Shown: positions 1 to 60,824 of the stretch, piece by piece
Position numbering within the stretch: position 1 is the first letter of the stretch
How the letters are laid out: each line of letters starts with the position of its first letter
Assembly: GCA_905182285.1 (NCBI GenBank)
Contig: CAJJAY010000007.1
Location: 1-60,824, forward strand
Direction: 5' to 3'
DNA from: an uncultured Amylibacter sp.
GTDB taxonomy: Bacteria > Pseudomonadota > Alphaproteobacteria > Rhodobacterales > Rhodobacteraceae
Length of the DNA: 60,824 bases
The notes under the pieces: generated by a model
Seen by the model: the letters and a program-made list of their open reading frames with translations, nothing else
Databases searched by the model: none
Told to the model about the DNA's origin: nothing
Position numbers and translations under genes: made by a program

Positions 1-1
1 T

Positions 2-349
2 ATGAACGAAACAGAACTTAAAGAGCTCCAAGAATCGTCTGATAAAAATGTTTTTGAACTTGATATCAGGATGATATTAGTTACTTTGGGCTCACGTGGA
101 GCTGAATTGCACACTGAAGGTAAAGTATACAAACAATCTAGTTTTTCGACTAAACCAATAGATACCACAGGGGCAGGAGATACTTTTTTAGGCTCATTTA
201 TAGCATGCCATGACAATGGCTATAGTATTGAAAAATCACTAGAATATGCAGCTGCTGCATCATCTATTCAAATAACTCGAATTGGTGCAGCTAAAGCAAT
301 TCCAAAATTCGAGGAAGTCGAAGAATTTTTAAATGAGAAAATAGTATGA
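2..349 (+). CDS. PfkB-family carbohydrate kinase (ribokinase-like), C-terminal part only
   Basis: This is the C-terminal 115 residues or so of a sugar kinase of the PfkB/ribokinase family, cut by the left window edge. The PfkB signature DTTGAGDTF is present around residues 54-62; its Asp is the catalytic base and the Gly-rich loop binds ATP. The opening NETEL resembles the internal NETE motif of ribokinases, so the true start lies upstream of the window. The stop codon overlaps the ATG of the nucleoside hydrolase gene by 4 bases, which implies one operon. From context it probably phosphorylates ribose or a nucleoside released by the neighbouring hydrolase and importer. The substrate is inferred. 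Confidence 0.9.
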   Translation: MNETELKELQESSDKNVFELDIRMILVTLGSRGAELHTEGKVYKQSSFSTKPIDTTGAGDTFLGSFIACHDNGYSIEKSLEYAAAASSIQITRIGAAKAIPKFEEVEEFLNEKIV

Positions 350-1272
350 ACGTCCAAAAAATAATAATAGATACCGATCCTGGAATTGATGATGCTATGG
401 CAATATTTTTTGCTGGCTTATCAAATAAATTAGATTTGGTTGCTTTGACAAGTGTTTTTGGAAATGTAACTTTGGATAATGCGACACGTAATGCAATGGT
501 TTTAGCTGAAATTTTAGAACAAAATATTCCAGTTTCACGAGGCTTTCCAAAGCCATTAGTGCAGACACCAAATCCAGTTTCAGATTACGTACATGGTGAT
601 GAAGGCTTTGGAGATATCCCAGCCAGAACACCAAACGCAAAAGAAATTAATATCCCTGCAGATAAATATATTTGTGAACTAATAAACGCTAATGTTGGTG
701 AAATAATATTATGCCCAGTTGGACCACTTACGAATATTGCCATGGCATTACGATATGATCCTACGATTGTTTCAAAGGTAAAATCAGTTGTCATCATGGG
801 AGGTGGGGTATTTTCGGGTGGTAATGTAACGGATTTTGCAGAAGCAAATATTTGGAACGACCCACATGCAGCTGATGAAGTGTTTTCAGCTGATTGGGAG
901 GTTACGGTTATTGGTCTTGATGTTACACAGAAAGTTATATGTGCACATACTGAATTTTCTGCATTAGTAAACAAAGCACCTATTATTGGTGGTTTTTTAG
1001 AGCAAGCAACAGATTTTTACATTAAATTTTATAAAGAAGCAGCTGGAATAAACGGCTGTCAGATGCATGATCCAATCACAGTTATTGCTACGATATATCC
1101 TGAATTATTTACATACGAATATCACCCAATTGAAGTATGCTTAGAGCCTTCAAAAATAGGTGAAACAAGAATTAGTAAAGATAATAATCGTAGATTAGCA
1201 AAAGTTGCTGTAGAAGTAGATGTTGACGCAGTGAAGAAAATATTTTTTGATACTATTAAAACTGGATTTTAA
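346..1272 (+). CDS. Nucleoside hydrolase (IUNH family)
   Basis: A 308-residue protein of the inosine/uridine-preferring nucleoside hydrolase family, which cleaves the N-glycosidic bond of ribonucleosides to give a free base and ribose. The N-terminal Asp cluster DTDPGIDDA at residues 9-17 binds Ca2+ and activates water. A MHDP motif near residue 245 supplies the conserved C-terminal His. Length is typical. It overlaps the upstream PfkB kinase gene by 4 bases and is followed 12 bases later by an oxygenase gene, so it is co-transcribed with both. The pairing with a ribokinase-like enzyme and a BMP-type importer supports a role in nucleoside catabolism. The base preference cannot be read from the sequence. 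Confidence 0.93.
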   Translation: MNVQKIIIDTDPGIDDAMAIFFAGLSNKLDLVALTSVFGNVTLDNATRNAMVLAEILEQNIPVSRGFPKPLVQTPNPVSDYVHGDEGFGDIPARTPNAKEINIPADKYICELINANVGEIILCPVGPLTNIAMALRYDPTIVSKVKSVVIMGGGVFSGGNVTDFAEANIWNDPHAADEVFSADWEVTVIGLDVTQKVICAHTEFSALVNKAPIIGGFLEQATDFYIKFYKEAAGINGCQMHDPITVIATIYPELFTYEYHPIEVCLEPSKIGETRISKDNNRRLAKVAVEVDVDAVKKIFFDTIKTGF

Positions 1273-1284
1273 GGAGCTTATTAA

Positions 1285-2118
1285 ATGGCTGAATTTGAAA
1301 TATTAGCAATTGGATTAGATGAAGTAGATGCACCAGCGAAATTTGCGAAGTCTTTTCGTGAAACTGGATTTGCTATCATAAAAGATCATAATATCAATGC
1401 GGATGAAATTGATCGAATGTATGGTGTTTGGACTGATTTCTTTGCAAGCAATGAAGGTCCAAAATTTGCTGTGCAACCAGGTGAATCTGCAGGTTATTTT
1501 GGCTATAAGTCTGAAAATGCAAAAGGAAGTGCTAATAAAGATCTTAAAGAATTTTTTCATGCATATCAGAATAAATCACTACCTGAAATTGCTGAAAAAG
1601 AAACACGTGAATTTCAAGAAAAACTAATTAAAATGGGCTCAACCTTATTAGGATGGCTGGATCAAGAATCTAATGGCCATGTAAGTTTTTCTGAACCGTT
1701 AGAAAATATGATCAATGGTAGTGATATGAATTTGCTGCGCATTATTCACTATCCTCCATTGCCAGATAACGTAGAGCCAGGAGAAGTTCGCGCAGCAGCG
1801 CACGAGGATATAAATCTTATAACACTTCTAGTAACAGGAACTGAGCCTGGCCTTCAGGCAAAAGATGTTAATGGTAATTGGCATGATGTTCCATGTAAGC
1901 CAGGATATATTACAGTAAATTCAGGAGATATGTTGGCAATGGCTAGTAAAGGCCACTATCCGTCAACACCCCACCGTGTAGTAAATCCCCCTATGCAAGA
2001 AAATAGATCACGTTATTCAATGCCTCTTTTTGTTCATCCTCGTCCTGATGTTTTGTTAGATAAGATGACTGCGGAAGAGTTTTTAAATGAACGATTAAAA
2101 GAAATTGGGTTGAAATAA
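1285..2118 (+). CDS. 2-oxoglutarate/Fe(II)-dependent dioxygenase, isopenicillin N synthase-like family
   Basis: A 277-residue non-haem iron oxygenase. The facial triad is visible: His173 and Asp175 in AAHEDINL, and His230 in STPHRV. Arg243 in RSRYS is the expected 2-oxoglutarate carboxylate ligand. A plausible ribosome binding site (AAGGAG) precedes the ATG at 1285. It lies between nucleoside hydrolase and the BMP-type binding protein in a tightly spaced cluster, so a substrate among nucleosides or nucleobases is likely, for example a hydroxylation or demethylation before cleavage. That is inference, since family members act on many small molecules. Family assignment is firm; substrate is unknown. 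Confidence 0.88.
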   Translation: MAEFEILAIGLDEVDAPAKFAKSFRETGFAIIKDHNINADEIDRMYGVWTDFFASNEGPKFAVQPGESAGYFGYKSENAKGSANKDLKEFFHAYQNKSLPEIAEKETREFQEKLIKMGSTLLGWLDQESNGHVSFSEPLENMINGSDMNLLRIIHYPPLPDNVEPGEVRAAAHEDINLITLLVTGTEPGLQAKDVNGNWHDVPCKPGYITVNSGDMLAMASKGHYPSTPHRVVNPPMQENRSRYSMPLFVHPRPDVLLDKMTAEEFLNERLKEIGLK

Positions 2119-2180
2119 GTATGCAAACGCTGTTGTTTGCTATTATAAATAGTGCATCTGCACATAACAAGGAGAGTACA

Positions 2181-3179
2181 ATGAAGAAAATCTATTTAAT
2201 TATGATGGCTGCCATCATGAGTTTAATGGGATCTTTGGCTTTTGCTGATTTTAAACCAGCAGTAATTTACGACATGGGTGGTAAATTCGATAAGTCATTT
2301 AATGAAGGTGTATACAACGGTATTAAACGTTTCACTGACGAAACTGGAATAGCTGTGATGGAATTTGAAGTCACAAATGAAGCTCAACGCCAGCAAGCAA
2401 TGGAAAAAATGATACAACGTGGTGCTACACTAGTTTTGGGCGTTGGTTTTGCTCAAGCTGATGCTATTGATAAAGTTGCAGCTGCAAATCCAGACAAAAT
2501 GTTCTCAATTATTGATGTTAATTGGTTGGATAGACCAAACTTACGTCAATATACTTTTAAAGAAGAAGAAGGTTCTTATTTAGTAGGCATGGCAGCAGCT
2601 ATGGCGTCTAAAACTGGAACAGTCGGCTTCGTTGGTGGTATGGACATTCCCCTAATTAGAGCATTTCAATGTGGATATGAGCAAGGCGTTATGGCTGTAA
2701 ATTCAGGAGCAACTGTTTTAAGTAACATGACAGGTACAACTCCTGCTGCATGGAATGACCCTGCAAAAGGTTCTGAACTTACACAGAGTCAAATCGACCG
2801 TGGTGCGGATGTTGTTTATCAAGCTGCAGGCGGAACAGGAGCTGGAGTTATTTCAGCAGCAGTTGATGCAGGCAAATTAGCAATTGGTGTTGATTCAAAC
2901 CAAAATCACTTAGCTCCAGGATCAATCCTAACTTCCATGTTGAAGCGTGTTGATGTTGCTGCATACAATACAATGAAAGATGGCCTATCAGGTGATTTCA
3001 ATGTTGGTGTGCAAACGCTTGGTTTAGCTGAAGATGGTGTTGGCTGGTCATTAGATGAGCACAATGCAAGCTTGATTTCAGATGATATGAAGGCAGCTCT
3101 TGATTCAGCGTCTGCAAAAATCATTTCTGGTGAAATCGATGTTCATGATTACCGATCTGATAACACATGCACAATGTAA
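2181..3179 (+). CDS. BMP-family ABC transporter substrate-binding protein (nucleoside uptake)
   Basis: A periplasmic binding protein of the basic membrane protein (BMP/PnrA) family, 332 residues from the ATG at 2181. That start is preferred over one at 2121 because AAGGAG lies at 2169-2174 and a clean signal peptide follows (MKKIYLIMM... cleaving after LAFA). Family features include the N-terminal IYDMGGKFDKSFNEG and GVGFAQADA. BMP proteins of this kind bind purine or pyrimidine nucleosides. The two-NBD ATPase and two permeases immediately downstream complete the importer, and the flanking nucleoside hydrolase and cytidine deaminase support nucleosides as cargo. A strong hairpin directly after the stop may raise its expression above that of the membrane genes. 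Confidence 0.93.
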   Translation: MKKIYLIMMAAIMSLMGSLAFADFKPAVIYDMGGKFDKSFNEGVYNGIKRFTDETGIAVMEFEVTNEAQRQQAMEKMIQRGATLVLGVGFAQADAIDKVAAANPDKMFSIIDVNWLDRPNLRQYTFKEEEGSYLVGMAAAMASKTGTVGFVGGMDIPLIRAFQCGYEQGVMAVNSGATVLSNMTGTTPAAWNDPAKGSELTQSQIDRGADVVYQAAGGTGAGVISAAVDAGKLAIGVDSNQNHLAPGSILTSMLKRVDVAAYNTMKDGLSGDFNVGVQTLGLAEDGVGWSLDEHNASLISDDMKAALDSASAKIISGEIDVHDYRSDNTCTM

Positions 3180-3191
3180 TCACCGTCTAAG

Positions 3192-4763
3192 ATGATGATT
3201 AATAAATCAATAAAAACAAGCGGTGGTGACACCGCTTGTTATATTCTGGAATTACAAAAAATAAGTAAATCTTTTGGATTAGTTGAGGCTAATAAGAATA
3301 TAGATTTGCAAATTGAAGCTGGAACAATTCATGGAATTATTGGTGAAAATGGAGCTGGTAAATCAACATTAATGAATATTCTGTATGGTTTACACCGTGC
3401 TAATTCTGGTGAAATGCTTGTTAACGGTGCCAGAGTAAAGATTAAAAGCAGCGCAGATGCACTATCATTGGGAATAGGGATGGTTCATCAACATTTTATG
3501 CTTATTCCTAGGTTCACAGTTTTAGAAAATGTAATGCTGGGTTCAGAAGGTGGCGCACTTCTTAGCAAAGGTAGGATATCAACCGCAAACAAGTTAAAAG
3601 AATTGGGCCAAACATTTGATATGGAAGTTGATCCATACGTTTTGGTAAGTGACTTGAATGTTGGAATGCGTCAACGCGTGGAAATTCTAAAGGCCTTAAA
3701 AGGTGGAGCAAAAATATTAATATTAGATGAGCCAACAGGTGTTCTTACGCCTCAAGAGGCAACACAACTTTTTGAAATTTTAGATAAGTTAAGAGAGAAT
3801 GGTGTTACTGTCTTATTAATTACCCATAAGTTAGCTGAAATTATGGCAATAACTGACAACGTATCAATAATGCGTGGTGGTGAAATGGTGGGCCATCGAA
3901 AAACAAGTGATACAAATCCACAAGAATTGGCCGAATTAATGGTTGGTCGAAAAGTTTTATTAAATGTTGAAAAACCAAAAGCAAAACCAAAAGAAATAGC
4001 TTTAAATGTAAGAAATTTGGGCTGCTACTCGTCACGTGGTCATAAAGTTTTAGATAATCTAACATTCCAAGTTAAGTCGGGGGAAATACTTGGTGTGGCA
4101 GGAGTATCAGGAAATGGTCAAACACCTTTAATGGAAATCTTAGCTGGAATGAGAAAGCCTGATGAAGGCTATTTCGAAATACTTGGCAAAAAAATTGATC
4201 ATGAAACTAAGGTATCACCGTTTACAATGAGAGAAAATGCAATTGGCCACATTCCAGAAGACAGACACAAACATGGGTTAATACTGGGATTTGAAGCATA
4301 TGAAAATATGGTTCTGGGTTTTCATAATACAGAAATGACTGGTGAAAAGAAATTATTAGATAAAAACCATATGTTAAAGCATACGGCTGATAGAATGGAT
4401 GAATATGATATTCGCCCAAGGAATCCAAAATTATTAGCAAGTAGTTTCTCTGGAGGAAATCAGCAAAAAATTGTTGTGGCTAGAGAGCTTTACAAAAATC
4501 CAAAACTTCTAATTGTTGGTGAACCAACAAGAGGCGTTGATGTTGGAGCAATTGAATTTATTCATAAACAATTAATACAATTAAGAGATCAAGGATGTGC
4601 AATCATTTTGATATCTGTTGAATTGGATGAAATCATGGGCTTATCAGATAGAATATTGGTTATGAATAAAGGGCAAGAAGTATCAACTGTTAATGGTGAT
4701 GATGCCAATCCAAAAGACCTAGGCCTTATGATGGCAGGTATTTCAGAGGAGGCCTCAAATTGA
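3192..4763 (+). CDS. ABC transporter ATP-binding protein with two nucleotide-binding domains (nucleoside/sugar type)
   Basis: A fused double ATPase of the type paired with BMP-type importers, about 523 residues. Domain 1 has Walker A GENGAGKST (about residues 51-59) and Walker B ILILDEPTG, with an atypical signature LNVGMRQR. Domain 2 has the degenerate Walker A GVSGNGQTP usual for the family, an intact signature FSGGNQQK and the B site GEPTRGVD. The start is uncertain. The ATG at 3192 has little Shine-Dalgarno sequence, and the first 17 or so codons run through a perfect 11-bp hairpin, while family-like sequence begins only at LELQKISKSF near 3246. A non-ATG start near 3243-3246 is therefore possible. 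The end overlaps the next gene by 4 bases. Confidence 0.93.
   Translation: MMINKSIKTSGGDTACYILELQKISKSFGLVEANKNIDLQIEAGTIHGIIGENGAGKSTLMNILYGLHRANSGEMLVNGARVKIKSSADALSLGIGMVHQHFMLIPRFTVLENVMLGSEGGALLSKGRISTANKLKELGQTFDMEVDPYVLVSDLNVGMRQRVEILKALKGGAKILILDEPTGVLTPQEATQLFEILDKLRENGVTVLLITHKLAEIMAITDNVSIMRGGEMVGHRKTSDTNPQELAELMVGRKVLLNVEKPKAKPKEIALNVRNLGCYSSRGHKVLDNLTFQVKSGEILGVAGVSGNGQTPLMEILAGMRKPDEGYFEILGKKIDHETKVSPFTMRENAIGHIPEDRHKHGLILGFEAYENMVLGFHNTEMTGEKKLLDKNHMLKHTADRMDEYDIRPRNPKLLASSFSGGNQQKIVVARELYKNPKLLIVGEPTRGVDVGAIEFIHKQLIQLRDQGCAIILISVELDEIMGLSDRILVMNKGQEVSTVNGDDANPKDLGLMMAGISEEASN
3215..3240 (+). terminator. Strong intercistronic hairpin after the BMP binding-protein gene
   Basis: A perfect 11-bp inverted repeat, AACAAGCGGTG at 3215-3225 and CACCGCTTGTT at 3230-3240, with loop GTGA. 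It is 36 bases after the stop of the binding-protein gene. No long T-tract follows, so partial termination or protection of the upstream mRNA from 3' decay is more likely than full termination, because the importer genes continue downstream. It lies inside the apparent N-terminus of the ATPase gene. Confidence 0.75.
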
Positions 4764-5875
4764 GTGTTATGAAACCTTTACCACGGTGGGCAGATTTAAT
4801 TCTTTTACCATTTATAAACTTATGTACTGCATTTTTTGTTTGTGGAATTGTTGTATATATTATTGGTGAAAATCCTTGGGAAGCATTGTTAGTTATGCTT
4901 AAAGGTGCATTTATTTATCCAGGAAGTCTTGGCTATACCCTATACTATACGACCAATTTTATATTTACAGGATTGGCTGTTGCCACCGCATTTCATGCTA
5001 AGCTATTTAATATAGGTGGTGAGGGTCAGGCTTATGTTGGTAGCTTGGGTATCTTATTAGCAACTGCATTATTTGCACCGTTTCTCCCAGCAGTATTTGT
5101 TGTTTTATTATGTATAATATGTTCTGCAATGGTAGGAGCTGCTTGGGCTTTCATTCCTGGATATTTACAAGCTAAAAGAGGCAGTCATGTAGTTATTACA
5201 ACTATAATGTTTAATTTTTTAGCTTCTTCTTTAATGGTCTATTTGCTTGCAGGTCCACTAATCCAATTAGGACAACAATCTCCACAATCTGATTTGATTC
5301 CTGAAAGTGCACAACTCGCTTCATTTGAAACATTTCTTGGTTTATTTGGGGTTGATATAGCGTCATCTCCATTAAATCTATCTTTTGTATTGGCACTGCT
5401 TGCATTGTTTGTTTTTTGGGTATTAATTTGGAAAACTAGATTAGGCTACGAAATTCGAGCTGTTGGCAAAAATCAAGATGCTGCAAATTATGCAGGGATT
5501 AATGTACCAAAAATTATTATTATCACTATGACAATATCAGGTGCATTTGCTGGGTTACTCGCTGTTAACGAAGTTATGGGTGTTCAACACAGAGCTATAT
5601 TAAATTTTACTGCTGGATATGGCTTTACAGGAATTGCTGTTGCATTGATGGGGCGGAATCATCCTGTTGGTATATTTTTCGCAAGTTTACTATTTGGAGC
5701 ATTGTTCCAAGGTGGAGCTGAGTTAGATTTTGAATTTCAATCTATTACACGAGATATGGTCTTACTTATTCAGGGGATGATTATTTTATTTTCCGGGGCA
5801 TTAGCATACATGTTTAATCCAGCACTTTCTAAAGTATTCAGCCGAATAACAAAGAATGGAGCCAATGATGATTGA
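4760..5875 (+). CDS. ABC transporter permease, nucleoside/sugar type (first of pair)
   Basis: A hydrophobic permease of about 371 residues with 8 or more predicted membrane segments, of the family paired with BMP binding proteins (YufP-like). The conserved KLFNIGGEGQ motif appears near residue 88 and the coupling-loop region GYEIRAVGKNQDAANYAG near residue 230. The likely start is TTG at 4760, overlapping the TGA stop of the ATPase gene and placed 7 bases after GAGGAGG at 4746-4752. An in-frame ATG at 4769 is the alternative. It overlaps the second permease gene downstream. Confidence 0.93.
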   Translation: MSVMKPLPRWADLILLPFINLCTAFFVCGIVVYIIGENPWEALLVMLKGAFIYPGSLGYTLYYTTNFIFTGLAVATAFHAKLFNIGGEGQAYVGSLGILLATALFAPFLPAVFVVLLCIICSAMVGAAWAFIPGYLQAKRGSHVVITTIMFNFLASSLMVYLLAGPLIQLGQQSPQSDLIPESAQLASFETFLGLFGVDIASSPLNLSFVLALLALFVFWVLIWKTRLGYEIRAVGKNQDAANYAGINVPKIIIITMTISGAFAGLLAVNEVMGVQHRAILNFTAGYGFTGIAVALMGRNHPVGIFFASLLFGALFQGGAELDFEFQSITRDMVLLIQGMIILFSGALAYMFNPALSKVFSRITKNGANDD

Positions 5876-6836
5876 TTTTTTTTATCAAACGTTGTGGGCT
5901 CTAGATGCCACACTTAGAGTTGCAACTCCTCTAATGCTTTGTGCGATGGCAGGAATTTTTTCTGAACGATCTGGAATAGTTGATATATCCCTTGAAGGTA
6001 AATTATTATCTGGTGCTTTTGTGGCTGCAACCATTGCAAGTTTAACTGGTTCCGTATGGCTAGGTTTAATAGGTGCAATTAGTGCATCAGTATTGATGTC
6101 TTTGCTTCATGGATTTGCCTGTATTACCCATAGAGGTGATCAAGTTGTAAGTGGTGTGGCGATTAATTTTTTAGCATCTGGACTTACCGTTATTTTGGGT
6201 ATTGCGATATTTAAACGAGGTGGTCAAACACCAACACTAAGTTCTGGAGAAAGATTTAGACCCATAGAGCTTTGGTTTGTTGATGCTTTAGATAATGTAC
6301 CAGTTATTGGAGCAATTTATAGAGAGTTAATAAGTGGACATAGTTTGTTAGTTTATGTAGCCTTGCTTTGCGTTCCAATAGCCTCATTTATATTATATAA
6401 AAGTCGTTTCGGCCTTCGTTTGCGAGCAGTAGGGGAATCTCCAATAGCTGTTGATAGCGCTGGTGTGTCTGTTACTTGGTTACGTTACCGAGCGCTTATT
6501 GTAGGTGGTGTATTTTGTGGAATAGCAGGGGCATACCTTTCAATTTCTCATGGTGCAAATTTTGTTCGTGAGATGTCAGCCGGAAAAGGCTACATAGCTT
6601 TAGCCGCAGTAATTTTTGGAAATTGGCGGCCTATTCGAGCTTTTTGGGCATGCTTAATGTTTGGCTTCTTAGATGCAATTACTTCACGATTACAAGATAT
6701 AGACTTACCATTGATTGGTGAAGTGCCTGCGCAATTAATGTCTGCATTGCCCTATATAATGACTATCATTTTGTTATCAGGATTTATTGGGAGACCTAGT
6801 CCTCCTTCGGCTATAGGCGTTCCCTATAAAAAATAG
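5865..6836 (+). CDS. ABC transporter permease, nucleoside/sugar type (second of pair)
   Basis: The second inner-membrane subunit of the BMP-type importer (YufQ-like), about 320 residues and very hydrophobic. The family motif GIVDISLEGKLLSGAF appears near residue 40 and the coupling region GLRLRAVGESPIAVDSAGV near residue 185. Three candidate starts overlap the end of the first permease: ATG at 5856, 5865 and 5868. GGAG at 5858-5861 favours 5865 or 5868, and I use 5865. It partners the first permease, the double ATPase and the binding protein in one transcription unit. Confidence 0.92.
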   Translation: MMIDFFYQTLWALDATLRVATPLMLCAMAGIFSERSGIVDISLEGKLLSGAFVAATIASLTGSVWLGLIGAISASVLMSLLHGFACITHRGDQVVSGVAINFLASGLTVILGIAIFKRGGQTPTLSSGERFRPIELWFVDALDNVPVIGAIYRELISGHSLLVYVALLCVPIASFILYKSRFGLRLRAVGESPIAVDSAGVSVTWLRYRALIVGGVFCGIAGAYLSISHGANFVREMSAGKGYIALAAVIFGNWRPIRAFWACLMFGFLDAITSRLQDIDLPLIGEVPAQLMSALPYIMTIILLSGFIGRPSPPSAIGVPYKK

Positions 6837-6864
6837 CAATAAATATAAAAGGTATATTTTTAAT

Positions 6865-7260
6865 ATGTTAGACAAACAAACTATTAATAAACTATTGGAA
6901 GCAGCTACGTCTGTAATGTCTAATGCTCACGTACCATATTCAAATTTCCAAGTTGGAGCGAGTATACTTTATAAGGATGGTACAATTGAAGTAGGGTGTA
7001 ATATTGAAAACGCATCTTTTGGCGCAACTATATGTGCTGAAAGAACAGCTATAAGTACAGGAGCTGCAAAAGGAAAATTAAATATTGAAGCAATATGTGT
7101 AACCAACTTAACGGATACTATGGTTACTCCTTGTGGTATTTGTAGACAGGTAATTTGGGAGTTTGGTCAAAATCTTCCGGTAATTTGCTCAAATAAGAAT
7201 GGTGATTATAAAATTTTAACTATTTCTGAACTTTTACCACACGCGTTTGATTTAAATTAA
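6865..7260 (+). CDS. cdd: Cytidine deaminase
   Basis: A 131-residue homotetrameric-type cytidine deaminase that converts cytidine and deoxycytidine to uridine and deoxyuridine. Both zinc motifs are present: CAERTAI, with the zinc Cys and catalytic Glu, near residues 57-63, and PCGICRQ, with two zinc Cys, near residues 92-98. The substrate loop NIENASFGA is intact. It starts 28 bases after the second permease, so the importer and the deaminase probably form one salvage operon. A strong bidirectional terminator follows. Confidence 0.96.
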   Translation: MLDKQTINKLLEAATSVMSNAHVPYSNFQVGASILYKDGTIEVGCNIENASFGATICAERTAISTGAAKGKLNIEAICVTNLTDTMVTPCGICRQVIWEFGQNLPVICSNKNGDYKILTISELLPHAFDLN

Positions 7261-7292
7261 CTTTTATTAAATCTAATCTATCATCAAAAAAT

Positions 7293-7319
7293 AAAGCCCC
7301 AGTAATAAACTGGGGCTTT
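7293..7319. terminator. Bidirectional rho-independent terminator between cdd and the aceA operon
   Basis: A perfect 11-bp stem (AAAGCCCCAGT at 7293-7303 with ACTGGGGCTTT at 7309-7319), loop AATAA, followed by T on the plus strand and by T (A on plus) on the other side. It lies between converging genes and can serve both strands. Confidence 0.93.
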
Positions 7320-7358
7320 TTGGGTTTGGGTGTTATGATTCCTCGCCCAACAAGGGGA

Positions 7359-7583
7359 TTATCCCTTTTTCGTGATCACTGGGATTAGAAGATCTCCCCA
7401 GTTGCCATCTCCATTGTGATGACGGCTTGATCTGATTAGCTCAACCGTTACGCCAGCTTCTACAGCGCGTGCTACTGATTGGTTTAAGCGGTGCAAATCA
7501 TTAGCTAACATTCGGATTGCTTGATCTGCTTGATCAATTTTTTCAGATGTAGTTGGTTCTACGGCCTTTATTTGTGCAGTCAT
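7359..7583 (-). CDS. Small conserved-looking protein downstream of isocitrate lyase
   Basis: A 74-residue soluble protein I do not recognise as a named family. It has a helical, charged N-terminal half (DQADQAIRMLANDLHRLNQSV) and a C-terminal part rich in His, Asn and Gly (SSRHHNGDGNWGD) ending in VITKKG. It starts 11 bases after the aceA stop and ATCTCTCC on the plus strand gives a good Shine-Dalgarno (GGAGAGAT), so it is translated as the second gene of the aceA operon. The position suggests a role tied to isocitrate lyase or the glyoxylate shunt, but nothing in the sequence shows which. Confidence 0.75.
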   Translation of the reverse strand: MTAQIKAVEPTTSEKIDQADQAIRMLANDLHRLNQSVARAVEAGVTVELIRSSRHHNGDGNWGDLLIPVITKKG

Positions 7584-7594
7584 AATATCTCTCC

Positions 7595-9181
7595 TTAGTT
7601 GAATTGGTTCATAGTGTTGTCTTCACCGGCTGCTTTTAATGCTGCTTCACCTGCAAAGTATTCTTTATGATCATCGCCAAGATCAGATCCTGACATATTT
7701 TGGTGTTTAACACAGGCTATGCCTTGGCGAATTTCTTTGCGTTGAACGCCTGACACGTAACCTAACATTCCCTCTGAACCAAAATACTCTTTAGCTAAGT
7801 TATCTGTTGATAATGCAGCTGTATGGTATGTTGGCAGAGTAATGAGGTGATGGAATATGCCAGCATCTCTTGCTGCATCAGCTTGGAAAGTTTTGATTTT
7901 TTCATCAGCGGCAATTGATAAATCTGTTTCATCATAATCAACTGACATCAAGTTTGCACGTTCATATGCAGAAACGTCTACGCCATCTTCCTGCCAGGTG
8001 TCATATACTTGCTGGCGGAAATTTAAAGTCCAGTTAAATGATGGTGAATTATTATAAACTAATTTGGCATTTGGAACAGTTTGCTTAACTCGGTTTATCA
8101 TTTCGCCAATTTGGCCAATATGTGGTTTTTCTGTTTCTATCCAGATCATATCAGCTCCATTTTGCAATGAAGTTATTGAGTCTAAAACACAACGATCTAC
8201 ACCAGTACCTTCTTTAAATTGGAAAAGATTAGATGGTAAACGTTTTGGACGCATAAGTTTGCCATCTTGTTTGATTACAACATCGCCATTACCCATTGTG
8301 TCTAGTGTTACCTCATCGCAATCAAGGAAGCTGTTATATTGATCACCTAAGTCACCAGGCTCTTTAGTTACTGCTATTTGTTTTGTTAGGCCTGCCCCAA
8401 GGCTATCAGTACGTGCAACAATTATGCCATTATCAATGCCAAGCTCTAAGAATGCATGACGGCAAGCGCGAATTTTTTGTAAGAAATCTTCATGAGGAAC
8501 AGTAACTTTACCGTCTTGATGGCCACATTGTTTTTCATCTGAAACTTGGTTCTCTATTTGTAGAGCGCAAGCACCTGCTTCAATCATTTTCTTGGCAAGT
8601 AAATATGTAGCTTCAGGATTTCCAAATCCTGCATCGATATCTGCAATTATTGGAACTACATGTGTTTCGTAATTATCAATTTTTGATTGTACATGCGATC
8701 TTGTGGCAGCATCTGGAGCTGCGTCTAGTTCTCGAAACAATCCACCTAATTCACGTGCATCTGCTTGTCTTAAAAAAGTATAAAGCTCCTCAATTAAGGC
8801 GGGAACAGATGTTTTTTCGTGCATTGATTGATCAGGTAATGGGCCAAATTCAGATCTTAGAGCTGCTATCATCCAACCTGATAAATATAGGTACTTACGT
8901 TTAGTTGTCCCAAAATGTTTTTTTATAGCAATCATTTTTTGTTGACCTATAAAGCCATGCCAACATCCAAGGGATTGTGTGTATTGTGAGCTATCTGCGT
9001 CGTATGCAGCCATGTCTTCTCTCATGATATCTGCAGTGTATTGAGCAATTTCTAAACCTGTTCTAAATCGGTTTTGCATTCTCATGCGTTGAACATGCTC
9101 TGGATTAATAGCATCCCATGAAGAACCATTTTCAGATTTTAAATTGTTTATAGTATCAAGTGATGTCCCGTCGTATGCCAT
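7595..9181 (-). CDS. aceA: Isocitrate lyase, long form
   Basis: A 528-residue isocitrate lyase, which splits isocitrate to glyoxylate and succinate as the first step of the glyoxylate shunt. The catalytic motif appears as KQCGH near residue 218, with the active-site Cys, and is followed by QDGKVTVPHEDF. IADIDAGFGN supplies metal ligands. The length and the KQCGH variant match the long subtype known from Pseudomonas and Acinetobacter rather than the 434-residue E. coli form. The ATG at 9181 has a GGGGAAAG ribosome binding site. The gene is divergent from an ScfR-type regulator, and the intergenic region carries repeated TTGTAAA boxes, so that regulator probably controls it. With acetyl-CoA synthetase elsewhere in the window it supports growth on acetate. 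Confidence 0.97.
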   Translation of the reverse strand: MAYDGTSLDTINNLKSENGSSWDAINPEHVQRMRMQNRFRTGLEIAQYTADIMREDMAAYDADSSQYTQSLGCWHGFIGQQKMIAIKKHFGTTKRKYLYLSGWMIAALRSEFGPLPDQSMHEKTSVPALIEELYTFLRQADARELGGLFRELDAAPDAATRSHVQSKIDNYETHVVPIIADIDAGFGNPEATYLLAKKMIEAGACALQIENQVSDEKQCGHQDGKVTVPHEDFLQKIRACRHAFLELGIDNGIIVARTDSLGAGLTKQIAVTKEPGDLGDQYNSFLDCDEVTLDTMGNGDVVIKQDGKLMRPKRLPSNLFQFKEGTGVDRCVLDSITSLQNGADMIWIETEKPHIGQIGEMINRVKQTVPNAKLVYNNSPSFNWTLNFRQQVYDTWQEDGVDVSAYERANLMSVDYDETDLSIAADEKIKTFQADAARDAGIFHHLITLPTYHTAALSTDNLAKEYFGSEGMLGYVSGVQRKEIRQGIACVKHQNMSGSDLGDDHKEYFAGEAALKAAGEDNTMNQFN

Positions 9182-9192
9182 TGCTTTCCCCT

Positions 9193-9386
9193 TTGTAAAA
9201 AAATTACTAAATTTTTTAGTAATTCATAGATATAATAAATCATATTCATAAACTTCTAATTTACTTGTGGATTTATTTACAAATTATTTCCATATAATAA
9301 TGGAATTTACTTGAATATTTAAAGTAATGTTGTAATAAATTGTAAAAAATACTTTGTAAAATTGTAAAGATTGTAAAGATTGTAAA
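9193..9386. promoter_or_regulatory. Repeated TTGTAAA boxes between aceA and the ScfR-type regulator
   Basis: The 205-base divergent gap holds TTGTAAA at 9193-9199, 9340-9346, 9354-9360, 9362-9368, 9371-9377 and 9380-9386, and its complement TTTACAA at 9276-9282. The last three copies are spaced exactly 9 bases apart and run into the start codon of the regulator gene at 9387, where no clear Shine-Dalgarno is seen. The copy at 9193 is 12 bases upstream of aceA. A 10-bp inverted repeat (AATTACTAAA, 9202-9211 and 9215-9224) lies in the aceA leader. These are candidate operators for the adjacent regulator, inferred from position and from recurrence at the second ScfR locus. Confidence 0.7.
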
Positions 9387-10793
9387 ATGAATATTCAGAA
9401 AATATTTGCTGGGCCAAGAATTAAAAAAATCCGAAATTCGATTGGATTAAGTCAAAGTGCTATGGCAAATGAATTAAATATCTCTCCAAGCTATTTGAAC
9501 TTAATAGAACGAAATCAACGCCCTATTACGGTTCAATTAATACTGAAACTATCAAAAACTTATAATATATCCCCTGAAGAATTAGAGGGAGATGCAGATG
9601 GAACTGTATCTGCTCTTAAAGAAGTATTCTCTGATTCTTTACTTCAAGGAGAATTACCTGGATATGAAGAGCTTTTCGAAGTTGCCGACATAGCGCCAAA
9701 TGTTGCAAGTGGTATTAAAAAGCTGCATGAGGGATATAGGCAAGCCTTACAAAGACTTTCAGAGCTTAATGCAGGCATGACGGAAGGACTAGATGTTAGC
9801 CAAACTGCTTTACCGACAGACTTAGTTCAGAGTGCAATGGAAAGTAGAGATAATTACTATGATAATTTGGATCGTGCAGCTGAAAAATTAGCGTCAGAAT
9901 TAGACTTAGGCAGCGGTATGTTTGCGGCCCTTCAGGATAGGCTATTAAAAAATCATCGTATTACAGTGCAAACACTTCCAATAAATACAATGCCAGAATG
10001 GACACGAAGGTTTGATAAGCATTCAATGCGATTATTTATATCAGACAGACTAAATTCGTATGGTCGTGTTACTGAGCTTGCATGTTATTTAGTTAATTGT
10101 GAGTTGAGGAGTGAAATTGATAATGCAGTATTGAGATTAAATTTGAAATCCACTGAAGCAATTAAAGCTGGTATAATTGAATTAATGAATTATGCGGCTT
10201 TGGCTTTGCTATTGCCTTATAAACGTTTTTTCCAAACATCGCAGAGAATGAAATATGATGTAGAGGCTATTGCAAAAAGATTTGATGTTTCTTTTGGAGA
10301 AGTTGCATATCGAATGACCACCTTAAGTAGAAAGGAAATGGAAGGGATTCCATTCTTTCTTCAAGAAGTTGATCAAGCAGGGAATAAAGTTCGAAGATTA
10401 GGTTCAAGGGGTTACCCAAAAAATACATTTGGTGGGCAGTGTCCAAAGCTATCGATATTTAAAGCAGTTTCTCTACCTCAACAACTCCTCACTCAAATCG
10501 TAGAAAGTCCAGATGGCCAAGCATATTTCACATTAAACCGTTCAACTAAGCAAAGTGGAGGAGCTTATGGCGAAAATATGCGCCAAACTGCTATCATGCT
10601 AGCATGTGAAGCTGAATTTATAACTGACATGATATATGCATCAGGGGGTGCTGTTGATCGTGCGGATGTTGGTCAAAACTGTCGTTTATGTGAACGGCCT
10701 CATTGTGCTCAAAGGGCTGAACCACCTATTGCTAGGCCCATGATGTTTGATGGTGCAGAAAATAGTATTTCAGCATTTAATTTTAAGGTTTAA
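9387..10793 (+). CDS. XRE-family short-chain acyl-CoA regulator (ScfR/RamB-like) of the glyoxylate shunt
   Basis: A 468-residue transcription regulator. An XRE helix-turn-helix occupies about residues 10-65 (IKKIRNSIGLSQSAMANELNISPSYLNLIERN). A long central region follows with the IrrE/DUF955-like and DUF2083-type arrangement of short-chain fatty acyl-CoA regulators, ending in a Cys-rich tail with NCRLCERPHCAQR. Relatives such as RamB and PccR respond to acyl-CoA or acetate status. It is divergent from aceA and faces repeated TTGTAAA boxes that abut its own start, which suggests control of aceA and autoregulation. Its stop overlaps the converging permease gene by 4 bases. A second, shorter homologue lies at 14929-16221. 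Confidence 0.9.
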   Translation: MNIQKIFAGPRIKKIRNSIGLSQSAMANELNISPSYLNLIERNQRPITVQLILKLSKTYNISPEELEGDADGTVSALKEVFSDSLLQGELPGYEELFEVADIAPNVASGIKKLHEGYRQALQRLSELNAGMTEGLDVSQTALPTDLVQSAMESRDNYYDNLDRAAEKLASELDLGSGMFAALQDRLLKNHRITVQTLPINTMPEWTRRFDKHSMRLFISDRLNSYGRVTELACYLVNCELRSEIDNAVLRLNLKSTEAIKAGIIELMNYAALALLLPYKRFFQTSQRMKYDVEAIAKRFDVSFGEVAYRMTTLSRKEMEGIPFFLQEVDQAGNKVRRLGSRGYPKNTFGGQCPKLSIFKAVSLPQQLLTQIVESPDGQAYFTLNRSTKQSGGAYGENMRQTAIMLACEAEFITDMIYASGGAVDRADVGQNCRLCERPHCAQRAEPPIARPMMFDGAENSISAFNFKV

Positions 10794-11542
10794 TTATATA
10801 AATATGATCGGCGAATTAAATCTAAACCCATAATCAGAAATAAAACTAAAATAAATTTTTTGAAAACTATTTCTGACATTTTATTTCGAATTTTTTCACC
10901 TAACCAAAAACCTACAAATGTAGGCAGTAATAGAAAAATTGATAATATTGATAATTCTTTATTTAAGTGACCTTGTGCCAGATAGGCAAGCAAAAGTGGT
11001 ATAGATCCAATAAAAAATATTAAGCCACTTACACGCACAAACTCTTCTTTTGGTATGCGTCTTGCCGCTAAATAGATTGCCAATGGAGGTGCCCAAACAG
11101 AAGTTAACCCTCCCATAACGCCAGCAAAAAAACCAGATATAATCTGAGCTTTTTGGTCATGCTGAATTGGAATAAATGGAGCATTTTTAAAAATGTTTGC
11201 AATTACAAATAATAAAACTGAAGCGCCTAAAAAACCTATTAAAATATTATCGCTTACTTCGGTTGTTTTATTTACTGTTAGCCATACAAATATTATTAAC
11301 ATAAAAATAAACGTGAAATATTTTTTAAACGTTGGGTATATATTTCCTGAACGATAAATCTGCCAAGCATTTGTAAAAATTAGAGGAAATATTAATAATG
11401 CAATTGCCATTCTTGGAGCGATTGTAATGGTCATTAAGCCCATTGCAGCTGTTGGCAAACCTAAACCTGCTGCACCCTTTATTATACCTGCTAATAAAAA
11501 AATTGAGGAAAGTAACAAAATAAAAAATATTTGATCTGTCAA
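10790..11542 (-). CDS. TSUP-family permease (TauE/SafE-like)
   Basis: A 250-residue membrane protein with about eight hydrophobic segments and the duplicated glycine-rich motif of the TSUP family (LAGIIKGAAGLGLPTAAMG near the N-terminus and FFAGVMGGLTSVWAPPLAIYL in the middle). Family members export or import sulfite, sulfoacetate and other small organic anions. It is the last gene of a minus-strand run that includes the sensor kinase, 45 bases downstream of it. A carboxylate or sulfonate cargo is possible, but the substrate cannot be deduced. Family assignment is good. Confidence 0.85.
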   Translation of the reverse strand: MTDQIFFILLLSSIFLLAGIIKGAAGLGLPTAAMGLMTITIAPRMAIALLIFPLIFTNAWQIYRSGNIYPTFKKYFTFIFMLIIFVWLTVNKTTEVSDNILIGFLGASVLLFVIANIFKNAPFIPIQHDQKAQIISGFFAGVMGGLTSVWAPPLAIYLAARRIPKEEFVRVSGLIFFIGSIPLLLAYLAQGHLNKELSILSIFLLLPTFVGFWLGEKIRNKMSEIVFKKFILVLFLIMGLDLIRRSYLYN

Positions 11543-11587
11543 AACAAACTTCTATGAAATGCAAACATAAGATACCTTAAAATAAAA

Positions 11588-14248
11588 TTAATTTAATGGT
11601 ATCTGAACTTGAAATTTAGCGCCAGCTTTACTTTCCAAACATAATAATGACCCACCTAAATTTTTCATAATTTCTTTACTAATAGCAAGGCCAAGGCCAA
11701 CGCCACTCGAATTTTCTGTGGAGGATAATTTTGTGAATTTTTCAAATATTATGGCGCGTTCAGCTTTGGGTATACCTGGTCCATTATCTTGGAAAGTAAT
11801 ACACAATTTATTATTAATTTTTTCACAATTGATTTCTATTAAAGGTTGATTTTTATCATTATATTTTATTGCATTAGTAATTAAATTTATAAAGACTTGA
11901 GATAAACGGTCAGCATCTGTTTGAATCTCTGTCTTATTTAAATCTATATTAGTTTCTAATATTGCATTTGAGATTGAAATTGTTTGTTGTGTTGATTGGA
12001 GTGCAATTTCCAGTACATTATTTAACTCTATTTTTGAAATGTTCAGTTTAACTTGACCACTTTCTAAAAAGCTTAAATCTAATATCTCATCTAGTAGTCG
12101 TGTTAAACGTTTGCTCTCATCATTTATAATCGTAGAAAAGTATTTTAATTGATCTTTTTCTAATTCTTTATTTGATTGCAATATTTCTGAAAAGGATCGG
12201 ATTGAAGTCATTGGTGTTCTTAATTCATGACTCACATGACTTAAAAATTCATCTTTTTGAGTGCTTAATTTTGTAAGTTTATTATTGGCAATTCTAAGTT
12301 CATTTGCTGCTTTTGTTAATTCTTTTGATTGCTCCTCTAGCCGTGCTGAATATTCAATTACTTGAACTGTCTCATCTGCTACTGCAATCAAGTCTTCAAC
12401 AGTTATTGATTGATTGCCTACAGCTTGAGTTATCATCGAGTGAGCTGTTGCGGCTCCAACAGAGCCTGCAAATTTTTGTTCCAATGTCTCCATCAGTTCT
12501 ATATTTATTTCAGGCAAACCTTTTTGGCCTTGTTTATCTGAAAACTTATCAAACAGGATTTGAGCATCTTTTCTACCTAGAATACGTTGTGCAAGTATGA
12601 ATAAATCATCTGGAGTAACGCCATCTCCAACGGATCTTATATTTGATTTTTGCCCATAAACATTAATAAATTTTTGTCCTTGCAATCTTTCAAGAGGAGA
12701 GGGCGTGGAGGTAAGAGAAATAATAATAAAAACTAATGCGTTTAAGAAAATAGACCAAAAAACTGCATGTGTTAACGGGTCATTAATGCTTATCCCAAAC
12801 AAAGCTTGAGGCCTAAGCAAAGAAATACCAAATGGACCATGATTTAATATATCAGAACTGAGAATAAATTCACCGCCAAAGCTTGGTAGAAAAGATGAAT
12901 AAACCCATATGATAAAACCAGTGGAGATTCCAAAAATAGCACCCTTTCGAGTTGCATTTCGCCAAAATAATGCACCTATTAAAGCCGGTAGTACTTGTGC
13001 AACTCCTAAAAAAGCAATCAATCCAATAGAAGCAAGTGCTGTGGTGCCGCCAGTAAGGATGTAATAGAGATATCCAAAGCCAATAATACAAGCAATACTG
13101 AAACGCCTTGAACGTAAAAGAACTGTTCGGACATCGTCACTTTCAGGGTTTCTTTTTTGAACAGCATAAAGCCACAAAGGTAAAACTATATGATTTGATG
13201 CCATGGTTGATAATGCAATCGCTGCAACAATTACCATTGATGTAGCGGAAGAAAAACCGCCAAGAAATGCTAAAGCTGCTAACATCCCTTGATTTTCTGC
13301 AAGTGGAATTGTTAAAACAAATAAATCTGGATTAGATCCTTCAGGCAAGATATTTAATCCAGTGGCTGCAATAGGTAAAACAAAAATACACATTAATAAT
13401 AGGTAAAGTGGGAATGCCCAACTTGCAGTTGCTAGATGCTTTTCTGCGCTATTCTCAACGACAATGACCTGAAACATTCGTGGTAAACAGATTATAGCTG
13501 TAGCGGACAAAAATGTTAAAGTTACCCATCTTGGTGAAAAAACTTTATCCGTAACGGGAATATTTTTTTCCATAAGATTTAGTATACTAGATGGACCATC
13601 ACTGAGCCCCCACACTACAAAAATCCCTACAGATATAAATGCAACGAGTTTAACAATTGCCTCCAATGCAATAGCAGTTACAACACCATGATGTCTTTCA
13701 TTAGCATCCAAATTTCGTGTTCCAAACAGTATCGTAAATAATGCAAGTCCAGCTGCAATAAATAATGCTGCAATAGCGGAGCTATACTCTGTGTTGGAAT
13801 TTTCTGTAAAAACAGCAAAACTTAATGTTAAAGATTGTAATTGAAGAGCTATATAAGGAGTGGAGCCAAAAATTGCTAACAAGGTGACAATTACACCTAG
13901 AGTGTTACTTTTGCCGTAGCGAGATGATATTAGATCAGCAATTGATGTTATTCTTTGGGTTCTACCGATACGCACTAATTTTCTTAAAAACCACCACCAA
14001 CCAACAAATACAATTGTTGGCCCTAGATATATTGCTAAAAATTCAAATCCATTAAGAGCTGCAGAGCCCACAGATCCATAAAAAGTCCAGGCTGTACAGT
14101 AGACTGAGATAGAAAGAGTATAAATCAAAGGCGATTGTAAAAAGCCTAATTTACTTTGACGAGCGCGGCGTTCAGCAAGCCCAGCAACTGCGAAAAGAAA
14201 ACCAACGTATATCAAACATATTATTACAATTACATTTGAGCTTAACAT
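11588..14248 (-). CDS. Sodium:solute symporter-STAC-histidine kinase fusion, CrbS-like sensor
   Basis: An 886-residue sensor with an SLC5-type symporter domain of about 13 membrane segments (residues about 1-515). A STAC-like linker follows (about 545-630, with AQRILGRKDAQ and FAGSVGAATAHSM), then a coiled coil and a histidine kinase core. The H-box is FLSHVSHELRTP with the phospho-His near residue 674, the N-box LITNAIKYND is near 790, and DNGPGI and GVGLGLAI follow. No receiver domain or clear PAS domain is fused. In CrbS relatives this architecture controls acetyl-CoA synthetase expression. Here the receiver is a separate gene three positions earlier on the same strand, and acs lies in the opposite unit. 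The start overlaps the stop of the upstream small gene by 1 base. Confidence 0.92.
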   Translation of the reverse strand: MLSSNVIVIICLIYVGFLFAVAGLAERRARQSKLGFLQSPLIYTLSISVYCTAWTFYGSVGSAALNGFEFLAIYLGPTIVFVGWWWFLRKLVRIGRTQRITSIADLISSRYGKSNTLGVIVTLLAIFGSTPYIALQLQSLTLSFAVFTENSNTEYSSAIAALFIAAGLALFTILFGTRNLDANERHHGVVTAIALEAIVKLVAFISVGIFVVWGLSDGPSSILNLMEKNIPVTDKVFSPRWVTLTFLSATAIICLPRMFQVIVVENSAEKHLATASWAFPLYLLLMCIFVLPIAATGLNILPEGSNPDLFVLTIPLAENQGMLAALAFLGGFSSATSMVIVAAIALSTMASNHIVLPLWLYAVQKRNPESDDVRTVLLRSRRFSIACIIGFGYLYYILTGGTTALASIGLIAFLGVAQVLPALIGALFWRNATRKGAIFGISTGFIIWVYSSFLPSFGGEFILSSDILNHGPFGISLLRPQALFGISINDPLTHAVFWSIFLNALVFIIISLTSTPSPLERLQGQKFINVYGQKSNIRSVGDGVTPDDLFILAQRILGRKDAQILFDKFSDKQGQKGLPEINIELMETLEQKFAGSVGAATAHSMITQAVGNQSITVEDLIAVADETVQVIEYSARLEEQSKELTKAANELRIANNKLTKLSTQKDEFLSHVSHELRTPMTSIRSFSEILQSNKELEKDQLKYFSTIINDESKRLTRLLDEILDLSFLESGQVKLNISKIELNNVLEIALQSTQQTISISNAILETNIDLNKTEIQTDADRLSQVFINLITNAIKYNDKNQPLIEINCEKINNKLCITFQDNGPGIPKAERAIIFEKFTKLSSTENSSGVGLGLAISKEIMKNLGGSLLCLESKAGAKFQVQIPLN

Positions 14249-14499
14249 TAATCAGTATCCAGATCATTTTTAAGCAATTTTGCCATTATAAATGCTAATA
14301 TTATAAATATTCCCCACGCACCAAATATATAAAAAATTACAGATGTGAAATTAACCTTTTCTAAATTTCCAGTGAAGCCATTTAATAAAGGAGAAACAAG
14401 TAAACAAATAGCTAAAATTGGAATGCCGAGGGAAAGTTCAGTAATTTTACGCAACTTTCGTCTTTTAACATCACGTTCTGCACTTGAACTTTTATTCAT
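14248..14499 (-). CDS. Small two-helix membrane protein between receiver and symporter-kinase
   Basis: An 83-residue protein with a charged N-terminus (KRRKLRK), two hydrophobic segments at about residues 25-42 and 52-74, and an acidic tail. Its start overlaps the response regulator stop by 4 bases and its end abuts the sensor start, so translation is probably coupled. Acetate symporters of the SLC5 type often have a small two-helix partner upstream (DUF485 or DUF4212 proteins). This may be the equivalent partner of the symporter domain in the sensor. That is inferred from size, topology and position; I cannot assign it to either family by sequence. Confidence 0.8.
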   Translation of the reverse strand: MNKSSSAERDVKRRKLRKITELSLGIPILAICLLVSPLLNGFTGNLEKVNFTSVIFYIFGAWGIFIILAFIMAKLLKNDLDTD

Positions 14500-14864
14500 A
14501 ATTTTAACATGTGTTTTATTTGTTGTATCAATTCAGCATTATCAAATGGTTTTGTCATAAACTCATTTACACCAGCGTCTTCAGCGGCTCTTCGATCTTT
14601 TTTTTGTCCTTTGGCAGTTAACATTAAAACAGGTAATTCAGCTATTAATTTTGTTGACCGAATATCTTCAAGAATTTTCATACCACTTACGTTTGGAAGC
14701 ATAATATCTAGTATTACAAGGTCTGGATTGGTGTCTTTTACAAATTCTATTGCTTTAGCGCCGTCTGAAATTGATTTTACTATAAAGCCTTCTTTTTCTA
14801 AAATAAAAGACAGTGCTTCTATGATAAATGGTTCGTCTTCAATGATTGTTATCGTTTTTTTCAC
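14496..14864 (-). CDS. Stand-alone response regulator receiver (CheY-like)
   Basis: A 122-residue single-domain receiver. The acidic pocket is Glu9-Asp10, the phosphoacceptor is Asp53 in VILDIMLPN, Thr83 lies in MLTAK and the conserved Lys is Lys105 in MTKPFD. No output domain follows, so it must act by protein contact or as a phosphate sink. It lies 65 bases downstream of the ScfR-type regulator gene and directly upstream of the small membrane protein and the histidine kinase, which is its likely phosphodonor. In CrbS/CrbR systems the regulator carries a LuxR-type DNA-binding domain, which is absent here. Confidence 0.93.
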   Translation of the reverse strand: MKKTITIIEDEPFIIEALSFILEKEGFIVKSISDGAKAIEFVKDTNPDLVILDIMLPNVSGMKILEDIRSTKLIAELPVLMLTAKGQKKDRRAAEDAGVNEFMTKPFDNAELIQQIKHMLKL

Positions 14865-14928
14865 GTCTTTCTCCCCAAAGGATGTGAAACACTATCCTAA
14901 CCTAAATCAATAATGGTGCAATTTATTT

Positions 14929-16221
14929 TTAACTTAACAGGTATGAAGCCCTACGAGAGTTGCAATCTAATCTTGAACATACAGTACATTGATGGCCAAC
15001 ATCTAGTTGAGGTGTTTGATCATATGCTATCTTTGGTAGCATATTATAATCAGTTGTAAAAAGCATTATGGCTTCTGTTAGAGCAGGCATACCCACTCGA
15101 GCTGCCTCGGTTGGATAAGCAAAGCTGATGGTATGAAAGCGATCACCCATTGGCATATCTAGCATTGCTCGAATGGGCTGAAGCGGTTGTGATAAGCTTC
15201 TATAAACTGGCCATAATGGGCATGCACCCCCATATCGAGGTAAACTAAATGAATTTAGTTGTTTACGATACAAAACCATTCCTGATGCATCACATTGTAT
15301 CAATCCAAATTGAGGTATATCTTTACCGATAGGTAAATGAGCCAATCTAAAGCATATCGAGAGTATATCAGTATTAAAGTGATTGGCTAATGAAATTGCA
15401 TCATATTTATATTCAAAAGCTGTATCTAAGAATAATTTAATTGGAAGATTTTGAGCCATTTTCATATAGGAATTTAATGAACTCTTAGTTTTAATTATTT
15501 CATCTGGAGATAAAGTTAATGATGATAAAACTTGATCAACATTTTTTTTACCATTTTCTAAATCATCAATGTAATATTTATTTTTTTCTAATAAAGCTTC
15601 GAATGGAGATATGTCGAAGGAAGTTACTTGTTGTTCTGATGTGGGTTCAAAATAATCAAAAATATCTTCTGCTGTTTTTGATAACTTTAAAGATTCTTTT
15701 GCTAAGTTATCAATAAAATTTTTAGCGATTTTTTCGGACATTTTAGGATTGGAAGCTAATATATCAGCTGTAGATCTTATTGTTGTAATATTAGATAATA
15801 AAAGATGCATCGCTTCTGCAAAATAGGGATCATTTTTTAATTGATCTGAAAGCACAGCAAACTCTTCATCTCTAATATTTATTTGATCACTTTGTCTTGC
15901 TATTAGTCTAGCAAAGCCAGGAAATCGGGCGGAAAACTCTTCTATTCTATCATCTTCAGTTTTAATTTTTTTATTACGCAAAGCTGCTGTTTTTACGCGA
16001 TCTATGAGGTCTTGATTCATTCCATCAGATAACTCTGATGGTTCGACTTTTAAGGCTCTAGCGATTGTGTTTAAAGTTTTGCCTGCGATTCTTCGTCGAT
16101 TATGTTCTATTAGATTCAAATACGATGCAGAAATGCCAGCAGCATGAGCTAAATCTTTTTGGCTAAGACGTAAAGCTTTCCTATTTTCCCTAATACGAGT
16201 TCCTAAAAGAGCACCCACCAT
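14929..16221 (-). CDS. Second XRE-family short-chain acyl-CoA regulator (ScfR-like)
   Basis: A 430-residue regulator with an XRE helix-turn-helix at about residues 8-62 (LGTRIRENRKALRLSQKDLA). The tail has CTVCSRLDC, matching the Cys pattern of the 468-residue homologue at 9387. The middle (KLFLDTAFEYKYDAISLANHFN) resembles the DUF955/IrrE-like part of such regulators. It is the first gene of a minus-strand run with the receiver, small membrane protein and symporter-kinase, and is divergent from the ABC importer-acs unit. A perfect palindrome containing TTGTAAA half-sites begins 29 bases upstream of its start. It probably regulates both directions; the effector is presumably an acyl-CoA, by family analogy. 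Confidence 0.88.
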   Translation of the reverse strand: MVGALLGTRIRENRKALRLSQKDLAHAAGISASYLNLIEHNRRRIAGKTLNTIARALKVEPSELSDGMNQDLIDRVKTAALRNKKIKTEDDRIEEFSARFPGFARLIARQSDQINIRDEEFAVLSDQLKNDPYFAEAMHLLLSNITTIRSTADILASNPKMSEKIAKNFIDNLAKESLKLSKTAEDIFDYFEPTSEQQVTSFDISPFEALLEKNKYYIDDLENGKKNVDQVLSSLTLSPDEIIKTKSSLNSYMKMAQNLPIKLFLDTAFEYKYDAISLANHFNTDILSICFRLAHLPIGKDIPQFGLIQCDASGMVLYRKQLNSFSLPRYGGACPLWPVYRSLSQPLQPIRAMLDMPMGDRFHTISFAYPTEAARVGMPALTEAIMLFTTDYNMLPKIAYDQTPQLDVGHQCTVCSRLDCNSRRASYLLS

Positions 16222-16249
16222 TTTCTAAGACCTTAATTTTTAACGTTTT

Positions 16250-16287
16250 ATATAGTATATTGTAAATTAGTTTACAATATACTATAT
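16250..16287. promoter_or_regulatory. Perfect 17-bp-arm palindrome, candidate ScfR operator
   Basis: An uninterrupted inverted repeat with arms 16250-16266 and 16271-16287 and spacer TTAG. The core is TTGTAAATTAGTTTACAA at 16260-16277. It lies 29 bases upstream of the minus-strand regulator and 147 bases upstream of the ABC binding-protein gene. Its half-site TTGTAAA is the one repeated at the aceA/regulator divergence. From memory, PccR of Rhodobacter sphaeroides, an ScfR member, recognises TTTGCAAA half-sites with a 4-base spacer; this site has the same layout with one substituted position per half. Confidence 0.82.
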
Positions 16288-16410
16288 GAAAAATAAAAAA
16301 GATTTACATAATAATCGTTTATAAACAATGAGTTGTTGAAAAAATTACATTTTAAGATAAAAGTTAATTGTCTAAATGACACTGGCGAGAATTACGAGGA
16401 GGTAATTTCC

Positions 16411-16461
16411 GTGCAGAAACAGGGAGGAAATCTATGTCTAAGTTTACAAGACGTGGGCTAA
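16411..16461 (+). CDS. Possible 16-codon upstream ORF overlapping the binding-protein start
   Basis: A GTG at 16411 stands 7 bases after AGGAGGT (16397-16403), the best Shine-Dalgarno sequence in this region, and opens a 16-residue frame (VQKQGGNLCLSLQDVG) ending at TAA 16459-16461. The frame covers the Shine-Dalgarno (AGGGAGGAAA, 16421-16430) and start (16434) of the binding-protein gene in another frame. It may modulate translation of that gene, or be fortuitous. No peptide similarity supports it. Confidence 0.35.
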   Translation: MQKQGGNLCLSLQDVG

Positions 16462-17771
16462 TAAAAACCAGTGCAACAGTTGGTGCTGGTTTGGCAATGC
16501 CTACTTTTATTACAAGTCCATTGGCTGCATATACAAATGCACCCACAGGCGGTTCAGTTACACTGGGCTTTAATGTTCCACAATCTGGTCCATATGCGGA
16601 TGAGGGTGCGGATGAGTTGCGTGCATACAAGTTAGCTGTAGAGCATTTAAATGGTGGCGGTGATGGCGGTATGATGAATACCTTCTCATCTAAATCTCTT
16701 ACTGGGAATGGTATTCTTGGTAAAAAAGTTGAATATGTAACTGGTGATACCCAAACAAAGTCTGATGCCGCTAGAGCTTCAGCAAAATCAATGATAGAAA
16801 AAGATGGCGCTGTAATGATTACTGGTGGTTCTTCTTCAGGTGTTGCAATTGCTGTTCAAGGTTTATGTCAAGAAGCTGGTGTCATATTTATGGCTGGTTT
16901 GACGCACTCAAATGATACAACTGGAAAAGATAAGAAAGCTAATGGTTTCCGCCATTTCTTTAACGGGTACATGTCAGGAGCTGCTTTAGCACCTGTTCTA
17001 GAAGCACGTTATGGTAAAGATCGTAATGCTTATCATTTAACCGCAGACTATACATGGGGATGGACACAGCAAGAATCTATTCAAGCTGCAACAGAAGCAA
17101 AAGGTTGGAACACAGTAAACAATGTACTTACGCCATTAGCTACTACAGATTTCTCATCTTATGTTGCTCCAGTATTAAATTCTGGTGCTGATGTTCTAGT
17201 GCTTAACCACTACGGTGGAAACATGATCAATTCATTAACATCAGCAGTTCAATTTGGACTACGTGATAAAATGGTTAATGGAAAGAATTTTGAAATTGTT
17301 GTTCCATTGTATTCACGCCTTATGGCTCGTGGTGCTGGTGAAAATGTTAAAGGCATATTTGGCTCTACAAACTGGCATTGGTCACTTTCAGATGAAGGTT
17401 CAAAAGCATTTGTAAAATCATTTGGTACTAAATATGGCTTCCCACCATCACAGGCTGCGCATACAACATATGTTCAAACGTTATTGTATGCAGATGCGTG
17501 TGAACGTTCTGGCACATTTAACCCTTGTGGTGTTTCTGAAGCTTTAGAAGGCTTTAAATTTGATGGTATGGGTAATGGTCCAACTGAGTATCGCGCGGAA
17601 GATCACCAATGTTTCAAAGATGTGCTAGTTGTTAAGGGTAAAGAAAACCCAACATCAGAATTCGATGTACTAGAAGTTGTGGAAATCACGCCTCGTAGCC
17701 AAGTTGAATATGCTGTTGATCACCCAATGTTTGCGGGTGGTGCTTTAGGAAAATGTAACCCAGGCGCATAA
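16434..17771 (+). CDS. ABC transporter substrate-binding protein, branched-chain/urea type, with Tat-type signal
   Basis: A 445-residue periplasmic binding protein of the Leu/Ile/Val-type (Peripla_BP_6) family. The N-terminus has a twin-arginine signal (TRRGLIKTSATVGAG) and a cleavage region near PLAA, suggesting export in folded form. A NVPQSGPYADEG segment opens the mature domain. It is followed by two permeases, two ATPases and acetyl-CoA synthetase in one direction, and is divergent from an ScfR-type regulator. The operon context suggests a short-chain carboxylate or a precursor as ligand rather than an amino acid; this is inference. A hairpin follows the stop codon. Confidence 0.92.
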   Translation: MSKFTRRGLIKTSATVGAGLAMPTFITSPLAAYTNAPTGGSVTLGFNVPQSGPYADEGADELRAYKLAVEHLNGGGDGGMMNTFSSKSLTGNGILGKKVEYVTGDTQTKSDAARASAKSMIEKDGAVMITGGSSSGVAIAVQGLCQEAGVIFMAGLTHSNDTTGKDKKANGFRHFFNGYMSGAALAPVLEARYGKDRNAYHLTADYTWGWTQQESIQAATEAKGWNTVNNVLTPLATTDFSSYVAPVLNSGADVLVLNHYGGNMINSLTSAVQFGLRDKMVNGKNFEIVVPLYSRLMARGAGENVKGIFGSTNWHWSLSDEGSKAFVKSFGTKYGFPPSQAAHTTYVQTLLYADACERSGTFNPCGVSEALEGFKFDGMGNGPTEYRAEDHQCFKDVLVVKGKENPTSEFDVLEVVEITPRSQVEYAVDHPMFAGGALGKCNPGA

Positions 17772-17793
17772 AATAATTTATATAATTAGATAT

Positions 17794-17821
17794 TAGGCCA
17801 CAGTGTTTTCACTGTGGCCTA
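17794..17821 (+). terminator. Hairpin after the ABC binding-protein gene
   Basis: A 12-bp perfect stem (TAGGCCACAGTG at 17794-17805 with CACTGTGGCCTA at 17810-17821), loop TTTT, followed by a short T run (TTTC). It lies 22 bases after the binding-protein stop and before the permease genes, and is best read as an attenuating terminator or mRNA stabiliser that gives more binding protein than membrane subunits. Confidence 0.85.
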
Positions 17822-17870
17822 TTTCAAAAGTTAAGTTAAACTAGCTAAGTTAATAAAGTTTGGACGAAAC

Positions 17871-18908
17871 ATGGATGCAATTCTTTTACAAATACTAAAT
17901 GGACTTGATAAAGGCAGCGCATATGCACTGATTGCTTTAGGTCTAACTTTAATTTTTGGTACATTAGGAGTGGTTAATTTTGCCCACGGTGCGCTATTTA
18001 TGTTAGGAGCTTTTTGTGCAGTTTCATTGCAAAAATTAGTAGCTGTATCAAAAATTACAATTGATCCATCTCAAGTAGATTTTTTAGGAAATCCTCTTAA
18101 AGTCAAAACCCCATACGTTATAGAATGGTTTGGGCCAAAAATAGGCAATGCAATCATAGATTGGAATGTTCCATTAGCGATTATAATCGCAATACCTGTA
18201 ATGTTATTAATTGGGTACGTTATGGAAAGAGGTTTAATAAAGCACTTTTATAAACGCCCCCATGCTGACCAGATATTAGTAACCTTTGGATTGGCTATTG
18301 TAATTCAAGAGCTTGTTAAGGCAAATTTTGGAGCAAATCCCATTCCCACTCCTGCACCAGATCAGTTCGTAGGATCATTTAATGTAGGAGCATTAATTGG
18401 TCTCGATGCAAGTTATCCATACTGGCGGTTAATTTATTTTGCATTTTCTGCTCTAATCATAAGTTCTGTGTTTGCTTTTTTAAGATTTACGACATTTGGG
18501 ATGGTCGTTAGAGCTGGCATGGCTGATCGTGAAACAGTTGGGCTTCTGGGTATCAATATCGATCGTCGCTTTACTATAATGTTTGGAATTGCTGCTGCGG
18601 TCGCTGGGTTAGCAGGGGTAATGTACACCCCCATTAATTCCCCAAATTATCACATGGGAATGGACTTTCTAGTTTTATCTTTTGTTGTCGTTGTTGTCGG
18701 TGGAATGGGTTCTCTTCCTGGAGCTGTCTCCGCTGGGTTCCTTTTGGGTATTCTTGAAAGTTTTGCTTCAATGAATGAAGTAAAAGGTTTCTTTGAAATG
18801 CTATATCTTCCGTCTATTGACCAGATTATAATTTACCTAGTCGCCATTATTGTATTGCTTACCAGACCACGTGGTCTGATGGGTAAAGCTGGCGTGATGG
18901 AGGAATAA
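17871..18908 (+). CDS. ABC transporter permease, LivH type
   Basis: A 345-residue inner-membrane permease of the branched-chain amino acid/urea type with about 8-9 membrane segments. It opens with the characteristic [23 protein letters not shown] and has the [12 protein letters not shown] segment. The coupling region appears at [22 protein letters not shown] near residue 205. An extra hydrophilic stretch at about residues 55-95 ([18 protein letters not shown]) follows the second segment. It is separated from the binding-protein gene by a hairpin and followed 1 base later by the LivM-type partner. Confidence 0.92.
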
Positions 18909-18909
18909 A

Positions 18910-20112
18910 ATGAATACTATTTCAAAAGCAGATATGAAAACTTTATTTTTCGTTGCAATAATAGCATTATTAGCACCTTTTATACTAAATCCGTTTCCAA
19001 CAGATTCAGGATTAGCGCAATTTAATGCAGGCTATCCTGATTTGATGCAGCGTTTTGCTATATATGGAATTTTAGCAATTGGTTTTAACATATTATTTGG
19101 ATTGACAGGCTACCTTTCATTTGGACATGCAGCATTCTTGGGTGTTGGATCTTATTCAGCAGTTTGGATGTTTAAATTGCTATCAATGAATATTATTCCT
19201 GCATTAATTCTATCAGTTATTGTTGCGGGTCTGTTCTCACTACTTATTGGTTTTATATCTCTACGTAGATCTGGTATTTATTTTTCAATTTTAACACTAG
19301 CCTTTGCACAGATGAGTTTTGCTTTAGCTTATTCTGTACTGACACCATTAACGAATGGTGAAACAGGGTTACAAATTACTTTAAATGATCCTCGCATTCT
19401 GGCTGCAGAAAATGTTTCTGGGAATTTACCTGTAACAACATTGTTTGGTTTAGAGATGAGGGACACTTGGGCAATGCAAGTTGGTGCGTGGGATTTTCAA
19501 TTTAATATTGGATATTACATATGTGCTATATTTTTACTATTAGCATTTTATTTATCAATACGTATTTTTCGTTCGCCTTTCGGTATGATGTTGCGAGCTG
19601 TTAAAACAAACCAAAACCGTCTTAACTATACTGGAATAAATACTAGACCATATACTTTAGCTGCATTTGTGATTTCGGGAATGTATGCGGGTTTAGCTGG
19701 GGGCTTAATGGCATCTATGGATCCTTTAGCCGGAGCAGAGCGCATGCAATGGACTGCTTCTGGTGAAATAGTATTAATGACAATACTTGGAGGAACGGGA
19801 ACTCTTTTAGGCCCTGTTATGGGTGCCGGTTTTATTAAATACTTTGAGAATATTTTTTCAAAAATTAATGATACTGTCCTTCATGGATGGTTCTCATGGA
19901 TGCCTGATGGCTTGGAAAATATTATAGTATGGGTGCTACATTTATTTACTGGTAAGGGATGGCATTTAACATTGGGTATAATGTTTATGTTGATTGTGAT
20001 TTTTCTGCCAGGTGGATTAATGGAAGGAATGTCACGAATTGGCAATTGGTGGAAACGCCGTAAAGGTGACGATGACGCTGAGTCAAAATCCACTACTACA
20101 GCTGCAGAATAG
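18910..20112 (+). CDS. ABC transporter permease, LivM type
   Basis: A 400-residue permease, partner of the LivH-type subunit. The conserved [19 protein letters not shown] lies at about residues 63-81, the [14 protein letters not shown] segment near 125, and the coupling region [21 protein letters not shown] near 222. The C-terminal tail is charged ([12 protein letters not shown]). It starts 1 base after the preceding stop and is followed 9 bases later by the first ATPase gene, so all are translated from one message. Confidence 0.93.
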
Positions 20113-20121
20113 GAGCGCCAG

Positions 20122-20901
20122 ATGGGAATTCTTGAAGTCCAAAATGTAAATAAAAGTTTTGGTGGTTTAAAAGCTTTACACAATGTTAACTTAGATATTG
20201 AAGAAGGCAAAATCCATGCAATAATTGGTCCTAATGGTGCTGGTAAATCAACTCTTCTAAACTGCTTTGTTGGAAAGCTAACGCCTGACACAGGTACAGT
20301 AATGTTTGATGGGCACTCATTACTTGGAATAAAACCTTATGAAATAAATCAACTTGGTGTTAGTCGTGTTTTCCAAACACCTGAAATTTTCTCAGAACTT
20401 TCAGTCTGGGAAAATACATTAATACCGTGCTTTGCAAAAAGAGATGGGTCATTCACTTTAAATGCTCTTAGTAGAGTTTCTGATAATAAAGATATGGCAG
20501 AAAAAGCAGAAAAAATGCTGGTTGATGTAGATCTTATAAATAAAAAAGACATGTTAGCCTCTTCAATGTCACGTGGCGACAAGCGGCGCTTAGAAATGGC
20601 AATGTGCCTCTCGCAAAATCCAAAATTATTGTTATTGGATGAGCCTACTGCTGGTATGGCACGAGCAGATACTGAGAGCACTATTGAATTATTGAAAAGT
20701 ATTCAAAAAAAGTTAAAAATTACCATGGCTATAATCGAGCATGATATGGGTGTGGTTTTTTCATTAGCTCAAAAAATATCCGTACTTGCACAAGGTACCG
20801 TAATTGTTGAGGACATTCCTGAAAATATAAAAGGCCACCCAAAGGTAAAAGAAGCATACCTTGGTGAAGCTCAAGTAGAAGGCAATATGAGAGATGATTA
20901 A
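20122..20901 (+). CDS. ABC transporter ATP-binding protein, LivG type
   Basis: A 259-residue ATPase with Walker A GPNGAGKST near residues 36-44, Q-loop region VFQTPEIFSELSVWEN, Walker B LLLLDEPTAGM and the H-loop His in IIEHDMGVV. The signature motif is MSRGDKRRLEMA, a departure from LSGGQ in which both glycines are not kept. Such variants occur in this subfamily, and the partner ATPase has an intact signature. It overlaps the LivF-type gene by 8 bases. It energises the LivH/LivM-type channel at the cytoplasmic face. Confidence 0.92.
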   Translation: MGILEVQNVNKSFGGLKALHNVNLDIEEGKIHAIIGPNGAGKSTLLNCFVGKLTPDTGTVMFDGHSLLGIKPYEINQLGVSRVFQTPEIFSELSVWENTLIPCFAKRDGSFTLNALSRVSDNKDMAEKAEKMLVDVDLINKKDMLASSMSRGDKRRLEMAMCLSQNPKLLLLDEPTAGMARADTESTIELLKSIQKKLKITMAIIEHDMGVVFSLAQKISVLAQGTVIVEDIPENIKGHPKVKEAYLGEAQVEGNMRDD

Positions 20902-21634
20902 CACGCCAGATAATTCAGAGCCATCGCGGCCAATATATTTCTCAGCACATGATATTCATGCTTACTATGGGGAAAGTTATATTGTTCAAGGGATTTCTTT
21001 AAATGTGCATGAAGGAGAAATTTTAGCTCTTTTGGGTCGAAATGGGGCAGGTAAGACTTCAACTTTGCGGGCGATAGCCCGTTTAGATGATCCTGCTATT
21101 CATAAAGGTGAGATATGGCTGGACCATCAACCTTTACATAATATGAAAGCTTGGGAAGCTGCCCAAGCTGGTATCGCGTTAGTTCCAGAAGACCGAAGAG
21201 TTATCCAAGGTTTAACTGTTGAAGAAAATTTACAATTAGCTCAAATTGAAAAACCTATCGGCTGGTCATTAGAAAGAATTTATGAATTATTTCCGCGTTT
21301 AGGTGAACGTAGAAAACAAGAAGGAACAACGTTGTCTGGGGGAGAGCAACAAATGCTTGCGATTGGGCGAGCACTTGCACGTGATATTAAATTGTTACTT
21401 TTAGACGAACCATATGAAGGTCTTGCACCTGTAATTGTTCAGGAAATTGAAAAAACTTTAAGGCTTATTCGTGAGCAAGGCATCACAACTATAATTGTAG
21501 AACAAAATGCTGTTGCAGCATTAAAACTGGCAGATCGTGCAGTCATTCTTGATACTGGTGGAGTTGTGTTTTCTGGTACTGCAAAAGAGGTCTTGGAAAA
21601 TGAGAAACTTCGCCATGATTATTTGGCAATTTAG
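20894..21634 (+). CDS. ABC transporter ATP-binding protein, LivF type
   Basis: A 246-residue ATPase, second of the pair. Walker A is GRNGAGKTST near residues 45-54, the signature LSGGEQQMLAIGRAL is intact, Walker B is LLLLDEPYEGLAP and the H-loop analogue lies in IIVEQNAVAA, with Asn in place of His as is common for LivF. An N-terminal extension of about 14 residues (NTPDNSEPSRPIYF) precedes the domain. It is the last transporter gene and is 67 bases upstream of acs, which probably shares its transcript. Confidence 0.92.
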   Translation: MINTPDNSEPSRPIYFSAHDIHAYYGESYIVQGISLNVHEGEILALLGRNGAGKTSTLRAIARLDDPAIHKGEIWLDHQPLHNMKAWEAAQAGIALVPEDRRVIQGLTVEENLQLAQIEKPIGWSLERIYELFPRLGERRKQEGTTLSGGEQQMLAIGRALARDIKLLLLDEPYEGLAPVIVQEIEKTLRLIREQGITTIIVEQNAVAALKLADRAVILDTGGVVFSGTAKEVLENEKLRHDYLAI

Positions 21635-21701
21635 AGAACTGATGTAACATATAAAAAAATTCACTGAATAGGAAAAGTTTTTAACTTTAAAAGGGAAGAG
21701 T

Positions 21702-23639
21702 ATGAGCGATAAAATATTTCCACCATCCTCCGAGTTTTCAGAAAAAGCTCACGCAAATAAAGAAAAGTATGATAGGATGTATGCTGCGTCTGTTTCTAAT
21801 CCAGATATATTTTGGGCTGAACATGGAAAGCGAATTGATTGGATAACTCCTTTTACGAAAGTAAAAAATACTTCGTTCGAATATCCAAATATATCAATCA
21901 AATGGTATGAAGACGGTGAGCTAAATGTGTGCGAAAATTGTGTTGATCGACATCTCCCTAAACGTGGCAATCAGACTGCAATAATTTGGGAATCTGATGA
22001 CCCAAATATAGATAAACATATTACATATAATAAATTACACGACTATGTTTCTCGATTGGCAAACGTATATAAGTCATTGGGTGTAGGAAAAGGTGATAGA
22101 GTTATCCTGTATATGCCAATGATACCTGAGGCTGCATATGCTATGTTGGCATGTGCTAGAATTGGTGCAATTCATTCTATAGTTTTTGGTGGTTTTTCAC
22201 CAGATGCTTTAGCTTCTAGAATCTCTGATTGTAAAGCTTCTTTGGTTGTAACAGCAGATGAAGGCCCGCGTGGAGGTAAAAATATACCACTCAAAAAAAA
22301 TGTTGATGCGGCTTTAGAGATATGTGGTGATGTTAAAACTTTAGTTGTTGCTAGAACTGGAAACAGTACTCCTTTTGTAGAAAACCGTGATTATGATTAT
22401 GATGAGTTAATTGCTGTGGCATCAAATGATTGCCCTGTAGAAAAAATGAATGCTGAAGATCCTCTTTTTATTCTATATACTTCTGGCTCTACTGGAAAAC
22501 CTAAGGGTGTAGTACATTCCTCTGCTGGATATTTAGTATATGCTTCCATGACGCATCAATATACTTTTGATTACCAAGAAGGGGACACATACTGGTGTAC
22601 AGCAGATGTAGGCTGGATAACGGGGCACTCTTATATTGTATATGGGCCATTGGCTAATGGTGCGACAACTTTGATGTTCGAAGGTACCCCGACATACCCA
22701 GATGCATCACGTTTTTGGGCTGTTTGTGAGAAACACAAAGTAAACCAGTTCTATACTGCACCAACCGCAATTCGAGCTTTAATGGGTTTGGGAGATGATT
22801 TAGTAACAAAGCATAACTTATCTGATTTACGTGTGCTTGGAACTGTTGGTGAGCCAATAAACCCTGAAGCCTGGAATTGGTACAATGAGGTTGTGGGTGG
22901 GGGTAATGTTCCTATTGTCGACACATGGTGGCAGACAGAAACTGGTGGACATATGATGACACCACTTCCTGGCGCTACTGCTACAAAGCCCGGATCTGCT
23001 ACGAACCCATTTTTTGGGGTGCAGCCCGTAATTTTAGATCCACAAACAGGCCAAGAAATTGATGGAGCATGCGAAGGTGTTCTTGCAATTAAGGAAAGCT
23101 GGCCATCCCAAATGAGAACAGTTTATGGTGACCACGATCGCTTTGTAAAAACTTACTTTGAGGCATATAAAGGTTACTACTTCACTGAAGATGGCTGTAA
23201 ACGTGATGAAGATGGTTACTATTGGATAACTGGGCGAGTGGATGATGTCTTGAATGTATCTGGTCACCGAATGGGAACTGCAGAAATTGAGAGTGCGTTG
23301 GTTGCACACAAAGATGTAGCTGAAGCTGCAGTTGTTGGATATCCACATGAAGTTAAAGGCCAAGGAATTTATTGCTATGTGACTCTCAATGCGAATGCAG
23401 AATACACTGAAGAACTGCGGATTGCTTTAAGAGGATGGGTGCGCCAGCAGATAGGACCAATTGCTAGTCCTGATTATATCCAGTGGGCACCTGGTTTACC
23501 TAAAACAAGGTCAGGTAAAATAATGAGACGAATATTGAGAAAAGTTGCTGAGAATGATTATAATTCATTGGGTGACATATCTACTTTAGCTGAGCCAGAA
23601 GTTGTAGAAAAGCTTATTGAAAATCGTATGCATCGCTAA
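21702..23639 (+). CDS. acs: Acetyl-CoA synthetase (AMP-forming)
   Basis: A 645-residue acyl-CoA synthetase converting acetate, ATP and CoA to acetyl-CoA, AMP and pyrophosphate. The P-loop [16 protein letters not shown] is near residue 265, WWQTETGG near 410, the hinge region [18 protein letters not shown] near 515, and the acetylatable Lys motif [11 protein letters not shown] near 605. Trp in WWQTETGG is the residue that restricts the acyl pocket to acetate in known Acs enzymes, so acetate is the probable substrate. A good ribosome binding site (AAGGGAAGAG) precedes the ATG. Its position after the ABC importer and opposite the CrbS-like sensor links uptake, sensing and activation of acetate. 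Confidence 0.96.
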
Positions 23640-23657
23640 AATTAAACCATTTATTTT

Positions 23658-23690
23658 CCCACATTTAAGTTCCATTAAATGTGGGTTTTC
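23658..23690 (+). terminator. Rho-independent terminator after acs
   Basis: An 11-bp perfect stem (CCCACATTTAA at 23658-23668 with TTAAATGTGGG at 23675-23685), a 6-base loop, then TTTTC and a further T-run to 23696. The stem contains the stop codon of the converging enoyl-CoA hydratase gene. Confidence 0.92.
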
Positions 23691-24447
23691 TTTTTTCAAT
23701 AAAAGCCTTCATACCTTCCTTCTGATCATTTGTATCAAATAATGAATAAAATAAATTTCTTTCATATTTTAAGCCTTGTTCTAATGTAAGGTCATCACTT
23801 TTATGGACCGCATTAGTAATCATTTTTAATGCTGGCTTTGAATATTGGGATATAATTTCAGCAATACCCATAGCATTTTCAACTAATTCTTCATCTGGAA
23901 ATATTCTAGCTATTAAACCACAATTAAGTGCTTCCTCAGCACCCATCATACGTCCTGTCAGATGCATATCCATTGATTTTGCTCGGCCTATTAGTTTAGT
24001 CATTCTTTGTGTTCCACCAATACCTGCAATAACACCAAGTTTTATTTCTGGTTGGCCAAATTTAGCGCTCTCACCAGCCAATATATAGTCGCACATCATA
24101 GCAAGTTCGCAACCACCCCCAAGTGCATATCCGTTCACGGCAGCTATTTTTGGAGTTTGCATATTCGCAAATAGTTCCCAGTCTGAAAAATATCTTCCTT
24201 CATGCATTTCTTTAGAAGATTTATCACACATTTCTTTGATATCTGCACCAGCTGCAAATGCTTTCATATTCCCTGTTAGGATTATGCAGGCTAGATCTGG
24301 ATCAGTATCCAAAGAAACAACATGTTCTAAGATTTCTTTTAATACTTCCTTGTTTAACGCATTCAACTCTGCAGGGCGATTTAGTTCTATTTTTAATACT
24401 TTATCATAACGAGTTAATTTTATTGTCTTTGGCATTTCTAATCTCAT
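23665..24447 (-). CDS. Enoyl-CoA hydratase/isomerase family protein
   Basis: A 260-residue crotonase-fold enzyme. The N-terminal LNRPAELNALN, the oxyanion-hole segment AFAAGADIKEM near residue 68 and the second segment NGYALGGGCELAMMCD near residue 108 are present. The catalytic Glu pair expected of hydratases appears as Glu in GGCELAM and Glu in FGQPEIKLG. It is typical of short-chain enoyl-CoA hydratases (PaaF/EchA-like). The ATG at 24447 is used; a second ATG at 24435 is equally possible. It is encoded 63 bases downstream of the TMADH-like gene and may share its transcript. The converging acs terminator also serves its end. Confidence 0.93.
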   Translation of the reverse strand: MRLEMPKTIKLTRYDKVLKIELNRPAELNALNKEVLKEILEHVVSLDTDPDLACIILTGNMKAFAAGADIKEMCDKSSKEMHEGRYFSDWELFANMQTPKIAAVNGYALGGGCELAMMCDYILAGESAKFGQPEIKLGVIAGIGGTQRMTKLIGRAKSMDMHLTGRMMGAEEALNCGLIARIFPDEELVENAMGIAEIISQYSKPALKMITNAVHKSDDLTLEQGLKYERNLFYSLFDTNDQKEGMKAFIEKRKPTFNGT

Positions 24448-24510
24448 AATTCTCTAATTTTTAGTTATCTTTTAAATTTTTCTATTGTCTTTAATTTATG
24501 TTTAAAACAT

Positions 24511-26586
24511 TTAACCATCTTCAAAAAACACACGATCGTGTTTAAACGGATTATCATAATCAATAGTTTCTTCTAATTCGCGTGCATATTTATGGCCTGC
24601 ATAAATAGCTGCAGCAATAATTGCTGGTGCATCACAATCCCCTATCTTCTTTAAAGATTTGAAAGTTGTAACTGGAAAATTTTTCACATGCATTAATAAA
24701 CTATGATAAAGTTCATCATTAGGTTTTCGTGCGGTTACTAACACTATAGAATTTGCTGATATCGTTGATTTAGAATTGGTATATATGCATTCAAATTCTG
24801 CTTTTTTCCCGTTAAAACTTTTTAAACTTTTTGCACAAATAATTTTAACCCCTAGCTTCATAAGATTTGATTGTGATCTCCACCTATCTGTAGTGTATAC
24901 TCCCCAACTAGAAACCATATCCTGAGGAGTAACTATTGTTGTTGGTATACCTGAAGCTTTTATTTTTTCGGCTATAACAGATCCCATATAATAGTTATCA
25001 TCATCGTATATTATCGTTGGGCCATTAGGTAGATTTCCAGCCATGATATCATCCGGTGTAAATAAGTTCGGTGAACAATTTAAACCATTAATTCCATTTA
25101 AATGAGTGCCTCCAAATCCATCTCGACGCCATTCTGATCCTGTTGCAATAGCTATATGTTCAGCTCCGACCTCAATTATCTGATCATGTGTCATTCTACT
25201 TTCACGAAAAACTTCTACATTTGGAAGTTTTTCAATCTGTTGTAATCGATAGTCACGAACCCGAGCCCATTGGGATAAACCAGGAAGTTTAGCCTCAGAA
25301 CTTACGCGTCCACCTAATTCTCGGCTTGCTTCTGCAAGCATCACTTTATAGCCGCGTTTTCCCAGGGCATGGGCAGCTTCTAATCCTGTTGGCCCAGCCC
25401 CAATTATTAGAACGCTTGAGTCACTTATTTTTTTGTTAATTTTTTCGGGATGCCAACCACTACGCCATTCTTCACTCATTGTAGGGTTTTGGGTGCATCT
25501 AATAGGAACACCTTTGCCATCACCTACATAGCATATATTGCAACCAATACACTCGCGTATATCTTCAAATTTACCTTCTTCTATTTTCTTTGGAAGAAAA
25601 GGGTCAGCAATTGATGGGCGCGCTGCTCCTATCAAATCAACTATTCCCCCTTTTATTTGTGCTAACATTGTATCTGGAGATGTGAAGCGGCCCACAGTAA
25701 CAACAGGCTTGGATGTGAGTTCTTTTATGCCTTTAACGTATGGCGCTAATGAGGCTTCTTTTGTAAAGCGCGATAAACCCATTTCAAGAGAATAATCATT
25801 TATATTTATATCCCAAAGGTCAGGAAATTCACCAAGTAAACCAAGAATTTCTTCTGTTTCTCCAGGGATGGGGTTCCCGTCACCGCCAGGTTTATTAGCG
25901 TTTGTCTCTGCAGAGAATCTGACAGCAACTGCCATTGTATTACCAACTGCTTCTTTGGTGTCTTCAATAATTTCTTGCATAAACCGTATTCGATTAGCAA
26001 GACTTCCACCATATTCATCTATTCTCTTATTTGTCGTAGGTGATAAGAATTGTGAGATCAAATATCCATGAGTAGCGTATACATAAACGATATCAAAGCC
26101 TGCCTCTTTAGCACGCAAAGCTGCATTGCGATGCCACATTCGAACATTTTTTATATCGCTCTTATCCATGGCTCGTGTTTGAAATGGATTTCCACTAGTA
26201 TTCATGAGGCTAGTAGGAGCAAGAGCAACCTCTCTTGTTCCAAGGTTTGCCATTTGTGAGCCCCCAATTACAAGTTCAACACCAGCAAGAGCACCGTGTG
26301 CATGTACTTTTTCTGTCATCAAAGCATGAGATTTAATGTCTCCCTTGTCCCATAGAGATGCAGTTGGGTGTGGGGCATCATCGCTTGACGGGTGAATAGA
26401 ACAATATTCTGTGTTAACAACGCCCCATCCACCTTCCGCTTTAACTTCACGTAATCCGGCTAACGTGCGTGGCCTATGCCAGCCACTTCCAGTACAGTGT
26501 GGGACTTGGTAAAAACGATTTTTTGTAGTTACTGGACCAATTTTTAGTGGTTCAAACAAAATATCGTATCTTGGATCACGGGCCAA
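24511..26586 (-). CDS. Trimethylamine/dimethylamine dehydrogenase-like iron-sulfur flavoprotein
   Basis: A 691-residue protein with the full layout of trimethylamine dehydrogenase: an FMN-binding TIM barrel (about 1-340), a 4Fe-4S cluster (CIGCNIC with a fourth Cys in RCTQNP), and C-terminal FAD/NAD-like domains (VLIIGAGPTGLEAAHALG near 395). Cys31 in YQVPHC matches the Cys that carries covalent 6-S-cysteinyl FMN, and Tyr in NTEYCSI matches an aromatic-bowl residue. The two Trp residues that complete the trimethylammonium bowl appear absent (INDYS and a YVGDG stretch at those places), so the substrate is probably a different amine. In this neighbourhood a secondary amine or an N-methylated compound is likely. 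Confidence 0.93.
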   Translation of the reverse strand: MARDPRYDILFEPLKIGPVTTKNRFYQVPHCTGSGWHRPRTLAGLREVKAEGGWGVVNTEYCSIHPSSDDAPHPTASLWDKGDIKSHALMTEKVHAHGALAGVELVIGGSQMANLGTREVALAPTSLMNTSGNPFQTRAMDKSDIKNVRMWHRNAALRAKEAGFDIVYVYATHGYLISQFLSPTTNKRIDEYGGSLANRIRFMQEIIEDTKEAVGNTMAVAVRFSAETNANKPGGDGNPIPGETEEILGLLGEFPDLWDININDYSLEMGLSRFTKEASLAPYVKGIKELTSKPVVTVGRFTSPDTMLAQIKGGIVDLIGAARPSIADPFLPKKIEEGKFEDIRECIGCNICYVGDGKGVPIRCTQNPTMSEEWRSGWHPEKINKKISDSSVLIIGAGPTGLEAAHALGKRGYKVMLAEASRELGGRVSSEAKLPGLSQWARVRDYRLQQIEKLPNVEVFRESRMTHDQIIEVGAEHIAIATGSEWRRDGFGGTHLNGINGLNCSPNLFTPDDIMAGNLPNGPTIIYDDDNYYMGSVIAEKIKASGIPTTIVTPQDMVSSWGVYTTDRWRSQSNLMKLGVKIICAKSLKSFNGKKAEFECIYTNSKSTISANSIVLVTARKPNDELYHSLLMHVKNFPVTTFKSLKKIGDCDAPAIIAAAIYAGHKYARELEETIDYDNPFKHDRVFFEDG

Positions 26587-26956
26587 TTAGTTTATCCTTT
26601 TTATGTAATGATTTGAAGCTTATTCTAGTATTTAATCAAGTATATAAATAATAAAAAAATTAACCAAAATACCTGAGAAGCTATTTGAATGATTGGTATT
26701 GTATCTCAAAATTAATTTAAAGAGGCTAAAGTAATTATTACAATAATTGAATATTGTTGAGGTTCTAAAGTTTTTAATAATTGGATATTTTTTTCTAGTG
26801 TTGTCAATATTTTTGACTGTTTTCTCATAATACTTTATTCAATAGTTTGAGTGATCAGGTTTTTATGTATGTAAAATGCTTTGCATGTGAAGGACAAATA
26901 CATTTATCGAAATTAATTATTGATAAAATAATTTGAAATTAATTAAAGGGTAAAAA
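26587..26956. promoter_or_regulatory. Divergent intergenic region between the TMADH-like and aldehyde dehydrogenase genes
   Basis: A very AT-rich 370-base gap without a credible gene. It must hold the promoters of both divergent genes. I see an imperfect element GTCAA-N5-TTGAC (26803-26817) whose right side reads TTGACTG, the same half-site as the palindrome at 33032. An 11-base direct repeat GAAATTAATTA lies at 26909-26919 and 26935-26945, just upstream of the AAAGGG ribosome binding site of the aldehyde dehydrogenase gene. Function of both is inferred only from position. Confidence 0.4.
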
Positions 26957-28384
26957 ATGTCAAATTTGGAAAAGTATTATATTAATGGTGAATGGGTTTT
27001 ACCTCTTTCAAAAACTACAATGAATGTGATTAATCCAGCCAACGAAAAAAATATTGGAAAAATAATTCTTGCAAATGAATTAGATGTAAACTTCGCAGTA
27101 GAAGCAGCAAAATCAGCTTTTCCAAACTTCTCTCAAACCTCGAAAGAGGAACGATTAGAGTTATTAAAAAAATTATTAGATATCTCTAAAAAGAGATTGC
27201 CAGAATTAGCTAAAGTTATTTCTTTGGAAATGGGTGCGCCAATTACAATGTCTTTAGAATTGCAGGCTGATGCTGCTGTTGGCCATTTAGAGGGGTATAT
27301 TGAAGCATTAATAAATCAAGTTGAACGTGAAAAACTTGCCAATGGTGATATACAAGTACGTGAACCTGTTGGTATTTGTGGATTAATCACCCCATGGAAT
27401 TGGCCTGTTAACCAGATTGCGTTGAAAGTTCTCCCAGCTTTGGCTGCTGGATGTACCTGCGTTCTTAAGCCATCTGAATTTACGCCACTTTCATCAGTAA
27501 TGTATTCTGAGATGGTACATGAAGCAGGTTTTCCTCCTGGAGTTTTTAACATGATACAGGGGGATGGGCCAATAGCAGGCGCTAGCCTATCTAAGCACCC
27601 AGACATAGGAATGATGTCATTTACAGGCTCTACACGAGCGGGTTCATCTGTGTCCAAAGACGCTGCAGATAGCATCAAACGTGTGGCGTTAGAACTTGGT
27701 GGAAAATCACCTAATATTGTTTTTTCTGACTGTGATCTTGAAGAGCGTATTTTGGGTTCAATTGAAGAGTGTTATATAAATACTGGACAATCTTGTGATG
27801 CGCCTACACGGCTCATTGTCGAAAGAAGTTGTTATGAACAAGTCTTAAAAATAGCAAAAAGTGTGGGAGAAGCAGTTAAAGTTGGTGATCCATTATTAGA
27901 AGGTGATCACCTTGGTCCACTGGTAAGTGAGATACAATATGGTCGCGTTCAGGCAATGATTGAAAAAGGAATTAAAGAAGGAGCAACATTATTAGTTGGG
28001 GGTCTTGGAAAGCCTGATGGATTCGATAAAGGGTATTGGGTTCGCCCAACTATTTTTTCTGATGCTAATAACAAGATGGCAATTGCTCAAGAAGAAATAT
28101 TTGGTCCAGTTTTAACTATCATTCCTTTTGACACCGAAGAAGAAGCAATTGAAATTGCAAATGATACACCTTATGGATTGGCAGCCTATATACAGTCTGG
28201 TGACTTAAAACGGGCAGAACGCATAGCTAATAAACTACGAGTAGGCATGGTTCATATAAATGGAGGAGGCTTTAATTATGGCTCACCTTTTGGTGGCTAT
28301 AAACAATCTGGTAATGGTCGAGAGGGTGGTATACTAGGGATTGAGGATTTCCAAGAAGTTAAAACATTACATTATCCTGAATAA
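26957..28384 (+). CDS. NAD(P)-dependent aldehyde dehydrogenase
   Basis: A 475-residue aldehyde dehydrogenase superfamily enzyme. The nucleotide-binding segment ITPWNWPVNQIALK is near residue 140, the general base Glu in LELGGKSPNIV near 245, and the catalytic Cys in NTGQSCDAPTR near 280. The C-terminal GGGFNYGSPFGGYKQSGNGREGG is typical. It is followed by a MATE exporter and is divergent from the TMADH-like gene. A role in oxidising an aldehyde from amine dehydrogenation, such as aminobutyraldehyde, fits the polyamine genes nearby but is not shown by the sequence. Confidence 0.93.
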   Translation: MSNLEKYYINGEWVLPLSKTTMNVINPANEKNIGKIILANELDVNFAVEAAKSAFPNFSQTSKEERLELLKKLLDISKKRLPELAKVISLEMGAPITMSLELQADAAVGHLEGYIEALINQVEREKLANGDIQVREPVGICGLITPWNWPVNQIALKVLPALAAGCTCVLKPSEFTPLSSVMYSEMVHEAGFPPGVFNMIQGDGPIAGASLSKHPDIGMMSFTGSTRAGSSVSKDAADSIKRVALELGGKSPNIVFSDCDLEERILGSIEECYINTGQSCDAPTRLIVERSCYEQVLKIAKSVGEAVKVGDPLLEGDHLGPLVSEIQYGRVQAMIEKGIKEGATLLVGGLGKPDGFDKGYWVRPTIFSDANNKMAIAQEEIFGPVLTIIPFDTEEEAIEIANDTPYGLAAYIQSGDLKRAERIANKLRVGMVHINGGGFNYGSPFGGYKQSGNGREGGILGIEDFQEVKTLHYPE

Positions 28385-28480
28385 AAGCTACGAGTTAATA
28401 TTTATTCATTAATACTAATAATTATAATATTTGATGGTTGTTTATTATTTAAAAATTCAATCAAATTAAAAGAGAATTTT

Positions 28481-29833
28481 TTGAGAGAACAAACATCAAA
28501 CTATAAGATGATTAATGAAAGACCAAGTCGAGAATTCTTTCGCTTTGCGTTTCCATCTGTATTTGGAATGATAGCAATTTCATCTGCAATTGTTATCGAT
28601 GGAATTTTTATTGGTAACTTTGTTGGTGCAATACCTCTTGCCTCTGTAAACCTCATAATGCCATTTATTACTATTGTCTGGGGTCTCATATTAATGTTTG
28701 CAAGTGGATCAGCAGTAATTGCTGGCAAATATTTAGGTGAAGATAAACCTAATAATGCATGTGATATTTTTTCTAAGGCATTTATGATTGTATTTATGGC
28801 TATGATATTATTGTCAATAATATCGTATAATTTTCCTGAGTATATCTCTTACGCACTCGGCGCAAAAGATGACACAGTCGGTATGTGTGTCGAGTACTTA
28901 AAGAACATTGCTTGGTTTTATCCTGTGTTTGGATTTGCTGTTTTGATGAGCTTCTTTTTACGAATAGATGGCAAACCTAGCTATGCTTTTTTTGGATTAT
29001 TAAGTACAACAATTGCAAATATCTTACTTGATTATATTTTTGTTGCTCGATTGGGCTTAGGGCTTGGTGGTGCAGCACTAGCAACTGGCCTTGCTTTTGT
29101 TATAGGTATGTTGGTTGTTCTTCCTCATTTTATTGGGCAGTTTGGTTCAATCAAATTTATTATGCCAACTGGATCATGGAGAGAAATCCCACGGGCTGCA
29201 TTTAATGGTTTCTCAGAATTTTTAACTGAAACCTCTGCTGGATTAATTGTTTTAGTTTTTAATTGGATACTAATCTCAAATGTAGGCTCAATGGGGGTCG
29301 CTGCTTTTACAGTAGTAGATTATCTAATGTATTTTTCATTGTTAGTTTTTTATGGTGTTGGGGATGGAATATCTCCATTAGTAAGTGTGAACTTTGGTGC
29401 TAAAAAGCCATTAAGAATTTTTACTTTTTTTAAGATGGGTATTGCTTCAAATTTAATAATTGCAGTTTTGGTAACGTTATTATTATTGTTCTGGAGTAAG
29501 GAAATGGTAAGTATCTTTTTGCCTGACGGCGAAGAAGATATATCTAAATTGGCAATTTCAATAGTTTCAATTGTTTGGCCCATGTTAATCTTTGCAGGTG
29601 CTAATATAGCTTTCATAAGTTATTTTACAGGTATGCAATGTGCCAAAGAGTCAGCTTTAATAGCATTGGCGCGTTCGATTATTTTTCCAGTTACACTAAT
29701 ATTGCTCTTTTGGTATTTATTTGGCTTTATGGCAGTCTTTTATGCTCTACCAGTTTCTGAAATATGTGTTTTTATTATGAGTATTCTAATACTTAAAAAA
29801 CGGATGCCTAAGAATTTAATTTCAGGAATCTAA
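28481..29833 (+). CDS. MATE-family efflux transporter
   Basis: A 450-residue membrane protein with about 12 predicted segments in two homologous halves, typical of multidrug and toxic compound extrusion transporters, which export cations or metabolites by Na+ or H+ exchange. MATE-like segments include GIFIGNFVGAIPLASVNLIMP near residue 42 and GVGDGISPLVSVNFGAKK near residue 290. The start is a TTG at 28481 with an AGAG ribosome binding site, or an ATG at 28508. It converges on the cupin gene with a 12-base overlap at the 3' ends. It may export an amine or a toxic intermediate of the flanking pathway; this is inference. Confidence 0.9.
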   Translation: MREQTSNYKMINERPSREFFRFAFPSVFGMIAISSAIVIDGIFIGNFVGAIPLASVNLIMPFITIVWGLILMFASGSAVIAGKYLGEDKPNNACDIFSKAFMIVFMAMILLSIISYNFPEYISYALGAKDDTVGMCVEYLKNIAWFYPVFGFAVLMSFFLRIDGKPSYAFFGLLSTTIANILLDYIFVARLGLGLGGAALATGLAFVIGMLVVLPHFIGQFGSIKFIMPTGSWREIPRAAFNGFSEFLTETSAGLIVLVFNWILISNVGSMGVAAFTVVDYLMYFSLLVFYGVGDGISPLVSVNFGAKKPLRIFTFFKMGIASNLIIAVLVTLLLLFWSKEMVSIFLPDGEEDISKLAISIVSIVWPMLIFAGANIAFISYFTGMQCAKESALIALARSIIFPVTLILLFWYLFGFMAVFYALPVSEICVFIMSILILKKRMPKNLISGI

Positions 29834-30175
29834 TTCTAGATATACGACGATTAAACAACCATTAGGGGAGTATGATGTATGTTCTGATCCCTTCCTAAGC
29901 CAAACTAAATCACCAGGACCGTATTTGGTTCCGTCATGGTCTACTAGATCACCTTCGATAATATAAAACTCTTCATCGCTCTGATGTTTATGTGCAATTG
30001 TCGTTTGACCAGGTGTCATTCGGTATATGTGAAACCCACTTCCAAGTGCTTTACTATCACCTAATTGCAAAACAGAACCGTCCTCTATACCATTGCTTAT
30101 AAAGGGTACATAATCGGCGTTTTTTATATTAACAACACGCCTATCTTCTGATGCAATTGGCTTTAATTTTTCCAT
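29822..30175 (-). CDS. Cupin-domain protein
   Basis: A 117-residue single-domain cupin. Start chosen at the ATG at 30175, which follows AGAGG. The metal-binding motif 1 appears as TTIAHKHQSDEEFYIIEGD and motif 2 as GPGDLVWLRKGSEHTSYSPNG, with His, His, Glu and His ligands in place. It is the last gene of the minus-strand operon after Rieske oxygenase, a 79-residue protein and amine oxidase, 34 bases downstream of the latter. Small cupins of this sort may act as dioxygenases, isomerases or sensors in catabolic operons; the reaction here is unknown. Confidence 0.9.
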   Translation of the reverse strand: MEKLKPIASEDRRVVNIKNADYVPFISNGIEDGSVLQLGDSKALGSGFHIYRMTPGQTTIAHKHQSDEEFYIIEGDLVDHDGTKYGPGDLVWLRKGSEHTSYSPNGCLIVVYLELDS

Positions 30176-30209
30176 GTGGTCCTCTTTTACTTTCTTTTTG
30201 CAATTAATT

Positions 30210-31457
30210 TTATTTGTCAATTTTTGAGATTTTTTCTGCTACCTCTATTCCACTTAGATATGCCCCATGTACTGTTGCTTGAGTATTTGACATCGTTGCT
30301 TCGCCAGCAAAAAACAATCGATCATCTAACGGTTCTGCTAGTGTCTGGCGCGCGCCATGACCACCAGGCACTGCATAGCTATATGAACCGTGCGTATTTT
30401 TGTTACTTTTCCAAGCAGTTTCAGTTGTTTTATGTATAAACTTCACTATATCATTTCCAAAAATAGCCTTCAAACTATCCAAACAAAAAGAAGTTGCTGT
30501 ACCTGGACCATCCATTTCTAACTGTTCAGCAAAGCGTCCACCCACAAAACCTACAGCAATATTACTGTCATAAAAACCAAATTCGATTGAACAAAAATCA
30601 TTTTCACCAATGAGATAATCAGCACTTTGACCTTGATGTGCACCTTTCCATCGGGGATCAAACTCTAACCCAATCTTATTCAGTAATCCAATTGGAAGAA
30701 GATTAATGGCTTCTTGTTTTCTTGGAGGCAAGGCTGGATAGAATTTGATTTGTTCACGAGCAAGAACACCTGTAGAGACAGTTAAAACTGCATATTTCGC
30801 ATTTATTATTCCTTGTGGAGTTTCAACCTTTACACCACTACTTGAATAATCAATTTTTGAGGCCGGACAATTAACAAAAACTTTGATATCTGAATAAATA
30901 TTTTTTATGAATGTGCCTAAACCAGATTCAATTAACCAGTCGCCTTTTGTATTTGTAAAATGAAATACATCAAGTGCTGAACTTACGTCTGGATCTGCCG
31001 CCAACATAAGAGAGATCTGGTTTTTTGCAATGTCTTTCCATTTTGATTTTGGAATTAATTTTTCAACTGATAAATCGTCTTTTCGTGTTCCAATATTGTT
31101 TATATTCTTCCACATATCTTCAATATATTGACTGTATTCTTTAGTCTCTTGTGGAGATAGATCTCTACCATTTGAGTGAACCCAAGTTGGGGACCAATTT
31201 TTTTTATGTAATTTAGCATTTTTTTTAATAGCAATATTTGCTAATGGATTTGTAGCAGCTGAGTGTAGCCAAGATCCACCAAGGTCAAAAGGTGTATCAA
31301 AAATAGAATTATTAGTAATACACCTTCCTCCAACATCTGAATTGGCTTCTATTACAATTACTGAATAGCCAAAATCTTTTAGTGACTTAGCTGATGATAG
31401 GCCAGAGGTACCTGCGCCTATCACGACAATATCTGGATTAAGTGACGCCAAAGTCAT
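30210..31457 (-). CDS. FAD-dependent amine oxidase (flavin monoamine/polyamine oxidase family)
   Basis: A 415-residue flavoprotein. The dinucleotide-binding motif VVIGAGTSGLSSAKSL is at the N-terminus, followed by GGRCITN and FDLGGSWLHS. The C-terminal FAD motif is DDRLFFAGEATMSNTQATVHGAYLSG. Family members oxidise primary, secondary or polyamines to aldehydes with release of H2O2 or electron transfer. The start at 31457 (MTLASLN) is chosen because it places the Rossmann motif near the N-terminus; the open frame continues upstream over the neighbouring gene without family-like sequence. Its operon partners are a Rieske oxygenase, a small protein and a cupin, and a polyamine importer is divergent to the operon. 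Confidence 0.92.
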   Translation of the reverse strand: MTLASLNPDIVVIGAGTSGLSSAKSLKDFGYSVIVIEANSDVGGRCITNNSIFDTPFDLGGSWLHSAATNPLANIAIKKNAKLHKKNWSPTWVHSNGRDLSPQETKEYSQYIEDMWKNINNIGTRKDDLSVEKLIPKSKWKDIAKNQISLMLAADPDVSSALDVFHFTNTKGDWLIESGLGTFIKNIYSDIKVFVNCPASKIDYSSSGVKVETPQGIINAKYAVLTVSTGVLAREQIKFYPALPPRKQEAINLLPIGLLNKIGLEFDPRWKGAHQGQSADYLIGENDFCSIEFGFYDSNIAVGFVGGRFAEQLEMDGPGTATSFCLDSLKAIFGNDIVKFIHKTTETAWKSNKNTHGSYSYAVPGGHGARQTLAEPLDDRLFFAGEATMSNTQATVHGAYLSGIEVAEKISKIDK

Positions 31458-31470
31458 AGTAAAATTTTTC

Positions 31471-31710
31471 TCATAACTTAATTTTAGAATTAGATATTTT
31501 TTCAAACCTAGCCAAGTCAACAGGATCTTCATTATCAAATTTGCAACATCGTCTATAAATTTCCAGCATGGCTGCTGATAATTTGCCTTGATTGTAGAAA
31601 TACATTGCTGCCCCGTATCTTGCATAGCCTGAGCCAGGATTGCCTATTTTGGAATTAAGAAGTGCTTGTTGAATTCCTATTTCGTTTGGATTGTGATGAT
31701 TTGAATTCAT
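31471..31710 (-). CDS. Small protein of unknown function between Rieske oxygenase and amine oxidase
   Basis: A 79-residue soluble protein. Its ATG overlaps the TGA stop of the Rieske oxygenase gene (ATGA at 31707-31710), the usual sign of coupled translation, and its stop is 13 bases before the amine oxidase start. The N-terminus (NSNHHNPNEIGIQQ) is polar, and the core (YARYGAAMYFYNQGKLSAAMLEIYRRCCKFD) looks like a helical hairpin with a TPR-like flavour and adjacent Cys residues. I do not recognise the family. It may assist or be part of the oxygenase or oxidase. Confidence 0.75.
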   Translation of the reverse strand: MNSNHHNPNEIGIQQALLNSKIGNPGSGYARYGAAMYFYNQGKLSAAMLEIYRRCCKFDNEDPVDLARFEKISNSKIKL

Positions 31711-32927
31711 TGTTCCTGAGCATTTATAAGAGATGTGTTTAAGTCTTTAATTTCGCTTTCTTTGGGTATTTCTTTAATATTATAAATAGGAAGTATTGCT
31801 CGTAAATGATCATGATGAGTGCGAACGCCGTATTCCAAATCTGAAAGATAAAACCCATCAAATGCATCTGATGTCATTGATTCATTTGACCAAATAGTCA
31901 GTTGTTGATCTTCAACAACTGTTTCACGATCTATACGACTTGCCAAATATCTAGCAGCTTTTTGCTGTCTATCTTCATTAGGATAGCGATAAGTGGCACT
32001 TCGAATTATAGACTCATTCGTTGATATGGGAAATTCTTGATAGAATAATGATGTTTCCGGCGTCATTGCAATTACTGAATTTGGAAATATTCCGTAATAA
32101 ACCCAACTTCGTTCAGACTCTTTTGGTAGATCTTTATGAGGTTTTGAGAATTTTTTATAATTACGTACACCCCAATGACGGCCCTTGGAGGCTGTAAACT
32201 TTCCTTCGGAGCGCGATACACCATTTATATAAGACTCATCATAATAATTTGATCCATAAAGGTCTTGGAGGGCAGGATGAGCCATCGCTACATGATATCC
32301 TTCATTATCAACATCACGAATGGATTTCCAATTTACTGGAGAGGTTTCAGTCCAAAATCCATCTGTTGGTATTTGTTCAGACATTTTATAGCCTGTTGCT
32401 TCTTTTTCGTACTTAGCTAATAATTTTTTTACGGATGGTTGTGGCCCTTTCTTAAAGCGAACAAAAACAAAACCATTCCAAATTTCATGTTCAACAGTGC
32501 GCAAAGAAAACTCATTTTTATCTAACGGTGGGAAAGATTTCGGTTGAGATGCTCCTCTTAAAGTACCATCAAGATTGTAAACCCATCCATGAAAAGGGCA
32601 AATTAAAGCATTTTTACAAGTACCTTGATCATTCGCCACCAATCTTGAACCGCGATGTCTGCAAATATTGTGAAACGCCCTTAATTCTAAACTACTATCG
32701 CGCAATATTATCGCTCTTTCACCACAAAGATCAAATGTTTTAAAGTCACCCATATTGGGTATATCTGAAATATGGCAAGCAATTTGCCAATGTGTTTTGA
32801 ATATTTCTATTTCCAAATCAAGCAGTGCAGAGCTATGATATGTCCAGCCTGGCAGTCCTGATCTGTCCCAGTTTTTTGGGGGGCTTCTGAAATTTTTTAT
32901 ATTCTTTTCCATCGTCACATCCGTCAC
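31707..32927 (-). CDS. Rieske non-haem iron oxygenase, alpha subunit
   Basis: A 406-residue ring-hydroxylating-type oxygenase. The Rieske cluster ligands are Cys89 and His91 (CRH) and Cys110 and His113 (CPFH). The mononuclear iron site is His212 and His217 in DNEGYHVAMAHP, preceded by NWKSIRDVD with the bridging acidic residue. No reductase or beta subunit gene is nearby, so electrons must come from elsewhere. Alpha-only members of this type often N-demethylate betaines and other quaternary amines. With the neighbouring amine oxidase, TMADH-like enzyme and polyamine importer, an N-methylated amine substrate is reasonable but inferred. The start may be GTG at 32927 or ATG at 32912. Confidence 0.92.
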   Translation of the reverse strand: MTDVTMEKNIKNFRSPPKNWDRSGLPGWTYHSSALLDLEIEIFKTHWQIACHISDIPNMGDFKTFDLCGERAIILRDSSLELRAFHNICRHRGSRLVANDQGTCKNALICPFHGWVYNLDGTLRGASQPKSFPPLDKNEFSLRTVEHEIWNGFVFVRFKKGPQPSVKKLLAKYEKEATGYKMSEQIPTDGFWTETSPVNWKSIRDVDNEGYHVAMAHPALQDLYGSNYYDESYINGVSRSEGKFTASKGRHWGVRNYKKFSKPHKDLPKESERSWVYYGIFPNSVIAMTPETSLFYQEFPISTNESIIRSATYRYPNEDRQQKAARYLASRIDRETVVEDQQLTIWSNESMTSDAFDGFYLSDLEYGVRTHHDHLRAILPIYNIKEIPKESEIKDLNTSLINAQEQ

Positions 32928-33031
32928 TAGACATATAGTAAGGTATTCAATTTATCACCATCTTTGAAACATAAGTTACTAATTAATAGTACCTTTGATT
33001 AGTTGGGATAACAGTAATAATGGTAAACTAT

Positions 33032-33047
33032 TTGACTGACCAGTCAA
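33032..33047. promoter_or_regulatory. Perfect palindrome in the Rieske/Pot divergent region (TetR-type operator candidate)
   Basis: TTGACTGACCAGTCAA has 7-bp arms around AC and stands in the 305-base gap (32928-33232) between the minus-strand Rieske operon and the plus-strand Pot-type operon. Its form resembles operators of TetR-family repressors such as RutR. No TetR gene is in the window. The rest of the gap is AT-rich; I see only a good ribosome binding site (TTAGGAAAAGGA) before the binding-protein start at 33233. Confidence 0.6.
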
Positions 33048-33232
33048 CTTGACTCTGAAGCTTTGTTTGGAATAGCGTTGCCTTAGGGAGAAAAGTACAA
33101 TTTAAATAATCTGGAAAATTAAAAAGATAAATTCTTTTAACTTCATTTAAATTTAGTTGTGATTAATATTTTGATCCTAAAAGGATTAAGCGCAAAATTA
33201 ACAAAAAAATATTTAGGAAAAGGATACTCATT

Positions 33233-34342
33233 ATGAAAATAACAAACAAATTTTTGAAGTTGGCCTGTTCTGTAGCAGTTGGCTCGCTAATGACTAGTTC
33301 GGCTTGGGCACAAGAGCGTGTCTTAAACGTAACGAATTGGGGCGAATACATTGCAGAAGATACAATTTCCAATTTTGAAAATGAATATGGAATAAAAGTA
33401 ATTTATGATGCGTATGACTCAGCTGAAGCGATTGATGCAAAATTACTTGCAGGTAGTAGTGGTTATGATGTTGTTAGTCATTCTGGAGGTGATACTGCTC
33501 GTTTGATTAAGGCAGGAATTATTTCGCCACTTGATATTTCAAAACTGGATCAAATTAAGAATATTGATCCTGCAATTATGGGCCAGCTAGCAAAGCTCTG
33601 GGATCCAGATAATAAGCATTTTATACCTTACATGTGGGGTACTCATGGGGTTACTTACAACGAAGAATTAGTAAAAGCTACATATGCTGACGCACCAATT
33701 GGGTCTATGGATATGATTTTTAACCCAGTGCATATGAAAGAGCTTTCTAAATGTGGGGTTTCATTTCTTGACTCACCTGGAGATATTATTCCTATGGCTT
33801 TAGCACATATGGGTCTTGATCCAAACTCAACTAATCGTGATGATTATACAGCAGTTGGTGAAATGCTTGCTGAAGTACGCCCTCATATAAAAACATTCGA
33901 CAACTACGCGTATCAAAAAATGCCTCAGAAAGAATTCTGTGTGTCTGTTACTTGGGGTCCTGATGGATTACTGGCTATGTCTGGAGCAGCCGAAGCAGAT
34001 ACTGGTGTTGTATTGGATTTCTTTCTTCCAGAAGGGAAAGGAAAATCACAGTTATGGATTGATGGATGGGTTATTCCGGCAGATGCCAGTAACAAAGATG
34101 ATGCACATCTTTTCTTAAATTACATGATGCGCCCTGAAGTTGCGGCTGCGGATAGTAATTATACATGGTATGCGACTGCAAATCTTGCAGGCAAAGCTAT
34201 GGTAGATGAAGAAGTAACATCAAGCCCTGCAGCGTTTCCAACGTCTGGCCAGGTAGATCAGATGTATACAACAGCAATACTGCCTCCAAAAGTTAAACGA
34301 CTTCAGACTAGGACGTGGACTAACTTTAAAGCAGGCAATTAA
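33233..34342 (+). CDS. potF: Spermidine/putrescine-type ABC transporter substrate-binding protein (PotF-like)
   Basis: A 369-residue periplasmic binding protein. The signal peptide (MKITNKFLKLACSVAVGS...) cleaves near SAWA. The mature N-terminus LNVTNWGEYIAEDTISNFE is typical of PotD/PotF polyamine-binding proteins, as is YDVVSHSGGD further on. Two permeases and an ATPase of the same type follow, and a putrescine-type aminotransferase ends the operon. Putrescine or a related diamine is the likely ligand. A hairpin follows the stop. Confidence 0.92.
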   Translation: MKITNKFLKLACSVAVGSLMTSSAWAQERVLNVTNWGEYIAEDTISNFENEYGIKVIYDAYDSAEAIDAKLLAGSSGYDVVSHSGGDTARLIKAGIISPLDISKLDQIKNIDPAIMGQLAKLWDPDNKHFIPYMWGTHGVTYNEELVKATYADAPIGSMDMIFNPVHMKELSKCGVSFLDSPGDIIPMALAHMGLDPNSTNRDDYTAVGEMLAEVRPHIKTFDNYAYQKMPQKEFCVSVTWGPDGLLAMSGAAEADTGVVLDFFLPEGKGKSQLWIDGWVIPADASNKDDAHLFLNYMMRPEVAAADSNYTWYATANLAGKAMVDEEVTSSPAAFPTSGQVDQMYTTAILPPKVKRLQTRTWTNFKAGN

Positions 34343-34353
34343 TATTTATTTTA

Positions 34354-34382
34354 AAACGGCGGTAGTATAACTGCTGCCGTTT
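34354..34382 (+). terminator. Hairpin after the Pot-type binding-protein gene
   Basis: A 12-bp stem (AAACGGCGGTAG at 34354-34365 with CTGCTGCCGTTT at 34371-34382) containing two G-U pairs, loop TATAA, and a weak T run (TTATTTAT) beyond. It is 11 bases after the stop of the binding-protein gene and before the ATPase gene, and is likely to attenuate or stabilise. Confidence 0.8.
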
Positions 34383-34415
34383 ATTTATCCACTTATGTAA
34401 TATGGTGAGTTTGAA

Positions 34416-35558
34416 TTGGAAGATGGATTAATATTAGACAGCGCAATTTCTCAAAATGGTAAAAAAAATAAACCATTTGTGCAAATTAGGGGTCTAACAA
34501 AAAAATTTGGTGAAATTACTGCTGTAGATAATATTGATCTGGATATATATCAGGGTGAGCTATTCTGTCTCCTAGGGGGATCTGGCTGTGGAAAATCCAC
34601 ACTATTAAGAATGCTTGCAGGCTTTGAGTTTCCAGAGTCAGGAACAATAAGTATTGACGGTATAGATATGTCACAAGTACCTGCGTATGAACGACCAACA
34701 AACATGATGTTTCAAAGCTATGCATTGTTTCCACATATGACTGTTGGTGAGAATATTGCTTTTGGCCTACAGCAAGACAAAATTTCAAAAACTGAAATTT
34801 CTGATCGTGTAAACGATATTTTGAAATTAGTTGAACTTGAAGGGTATATAAAACGTAGGCCACAACAACTGTCTGGAGGACAAATGCAGAGAGTTGCATT
34901 GGCAAGGGCATTGGTTAAGAAACCAAAATTACTTTTGTTAGATGAGCCATTGGCGGCACTTGATAAAAAATTACGTAAACAAACCCAATTTGAATTAGCT
35001 AACATTCAAGAGCAAGTTGGTGTTACATTTATAGTGGTGACACATGATCAAGAAGAAGCAATGACCCTATCCTCTAGAATGGCGGTCATGGATATGGGTA
35101 AATTTAAACAAATTGGCACACCAACAGAAATTTATGAATTTCCTGAATCTCGTTTTGTTGCAGACTTCATTGGTTCTGCAAATATTTTTGAGGGAAAAGT
35201 TATAAATAGCAAAGCTGGACATGTTACAGTTTCTACTGATGTTGGTGAATTGATCGTAAATTATGGGCAATCAGTTTCAGAAGGAAAAAATATATGGATA
35301 GGCATTCGTCCTGAAAAGATTCATTTGTCTAAAACTATTACGAAAAAGTTAGATGGAAATCATATAAAAGGTGTTGTTGAGGAAATTGGATATTTGGGTG
35401 AAACATCGATTTATAAAGTTCGTCTAGAAAATGGGCAAATTATAGATGTATCGGCCCCAAATCAAAGTAGGCCAATGAACCAAGCGCGTGGAATTACTTG
35501 GGAAGATGTGGTTTATTTGAGTTGGGAACCTGAAAGTGCGATGTTACTAAATTCATGA
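34416..35558 (+). CDS. potG: Spermidine/putrescine-type ABC transporter ATP-binding protein (PotA/PotG-like)
   Basis: A 380-residue ATPase with Walker A GGSGCGKST near residues 54-62, signature LSGGQMQRVALARAL, Walker B LLLLDEPLAALD and the H-loop in VVTHDQEEAMT. The C-terminal TOBE-like regulatory domain (about 275-380, with IGIRPEKIHLS) is present. The start is probably the TTG at 34416, 6 bases after GGTGAG. Its stop overlaps the first permease ATG by 4 bases. It drives polyamine import with the PotH/PotI-like permeases. Confidence 0.93.
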   Translation: MEDGLILDSAISQNGKKNKPFVQIRGLTKKFGEITAVDNIDLDIYQGELFCLLGGSGCGKSTLLRMLAGFEFPESGTISIDGIDMSQVPAYERPTNMMFQSYALFPHMTVGENIAFGLQQDKISKTEISDRVNDILKLVELEGYIKRRPQQLSGGQMQRVALARALVKKPKLLLLDEPLAALDKKLRKQTQFELANIQEQVGVTFIVVTHDQEEAMTLSSRMAVMDMGKFKQIGTPTEIYEFPESRFVADFIGSANIFEGKVINSKAGHVTVSTDVGELIVNYGQSVSEGKNIWIGIRPEKIHLSKTITKKLDGNHIKGVVEEIGYLGETSIYKVRLENGQIIDVSAPNQSRPMNQARGITWEDVVYLSWEPESAMLLNS

Positions 35559-36517
35559 GTATTAGAATTAAAAATGAGAACAGCATGAACGCTGGAAAAC
35601 ACGATTCTTTTATAAACAGTATTATGCGACGTCTCCAAGAAAATTGGAGGACAGTAGTAATAATTATACCATTTATTTGGTTGTTGATGTTTTTTTTGTT
35701 CCCTTTTTTTATAGTCGCTAAAATTAGTCTTGCTGAAATAAAAATTGCAAGTCCGCCGTTTACAAAGATGGTGGACTGGAGTGATGGCGGAATAATGACC
35801 GTTCGAATTGTATTTGATAATTTCCTCTATATTATTAATGATAGCTTATATGTTGATACATATTTTAATTCGGTCAAGATCGCCTCAACAGCAACAATAA
35901 TTAGCCTTTTATTAGGTTATCCTATCGCTTACGGAATTGTTCGCTCTGGCCCTATTGCAAAACCAATTCTACTTTTCATGGTGATTTTGCCATTTTGGAC
36001 TTCTTTTTTGTTGCGTGTTTATGCCTGGATGGGATTACTTGCTGATCAGGGAACAATTAATAATCTACTTATTTCTTTAGGGTTTATTAATGAACCAATT
36101 AGAATGCTATATACAGAATTTGCCGTTTATATCGGAATAGTTTACACTTATATGCCATTCATGATTTTACCACTTTATGCTAATATGGAAAAACTTGATG
36201 GAAGCTTAAATGAAGCAGCTGCTGATCTTGGATCAAAACCAATAAATACCTTTTTTAAGGTTACACTTCCTCTTACAATGCCTGGCGTTATAGCCGGGTC
36301 GTTATTGGTCTTTATACCTGCAACTGGTGAATATGTTATTCCAGATTTATTAGGTGGTGGTAATGTACAAATGATTGGGCGTGTTTTATTCAACGAGTTT
36401 TCTCGAAATACTGACTGGCCTGTTGCTTCAGCAGTTGCAATTGCAATGCTATTTTTACTCGTTTTGCCAATTATAATATTTCAGTATTATCAGGGCAAAG
36501 CAGCGGAGGATAAATAG
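35555..36517 (+). CDS. potH: Polyamine-type ABC transporter permease (PotH-like)
   Basis: A 320-residue permease with six predicted membrane segments and a cytoplasmic N-terminal extension of about 30 residues. The EAA-type coupling motif LNEAAADLGSKPINTFFKVTLPLTMPGV is near residue 220. It overlaps the ATPase gene by 4 bases, and the second permease starts 3 bases after its stop. Together they form the channel of the importer. Confidence 0.93.
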   Translation: MSIRIKNENSMNAGKHDSFINSIMRRLQENWRTVVIIIPFIWLLMFFLFPFFIVAKISLAEIKIASPPFTKMVDWSDGGIMTVRIVFDNFLYIINDSLYVDTYFNSVKIASTATIISLLLGYPIAYGIVRSGPIAKPILLFMVILPFWTSFLLRVYAWMGLLADQGTINNLLISLGFINEPIRMLYTEFAVYIGIVYTYMPFMILPLYANMEKLDGSLNEAAADLGSKPINTFFKVTLPLTMPGVIAGSLLVFIPATGEYVIPDLLGGGNVQMIGRVLFNEFSRNTDWPVASAVAIAMLFLLVLPIIIFQYYQGKAAEDK

Positions 36518-36520
36518 ATT

Positions 36521-37360
36521 ATGTATGGGAAGCGCTCTAGATTTTTAACTATAATGTTAACGATTGGAATGGCATTCTTTTATATTCCAATGATCCTTCT
36601 CGTGGTCTACTCGTTTAATTACTCTAAATTAGTTCCTGTTTGGGGTGGTTGGTCAACTAGATGGTATAAAGTATTATTTGAGTCTGAAGAGGTCTGGGCT
36701 GCAGTCAATATAAGTTTAAAAATTGCACTTGTGAACGCAACCTTTGCAACAATACTTGGAATGTTGGCTGCATTGTCGATGGTAAGGTTTGGTAAATTTA
36801 GAGGCCGTACTTTGTTTGGTGGAATGCTAGTTGCACCATTAGTTATGCCTGAGGTAATTACGGGCCTTTCACTTTTAGTTATGTTTATCACATTAAAGCA
36901 ACTTTTTGGCTGGCCAGAAAACCGTGGCTTTGTAACAATTACAATTGCACACATTACATTTTCAATGGCTTATGTTGCCGTGACCATTCAGGCCAGGTTA
37001 ACTGGAATGGGACAATCATTAGAAGAAGCTGCGTCTGATCTTGGTGCTAAGCCTTTCAAAGTATTAACTGCAATCACGATTCCACGCCTTACACCTGCAC
37101 TGATTTCAGGCTGGTTACTTGCATTTACTTTATCACTTGATGATTTGGTAATAGCGAGTTTTGTTTCTGGGCCTGGTGCAAATACCTTACCAGTTTTAAT
37201 TTTCTCACGCATTCGCCTTGGATTGCGTCCTGATATTAATGCATTGGCAACGATTATTATACTTGTGGTTGCTGTATGCATCGCGGTTGCCGCACTTATA
37301 ATGTTTCGTCAACAAAAACGTGATCTATTGGATCAAAAGCTTGCAGAACAAGAAAGATAA
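36521..37360 (+). CDS. potI: Polyamine-type ABC transporter permease (PotI-like)
   Basis: A 279-residue permease with six predicted membrane segments. The coupling motif LEEAASDLGAKPFKVLTAITIPRLTPAL lies near residue 168 and is followed by the SLDDLVIASFVSGPG stretch typical of PotC/PotI. It starts 3 bases after the PotH-like gene and precedes the aminotransferase by 29 bases. Confidence 0.94.
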   Translation: MYGKRSRFLTIMLTIGMAFFYIPMILLVVYSFNYSKLVPVWGGWSTRWYKVLFESEEVWAAVNISLKIALVNATFATILGMLAALSMVRFGKFRGRTLFGGMLVAPLVMPEVITGLSLLVMFITLKQLFGWPENRGFVTITIAHITFSMAYVAVTIQARLTGMGQSLEEAASDLGAKPFKVLTAITIPRLTPALISGWLLAFTLSLDDLVIASFVSGPGANTLPVLIFSRIRLGLRPDINALATIIILVVAVCIAVAALIMFRQQKRDLLDQKLAEQER

Positions 37361-37389
37361 CAATTAAATTTTTTAAAAGGGTTTAAAGA

Positions 37390-38757
37390 ATGTCTATTAC
37401 ACTAACGACCTCGAATACACCTGATCTAGAAACACTCAAAAAATGGGATCGTCTACATCAGATTCATCCTTGGGCTGCAATCGATAGCTGGAGAGGTTAT
37501 GATAATATGTTTGTAGATTCTGCTGATGGCATTTATTTTTGGGATGGAGATGGAAAGCGATATATAGATGGTCCTGGCGGGATGTGGTGTAGCCAAATTG
37601 GCTATGGACGCAAAGAGATGGCAGACGCAATTGCAGATCAAGTTCTCAAATTACCATTTACATCGCCTTTTACTAACTCGACACAGCCTTCAGCTATATT
37701 ATCTAAAAAAATAGCAGATATGGCGCCTGGTGATTTGAATAATGTATTTTTTACAACAGGCGGATCTACAGCGGTTGATACAGCTTTAAGAACAATGCAA
37801 TATTTTAATAACCGACGCGGCCTTCCTGAAAAAAAAATAATACTTGCTCGTGAAAAAGGTTATCATGGATCTACTTATTTAGCTCATTCTGTAACTGGAA
37901 AGGAAAGAGATAAATCCCATTTTGATTTTGCAACAAATCTTGTTCATTTTTTACCAGATGTGAATCCTTATATTCGCCCAAATGGGATGAGTATAGAAGA
38001 ATGGTGCGATGCTAAAGTAGAAGATTTGAGATTGATGATAGAACAAATTGGCGCAGAAAAAATCGGTGCTTTCATTGCTGAACCTATTTTGAGCTCTGGC
38101 GGGGTAATTGTTCCTGCAGAAGGCTATCAAAAAAGAACTTGGGAGATTTGCCGAGAAAATGATATACTCTACATATCGGATGAAGTTGTTACAGGATTTG
38201 GCCGTTTAGGACATTGGTTTGCATCTGAGGAAGTTTTTGGAATTATTCCAGATATGATTACATGTGCAAAGGGGCTAACATCGGGATATTTACCTCTGGG
38301 TGCTTGTATTATTTCGGATAGAATATTGGAGATAGCAAGCCAGGGTGAAGAACCTTCCGCTTTTACAAACGGGTACACATACTCTGCTCATCCAGTATCT
38401 TGTGCTGCAGCATTAAAAAACATTGAAATTTTTGAAAACGAACGCATTTTAGAAAACGTGCGCAATGTGTCACCTCATTTTCAGAAGCGTTTACAAGATT
38501 TGATGAAATATAATATTGTAGGGGATGCACGTGGAATGGGTTTACTAGGTTGCATTGAATGTAAGGCAGAAGATTTAGAAGCGGAACGCTCTTTGGGGTC
38601 AAAAATTGATCAAGCATGTGAGGAGTTGGGACTTTTAGTTCGTCCACTTATTAATATGGCGGTCTTTTCCCCGCCTTTGATCATAACCTTAAAACAAATT
38701 GATGAAATGTTTGATATATTGGAAGCAGCCATTATTAAAGTAGAAAGCGAATTATAA
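37390..38757 (+). CDS. spuC: Class III aminotransferase, putrescine/polyamine-pyruvate type (SpuC-like)
   Basis: A 455-residue PLP enzyme of the omega-amine:pyruvate aminotransferase group. The cofactor Lys is in MITCAKGLTSGYLPLGA near residue 297, the DEVVTGFGR motif near 262 binds the PLP ring nitrogen, and the phosphate-binding FTTGGSTAVDTALR is near 120. The N-terminus DRLHQIHPWAAIDSW and GPGGMWCSQIGYG resemble SpuC proteins, which transaminate putrescine or other polyamines to aminoaldehydes. It is the last gene of the Pot-type operon, which makes putrescine or a related amine the probable substrate. Confidence 0.9.
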   Translation: MSITLTTSNTPDLETLKKWDRLHQIHPWAAIDSWRGYDNMFVDSADGIYFWDGDGKRYIDGPGGMWCSQIGYGRKEMADAIADQVLKLPFTSPFTNSTQPSAILSKKIADMAPGDLNNVFFTTGGSTAVDTALRTMQYFNNRRGLPEKKIILAREKGYHGSTYLAHSVTGKERDKSHFDFATNLVHFLPDVNPYIRPNGMSIEEWCDAKVEDLRLMIEQIGAEKIGAFIAEPILSSGGVIVPAEGYQKRTWEICRENDILYISDEVVTGFGRLGHWFASEEVFGIIPDMITCAKGLTSGYLPLGACIISDRILEIASQGEEPSAFTNGYTYSAHPVSCAAALKNIEIFENERILENVRNVSPHFQKRLQDLMKYNIVGDARGMGLLGCIECKAEDLEAERSLGSKIDQACEELGLLVRPLINMAVFSPPLIITLKQIDEMFDILEAAIIKVESEL

Positions 38758-38776
38758 TCTGGCTAGCTTAGATAAA

Positions 38777-38800
38777 TATTTATATTTATATTTATATTTA
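38777..38800. repeat. Hexanucleotide tandem tract (TATTTA) x 4
   Basis: Four exact copies of TATTTA in an intergenic space between the aminotransferase stop and the 3' end of tRNA-Gln, followed by TTTAAA. It is a short simple-sequence tract in an AT-rich genome; no function is evident. Confidence 0.85.
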
Positions 38801-38813
38801 TTTAAAGATTTCT

Positions 38814-38888
38814 TGGCTGGGTCGATAGGACTCGAACCTATACTCTACGCTACCAAAAAGCGGTGCATTGCCATTATGCTACGACCCA
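38814..38888 (-). tRNA. tRNA-Gln (anticodon UUG), CCA encoded
   Basis: Read on the minus strand, the 75 bases fold into a cloverleaf: a seven-pair acceptor stem TGGGTCG/CGACCCA, D-stem GCAT/ATGC, anticodon stem with loop TTTTGGT, T-arm ATAGG-TTCGAGT-CCTAT, discriminator G and an encoded CCA. The anticodon TTG is at 38854-38856. The first pair of the anticodon stem is a C/T mismatch. Confidence 0.97.
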
Positions 38889-38984
38889 ACGTGGACGCTG
38901 TTTACGCTGACTTTAATTATCGTGCAAGTCAAAAAATAGCAATTTTCTCTTGTTTTGTATCTTCCATGCTTCTACTTGGAAAAT

Positions 38985-40160
38985 ATGAGAAAATTTGATG
39001 TAACTATTATTGGTGCAGGCGCTGCAGGTATGATGTGTGCTATACAGGCTGCCAGACGAGGCAGAACCGTATTGCTCGTAGACCATGCATCGTCTGCAGG
39101 CGATAAAATAAGGATTTCTGGGGGTGGTAAATGTAATTTTACCAACTTAGATATTAGATATGATAAATTTATTTCGAAGAATCCAAGATTTATGGCTTCA
39201 TGCCTTTCTAGATATACTCAGTGGGATTTTATCGATTGGATTGTGTCATGTGGCATTATGTATCATGAAAAAACCTTAGGTCAGTTATTTTGTGATAACT
39301 CTTCAAAAGATATTTTAGAAATGCTAAATAAAGCGATGTCAGATGCAGGTGTTGTATTAGAACTTAATACTTCTGTTAATAATATAAAGAGGTCTCTCAG
39401 TTTTGAAATTGAATTAAGTACAAGTTTTGTAACGTGTGAGTCCCTTGTTATAGCATCAGGAGGCAAATCTATTCCCAAAATGGGCGCTACTGGATTTGGA
39501 TATAAGACGGCTGAGCAATTTGGGTTGTCTTTAGTCGAAACTCGACCTGGATTAGTACCGCTTACATTTGCTCAACAAGAACTGCCTCCAATAAAAAAAA
39601 TGTCTGGAACCTCAGTTGAGGCAAGTGTTTGCAGCAATAATGTATCATTCGATGAAGGCCTTTTATTTACTCACCGTGGATTATCTGGGCCAAGTATATT
39701 ACAAATAAGCAGCTATTGGAGAGAAGGCGATGAGATTTCTGTTAACTTACTTAGAAATACGGATGTTCTTAGTTCTCTTAAAATTAAACGCCAGAAAAAC
39801 GGAAAGCAAGCTATTCATAACGCACTAAACGGAATGTTACCTTCTGCGGTTGCACAATTTGCAACTGAAATGGCTAATGTTAATGGAAATATTGGTGACC
39901 AATCGGACGTTTCTTTGAAAAAATTATCAGATGCAGTTCATGAATGGAGAATAAAACCAGTCGGATCAGAAGGATATAGGACGGCTGAAGTGACATTGGG
40001 TGGAGTAAATACTGATGAGTTAAATTCAAGAACAATGGAGTGTAAATCCGTCAAGGGTTTGTACTTCATTGGTGAAGTGGTTGATGTAACTGGCTGGTTA
40101 GGCGGATACAACTTTCAATGGGCTTGGTCATCTGGTTGGGCTGCAGGGCAAGAAGTATGA
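38985..40160 (+). CDS. HI0933/YhiN-family FAD/NAD(P)-binding flavoprotein
   Basis: A 391-residue flavoprotein of the HI0933-like family. The FAD-binding GAGAAGMMCAIQAARRG is at the N-terminus, followed by ISGGGKCNFTN, a family hallmark, and by GGVNTDEL and GEVVDVTGWLGGYNFQWAWSSG near the end. The ATG at 38985 is used because the Rossmann motif then starts within 10 residues; upstream sequence of the frame is unlike the family. The biological role of this family is not established; it may be a thiol- or RNA-related oxidoreductase. It is a single gene between tRNA-Gln and kdsA. Confidence 0.92.
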   Translation: MRKFDVTIIGAGAAGMMCAIQAARRGRTVLLVDHASSAGDKIRISGGGKCNFTNLDIRYDKFISKNPRFMASCLSRYTQWDFIDWIVSCGIMYHEKTLGQLFCDNSSKDILEMLNKAMSDAGVVLELNTSVNNIKRSLSFEIELSTSFVTCESLVIASGGKSIPKMGATGFGYKTAEQFGLSLVETRPGLVPLTFAQQELPPIKKMSGTSVEASVCSNNVSFDEGLLFTHRGLSGPSILQISSYWREGDEISVNLLRNTDVLSSLKIKRQKNGKQAIHNALNGMLPSAVAQFATEMANVNGNIGDQSDVSLKKLSDAVHEWRIKPVGSEGYRTAEVTLGGVNTDELNSRTMECKSVKGLYFIGEVVDVTGWLGGYNFQWAWSSGWAAGQEV

Positions 40161-40285
40161 GAATTCTCCATACAATCTGCATTGAATTTTTAGTAATATT
40201 CACCAAAACTATATTCAGTTTTGATGATTGGCTCAAAACCAGAAGATATAGCGTGTATTTATTTGTATTCTCTAAGCTTTTTTAA

Positions 40286-41122
40286 TTATAATCTGATTGG
40301 AGATTTTTTTGCTAAAATATCAAATTCCATTAGTGATTGAATCAAACTAGGCATATGATTTAATTTAATCATGTTTGGTCCATCGCTAGGAGCGTTATTT
40401 GGGTCTTCGTGGCATTCAATAAAAACCCCTGCTATTCCTAGGCTAACAGCACATCTTGCCATTACTGGTGCAAACTCTCTTTGACCACCTGAAGAACCAC
40501 CTTTGCCCCCGGGTTGCTGAACAGAATGTGTTGCATCCATTATAATTGGAATTCCGTTTCGGGCCATTTCAGGTAATCCACGCATATCAGCAACAAGTGT
40601 GTTATATCCAAAGCTTGTCCCTCTTTCGCATGCCATTATTTTTTCATTCCCTGTAGAGGATGCTTTTTCTATTACATTATGCATATCCCATGGGGCTAAA
40701 AATTGGCCTTTTTTTATGTTTAAAATTGCTTCTGTTTTTGCCGCTGCTAATAATAAATCCGTTTGTCGACATAAAAATGCAGGTATTTGCAGAATATCTA
40801 CAACTTCAGCAGTTTTTGAGCATTGTTCGGCAGTGTGAACATCAGTAATTGTTGCACATCCTAGCTTTAGCTTAACTTCCTGCATAACCTGCAAGCCTTC
40901 TTCAATGCCTAAGCCTCTTTTACCGCTCATAGAAGTGCGGTTTGCTTTGTCAAAACTACCTTTAAATATAAAGTTTGCTCCAAACTTATGGCATGTTTCC
41001 ATAAGTTTTTCTGCTATCATTAAAGAGTGATCAACGCTTTCTAATTGGCATGGTCCTGAAATAATAGTTAATGGACTATCATTGGAAATTTCAAAATTAT
41101 TTAATTCAATTATTTTTTGCAT
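40286..41122 (-). CDS. kdsA: 3-deoxy-8-phosphooctulonate synthase (KDO-8-P synthase)
   Basis: A 278-residue enzyme of the DAHP/KDO8P synthase class that condenses arabinose 5-phosphate with phosphoenolpyruvate to make KDO-8-phosphate for the lipopolysaccharide core. ISGPCQLES binds PEP near residue 21, FKGSFDKANRTS lies near 53, and KKGQFLAPWDM near 130. The motif GPCQLES with Cys suggests the metal-dependent subclass, which carries a Cys at this position, whereas the metal-independent enzymes carry Asn there. It stands alone, not in an LPS cluster. Confidence 0.96.
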   Translation of the reverse strand: MQKIIELNNFEISNDSPLTIISGPCQLESVDHSLMIAEKLMETCHKFGANFIFKGSFDKANRTSMSGKRGLGIEEGLQVMQEVKLKLGCATITDVHTAEQCSKTAEVVDILQIPAFLCRQTDLLLAAAKTEAILNIKKGQFLAPWDMHNVIEKASSTGNEKIMACERGTSFGYNTLVADMRGLPEMARNGIPIIMDATHSVQQPGGKGGSSGGQREFAPVMARCAVSLGIAGVFIECHEDPNNAPSDGPNMIKLNHMPSLIQSLMEFDILAKKSPIRL

Positions 41123-41313
41123 CAGTGTAATTCTTTTCTCAATTTAAATCTACAAATATGGTGTTATACTTAATTTCACAAGCTGAACTATATTTTGATG
41201 CATGAATAATCAAAATTATATCAAAAAAATATATTATTTATGCATAATTAGGCTTTAGAGACTTGCTCATAGTTGGGAAAACTTTAAATTGCAAAAAAAG
41301 GAAAGGAATTCAT

Positions 41314-41802
41314 TTGTTACGGTCTATTTTAACAGCAATATTTTTATTCCTACTTTGGTATTTAATGTCTGGTATAGATAAAACATTAACTTTAGGTTTG
41401 GGAGTTGGGTCATCTATTTTTGCAGTCTGGATTGTTCGGAGAATGGAAAATGCATCAGAATATGATAGCCTAAAAGTACATTTACATCCAATAGAGCTCT
41501 TTAAATATTGCATTTGGTTTTTATTAGAAATTTTTAAATCTAATTGGACTGTTACTAAAGTTATTCTTTCACCAAAAATGGGAATAAATCAAAATATGTT
41601 CAAGGTGCCATTTTCTCAAAAAAGTGATTTAGGGCAAACTATTTTTGCAAATTCTATAACCCTAACGCCTGGGACTATTTCAGTTGAAGTCGAAGAAGAT
41701 CATTTTCTAGTTCATGCACTAACTTTTTTACCAACTGACCATGAAGCATTGGCTGAAATGAATAACCGCATTTCTAAAATCGAGGGAAATGTAACATCAT
41801 GA
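41314..41802 (+). CDS. mnhE: Mrp antiporter subunit E
   Basis: A 162-residue membrane protein of the MnhE/MrpE family with two or three N-terminal membrane segments and a cytoplasmic domain ending in NRISKIEGN. The TTG at 41314 is chosen because it follows AAGGAAAGGAATT at 41297-41309 and gives the usual subunit length; the frame is open upstream to 41263. The family segment is SLTPGT-like (ITLTPGTISVEVEEDHFLVHAL). It is the first gene of a ten-gene operon. Its stop overlaps subunit F by 4 bases. Confidence 0.92.
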   Translation: MLRSILTAIFLFLLWYLMSGIDKTLTLGLGVGSSIFAVWIVRRMENASEYDSLKVHLHPIELFKYCIWFLLEIFKSNWTVTKVILSPKMGINQNMFKVPFSQKSDLGQTIFANSITLTPGTISVEVEEDHFLVHALTFLPTDHEALAEMNNRISKIEGNVTS

Positions 41803-42107
41803 TTGGTACGATGCCTCATTTGGTTTTTTTAATTGCACTTATTTTATTATTTATAGCAATGATCTTGGTTTTGATTAGATTGTATAAAGGTCCAACTCTA
41901 TACGATAGAGTATTATCAACTAATTCTTTTGGTACTCATACTGTTTTATTTATTGGAGTACTTGGCTTTTTAAGTGGCCGACCTGATTTTCTTGATATTG
42001 CCTTGTTGTATGCATTGATAAATTTTGTAGCTACTATCGCAATTTTGAAGTTTTTCCGTTACCGAGCAATTGGAGATGTTCTCATAAAAAGGGAGTCAAA
42101 AAAATGA
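41799..42107 (+). CDS. mnhF: Mrp antiporter subunit F
   Basis: A 102-residue protein with three membrane segments and the MnhF core RLYKGPTLYDRVLSTNSFGTH. It overlaps subunit E and subunit G by 4 bases at each end. In Mrp complexes this subunit is part of the small membrane subunits that pack around the pump-like subunits at the inner membrane. Confidence 0.95.
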   Translation: MIGTMPHLVFLIALILLFIAMILVLIRLYKGPTLYDRVLSTNSFGTHTVLFIGVLGFLSGRPDFLDIALLYALINFVATIAILKFFRYRAIGDVLIKRESKK

Positions 42108-42442
42108 ACTTTTTGAATGATATGCTTCAAATAATCGCTTGGGTTTCAATTTTATTGGGAAGTGTATTGGTTATTATCGGAGCGCTTGGATCTTTACGAT
42201 TTCCTGACTTTTGGTCAAGATTACATGCAGCCTCAGTTACTGATAGTGGTGGGGTAATTTTACTTCTAGTTGGAATGGGTATTCATTCCGGATTTAATTT
42301 AATAACTTTTAAATTATTTTTGATAGGTGTATTTTTATTTATTACTGGTCCTACATCCTCACATGCCGTTGCTAATGCTGCATTAGTATCTGGGATTAAA
42401 CCAACCAAAAAAAAGCAAAAAATATCAGGTAATGATGGATGA
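42104..42442 (+). CDS. mnhG: Mrp antiporter subunit G
   Basis: A 112-residue protein with three membrane segments. GSLRFPDFWSRLHAASVTDSGG and FITGPTSSHAVANAA are characteristic of MnhG. The overlaps with neighbouring genes are 4 bases, consistent with stoichiometric translation. It follows E and F in the usual small-subunit order. Confidence 0.95.
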   Translation: MNFLNDMLQIIAWVSILLGSVLVIIGALGSLRFPDFWSRLHAASVTDSGGVILLLVGMGIHSGFNLITFKLFLIGVFLFITGPTSSHAVANAALVSGIKPTKKKQKISGNDG

Positions 42443-42993
42443 TTGATACTTTTACAAATACAGTATTATTTACAATGCTAGTTCTCACGGCTTTGGCAAT
42501 TGTCCGCATGGAGCGACTTTTTGCAGTTGTGATGCTTTCAAGCGTATTCAGTTTATTGTCAGCATTATTATTTGTGACCCTCGATGCAGTTGATGTTGCT
42601 TTTACAGAAGCTGCAGTTGGTGCAGGTATCTCAACAGTTTTGATGCTTGGAACGATCGCATTAACTAAACCAGCAGTAAAGAAATCACGTCATAATGCTT
42701 TTGTCCCTTTAATTGTTGTCTGTATTACAGGTGCTGCCTTAATTTATGGCACTTTGGATATGCCCGCATTTGGTTCACTTGATGCACCAGCTCAAATTCA
42801 TGTAGGTCCTGATTATCTTTCACGAACACCATCAGATATTGATGTTCCAAATGTTGTAACTGCAATATTGGGTAGTTATCGAGGCTTCGATACGCTTGGA
42901 GAAACTGCTGTTGTCTTTACTGCGGGAATTGGAGTTTTGCTTCTATTATCTGGACTGCGACGTCGGCGTGATGATGATGGAGAAGATATATGA
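42439..42993 (+). CDS. DUF4040/MbhD- and MbhE-like subunit (equivalent to the C-terminal part of MrpA)
   Basis: A 184-residue membrane protein. Residues about 1-75 match the DUF4040 or MbhD segment (SLLSALLFVTLDAVDVAFTEAAVGAG), and residues about 138-176 match the MbhE-like segment (GSYRGFDTLGETAVVFTAGIGV). In canonical Mrp antiporters these parts are the C-terminal extension of subunit A; here they stand alone, in the position they have in archaeal Mbh complexes. The tail is charged (RRRRDDDGED). It overlaps both neighbours by 4 bases. Confidence 0.9.
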   Translation: MIDTFTNTVLFTMLVLTALAIVRMERLFAVVMLSSVFSLLSALLFVTLDAVDVAFTEAAVGAGISTVLMLGTIALTKPAVKKSRHNAFVPLIVVCITGAALIYGTLDMPAFGSLDAPAQIHVGPDYLSRTPSDIDVPNVVTAILGSYRGFDTLGETAVVFTAGIGVLLLLSGLRRRRDDDGEDI

Positions 42994-43433
42994 TTTTTCA
43001 CCATTTAATACTCCGCGTTGTAACCAAGCTATTGGTTGGGACTATAGTACTCTTTGCATTATACGTTCAATTTCATGGTGATTTCTCACCTGGTGGCGGT
43101 TTCCAAGCTGGAGTTATAATGTCAGTTGCTTTCATACTTTATGGTATAGTTTTTAGTTTGGAATCTGCTAAAAAAGTGTTCCCTGAATGGGTTGTCCACA
43201 AATTACTTGCACTTGGTGTGTTGATCTATGCGGGGACTGGAGTGGCTACTATGCTTTTAGGGTATGATTTTTTAGATTATGATGCCTTCTCTCCTTTACA
43301 TCCAACTCATGGCCAGCACTGGGGTTTATTAGTAATCGAATTTGGCGTTGGCGTTACAGTCACGGGTGTAATGGTTGCAATATACTACGCTTTTGCTGGT
43401 AGACCTCCATCTATGTCAGATGAGGAATGGTAA
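42990..43433 (+). CDS. mnhB: Mrp antiporter subunit B
   Basis: A 147-residue protein with four membrane segments. FHGDFSPGGGFQAGVIMSVAFILYGI and HWGLLVIEFGVGVTVTGVM are the MnhB hallmarks. It starts inside the stop of the preceding DUF4040 gene and ends directly before subunit C. Confidence 0.95.
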   Translation: MIFHHLILRVVTKLLVGTIVLFALYVQFHGDFSPGGGFQAGVIMSVAFILYGIVFSLESAKKVFPEWVVHKLLALGVLIYAGTGVATMLLGYDFLDYDAFSPLHPTHGQHWGLLVIEFGVGVTVTGVMVAIYYAFAGRPPSMSDEEW

Positions 43434-43889
43434 ATGAATAAATTTTTTGAATTTGAATTTTTAGCTGGTCATATACATTATCTTTTATTCATAGTTTTAA
43501 TGATGACTGGGCTTTTTATAGTTGTAGATAAAACTAATTTAGTAAAAAAAATTATTGGTTTAAATATTTTTCAAGTCTCAGTATTTATGTTTTATGTTTC
43601 AATTGGAAAAGTTACGGGTGGTACAGCCCCGATTTTTCCAATGGATTCAAATTACCATGTTGATAAAGATGCGTTGCAAGAAAATTTGTATTCAAACCCA
43701 TTACCGCATGTTTTAATTTTGACAGCTATTGTTGTTGGTATTGCCACAACATCATTAGGCTTAGCTTTAATTGTTCGTATACGAGAAAGTTTTAACACAA
43801 TTGATGAAGAAGAAATTTTAGAAATTGAACAAAAAATGACACGAGATGACAATATGAAATACGATGATATTTCAAAGGGTATGCTTTAA
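43434..43889 (+). CDS. mnhC: Mrp antiporter subunit C (NuoK-like)
   Basis: A 151-residue protein related to NuoK, with three membrane segments. KIIGLNIFQVSVFMFYVSIG and PLPHVLILTAIVVGIATTSLGLALIVRI match MnhC. The C-terminal tail of about 35 residues is acidic and cytoplasmic. It overlaps the first large subunit by 1 base. Confidence 0.95.
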   Translation: MNKFFEFEFLAGHIHYLLFIVLMMTGLFIVVDKTNLVKKIIGLNIFQVSVFMFYVSIGKVTGGTAPIFPMDSNYHVDKDALQENLYSNPLPHVLILTAIVVGIATTSLGLALIVRIRESFNTIDEEEILEIEQKMTRDDNMKYDDISKGML

Positions 43890-45463
43890 TGGCAAATATT
43901 GCTCATGTAGCTGAACACACAACGCGAAGTCTTATAGATCATTTACCATTACTTCAGGTTTTGGTGCCATTTTGTGCGGCTCCAATAATTGTTTTGATTG
44001 GGAGCCGTAGATTGGCTTGGCCATTAGCATTTATTTCATCGGTTATTTCGTTGATTATATCAATAATACTAATGTTGAGTGTGCGAGAAGGGGGTTATAT
44101 CACATATTCACTTGGTGGATGGGCTCCACCGCTCGGTATTGAATACAGAATTGATGCGACTAATGCTTTTGTTCTAACGCTGATTAGTATGATCGGGGCT
44201 GTTGTTTTGCCCTTTGCATATACATCAGTAAAAGATGAAATTCGAACTCGTGATCATAGCTTATTCTATGCCTGTTGGATGCTTTGTTTCACTGGTTTGT
44301 TGGGGATGGTTGCAACTGGAGATGCGTTTAACGTATTTGTCTTTTTAGAGATTTCGTCTCTGTCCACATATGTCCTAGTTGCACAAGGGGCATCAAAAGA
44401 TCGGCGTGCATTAACTGCTGCTTATGACTATTTAATAATGGGAACCATAGGTGCTACATTTTTTGTTATTGGTCTTGGTATGCTTTATATGGCAACAGGT
44501 ACTTTAAATATGGCTGATCTAGCTGATAGAATTTCTGATCAAGGTGCTAATCGAACTGTAAGATCTGGATTTGCTTTTATTATTGTTGGAATGGGACTTA
44601 AGGTAGCTATGTTTCCGCTTCATTTATGGTTGCCAAAAGCATATACGTTTGCACCTTCTGCAGTAACAGTATTTTTGTCAGCCACTGCAACCAAAGCAGC
44701 ACTTTACGTACTAATGAGATTTGTATTTTCTGTTTATCATCCAGATTTTGCATTTGCAAAAAATACACTTGAAATTATTTTTCTCCCATTAGCTATAATT
44801 GCAATGTTTTCAGCATCTATTGTCGCCGCATTTCAAATAAATTTTAAAAAGATGTTAGCATACTCATCAATAGCCCAAGTTGGCTACATGCTACTTGGAA
44901 TAGCTATTCTGAATGAAACAGGTTTAACAGCATCTTTATTACATATGTTTAATCACGGTTTTGCTAAAGCATTGTTGTTTATGGGTGCTGGTGCGCTTGT
45001 TTTACGTACAGGAAGCTCCTTTTATCTTCAAATCTCCGGAGTAGGGCGTAAAATGCCAATTACAGCGGGTGCGATTGTTATTGGTGGATTATCTTTAATC
45101 GGTGTGCCTGGCACTGCTGGTTTCTTATCTAAATGGTTACTGATCCAAGCCGCACTAGAGCGTAGTTCTGATAATAGTTTATATTTATTGGTTGCCCTTA
45201 GTGTTGTTTTGTCTTCGCTTTTAGCAGTCATTTATGTGTGGAGGTTATTTGAGGTATTATTTCTTCGAGAGCCAGATTTATCTATTCCTATATCAGAAGC
45301 TCCAGTTATGATGATTATACCAATGTGGATATTAGCTGGATCATGTGTTTGGTTTGGTTTTTCTACAGATCTTTTATATGATTTTGCCAATCAAGCAGCG
45401 CTTAATCTACTTGGTGGATCTATGGGCATGTCAGATTCTGTTTTAAATTTAGGGACAAACTGA
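43889..45463 (+). CDS. mnhD: Mrp antiporter subunit D (first pump-like large subunit)
   Basis: A 524-residue protein of the NuoL/M/N-like proton-translocating family with about 14 membrane segments. The conserved Glu of segment 5 is in FLEISSLSTYVLVAQG, the Lys of segment 7 in KVAMFPLHLWLPKAYTFAP and the Lys of segment 8 in ATATKAALYVLM. These form the proton path in relatives. It is followed by two further large subunits of the same superfamily. The stop overlaps the next start by 1 base. Confidence 0.95.
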   Translation: MANIAHVAEHTTRSLIDHLPLLQVLVPFCAAPIIVLIGSRRLAWPLAFISSVISLIISIILMLSVREGGYITYSLGGWAPPLGIEYRIDATNAFVLTLISMIGAVVLPFAYTSVKDEIRTRDHSLFYACWMLCFTGLLGMVATGDAFNVFVFLEISSLSTYVLVAQGASKDRRALTAAYDYLIMGTIGATFFVIGLGMLYMATGTLNMADLADRISDQGANRTVRSGFAFIIVGMGLKVAMFPLHLWLPKAYTFAPSAVTVFLSATATKAALYVLMRFVFSVYHPDFAFAKNTLEIIFLPLAIIAMFSASIVAAFQINFKKMLAYSSIAQVGYMLLGIAILNETGLTASLLHMFNHGFAKALLFMGAGALVLRTGSSFYLQISGVGRKMPITAGAIVIGGLSLIGVPGTAGFLSKWLLIQAALERSSDNSLYLLVALSVVLSSLLAVIYVWRLFEVLFLREPDLSIPISEAPVMMIIPMWILAGSCVWFGFSTDLLYDFANQAALNLLGGSMGMSDSVLNLGTN

Positions 45464-46938
45464 TGGAGTTTTATTATTTGGATACAACCAATGCTATTTA
45501 TTGTGCGATGTTGCTACCTATTTTAGCAATGGCAGGTAATATGGCTTTTGCTGGTTCAAAAGATATCCGTGATATTTTTACATTGATTTGCGCGATATTA
45601 ACGTTTTCTTGCGTATTAATGATACTTTCAAACGTTGGGAATGGTGTCACTCAAGCAACTAGTCTTTTAAATATATTTCCTGGAGTAGATATAGCTTTTA
45701 GTGTTGAACCATTAGGTCTTTTGTTTGCAATTATTGCATCTGGATTATGGATTTTAACGCATATTTATGGTGTTGGATATATGCGTGGTAATAATGAAAA
45801 GCATCATGCACGTTTCTTCGCATGTTTCTGCATAGCAATTTCTTCAGTTATTGGAATTGCTTTTGCGTCAAATATGTTCACACTATTTTTATTTTATGAA
45901 ATCTTAACAGTTTCAACTTATCCTTTAGTTGCTCACAAGGGAACAAAAGAGTCTATCCGAGGTGCTCGTTTATATTTATCAATTTTAATTGGCACATCGA
46001 TTGTATTACAATTAACTGCGATTATCTGGACATATGTATTGACTGGAACTTTAGATTTTACACAAGGAGGTATTCTTGAAGGTAAAGTTGCAGGTTGGAT
46101 AGTTCCAATTCTATTAGCACTTTATGCTTTTGGTATTGGAAAAGCAGCATTAATGCCATTTCATAAATGGTTACCGGCTGCGATGGTTGCCCCTACACCA
46201 GTATCGGCACTTTTACATGCTGTAGCTGTAGTAAAAGCTGGGGTTTTTACTATGTTGAAAATAGGAATATATATATTTGGAATTGATTTTCTTTCAAGTA
46301 CCGGCGCATCGGAATGGTTAATGTGGTTAGCTGCATATTCAATTATTGCTGCTTCAGTAATTGCTATGTACCAAGATAACCTTAAAAAAAGATTAGCGTA
46401 TTCTACAATATCTCAATTATCATATATTACTCTTGGAATGGCCCTAGCTAATTCTATGGGGGCATTGGGTGGTGGTATGCATATAGCTATGCATGCAATG
46501 GGTAAAATAACCCTTTTTATGTGTGCTGGGGCAATTTATGTAAAATATCACAAAACTGAAATATCTCAAATGTCTGGATTGGGGCGCGCAATGCCTATAA
46601 CATTTATTGCATTCTTTATTGGCGCATTATCTATCATTGGCTTACCACCATTAGGTGGTTCCTGGCCAAAGTTTTTATTAATAATGTCAGCAATCAATAA
46701 AGAGCATTATATTATTATCGCAGTTTTAATGCTATCATCATTATTAAATGTAGCTTATTTAATGCCAATTGTCGGTCGAGCTTTTTTTGCTCCTACTAAA
46801 GGATCAGTTTTTAAAGGATACAACGAAGCTCCTATTTTGTGTTGGTTGCCTCCTGCGATTACAGCTATTGGATGTATCTTTTTGTTTTTCTATGCGGGTG
46901 TGTTGCAAGATTTTTTAACCCCAATTGTCCAAAGATAG
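45463..46938 (+). CDS. Second MnhD-like pump subunit
   Basis: A 491-residue NuoL/M/N-like protein. The Glu of segment 5 is in FYEILTVSTYPLVAHKG, the segment 7 Lys and His in KAALMPFHKWLPAAMVAPTP, and a later Lys in AVVKAGVFTML. All the residues of a proton path are kept, so it is probably active. Canonical Mrp antiporters have one D and one A subunit; this is an additional copy. It starts at the stop of the first D subunit, and a small membrane gene follows 15 bases later. Confidence 0.92.
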   Translation: MEFYYLDTTNAIYCAMLLPILAMAGNMAFAGSKDIRDIFTLICAILTFSCVLMILSNVGNGVTQATSLLNIFPGVDIAFSVEPLGLLFAIIASGLWILTHIYGVGYMRGNNEKHHARFFACFCIAISSVIGIAFASNMFTLFLFYEILTVSTYPLVAHKGTKESIRGARLYLSILIGTSIVLQLTAIIWTYVLTGTLDFTQGGILEGKVAGWIVPILLALYAFGIGKAALMPFHKWLPAAMVAPTPVSALLHAVAVVKAGVFTMLKIGIYIFGIDFLSSTGASEWLMWLAAYSIIAASVIAMYQDNLKKRLAYSTISQLSYITLGMALANSMGALGGGMHIAMHAMGKITLFMCAGAIYVKYHKTEISQMSGLGRAMPITFIAFFIGALSIIGLPPLGGSWPKFLLIMSAINKEHYIIIAVLMLSSLLNVAYLMPIVGRAFFAPTKGSVFKGYNEAPILCWLPPAITAIGCIFLFFYAGVLQDFLTPIVQR

Positions 46939-46953
46939 GTGGCTAGTTGAATT

Positions 46954-47298
46954 ATGAAAAAGTTTAAAGATGAAACAAAAAATTATCCTTTACTTGGCAG
47001 ATGGATTTCTTGGGTTGATAAACCAGGGAGTAGTCAAAAAATATTTTATATTTTGATATTATTATGTATTGCTTGTTTTGGACTTGAATGGACTTATGAA
47101 AAACATGCTTATTTTGCTATAGAAAATTATAAAGGCTTTTATGCACTTTATGGATTTATAGTTTTTTCAGGGCTTATCTTTGTGGCAACATTATTAAGAA
47201 AAATAGTTAAAGTACGTGAAGGCTTTTATGAAGAGAAATCTATAGACACTGAAAAATATCCAGAAGATCAAATTCAAAGGATCGATCATAATGCTTGA
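46954..47298 (+). CDS. Small membrane protein between the second and third pump subunits
   Basis: A 114-residue protein with two hydrophobic segments (about residues 28-45 and 60-85), a polar N-terminus containing LGRWISWVDKPG and a charged C-terminus (KVREGFYEEKSIDTEKYPED). It overlaps the third pump gene by 8 bases, so it is in the operon. I do not recognise it as any Mrp or Mbh subunit. It is probably a structural subunit specific to this variant complex. Confidence 0.8.
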   Translation: MKKFKDETKNYPLLGRWISWVDKPGSSQKIFYILILLCIACFGLEWTYEKHAYFAIENYKGFYALYGFIVFSGLIFVATLLRKIVKVREGFYEEKSIDTEKYPEDQIQRIDHNA

Positions 47299-48997
47299 TC
47301 TTTTACATCAAATTCCTACAGCTTTTTTATTTTTTAGTTCAGCATTTATATTGTTGTTTCTACCACAAGGACTAGCCCGAAATTTTGTTTTATTGGGTAC
47401 ACCTATAATTGCAGCTATCCAAATTTGGACATTGGGAATGGGAGACTTTTCACAAATTTCATTTTTTGGCTTTGAATTAGAGTTAATGAGACTTGATAGC
47501 TTATCTCGAATATTTGTTCTTATTTTTTGCCTTGCAGCATTTTTAGGTAATTTATTTGCATGGCATTTGCGCGATACGATTCAGCAAGTTTCTGCGTTGG
47601 CTTATGCAGGGTCTGCTATAGGAGCCGCCCTTTCTGGTGATATGATTGCATTATTTTTCTATTGGGAAGGCACTGCAATAGCCTCTGTTTTTTTAATATG
47701 GGCTCGTAGAACTGAAGGTTCGTATTGGACTGGTATGAGATATTTAATCATCCAAATTATGTCAGGTGTTATATTAATTACTGGAGTTGCTTTGTACTAT
47801 TATGACACTGGCTCTATTACTTTTGAGCTTATGGAACTTGGTTCGATTGCCACTTGGTTGATTTTCATCTCCTTTGGTATGAAGTGTGCTTTTCCATTAT
47901 TGCATAATTGGTTACAAGATAGTTACCCAGCAGCAACTATTACAGGAACGGTAATACTATCTGCTTTTACAACAAAATTAGCCGTTTATGCATTGGCGCG
48001 TGGATTTGCAGGAACGGAAATTTTAATTTATATTGGTACTGTAATGGCACTATTTCCAATCTTTTTTGCTGAGATTGAAAATGATTTAAGAAGAGTGTTA
48101 GCTTATTCATTAAATAACCAACTTGGCTTTATGGTGGTTGGTGTTGGAATAGGCACAGAATTAGCTTTAAATGGTACAGCTAGCCATGCATTTGCACATA
48201 TTTTGTACAAAGCTCTATTATTTATGTCAGTAGGTGCTGTAATGTATCGAACGGGAACGTCAAAGGCATCGGAGCTAGGTGGGTTATATAGGACTATGCC
48301 CAAAACAGCGATTTTTTGTTTAATTGGTGCAGCCTCTATATCAGCTTTTCCTCTATTTTCTGGCTTTATTACAAAATCGCTTACCTTATCTGCTGTAGCT
48401 CATGAACATTACACTTATATATGGCTAGCACTAGTCTTTGCATCTGCAGGTGTTTTATCCCACTCAGGAATAAAGATACCATTCTTTACATTTTTTGCTC
48501 ATGATAGTGGTAGACGTCCAAAAGAAGCACCTTTACACATGCTCTTAGCGATGGGGATAACTGCCTTTTTATGCATATTTATTGGAATTTTTCCAAACTA
48601 TCTTTACTCAATTTTACCTTATGACGTAAATTATAAACCATATACAATGGAACATATAGCAGGACAATTACAACTATTACTATTTGCTTTACTTGCCTTT
48701 GCAATTATTTATAGGCGAGGATTGCATCCGCCTGAAATTCGAGCAGTTAATCTTGACACAGATATTATTTATCGAAAATTAATTCCATCAATTGTATTGT
48801 ATGTTAGCTTTGTTTTAACTGCATGCTTTAAGTTAATTAATATATTTCTAGTTTCTATTTTTGAAAGTTTGCTAAGCAGATTCCATCACAGTCATGGTCC
48901 AGATAGCCCGCGTGCAGCGAGTTGGCCTGCTGGAGCAATGGTTATATCCATTGCATCATTATTAGGACTTGCTTTGTTTGTTATATTTTTTAGTTAA
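47291..48997 (+). CDS. Third MnhD/NuoL-like pump subunit
   Basis: A 568-residue NuoL/M/N-like protein with about 14-16 membrane segments. Glu of segment 5 is in FYWEGTAIASVFLIWARR, Lys of segment 7 in MKCAFPLLHNWLQDSYPAATITG and a further Lys in TTKLAVYALARG. It has a C-terminal extension of two membrane segments after residue 470, with a His-rich stretch (RFHHSHGPDSP). It has no MrpA-type C-terminal domain; that part is a separate gene earlier in the operon. It is the last gene of the antiporter operon. Confidence 0.92.
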   Translation: MLDLLHQIPTAFLFFSSAFILLFLPQGLARNFVLLGTPIIAAIQIWTLGMGDFSQISFFGFELELMRLDSLSRIFVLIFCLAAFLGNLFAWHLRDTIQQVSALAYAGSAIGAALSGDMIALFFYWEGTAIASVFLIWARRTEGSYWTGMRYLIIQIMSGVILITGVALYYYDTGSITFELMELGSIATWLIFISFGMKCAFPLLHNWLQDSYPAATITGTVILSAFTTKLAVYALARGFAGTEILIYIGTVMALFPIFFAEIENDLRRVLAYSLNNQLGFMVVGVGIGTELALNGTASHAFAHILYKALLFMSVGAVMYRTGTSKASELGGLYRTMPKTAIFCLIGAASISAFPLFSGFITKSLTLSAVAHEHYTYIWLALVFASAGVLSHSGIKIPFFTFFAHDSGRRPKEAPLHMLLAMGITAFLCIFIGIFPNYLYSILPYDVNYKPYTMEHIAGQLQLLLFALLAFAIIYRRGLHPPEIRAVNLDTDIIYRKLIPSIVLYVSFVLTACFKLINIFLVSIFESLLSRFHHSHGPDSPRAASWPAGAMVISIASLLGLALFVIFFS

Positions 48998-49031
48998 ATA
49001 ATTAATATTTTATTATTTTAGGATCAATTAC

Positions 49032-49808
49032 ATGACCCCCATTGATATTGCGCATGCAGACATGAAAGCAGATGAAAGCAATGACACTGCTCGACTAAGG
49101 TTTTATGAGCGGTTAATTGATTGTGAACTATTTATGTTACTTGAAGCAGAATCTGATGGAATAAATATAAAACCAGATTTGTTCGAGGTTGAGGAACAAC
49201 AAGTTGCTTTAGTTTTTGACAAAGAAGACAGGTTGGCAGACTTTGCTAATAAAATTGTCCCTTTTGCAGCTTTATCAGGTCGGTCTATAGTTTCTATGAT
49301 AACAGAAAAAAATATAAGCCTTGGGCTAAATTTAGCAGTTGCGCCTTCATCTATTATATTACCACCTAATGTAATATCATGGATGGCTGAAACCATTTCC
49401 AATGGGCCAACTGTATCAAAAGCAAAAATAAAAGAAGTTTTTTCTCCAAGAACTCTCCCTGAAGTTGTTATTAGCGCTTTGGATTCTAAACTAGCAACTA
49501 TGATTGGATATGCTGACATAGCCTATTTAGCCGAAGTAAAATATGATAATGATATGCAATCTTCAGTAATCATTTTTATAAATGCAAAAGCTGAAGCTGA
49601 GGAGGCTATTGCTAATGCAATTTCTGAAACATTAATTTTTTCTGGAATTGAAGCTGGTATTTTGGATGTAATTTTTCTAGATGCTAAAAATCCAGTATGT
49701 GCAAAATTAGCTAAATATGGTCTTAGATTTGATCTACCTAAACCAGAAGAAAAAAATCATCCAACTGCTCCTGGTCTAAACCCTAATAAACCGCCTATAT
49801 TAATTTAA
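49032..49808 (+). CDS. SseB-family protein
   Basis: A 258-residue soluble protein with the SseB arrangement: an N-terminal domain (about 20-125, with FYERLIDCELFMLLE and LVFDKEDRLADFA) and a C-terminal domain (about 140-235). The family was named for serine sensitivity enhancement in E. coli, but its molecular function is poorly defined. It starts 34 bases after the antiporter operon, with GGATC upstream of the ATG, and its stop overlaps the converging reductase gene by 4 bases. Confidence 0.87.
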   Translation: MTPIDIAHADMKADESNDTARLRFYERLIDCELFMLLEAESDGINIKPDLFEVEEQQVALVFDKEDRLADFANKIVPFAALSGRSIVSMITEKNISLGLNLAVAPSSIILPPNVISWMAETISNGPTVSKAKIKEVFSPRTLPEVVISALDSKLATMIGYADIAYLAEVKYDNDMQSSVIIFINAKAEAEEAIANAISETLIFSGIEAGILDVIFLDAKNPVCAKLAKYGLRFDLPKPEEKNHPTAPGLNPNKPPILI

Positions 49809-50740
49809 TAACCAGAAAGTTTATCTACTAGATACATAAATGGTTTTTTTGTTTCACCTCGATGGATATTTTTTGCAACAATTTCGCATGCAGTATTAAT
49901 ACGTGTTGTTGATGCAATATGAGGTGTAACTAATACGTTTGGATGTGACCAATAGGCATGCTTTTTTGGCAAAGGCTCTATGTAAAATGTGTCTAAAGTT
50001 GCACCACTAATTTTACCCCTATCTAAAGCGCTTATTAAATCATCATCATTAATAAGTGTTCCACGACCAGGATTAATAATTGAAACACCATCAAGCATTT
50101 TTTCTATATTTTTTTTATTAATAATTTCTTTCGTTTCTTTTGTATTTGGGAGTAATAAAACTAATATCTCAGATGATGATAAAATTTTATTTAAGCCACT
50201 GGTGCCATAAAAACATTTTATATTTGAGTGTTTTTTTTCATTTCTACTCCACCCAGAAACCTTAAACCCAAATTCAGATAATTTATTTGCACAGTGCATA
50301 CCAAGTGCACCTAAACCCAATATTCCAACGGATCTACTTTTTGATAATGGCGGAATATTTTCACTTAACCATTCACCAGGCGTTGCTTTATGGAATCTAT
50401 CGGTACCTAAGTGATATCGTAATACATGTCCCATAACATAATCTGCCATGCCTAAACTCAACCCTGGCTCAACCATTCTTGCTAATGGTTGAGTAAGGGA
50501 TTTGTTTGCAAGTGGAACTTCAACGCCAGCCCACAAGCCTTGAACTAATTTAACATTTTTAAAAGGTGTAAAATCTTGCAGTTCACCATTTGGAGCATAG
50601 ATTATATAATCGATATCTAAGGGATTTTCTAGATTTTTTGTTAGTCTATAACTTATATTAAATTTATCTAAAGCTTGATTTAAGTGTAATTTATACTCAT
50701 CCCACTCTTCAGAATTACCTGCGTAAAAGATATTAATCAT
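49805..50740 (-). CDS. ghrA: D-2-hydroxyacid dehydrogenase, glyoxylate/hydroxypyruvate reductase A type
   Basis: A 311-residue NAD(P)-dependent 2-hydroxyacid dehydrogenase. The nucleotide fold GILGLGALGMHCANKLSEFG is near residue 138. Catalytic residues appear as Arg in INPGRGTLIN, Glu in FYIEPLPKKHAYW and His in VTPHIAS. Sequence features match the GhrA branch, which reduces glyoxylate and hydroxypyruvate. Its start overlaps the rodA stop by 1 base (TAATG), so it may be translated with the cell-shape genes, though functionally unrelated. With isocitrate lyase it could draw on glyoxylate; this is speculative. Confidence 0.9.
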   Translation of the reverse strand: MINIFYAGNSEEWDEYKLHLNQALDKFNISYRLTKNLENPLDIDYIIYAPNGELQDFTPFKNVKLVQGLWAGVEVPLANKSLTQPLARMVEPGLSLGMADYVMGHVLRYHLGTDRFHKATPGEWLSENIPPLSKSRSVGILGLGALGMHCANKLSEFGFKVSGWSRNEKKHSNIKCFYGTSGLNKILSSSEILVLLLPNTKETKEIINKKNIEKMLDGVSIINPGRGTLINDDDLISALDRGKISGATLDTFYIEPLPKKHAYWSHPNVLVTPHIASTTRINTACEIVAKNIHRGETKKPFMYLVDKLSGY

Positions 50741-51879
50741 TATCTTGTCCTATGTATATGTGCACTTTGCACTAAGCCAAATGCACCTAGTAAGACTAGC
50801 ATTGCAGAACCTCCATAACTGATGAGTGGTAAAGGAACTCCAACCACTGGTGCTAAACCCATTACCATGAGCATGTTGACGCTAAAATAGAAAAAGAATG
50901 TAGCGGCAATACCTAAAGTTAAAAGGGCAGCAAATCTGTTATGATTTTGCATGGCTGTTAAATAACAGCAAAAAATTATTAGAATGTATAAAAATAATAA
51001 AATAATTCCACCTAAAAATCCGAACTCTTCAGCAAAGGTAGTAAAAATGAAATCTGTATGTTTTTCTGGCAGGAAATTTAATTGACTTTGGGTGCCTTGC
51101 ATAAATCCTCTTCCGGAGTAACCGCCAGATCCTAGTGCTATTTTTGATTGTGTAATGTGATAGCCTGTCCCAAGAGGATCTGAGCTTGGATCCAAGAAAG
51201 TTTCTATTCGTTGATATTGATAGTTTTTTAAGATTTGAAAATCTGTACCCTTTGATAATATGACTGCATAAACTAACCCGACAATCGAACTTATTCCAGC
51301 CATGAAATACCACAAACTGACCCCCGCTAATAACATTACAACTGCTGCTCCACTTGCTAATAAAATTGCTGTTCCTAAATCTGGCTGATTTAGGACTAGG
51401 ACCATTGGTATTGTAGTTAATAATATTGGGGGAATAAGCCAGCGTATTTTAGATACTTTTTGATCATCTAACCAATCATAATAAAGTGCCAAAACCATAA
51501 CTAAAGCAATTTTCATAAACTCACTTGGTTGGAGTCTAATAAAGCCTAAGTCAATCCATCTTTGTGCACCTTTTCCTGTTATTCCAAAATATTCTACATA
51601 AAAAAGTAATATTAGACTAATTAAATATGCATATATTGACATGCTTCGCCAAACTGAAATTGGAGTAAAGCTTATCATGATCATAGCTATAAAGCCTACG
51701 CAAAACCGGATAATTTGAGGTTCAGACCACTTGCTAAAGTTTCCTCCAGAAACAGAAAATAGCATTAAAAAACCAATACAACTGACTGCAATTAGTAATA
51801 AAGCCAAAGGCCAATGGAAATATAAAATTTTACGAAACCCTGTTGGAATGCCTTTGTATTCTTCAGTAATAAAACTCAT
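50740..51879 (-). CDS. rodA: Rod-shape-determining peptidoglycan polymerase RodA
   Basis: A 379-residue SEDS-family glycosyltransferase with about ten membrane segments. The LQPSEFMKIALVMVLALYYDW segment, the long periplasmic loop with QPDLGTAI, and the C-terminal GVPLPLISYGGSAML are family hallmarks. It polymerises lipid II in lateral wall growth, paired with the PBP2 transpeptidase whose gene is directly upstream and overlaps by 4 bases. Confidence 0.96.
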   Translation of the reverse strand: MSFITEEYKGIPTGFRKILYFHWPLALLLIAVSCIGFLMLFSVSGGNFSKWSEPQIIRFCVGFIAMIMISFTPISVWRSMSIYAYLISLILLFYVEYFGITGKGAQRWIDLGFIRLQPSEFMKIALVMVLALYYDWLDDQKVSKIRWLIPPILLTTIPMVLVLNQPDLGTAILLASGAAVVMLLAGVSLWYFMAGISSIVGLVYAVILSKGTDFQILKNYQYQRIETFLDPSSDPLGTGYHITQSKIALGSGGYSGRGFMQGTQSQLNFLPEKHTDFIFTTFAEEFGFLGGIILLFLYILIIFCCYLTAMQNHNRFAALLTLGIAATFFFYFSVNMLMVMGLAPVVGVPLPLISYGGSAMLVLLGAFGLVQSAHIHRTR

Positions 51880-53762
51880 GTTGTTCTTCCAGATATATTT
51901 TTTCTATTAGAACGCTTTTGATCTGGTAATGGTTCGTAAGAGTTTTTACCTAAAGTTAATACTTTTTCCATTATATCACGAGCTATCGGAGCTGCTTTTC
52001 TTGATCCAGCACCTCCATGCTCAACAATTACAGATATTGAATAACGTGGATTTTTATATGGAGCATATCCTACAAATAATGCATGATCACGTCGCTCCCA
52101 AGGAAGATCTTCATTCTTAGTAACGCCATTTTCACGCTCTTTTTTACTAATAAATCTAACTTGGCTTGTGCCGGTTTTTCCCGCTATTTTATATTTTTCA
52201 TTTAAACGAGAGCTATATGCAGTTCCTTTAGGATGGTTTGAAACATCATACATGCCAGATCTAATAAGTTTTAAATGTTTAGGACTAAAATCTAATTTTT
52301 GAGCTCCACTCATAAAAGTAGGTTGGTTATCAATCATATTAAGTAGTCGGGGCTGAACTGCTAATCCAGAAGCTAATCGAGCAGTCATTGTAGCAAGCTG
52401 AAGGGGAGATGTCAGCACAAAGCCTTGCCCGATCCCTGCATTGGCTGTGTCGCCTATAAACCAATCTTGGTTTTTATTTTTTTGCTTCCACTGTTTTGTT
52501 GGCATTAATCCAGTACGAACAGCAGGCAAGGGCAAATCATGTTTTATACCAAGCCCAAGTTTTCGGGCAGTTTTTGTTATTTTTTCTATTCCAACTCTTA
52601 TTGCAATATCATAAAAGAAAACATCACAAGAATAGCGTAATGCTTCTCTTAGAGTTACTTTTCCGTGGCCGCCTCTTCGCCAACAATGGAATTTACGTCC
52701 GTTTATGTCTTTATGGCCTGGGCAATGAATCCCTTCACTTTCGTTTATTACTCCATCTGTTAGCCCTGCCAGAGCTACAACCATTTTAAATGTTGAGCCA
52801 GGAGGGTATAAGCCTTGAACTGTTTTATTCGCTAATGGTCTATATTTATTATCATTTAGAGCTTTCCAGTCAGGGACTGATATTCCGTTTACAAACTTAT
52901 TGGGGTCAAATGTTGGTGCTGAAGCAAGTGCTAATATATCGCCATTGTTCACATCCATAACCACAGCAGCGGAGCTTTCACCTTGCATACGCTCTGTAGC
53001 AAACCTTTGCAAATCATGACCAATTGTTAGTTGTAAATTTACTCCAGGTAATCCGGCTTTGTCTTTTAACACTCGCATCACACGGCCGACTGAATTTACT
53101 TCGATTGTTTTAAAACCAGCCTTACCACGGAGTGGTTTCTCAACTTTAGCTTCTATGCCATTTTTTCCAATTTGGAATCTTGGAATAAGAAGGAGGGGAT
53201 CCTTGTCGTCAATTTGGGATAAATCATAATCACTAACTGGACCCACATATCCAATTATGTGTGCAAAATCTGCTCCAATAGGATATTTCCTATTTAATCC
53301 TAGCTTTGGTATAATTCCTGGCAAAGATGGTGAGTTTACAGATACTGCTGCTATATGCTCCCATTCAAGTCCAGTAGCAACTGTCACGGGCACAAAAGCT
53401 CTTCTAATGGATATCTCTTTTAACACCTCTAAAATACGTTTTTCTGAAAGGGGAATTAACTCTGCAAGACGATAAAGTACAGATTTAGGATTTGTTGCTT
53501 GTTCACGTATAATTTCAATTGTGTAGACTTGCCGGTTTAATGCTAATGTGTTCCCAGTTCGATCATATATTATGCCTCTAGCAGGTGGTTGTAGCCGAAT
53601 GTTAATTCTATTTTCTTCGGCAAGCAGCCGAAATTTATCAGCTTCTTTAACCCCTAATTGGTTCATGCGCCAAGCAAGTGTACCTGCTATTCCTAGCTGC
53701 ATTCCAGCTAATAATATTGCGCGCCTTCTGAATCGTCTAGGAGTTTTAACTGGCCGATTCAT
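51876..53762 (-). CDS. mrdA: Penicillin-binding protein 2 (peptidoglycan transpeptidase)
   Basis: A 628-residue class B PBP with an N-terminal membrane anchor at about residues 13-30. The PBP dimer domain with PARGIIYDRTG is near 60. The transpeptidase motifs are S323-T-F-K326, S378-C-D380 and K529-T-G. It cross-links peptidoglycan with RodA for elongation. It overlaps both rodA and mreD by 4 bases, so the elongasome proteins are translated together. The C-terminus is charged. Confidence 0.96.
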   Translation of the reverse strand: MNRPVKTPRRFRRRAILLAGMQLGIAGTLAWRMNQLGVKEADKFRLLAEENRINIRLQPPARGIIYDRTGNTLALNRQVYTIEIIREQATNPKSVLYRLAELIPLSEKRILEVLKEISIRRAFVPVTVATGLEWEHIAAVSVNSPSLPGIIPKLGLNRKYPIGADFAHIIGYVGPVSDYDLSQIDDKDPLLLIPRFQIGKNGIEAKVEKPLRGKAGFKTIEVNSVGRVMRVLKDKAGLPGVNLQLTIGHDLQRFATERMQGESSAAVVMDVNNGDILALASAPTFDPNKFVNGISVPDWKALNDNKYRPLANKTVQGLYPPGSTFKMVVALAGLTDGVINESEGIHCPGHKDINGRKFHCWRRGGHGKVTLREALRYSCDVFFYDIAIRVGIEKITKTARKLGLGIKHDLPLPAVRTGLMPTKQWKQKNKNQDWFIGDTANAGIGQGFVLTSPLQLATMTARLASGLAVQPRLLNMIDNQPTFMSGAQKLDFSPKHLKLIRSGMYDVSNHPKGTAYSSRLNEKYKIAGKTGTSQVRFISKKERENGVTKNEDLPWERRDHALFVGYAPYKNPRYSISVIVEHGGAGSRKAAPIARDIMEKVLTLGKNSYEPLPDQKRSNRKNISGRTT

Positions 53763-54298
53763 GATCTATTCCTTATGGAATACGAGATGCTTTCTTCAGA
53801 TTTTTTTACTTTAAATATAATTCTTACAAGTCCTACAATAATAGGATAAATCAATATATCGACCCCAATTTGTGGAAATATATTAATCCAATTCTGTCTT
53901 TCTGAAAGTGTAAATATAAGTAATATTTGTTTCGATATACTTGCCAGTAATAATATAATTGCAATTAATAACCATTCACTAAAAAATAACATTTCTATAA
54001 AAGCTGGACGGTTACGCCTCACAAATTCTGTTATGATTATTGTTATAAAAGTATTTAAGCCAAGCGGTTTAGTAAGTAAAAAATCACTTAGCATAAAAAC
54101 TAAAAATATAAGCCAAATTGGTACATAATCTGGATTACGGATTATTAATACTAATGTAATTAGTAACATAATTTCAGGTAACAATATATTTACAGGAACA
54201 AGTGAAATTGGTGCTAATAAAATAAAATGACCAAGAATAAATATTAAAAAATATAAAGATTGGTTTAAGAGCACTTTTGTTTTGTATGATTTAATCAT
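53759..54298 (-). CDS. mreD: Rod-shape-determining protein MreD
   Basis: A 179-residue hydrophobic protein with about five membrane segments, encoded between mreC and mrdA with overlaps of 8 and 4 bases. The sequence is weakly conserved, as usual for MreD, with NILLPEIMLLITLVLIIRNPDYVPIW and LLTKPLGLNTF as matching stretches. It is assigned mainly from position and topology. It links MreB/MreC to the membrane-bound synthesis machinery. Confidence 0.9.
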   Translation of the reverse strand: MIKSYKTKVLLNQSLYFLIFILGHFILLAPISLVPVNILLPEIMLLITLVLIIRNPDYVPIWLIFLVFMLSDFLLTKPLGLNTFITIIITEFVRRNRPAFIEMLFFSEWLLIAIILLLASISKQILLIFTLSERQNWINIFPQIGVDILIYPIIVGLVRIIFKVKKSEESISYSIRNRS

Positions 54299-55175
54299 CA
54301 GATTCAGCCTTTGTTAAGGCCGGACCAATCAAGCGACTTGGTTGATTAATTGTTGCATTAGGTGAATGCCTTATAATTCTTAAATATTCTAAACCACTAA
54401 AATTTGCAGATAATTGGGCTTTAAATTGGTTTAAGTTATTAAGTGATACTTGGCCTATAAGTAAATTAGCTGGAAAAACTCCACCATCACCTGATGTAAG
54501 TATTCTATCACCTGGCTGTATTTGCTTATTATTTTCTATAAATAATAAATTTGGCTGAATGCTATTGTCACCTGATAAAATAGCACGTTGATTAGATGGT
54601 TTAATTAATACTGGAACATTACTTGAAGTATCTGTTAGAAATAATACTCGGGATGTTTTTTTACCAACACCAGAAATACGCCCAACTAACCCTAGGCCAT
54701 CCATTGCAGCCCAACCTTCTACTATACCATCTAAGGAGCCTAAATTTATGATAGCAGATTGTCTGAAAATATTGCCACTATCTACTAGTATTTTCCCAGA
54801 TACATAATTTAATTTTGGGTTTAATTTAACTTTATTTAAATCTAACAAGCGTGCATTTTCTTGTTCAAGTTGTAATGCTGCCTCGCGCCATGATCTCATC
54901 TTCTGCAACTCATTGCGCAGTTCTTGGTTCTGATCATAAAGGCGTTTATAGTTTTGGAAATTCTGTGCCATTTGTGATACTTTTGTGGCAGGTGTGATAG
55001 CCCAATCTAAGTTGGGAACAATTTTATCTATAACAGCTATTCGAATAAGTTCTGCACGTGGATTATCAATTCGCCATAATATAAAAAAAGAAAATGATAT
55101 TATTATAATTGCCGCTATCCCTATAAAAGCTAGTGGTCTTATAAATTTTCCATCGTCGTGTTTTTTATCTATCAA
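54291..55175 (-). CDS. mreC: Rod-shape-determining protein MreC
   Basis: A 294-residue bitopic protein with one membrane segment at about residues 15-33, a coiled coil (about 70-105) and a periplasmic beta domain with DGIVEGWAAMDGLGLVGRISGV and ILTSGDGGVFPANLLIG. MreC scaffolds PBP2 in the periplasm. It lies 23 bases downstream of mreB and overlaps mreD by 8 bases. Confidence 0.95.
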   Translation of the reverse strand: MIDKKHDDGKFIRPLAFIGIAAIIIISFSFFILWRIDNPRAELIRIAVIDKIVPNLDWAITPATKVSQMAQNFQNYKRLYDQNQELRNELQKMRSWREAALQLEQENARLLDLNKVKLNPKLNYVSGKILVDSGNIFRQSAIINLGSLDGIVEGWAAMDGLGLVGRISGVGKKTSRVLFLTDTSSNVPVLIKPSNQRAILSGDNSIQPNLLFIENNKQIQPGDRILTSGDGGVFPANLLIGQVSLNNLNQFKAQLSANFSGLEYLRIIRHSPNATINQPSRLIGPALTKAESDD

Positions 55176-55198
55176 TTGTTATTCCAAGTAGAATTGAA

Positions 55199-56254
<1,056 letters not shown>

Positions 56255-56409
56255 TTATTTTGGATTAATCATTTATTAAATCATACTTAGTCAAAGCTTA
56301 TATTAAAAGCATAGACTTCATGTTCAACTTCAATAAGAGACCTTTAGGCTAATTAATGCTTACAATTTATACTATTCTAAAAGAAAAAATAATTTATCTA
56401 TTAGTGATA

Positions 56410-57942
56410 TCAAGTTGGTGCATTTTTTTCACGACGGACTAATAATTTATTTAAAGCATTAACATAAGCTTTTGCGCTTGCTACAACAGTATCAGTATCT
56501 GCAGATTGCCCAGTTACTATCTTTCCATTCTCTTCCATCCTAACAGAAACAGTTGCTTGAGCATCCGTACCTTCAGTCACTGCATGCACTTGATATAATT
56601 GCAATTGAGCTTGATGAGGAAATAGTGCTTGAATGGCTTTGAATACTGCATCTACTGGGCCATCACCAATTGCTTTATGTTTATGCTCATCTTTATCAAT
56701 AATTAAAACTAAAGAAGCTGTTTGTGGACCTTCTGTACCGCAAATTACTTCAAGCGATTTTATTTGAATTGTATCATTTGCAGCATTGGTTCCTTCATCT
56801 GAAACTAATGCCAATAAATCATCATCGTAAACTTCTTTTTTGCGATCAGCTAATGCTTTAAATCTGACAAAAACATCTTTTAATTGATTGTCACCTAAAT
56901 CATAGCCAAGATCTTTTAGTTTTGAGCGCAATGCTGCTCTACCTGAATGTTTACCCATGACTAAATTTGTTTCTGATAATCCAATATCTTCTGGTCGCAT
57001 AATTTCAAAGGTATCGGCTGATTTCAACATGCCATCTTGGTGAATCCCACTTTCGTGAGCAAAAGCATTTTTCCCAACTATGGCCTTATTGTATTGCACC
57101 TGAAATCCAGAAACGGTTGCTACTCTGCGGCTAATATTCATTAATTTTGTTGAGTCTACCATCGTCTTAAAGGGCATTATATCGTTACGAACTCTTAATG
57201 CCATCACAACTTCTTCTAATGCAGTGTTTCCTGCGCGTTCACCCAATCCATTAATTGTGCATTCAATTTGTCTAGCGCCACCAGTTATAGCAGCAAGGGC
57301 ATTTGCTGTGGCCATTCCTAAGTCATTATGGCAGTGGGTCGCAAATATAACTTGGTCAGCGCCAGGCACTCTTTCTAGAAGCATTCGAATTATATCAGCA
57401 CTTTCAGATGGGGCCGTATAACCAACTGTATCTGGGATATTTATTGTAGAAGCTCCTGCTTTTATTGCAGTTTCAACTGTTCGGCATAAGTAATCTTCCT
57501 CAGTCCTTGTTGCATCCATTGGTGACCACTGAACATTAGGGCATAAATTTCTGGCATGGCTTACAGTATCATGTATTCGGTCAATCATTTCATCCATTGA
57601 CAGATTGGGTATTGCTCTATGTTGAGGGCTTGTTCCAATAAATGTATGGATACGAGGATTCACTCCACCTTTTACTGCCTCCCAACATCTATCAATATCT
57701 TTATATATTGCTCGTGATAAACCACAGACTTGCGCATTTTTTGTATTAGATGCAATTTCAGAAACAGCTTTAAAATCACCTTCCGATGCAATTGGAAATC
57801 CAGCTTCAATGATATCAACACCCATTTCATCAAGCATTCCTGCAATTTCTAACTTTTCATTATGGCTCATAGTGGCTCCAGGAGATTGCTCACCATCACG
57901 AAGTGTTGTGTCAAATATTAATACACGATCTTGTTTTGTCAT
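56410..57942 (-). CDS. leuA: 2-isopropylmalate synthase
   Basis: A 510-residue enzyme that condenses acetyl-CoA with 2-ketoisovalerate in the first committed step of leucine synthesis. FDTTLRDGEQSPGATM is near residue 10, and the metal-binding HCHNDLGMATANALAA near 203. The C-terminal regulatory domain (after about 390) with the leucine-binding fold is present, so feedback inhibition is expected. The ribosome binding site GACGAGG precedes the ATG. A leader peptide rich in Leu codons with alternative hairpins lies upstream at 58057-58195. Confidence 0.97.
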   Translation of the reverse strand: MTKQDRVLIFDTTLRDGEQSPGATMSHNEKLEIAGMLDEMGVDIIEAGFPIASEGDFKAVSEIASNTKNAQVCGLSRAIYKDIDRCWEAVKGGVNPRIHTFIGTSPQHRAIPNLSMDEMIDRIHDTVSHARNLCPNVQWSPMDATRTEEDYLCRTVETAIKAGASTINIPDTVGYTAPSESADIIRMLLERVPGADQVIFATHCHNDLGMATANALAAITGGARQIECTINGLGERAGNTALEEVVMALRVRNDIMPFKTMVDSTKLMNISRRVATVSGFQVQYNKAIVGKNAFAHESGIHQDGMLKSADTFEIMRPEDIGLSETNLVMGKHSGRAALRSKLKDLGYDLGDNQLKDVFVRFKALADRKKEVYDDDLLALVSDEGTNAANDTIQIKSLEVICGTEGPQTASLVLIIDKDEHKHKAIGDGPVDAVFKAIQALFPHQAQLQLYQVHAVTEGTDAQATVSVRMEENGKIVTGQSADTDTVVASAKAYVNALNKLLVRREKNAPT

Positions 57943-58056
57943 TTTATACCTCGTCTCTAATCTTTTATACTCGATGCTTAAATATATTATATTTATTCAT
58001 ATATTAGCGGCAGTATAAATAGAGCTATAGTTTTTTATTTTCTTTTAAGATTATTT

Positions 58057-58117
58057 GGCGCATTGTCTATCCCCTGAGCTTTGCGCCCAAAAAGATGAAC
58101 GCTCAGAGGAAGCTCAG
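58057..58117 (-). promoter_or_regulatory. leu operon attenuator (alternative hairpins)
   Basis: Two pairings that exclude each other: CTCTGAGC-type arm 58101-58109 with GCTCAGGGG 58071-58079 (9 bp, one G-U), and GGCGCA 58082-58087 with TGCGCC 58057-58062. CTGAGC also recurs inside the leucine codons at 58112-58117 and can compete. Ribosome stalling on the Leu codons would cover one arm. I see no clear U tract after the second stem, so control may be on termination by another means or on leuA translation. Confidence 0.7.
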
Positions 58118-58195
58118 TAATAAGAGTGCTGATAATGCCAGAAGTGCATTATTCATGATTGCTTCAGGAGCTTGTATTGTTTTTACATTTACCAT
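58103..58195 (-). CDS. leuL: leuA leader peptide (attenuation)
   Basis: A short frame on the minus strand upstream of leuA. From the ATG at 58195 it gives 30 residues; from the internal ATG at 58156, which has the better Shine-Dalgarno (GAAG), it gives MNNALLALSALLLLSFL. Eight of the last 14 codons are Leu (CTT, CTG, TTA, CTC, TTA, TTA, CTG, CTC), ending at TGA 58103-58105 inside the attenuator hairpin. This is the expected form of a leucine attenuation peptide. Confidence 0.85.
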   Translation of the reverse strand: MVNVKTIQAPEAIMNNALLALSALLLLSFL

Positions 58196-58207
58196 AATTT
58201 AATAATA

Positions 58208-58222
58208 CTTGATTTAATCAAG
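58208..58222. promoter_or_regulatory. Perfect palindrome upstream of leuL
   Basis: CTTGATTTAATCAAG is a 15-base palindrome about 13 bases upstream of the longer leuL start. On the minus strand TTGATT could serve as a -35 element. It may be an operator of the leuL-leuA promoter; no regulator gene is adjacent. Confidence 0.4.
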
Positions 58223-58330
58223 ATTGGAACCCTTAATAAACAATTCTTATAATAAAAGTTTAATTAAGTGGTTTTTTATAATTAAAAATCTATCTGTCCA
58301 TATTATAGCAATAAAAGATACAATGTTAAA

Positions 58331-59029
58331 ATGAATGAAAATCATACTTTCAACTCAACTAGCAGAGCTTTAATAATAGGTGCTTCAGGTGGAATAGGAT
58401 CAGCTCTACCTGAAGCAATAAATGTTGCATATGGAATAACTGACATCGTAAAAATTTCACGCTCTGATGATGGCCTAGATATTACAAATGAAGATAGTAT
58501 TAAAAACCTTTTTGAAAGTTTAGATGGAGAGTTTGAATTAATTTTTGTAACCACTGGTGCATTAGAAATTAATGGTATTGGGCCTGAAAAAACAATTTTA
58601 CAAATGACACCAGAAAATCTTCGAGCGCACTTTGAAATAAACACATTAGGCCCAGCTTTATTAATTAAACATTTACATAAATTATTACCAAAAGAACGTA
58701 GAAGTATTTTAGTTATTCTAACTGCAAGAGTTGGATCAATCGGTGATAATAATTTAGGTGGATGGATTAGTTATCGTACTTCTAAGGCTGCCGTTCATCA
58801 AATAATAAGAACTTCGGCTTTAGAAATTAAAAATAAGTTTAAGGAATCAATTTGCATAGCCTTACATCCTGGCACTGTTAAGACTAATCTTACTCAGAAA
58901 TACGTTGGTAATCACCCAAGTGTTTCACCAGATCAAGCTGCAAAGAATATCTTGAATGTAATTAATTCTTTATCTCAAGAAGATACTGGTAATTTTTTTG
59001 ATTGGGCAGGCAAAAAAGTTGAATGGTAA
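58331..59029 (+). CDS. Short-chain dehydrogenase/reductase, C-factor-like
   Basis: A 232-residue SDR family oxidoreductase. The Rossmann motif is GASGGIGSAL near residues 18-27, and the catalytic YRTSK is near 154-158 with a Ser-type position in ARVGSIGDNN a little before. It resembles the C-signal (CsgA) subgroup of SDRs, with a short length and no obvious substrate lid. The gene is alone on its strand and converges with the MORN gene. The substrate is unknown. Confidence 0.92.
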   Translation: MNENHTFNSTSRALIIGASGGIGSALPEAINVAYGITDIVKISRSDDGLDITNEDSIKNLFESLDGEFELIFVTTGALEINGIGPEKTILQMTPENLRAHFEINTLGPALLIKHLHKLLPKERRSILVILTARVGSIGDNNLGGWISYRTSKAAVHQIIRTSALEIKNKFKESICIALHPGTVKTNLTQKYVGNHPSVSPDQAAKNILNVINSLSQEDTGNFFDWAGKKVEW

Positions 59030-59049
59030 AAGGTTTTTACTAATTTGAA

Positions 59050-60456
59050 TCACATAAGAGGAGTTTTTTCCCTTCCAGTATCCCATATACCTTTAAAGAC
59101 TCTTCCTGATGTGTAAATCATTTTCCCAACGCCATGTGGTTGAGCTTTTTTTAAGTAGCCAGAGTATATATTCCCATTACTATAGGTTGCTTTTCCAAGT
59201 CCAGTAATCTCACCATCAGTCCAATCACCAATATATCGAAAACCATTTGTTAACTTTAATTCGCCTTTTCCATGTGGGCGTCCTGATTCAAAAGATCCAT
59301 TATATGTCGATCCGTCGGGTTGGATTTCTAACCCAATTCCTTGTTTTAAACCTTCATACCAATCACCATCGTAAGAATGACCATCAAGGTAAGTAATCTT
59401 TCCATTACCATGGTTTTTTGCATTTTTGAAATTGCCAATGTAGATTGAACCATCTGCAAAAACTGCTCTACCATTTCCCTCTATTCTACCATTTACCCAA
59501 CTTCCTGAATAAATACTGCCATCAGAATACTTTAAATTTCCATATCCATGTGGCTTACCTGCTAAATACTTTCCTAAGTATATGGAGCCATCCAAGTAAG
59601 TAGTTTTAGCACTTCCCTGAACAATATCGTTCCGCCATTCGCCATCTATTATATGACCATTTTTACTTGTAAATATTCCATTACCATGGCGTTTGTTTTT
59701 CTTGAATTGACCATGATAGATATCACCATTAGAATAATTAACTTTTCCTAATCCATGGCGTTTTCCATCAAGAAAGCTTCCTTTGTAATTTTCACCATTA
59801 ACCATTTTCAAATGGCCATTTCCTGAAAATTTATCGTTAATCCACTCTCCTACATAGGTTGTGCCATTAATATATTTGATTTCGCCAAAACCATATCGTT
59901 TGCCATCTAGAACGCTACCAGAGAATATGCTTTTATCTTTATATGTAATATCTGATTTTCCAGTTTGCTTTCCATACAACCATTCACCATTATATGTAGT
60001 TCCTGAAAGTGTTGTAAGTATGCCCTTACCATGCTGATTAGCGTCCTTGAATTCTCCAACATAAGTAGATCCATTAGCATATTTAGCGGTTCCATTTCCA
60101 ATGATTTTTCCATTGAACCATTCGCCTTCATAGCTTCCGCCATCTCTAAATTTTATTTTACCTTTACCATTAGGTTCGCCTTTAGAGAATTGACCAATGT
60201 ATATTGAACCATTTGGATATTTTGCTTCTCCTTGTCCTTCAATTTCACCATCAATCCAATCGCCTGTGTAAGAAAATCCATTTGATGAAATATAAGAAGC
60301 TATACCATGTCTAATTCCATCTCTAAATGTACCTTGATAAACGCTGCCATCATCATATTGTTTTAATATTACTTCATTTTCAGCCCAAATAGGTGTAGCT
60401 GTAAGTGCTAAAGCTTTCAAAGTGATACAAACTATTATTGTTTTGATTGTCGACAT
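59050..60456 (-). CDS. Secreted MORN-repeat protein (19 repeats)
   Basis: A 468-residue protein with a signal peptide (MSTIKTIIVCITLKALALTATPIWA) followed by 19 tandem MORN repeats of 23 residues running to near the C-terminus. The core is YxGxWxxGxxxGxGxxxYxNGxx. From repeat 1 to 8 and from 11 to 19, repeats with Phe or another non-Trp residue at the W position alternate with Trp repeats, so the gene probably grew by duplicating 46-residue pairs. MORN sheets bind lipids or proteins in other organisms. Function is unknown here; it is likely periplasmic or surface-exposed. It is divergent from nadE. Confidence 0.95.
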   Translation of the reverse strand: MSTIKTIIVCITLKALALTATPIWAENEVILKQYDDGSVYQGTFRDGIRHGIASYISSNGFSYTGDWIDGEIEGQGEAKYPNGSIYIGQFSKGEPNGKGKIKFRDGGSYEGEWFNGKIIGNGTAKYANGSTYVGEFKDANQHGKGILTTLSGTTYNGEWLYGKQTGKSDITYKDKSIFSGSVLDGKRYGFGEIKYINGTTYVGEWINDKFSGNGHLKMVNGENYKGSFLDGKRHGLGKVNYSNGDIYHGQFKKNKRHGNGIFTSKNGHIIDGEWRNDIVQGSAKTTYLDGSIYLGKYLAGKPHGYGNLKYSDGSIYSGSWVNGRIEGNGRAVFADGSIYIGNFKNAKNHGNGKITYLDGHSYDGDWYEGLKQGIGLEIQPDGSTYNGSFESGRPHGKGELKLTNGFRYIGDWTDGEITGLGKATYSNGNIYSGYLKKAQPHGVGKMIYTSGRVFKGIWDTGREKTPLM

Positions 60457-60608
60457 TGATTATCCCTATTTATCGTAGCGAAGTATTATTATTCTCATTA
60501 GACTCTAAAACTAAGTAAAACTAGGGGCAATCGTTTTAATTGTGCACTTTTAAAGATTGTAAACTCTGCTAGATATAAATTATATTAAAATATTCAAAAG
60601 GACTAATA

Positions 60609-60824
60609 ATGACTGAAGAATTTAAACTTACTATGGCTCAGCTGAACGCATGTGTGGGCGACTTTGAGGGTAATTTAAATAAAGCTCGTCATGCATTTTC
60701 TTTAGCACGTAAAGAAGGCGCAGATATGTTAGTTCTGCCTGAAATGTTTTTAACAGGTTATCAAACTCAAGATCTAGTCCAAAAAAAAGCTTTTGTCGAA
60801 GATGCTCAGAGAGAATTGAGTAAA
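60609..60824 (+). CDS. nadE: Glutamine-dependent NAD+ synthase, N-terminal fragment
   Basis: The first 72 residues of a gene cut by the right window edge. The sequence opens MTEEFKLTMAQLNACVGD and contains GADMLVLPEMFLTGYQTQDL, matching the nitrilase-like glutaminase domain of glutamine-dependent NAD+ synthases, with Glu of the catalytic triad in PEMFL. AAAGGA precedes the ATG. The synthetase domain would lie beyond the window. Confidence 0.88.
   Translation, partial: MTEEFKLTMAQLNACVGDFEGNLNKARHAFSLARKEGADMLVLPEMFLTGYQTQDLVQKKAFVEDAQRELSK

Follow-up and report, generated by a model that had tools for sequence, protein, structure and literature searches.

Single-domain receivers occur widely, often with no known target. 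The locus described here raises the question of how a sensor kinase could reach DNA through a receiver that has no DNA-binding part. It lies in a window of 60,824 nt (the whole stretch of DNA analysed: forward strand of contig CAJJAY010000007.1, assembly GCA_905182285.1) from an uncultured Amylibacter sp., and every gene listed in the initial annotation is present at the position given there:

10790..11542, minus strand: TSUP (TauE) permease
11588..14248, minus strand: SLC5 (probably SLC5-STAC) histidine kinase, 886 aa, with HisKA at 664-731 (His674) and HATPase at 778-885
14248..14499, minus strand: two-helix membrane protein, 83 aa, with two hydrophobic stretches
14496..14864, minus strand: lone receiver, 122 aa, GTG start, Response_reg match
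14929..16221, minus strand: ScfR-family regulator, 430 aa, HTH_3 and ScfRs matches
15646..15852, minus strand: region encoding a DHp-like hairpin (ScfR residues 124-192; His139 codon at 15805-15807)
16271..16308, plus strand: paired box TTTACA-N26-TTTACA in the divergent promoter, predicted ScfR operator
16434..17771, plus strand: substrate-binding protein (Peripla_BP_6) of the divergent importer
17871..18908, plus strand: LivH/UrtB-like permease
18910..20112, plus strand: LivM/UrtC-like permease
20122..20901, plus strand: LivG/UrtD-like ATPase
20894..21634, plus strand: LivF/UrtE-like ATPase
21702..23639, plus strand: acetyl-CoA synthetase (acs)

Residues 7-459 of the kinase match the SLC5-STAC structure of CbrA (10ed_A; phmmer, E 1.1e-73), and Foldseek matched the kinase model to SGLT1/2. 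The 10ed match stops at 459; the model has four short helices at 546-610, after the transporter. Both HisKA and HATPase_c score above their Pfam cut-offs, and the protein ends with HATPase_c, lacking the C-terminal receiver that is included in 31 hybrid relatives of 1101-1318 aa. The separate receiver matches Response_reg over its full length and then ends, in agreement with its earlier description as a receiver without an output domain. Its key residues are D10, D53, T83 and K105; across 104 receivers, D10, D53 and K105 are always kept, and position 83 is T (97) or S (7). In a receiver tree, all 45 lone receivers sampled (31 from loci with a non-hybrid kinase, 13 of the 77 from our first set and one next to an unlinked ScfR) fall into one group with three more lone receivers (support 0.933), and the hybrid receivers (31/31) form a separate clade. 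This tree does not support an origin of the lone receiver by release of the C-terminal receiver from a hybrid CrbS. The gene for the small membrane protein shares 4 bases with the receiver gene and 1 with the kinase gene; a search of solved chains gave no sequence match for the protein (best E 8.8), which may be called CbrX-like in position and form only.

In 74 of 80 related loci, mostly in Rhodobacteraceae, the SLC5 kinase occurs as a set with ScfR, the lone receiver and the small membrane protein, so that the linkage is conserved across genomes and the set is widespread rather than special to this locus. The ABC importer is usually divergent; a divergent substrate-binding protein is found in 53/80 loci and acs on the same strand as the importer in 27/80, counts in which many loci stop at contig or fetch limits. 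TSUP, which had been counted in the set, occurs in 0/80 loci and is ruled out as part of the signalling module; a search of the same-genus locus L266 gave no TSUP match above 45% identity. A class-wide sample of 289 genomes contained a ScfR with the DHp-like domain in 34, all of them among the 39 that have the non-hybrid SLC5 kinase (class B); it was not found in the other five of these 39. Besides the window, ScfR faces the importer in 29 of 33 such genomes, and it does so also where the kinase is elsewhere (L200-L203). We conclude that the ScfR-receiver-kinase arrangement is not due to chance.

Could the kinase nevertheless have as its true partner a DNA-binding response regulator encoded elsewhere? 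The genome is 84% complete and holds two PhoB-like, one PetR-like and one LuxR-type regulator without an adjoining kinase, with only one PhoR-like kinase seen, all of which leaves room for such a partner. Against it, the LuxR-type protein, the only one over the cut-off in this 84%-complete genome, has no Asp at the phosphorylation site of its receiver (by eye), and the others resemble standard regulators of other systems. Furthermore, the lone receiver is present in 37 of the 38 class-B loci fetched (at L133 no receiver adjoins the kinase, and at L160, L166, L169 and L170 it lies at a greater distance), and a receiver-LuxR gene occurs additionally in only one of the 38 (L157). We therefore regard a distant partner as very improbable. 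The initial annotation had raised the possibility of a second DNA-binding partner: the 84%-complete genome yielded no LuxR-type regulator of the CrbR kind whose receiver is intact, and the two PhoB-like and the PetR-like regulators remain as proteins without an adjoining kinase.

The probable target of the lone receiver is visible in the sequence, because ScfR itself carries a relative of the domain on which the receiver would dock in the kinase. ScfR has the HTH (HTH_3, residues 10-64, 48.7 bits), the ScfRs C-terminal domain (302-425, 65.8 bits), both over the Pfam cut-offs, and the [4Fe4S] ligand cysteines known from PrpR; these (C334 and C412-X2-C415-X4-C420) are invariant in 81/81 aligned relatives. 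Between the two domains, at about 124-192, lies a DHp-like (HisKA-like) hairpin. When whole profiles of ScfR and kinase were compared with hhalign, ScfR 36-189 aligned with kinase 584-724 (P 96.8, E 2.9e-10), and ScfR His139 fell on the phospho-accepting His674 of the kinase. A profile of the DHp region (53 sequences) found chains of the HK853 kinase as the first five of 14 PDB matches (best E 0.0017, His in register), the sixth being an unrelated exosome protein (E 0.037). Pfam HisKA matched 25 of the 53 members (best 1.1e-8), and the next family 5. Single sequences scored under the 26.9-bit HisKA cut-off: 13.5 bits (E 0.079) for the window segment, and 15.3 and 24.4 bits for its relatives in L015 and L028. 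An AlphaFold2 model of the single chain (mean pLDDT 90.3) places helices at 132-157 and 163-191, forming a hairpin with His139 in the first. A domain scan detected no catalytic ATP-binding domain in ScfR, so the protein is not a kinase. Foldseek with the full ScfR model returned no kinase among the best 50 matches, which are led by PrpR and HTH proteins, and a viral structure library gave mainly HTH proteins.

The DHp-like domain is also kin to that of the partner kinase. The ScfR-DHp profile scored partner kinases at medians of 40.9 bits (73/75) and 45.3 bits (38/38), and its best score among 35 other HisKA kinases was 24.1, despite Pfam HisKA scores of up to 89.8 in that group. The median for CrbS-type hybrids was -1.2 bits (30/31), although these are a poor control for kinship, since a HisKA profile from class B missed their DHp. 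In a tree built from 26 of the 104 ScfR-kinase sets and the 35 other kinases, the DHp domains of ScfR and partner kinases (52/52) form one clade with all 35 others outside (support 0.912). Hence, as judged by sequence comparison, the ScfR domain is closer to the DHp of its partner kinase than to that of any other kinase tested. Summed identity at equal DHp positions differed little within genomes (18.09) and across them (17.24). Mean-field DCA of ScfR DHp, receiver and kinase DHp on the 104 sets (effective number 72) was uninformative for the ScfR-receiver pair, since the kinase-receiver positive control gave mostly variable loop positions.

A hairpin of old kinase origin might be a mere dimerisation element, with ScfR working, as RamB and PrpR do, through acyl-CoA and an Fe-S cluster, while the receiver has its effect elsewhere. 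All four PrpR cluster cysteines are indeed kept, at the same positions, in 33 of 34 ScfRs of the class sample as well as in the 81 relatives, and RamB and PrpR bind CoA esters according to the available text on them. However, a scan of three short ScfRs (window, L031 and L093) did not detect the IrrE/M78 part, which helps to form the CoA pocket; the ScfRs of L007, L015, L017, L018 and L028 have an M78 match, and that of L009 a partial one under the cut-off. Neither the finding of the DHp-bearing ScfR only in sampled genomes with the non-hybrid kinase nor the presence of His139, for which a simple spacer has no need, suits this explanation, and we consider it unlikely.

His139 is H in 81/81 aligned relatives, where it is among the few invariant residues of the DHp-like segment, and in 29/34 ScfRs of the class-wide sample; it is replaced by F in three genomes of one genus and by Q in two of another. 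Both of these lineages keep the DHp-like domain and intact receivers, as expected if the phosphorylated receiver only docks on this domain, altering the shape or oligomeric state of ScfR, with His139 an unphosphorylated part of the interface. Four class-B loci (L159, L160, L169 and L170) also encode a membrane protein with a DHp-like segment in which the His seems, by eye, to be missing. Docking of this kind is possible but less likely than transfer: the near-universal His139 speaks against it, and in both lineages without it ScfR is separate from the kinase-receiver pair. The separated ScfRs of L202 and L203 retain His139, which qualifies the argument from separation.

Unlike its kinase, ScfR has no Pro at H+5. 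At H+4 it has S or T in 100 of 104 proteins. HxxxT/N is a phosphatase motif, and the HxxxS/T at His139 would fit a HisKA phosphatase, so ScfR might be a phosphatase or sink for a receiver whose target is another protein. This seems improbable, given that no other conserved target gene was seen beside the receiver and that ScfR possesses a DNA-binding domain, with a conserved paired box in the promoter of its own gene. Pairs of TTTACA spaced by exactly 32 bp occur in 41 of 81 upstream regions and are missing from the other 40; in 200 mononucleotide shuffles no TTTACA distance was seen more than once. A search of the window's own genome for the paired box gave two sites, the second within a coding gene, and the reversed control also gave two, so that within a single genome the pattern lacks significance by itself. 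We predict that the box is the ScfR operator.

Taken together, the gene set and its linkage, the receiver residues, the DHp-like domain with its His, its kinship and the paired box are computed observations, and they suggest the following line of signalling. The SLC5-type non-hybrid kinase would phosphorylate the lone receiver, and the phosphorylated receiver would bind the DHp-like domain within ScfR; since this domain is related to the kinase DHp, one face of the receiver could serve for both proteins. The most probable next step would be transfer of the phosphoryl group from Asp53 to His139 in a His-Asp-His relay, which would alter ScfR binding at the TTTACA pair and thereby switch both the divergent importer (here with acs) and the signalling operon itself. 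Acetate may be both the signal and the importer's cargo. We give the line as a whole, from kinase through receiver and DHp-like domain to importer, acs and operon, an even chance. A bolder reading, with a probability of roughly 0.42, is that ScfR captured, or shares by descent, the DHp of its upstream kinase and serves as the last phosphohistidine acceptor in the relay, with the receiver as shuttle and ScfR as the part that binds DNA, in a system that would be common among Rhodobacteraceae and occur here and there in the remainder of the class. The initial annotation had suggested that the relay acts on ScfR; a domain related to the kinase's own is indeed there, which lends support to that suggestion.

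This reading suggests a route to DNA for a receiver without a DNA-binding part. If it is true, a ligand-sensing regulator of the ScfR type can be rewired to two-component input, a view prompted by the short ScfRs scanned, which show no acyl-CoA part and have kept the DHp-like domain. As a general rule, we propose seeking kinase DHp domains within transcription factors. In this large bacterial family, the circuit would control the use of acetate: 353 of 394 sampled family genomes have a relative of the kinase, with kinase types unsorted.

How does this system compare with known ones? PRD transcription factors are likewise controlled by histidine phosphorylation, in another fold and with phosphate from the PTS rather than, as proposed here, from a receiver. 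Spo0B has a kinase-like DHp fold that serves phosphotransfer with response regulators, as does ChpT according to the available text; these are separate proteins, whereas here the domain forms part of a transcription factor, with no catalytic-like domain after it. A DHp or HisKA domain in a ScfR is not described in the accessible parts of the literature searched, weak evidence since few subscription papers were covered. In Paracoccus denitrificans, the ScfR-network protein Pden_1785 is noted, without study, beside a two-component system (available text of PMC10370305); that it is of the same type as the window ScfR is a guess. With RamB, PccR and PrpR/MccR our ScfR shares the HTH, the ScfRs domain, the four cluster cysteines (as in PrpR) and paired direct boxes. 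As far as the available sources describe them, RamB binds CoA esters, and PrpR, which possesses an IrrE-like part, binds CoA; in the window ScfR an IrrE-like domain was undetected, and its architecture has the DHp-like domain instead. The kinase N-terminus is homologous to CbrA (10ed) of the Pseudomonas CbrX-CbrA-CbrB system, in which CbrX is a small two-helix membrane protein whose gene overlaps the kinase start (accessible text of PMC6591292 and PMC13022988), as does the gene of the small two-helix protein here. CbrB, by contrast, is described in the available text as a receiver-AAA+-HTH regulator, and the window unit has none of that kind. In CrbS/CrbR of Pseudomonas, Vibrio and Sinorhizobium, too, an SLC5 sensor kinase is linked with acs and the use of acetate. 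CrbS itself is a hybrid kinase whose partner is a LuxR-type regulator (PMC9100948 and PMC5715377, in the parts available), whereas here a non-hybrid kinase is found with a lone receiver and a DHp-bearing ScfR as the DNA-binding protein. Assignment of the locus to the CrbS/CrbR type was thus not upheld; the system is a sister of that type.

The window's genome amounts to 1.9 Mb in 56 contigs and is 84% complete; GC content along the window is 34-39%, and its nearest named relatives are mostly Rhodobacteraceae. We recovered the genes that the initial annotation had named, on both strands: an ScfR regulator, a lone receiver, an 83-aa membrane protein, an SLC5 kinase and a TSUP permease on the minus strand, and a substrate-binding protein, two permeases, two ATPases and acs on the plus strand.

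Features of the window
7595-9181, minus strand: isocitrate lyase, divergent from the RamB-like ScfR
9387-10793, plus strand: RamB-like ScfR, the second ScfR of the window, with HTH, IrrE/M78 and ScfRs domains, adjoining isocitrate lyase
10790-11542, minus strand: TSUP permease, directly behind the kinase
11588-14248, minus strand: SLC5 kinase
14248-14499, minus strand: 83-aa membrane protein
14496-14864, minus strand: lone receiver
14929-16221, minus strand: operon ScfR

A run of TTTACA boxes between the RamB-like ScfR and isocitrate lyase (9341-9377, minus strand) is perhaps the operator of the RamB-like ScfR.

The linkage of SLC5 kinases to ScfR genes, for which a synteny survey had been proposed, is borne out in related loci: among the best 80 of 577 confirmed matches from one genome scan, a chosen and related set, ScfR, receiver and kinase lie on one strand in 74, with the receiver only in two and neither ScfR nor receiver in four. 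In this set of 80, where many loci end at contig ends, 53 have a divergent gene for a substrate-binding protein next to them and 27 carry acs on the importer's strand. The TSUP gene, previously counted as part of the unit, occurs in 0/80, and no match above 45% identity is present in a same-genus locus (L266); we therefore drop it from the unit as probably a late neighbour of the kinase.

No M78 domain is detectable in the operon ScfR, unlike the RamB-like ScfR, and residues ~124-192 form a HisKA-like stretch. Profile-profile comparison of the ScfR and the kinase (E 2.9e-10) aligns His139 with kinase His674, and a PDB profile search with the ScfR segment placed HK853 at the top (E 0.0017), with the His in register. 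HisKA was matched by 25 of 53 members of the segment set, versus 5 for the next family, and the segment forms two long helices in a confident structure model. Taken alone, the window's own segment matches Pfam HisKA at E 0.079, under the cut-off; hence, single-sequence annotation would miss the domain.

We identified an SLC5 kinase in 65 of 289 class genomes (70 matches), and sorted the stretches around the 69 matches other than the window's into two classes. Class A comprises 31 loci in which a kinase of 1101-1318 aa carries its own C-terminal receiver, with a receiver-LuxR gene adjoining in 24, as described for CrbS/CrbR; none of the 31 has a DHp-type ScfR. At one of them (L199) the importer adjoins the hybrid kinase and LuxR regulator. 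Class B comprises 38 loci (kinase ORF 893-992 aa, without receiver) and the window. A lone receiver lies within the stretch in 37 of the 38, further off in L160, L166, L169 and L170, and is missing in L133, where ScfR, small protein and kinase are present with no receiver between them; a lone-receiver-like ORF lies elsewhere in that genome (G080; C141). Among the matches listed for one query, from which distant cases could escape, DHp-type ScfRs occur in at least 34 genomes, all inside the 39 class B genomes, and were not found in class B genomes G051, G056, G087, G131 and G233. Three listed matches outside class B span the domain region (G200, G207, G246), and all three lack the domain. Irrespective of class, 353 of 394 family genomes have a kinase relative (E <= 1e-100).

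Against a profile built from the ScfR segment, the median score is 40.9 bits for a first set of partner kinases (73/75), 45.3 bits for 38 class B kinases and -1.2 bits for CrbS-type hybrids (30/31 reported), a weak control because the hybrid DHp is distant in general and is missed by a class B HisKA profile. A better control was 38 kinases of six genomes: the 3 partner kinases scored 43.7-47.1 bits, and the 35 others at best 24.1 (the PhoR-like kinase of the window's own genome), then 17.1, despite Pfam HisKA scores of up to 89.8. With a profile built on 22 ScfRs outside the family, the family's kinases still scored a median of 45.4. A tree was built from 26 of the 104 sets, each giving an ScfR segment and a partner kinase DHp, together with the 35 other kinases. 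It joins the ScfR and partner sequences in one clade (52/52, support 0.912); the ScfR segments form a clade (26/26, 0.969), and partner kinases group only partly (22/26, 0.904). The ScfR domain thus likely descended from the partner kinase, on the strength of a short stretch and a tree with class A kinases left out. Longer ScfRs (L007, L015, L017, L018, L028) have the order HTH, DHp-like, M78, ScfRs, so insertion of the DHp-like domain probably took place between HTH and M78. M78 probably shrank later in Rhodobacteraceae; it was undetected in the three short ScfRs scanned (window, L031, L093), and the Fe-S cysteines are still present.

The lone receivers form their own clade, apart from hybrid and LuxR receivers, and retain D10, D53 and K105 in 104/104, with T (97) or S (7) at position 83. 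A search for ALTERNATIVES in the 84%-complete genome found eight HisKA kinases and eleven receivers. As to a second DNA-binding regulator, which the initial annotation had held would count against its proposal, the kinase-less regulators besides the lone receiver, named by reading their stretches, are two PhoB-like (C37, C44; loci L123, L124), one PetR-like beside a MarR gene (C12) and one LuxR-type (C10). The last (L121, 4865-5533) lies among metabolic genes and by eye lacks the phosphorylation Asp, which speaks against it; C37, C44 and C12, with no adjacent kinase, are unlikely candidates. We saw one PhoR-like kinase (C26) versus the two PhoB-like regulators. A CrbR with an intact receiver was not found in this genome, of which 84% is represented, so that a missing copy is possible.

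Of 81 regions upstream of ScfR, 41 contain two copies of TTTACA exactly 32 bp apart (~three helical turns); across 200 mononucleotide shuffles, every TTTACA distance was seen at most once. Scanned over their full length, 9 of 43 class B-type loci outside this set contain the pair, as do 0/31 class A loci. Paired near-identical boxes are called common for ScfR sites in a passage of PMC10370305. A substrate-binding protein (>50% identity) faces ScfR in 29 of 33 DHp-ScfR class-sample loci besides the window (not in L153, L155, L159 or L161), including all four with the kinase elsewhere (L200-L203), an arrangement suggesting that ScfR targets the importer. Acetate may be the signal or cargo, judging from acs and the relation to CrbS.

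His139 is H in all 81 relatives aligned and in 103 of 106 ScfRs (the 81 and 25 of 29 others, four RamB-like proteins without the domain being excluded); the next residue is E or D in 74/81 and variable outside that set. Our best reading is a relay in which the kinase would phosphorylate receiver Asp53, Asp53 would pass the phosphoryl group to ScfR His139, and phosphorylated ScfR would act differently at the paired TTTACA box. The main rival is docking of the receiver on the DHp-like domain without phosphoryl transfer, because two lineages lack His139 and four class B loci encode a membrane protein whose DHp-like segment seemingly lacks the His. Of 34 ScfRs in a class B sample, 29 have H at position 139, 3 have F (one genus) and 2 have Q (another genus).

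ScfRs with His139 lost and the domain kept
L158, L163, L165: F
L200, L201: Q

Membrane protein with DHp-like segment, near class B kinases and lone receivers
L159: 3435-5546
L160: 10191-12512
L169: 11026-13104
L170: 5214-7796

By reading, this protein has a PAS-like part, the DHp-like segment and a DnaQ-type exonuclease-like end; DHp-ScfR is absent at three of the four loci. In the His139-less lineages, ScfR is encoded at a distance of 7-8 kb or on a separate contig, and the receivers retain their key residues. Separated ScfRs in L202 and L203 retain the His, and that of L203 (genome G001), though away from the kinase, has its own adjoining lone receiver. The five His139-less ScfRs are natural variants for distinguishing docking from the transfer that we favour.

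SLC5-STAC systems, ScfR regulators and phosphorelays are already known; in the literature searched we found no description of their combination with a kinase-related DHp inside a transcription factor. For Paracoccus, a passage of PMC10370305 mentions, without studying it, a protein of the ScfR network adjacent to a two-component system. At its N-terminus the kinase is a homologue of CbrA (10ed_A, E 1.1e-73), and the kinase model (mean pLDDT 78.4) shows a transporter, short helices at the expected place of STAC and an HK853-like core. The gene for the 83-aa protein, which has two hydrophobic stretches, overlaps the receiver gene end and the kinase gene start, and a small ORF ends at most 60 bases from the kinase start in 74/74 loci examined. 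In position and form the gene for the 83-aa protein resembles Pseudomonas CbrX, which passages of PMC6591292 and PMC13022988 describe as a short, overlapping gene with a two-helix product located on the CbrA SLC5 domain.
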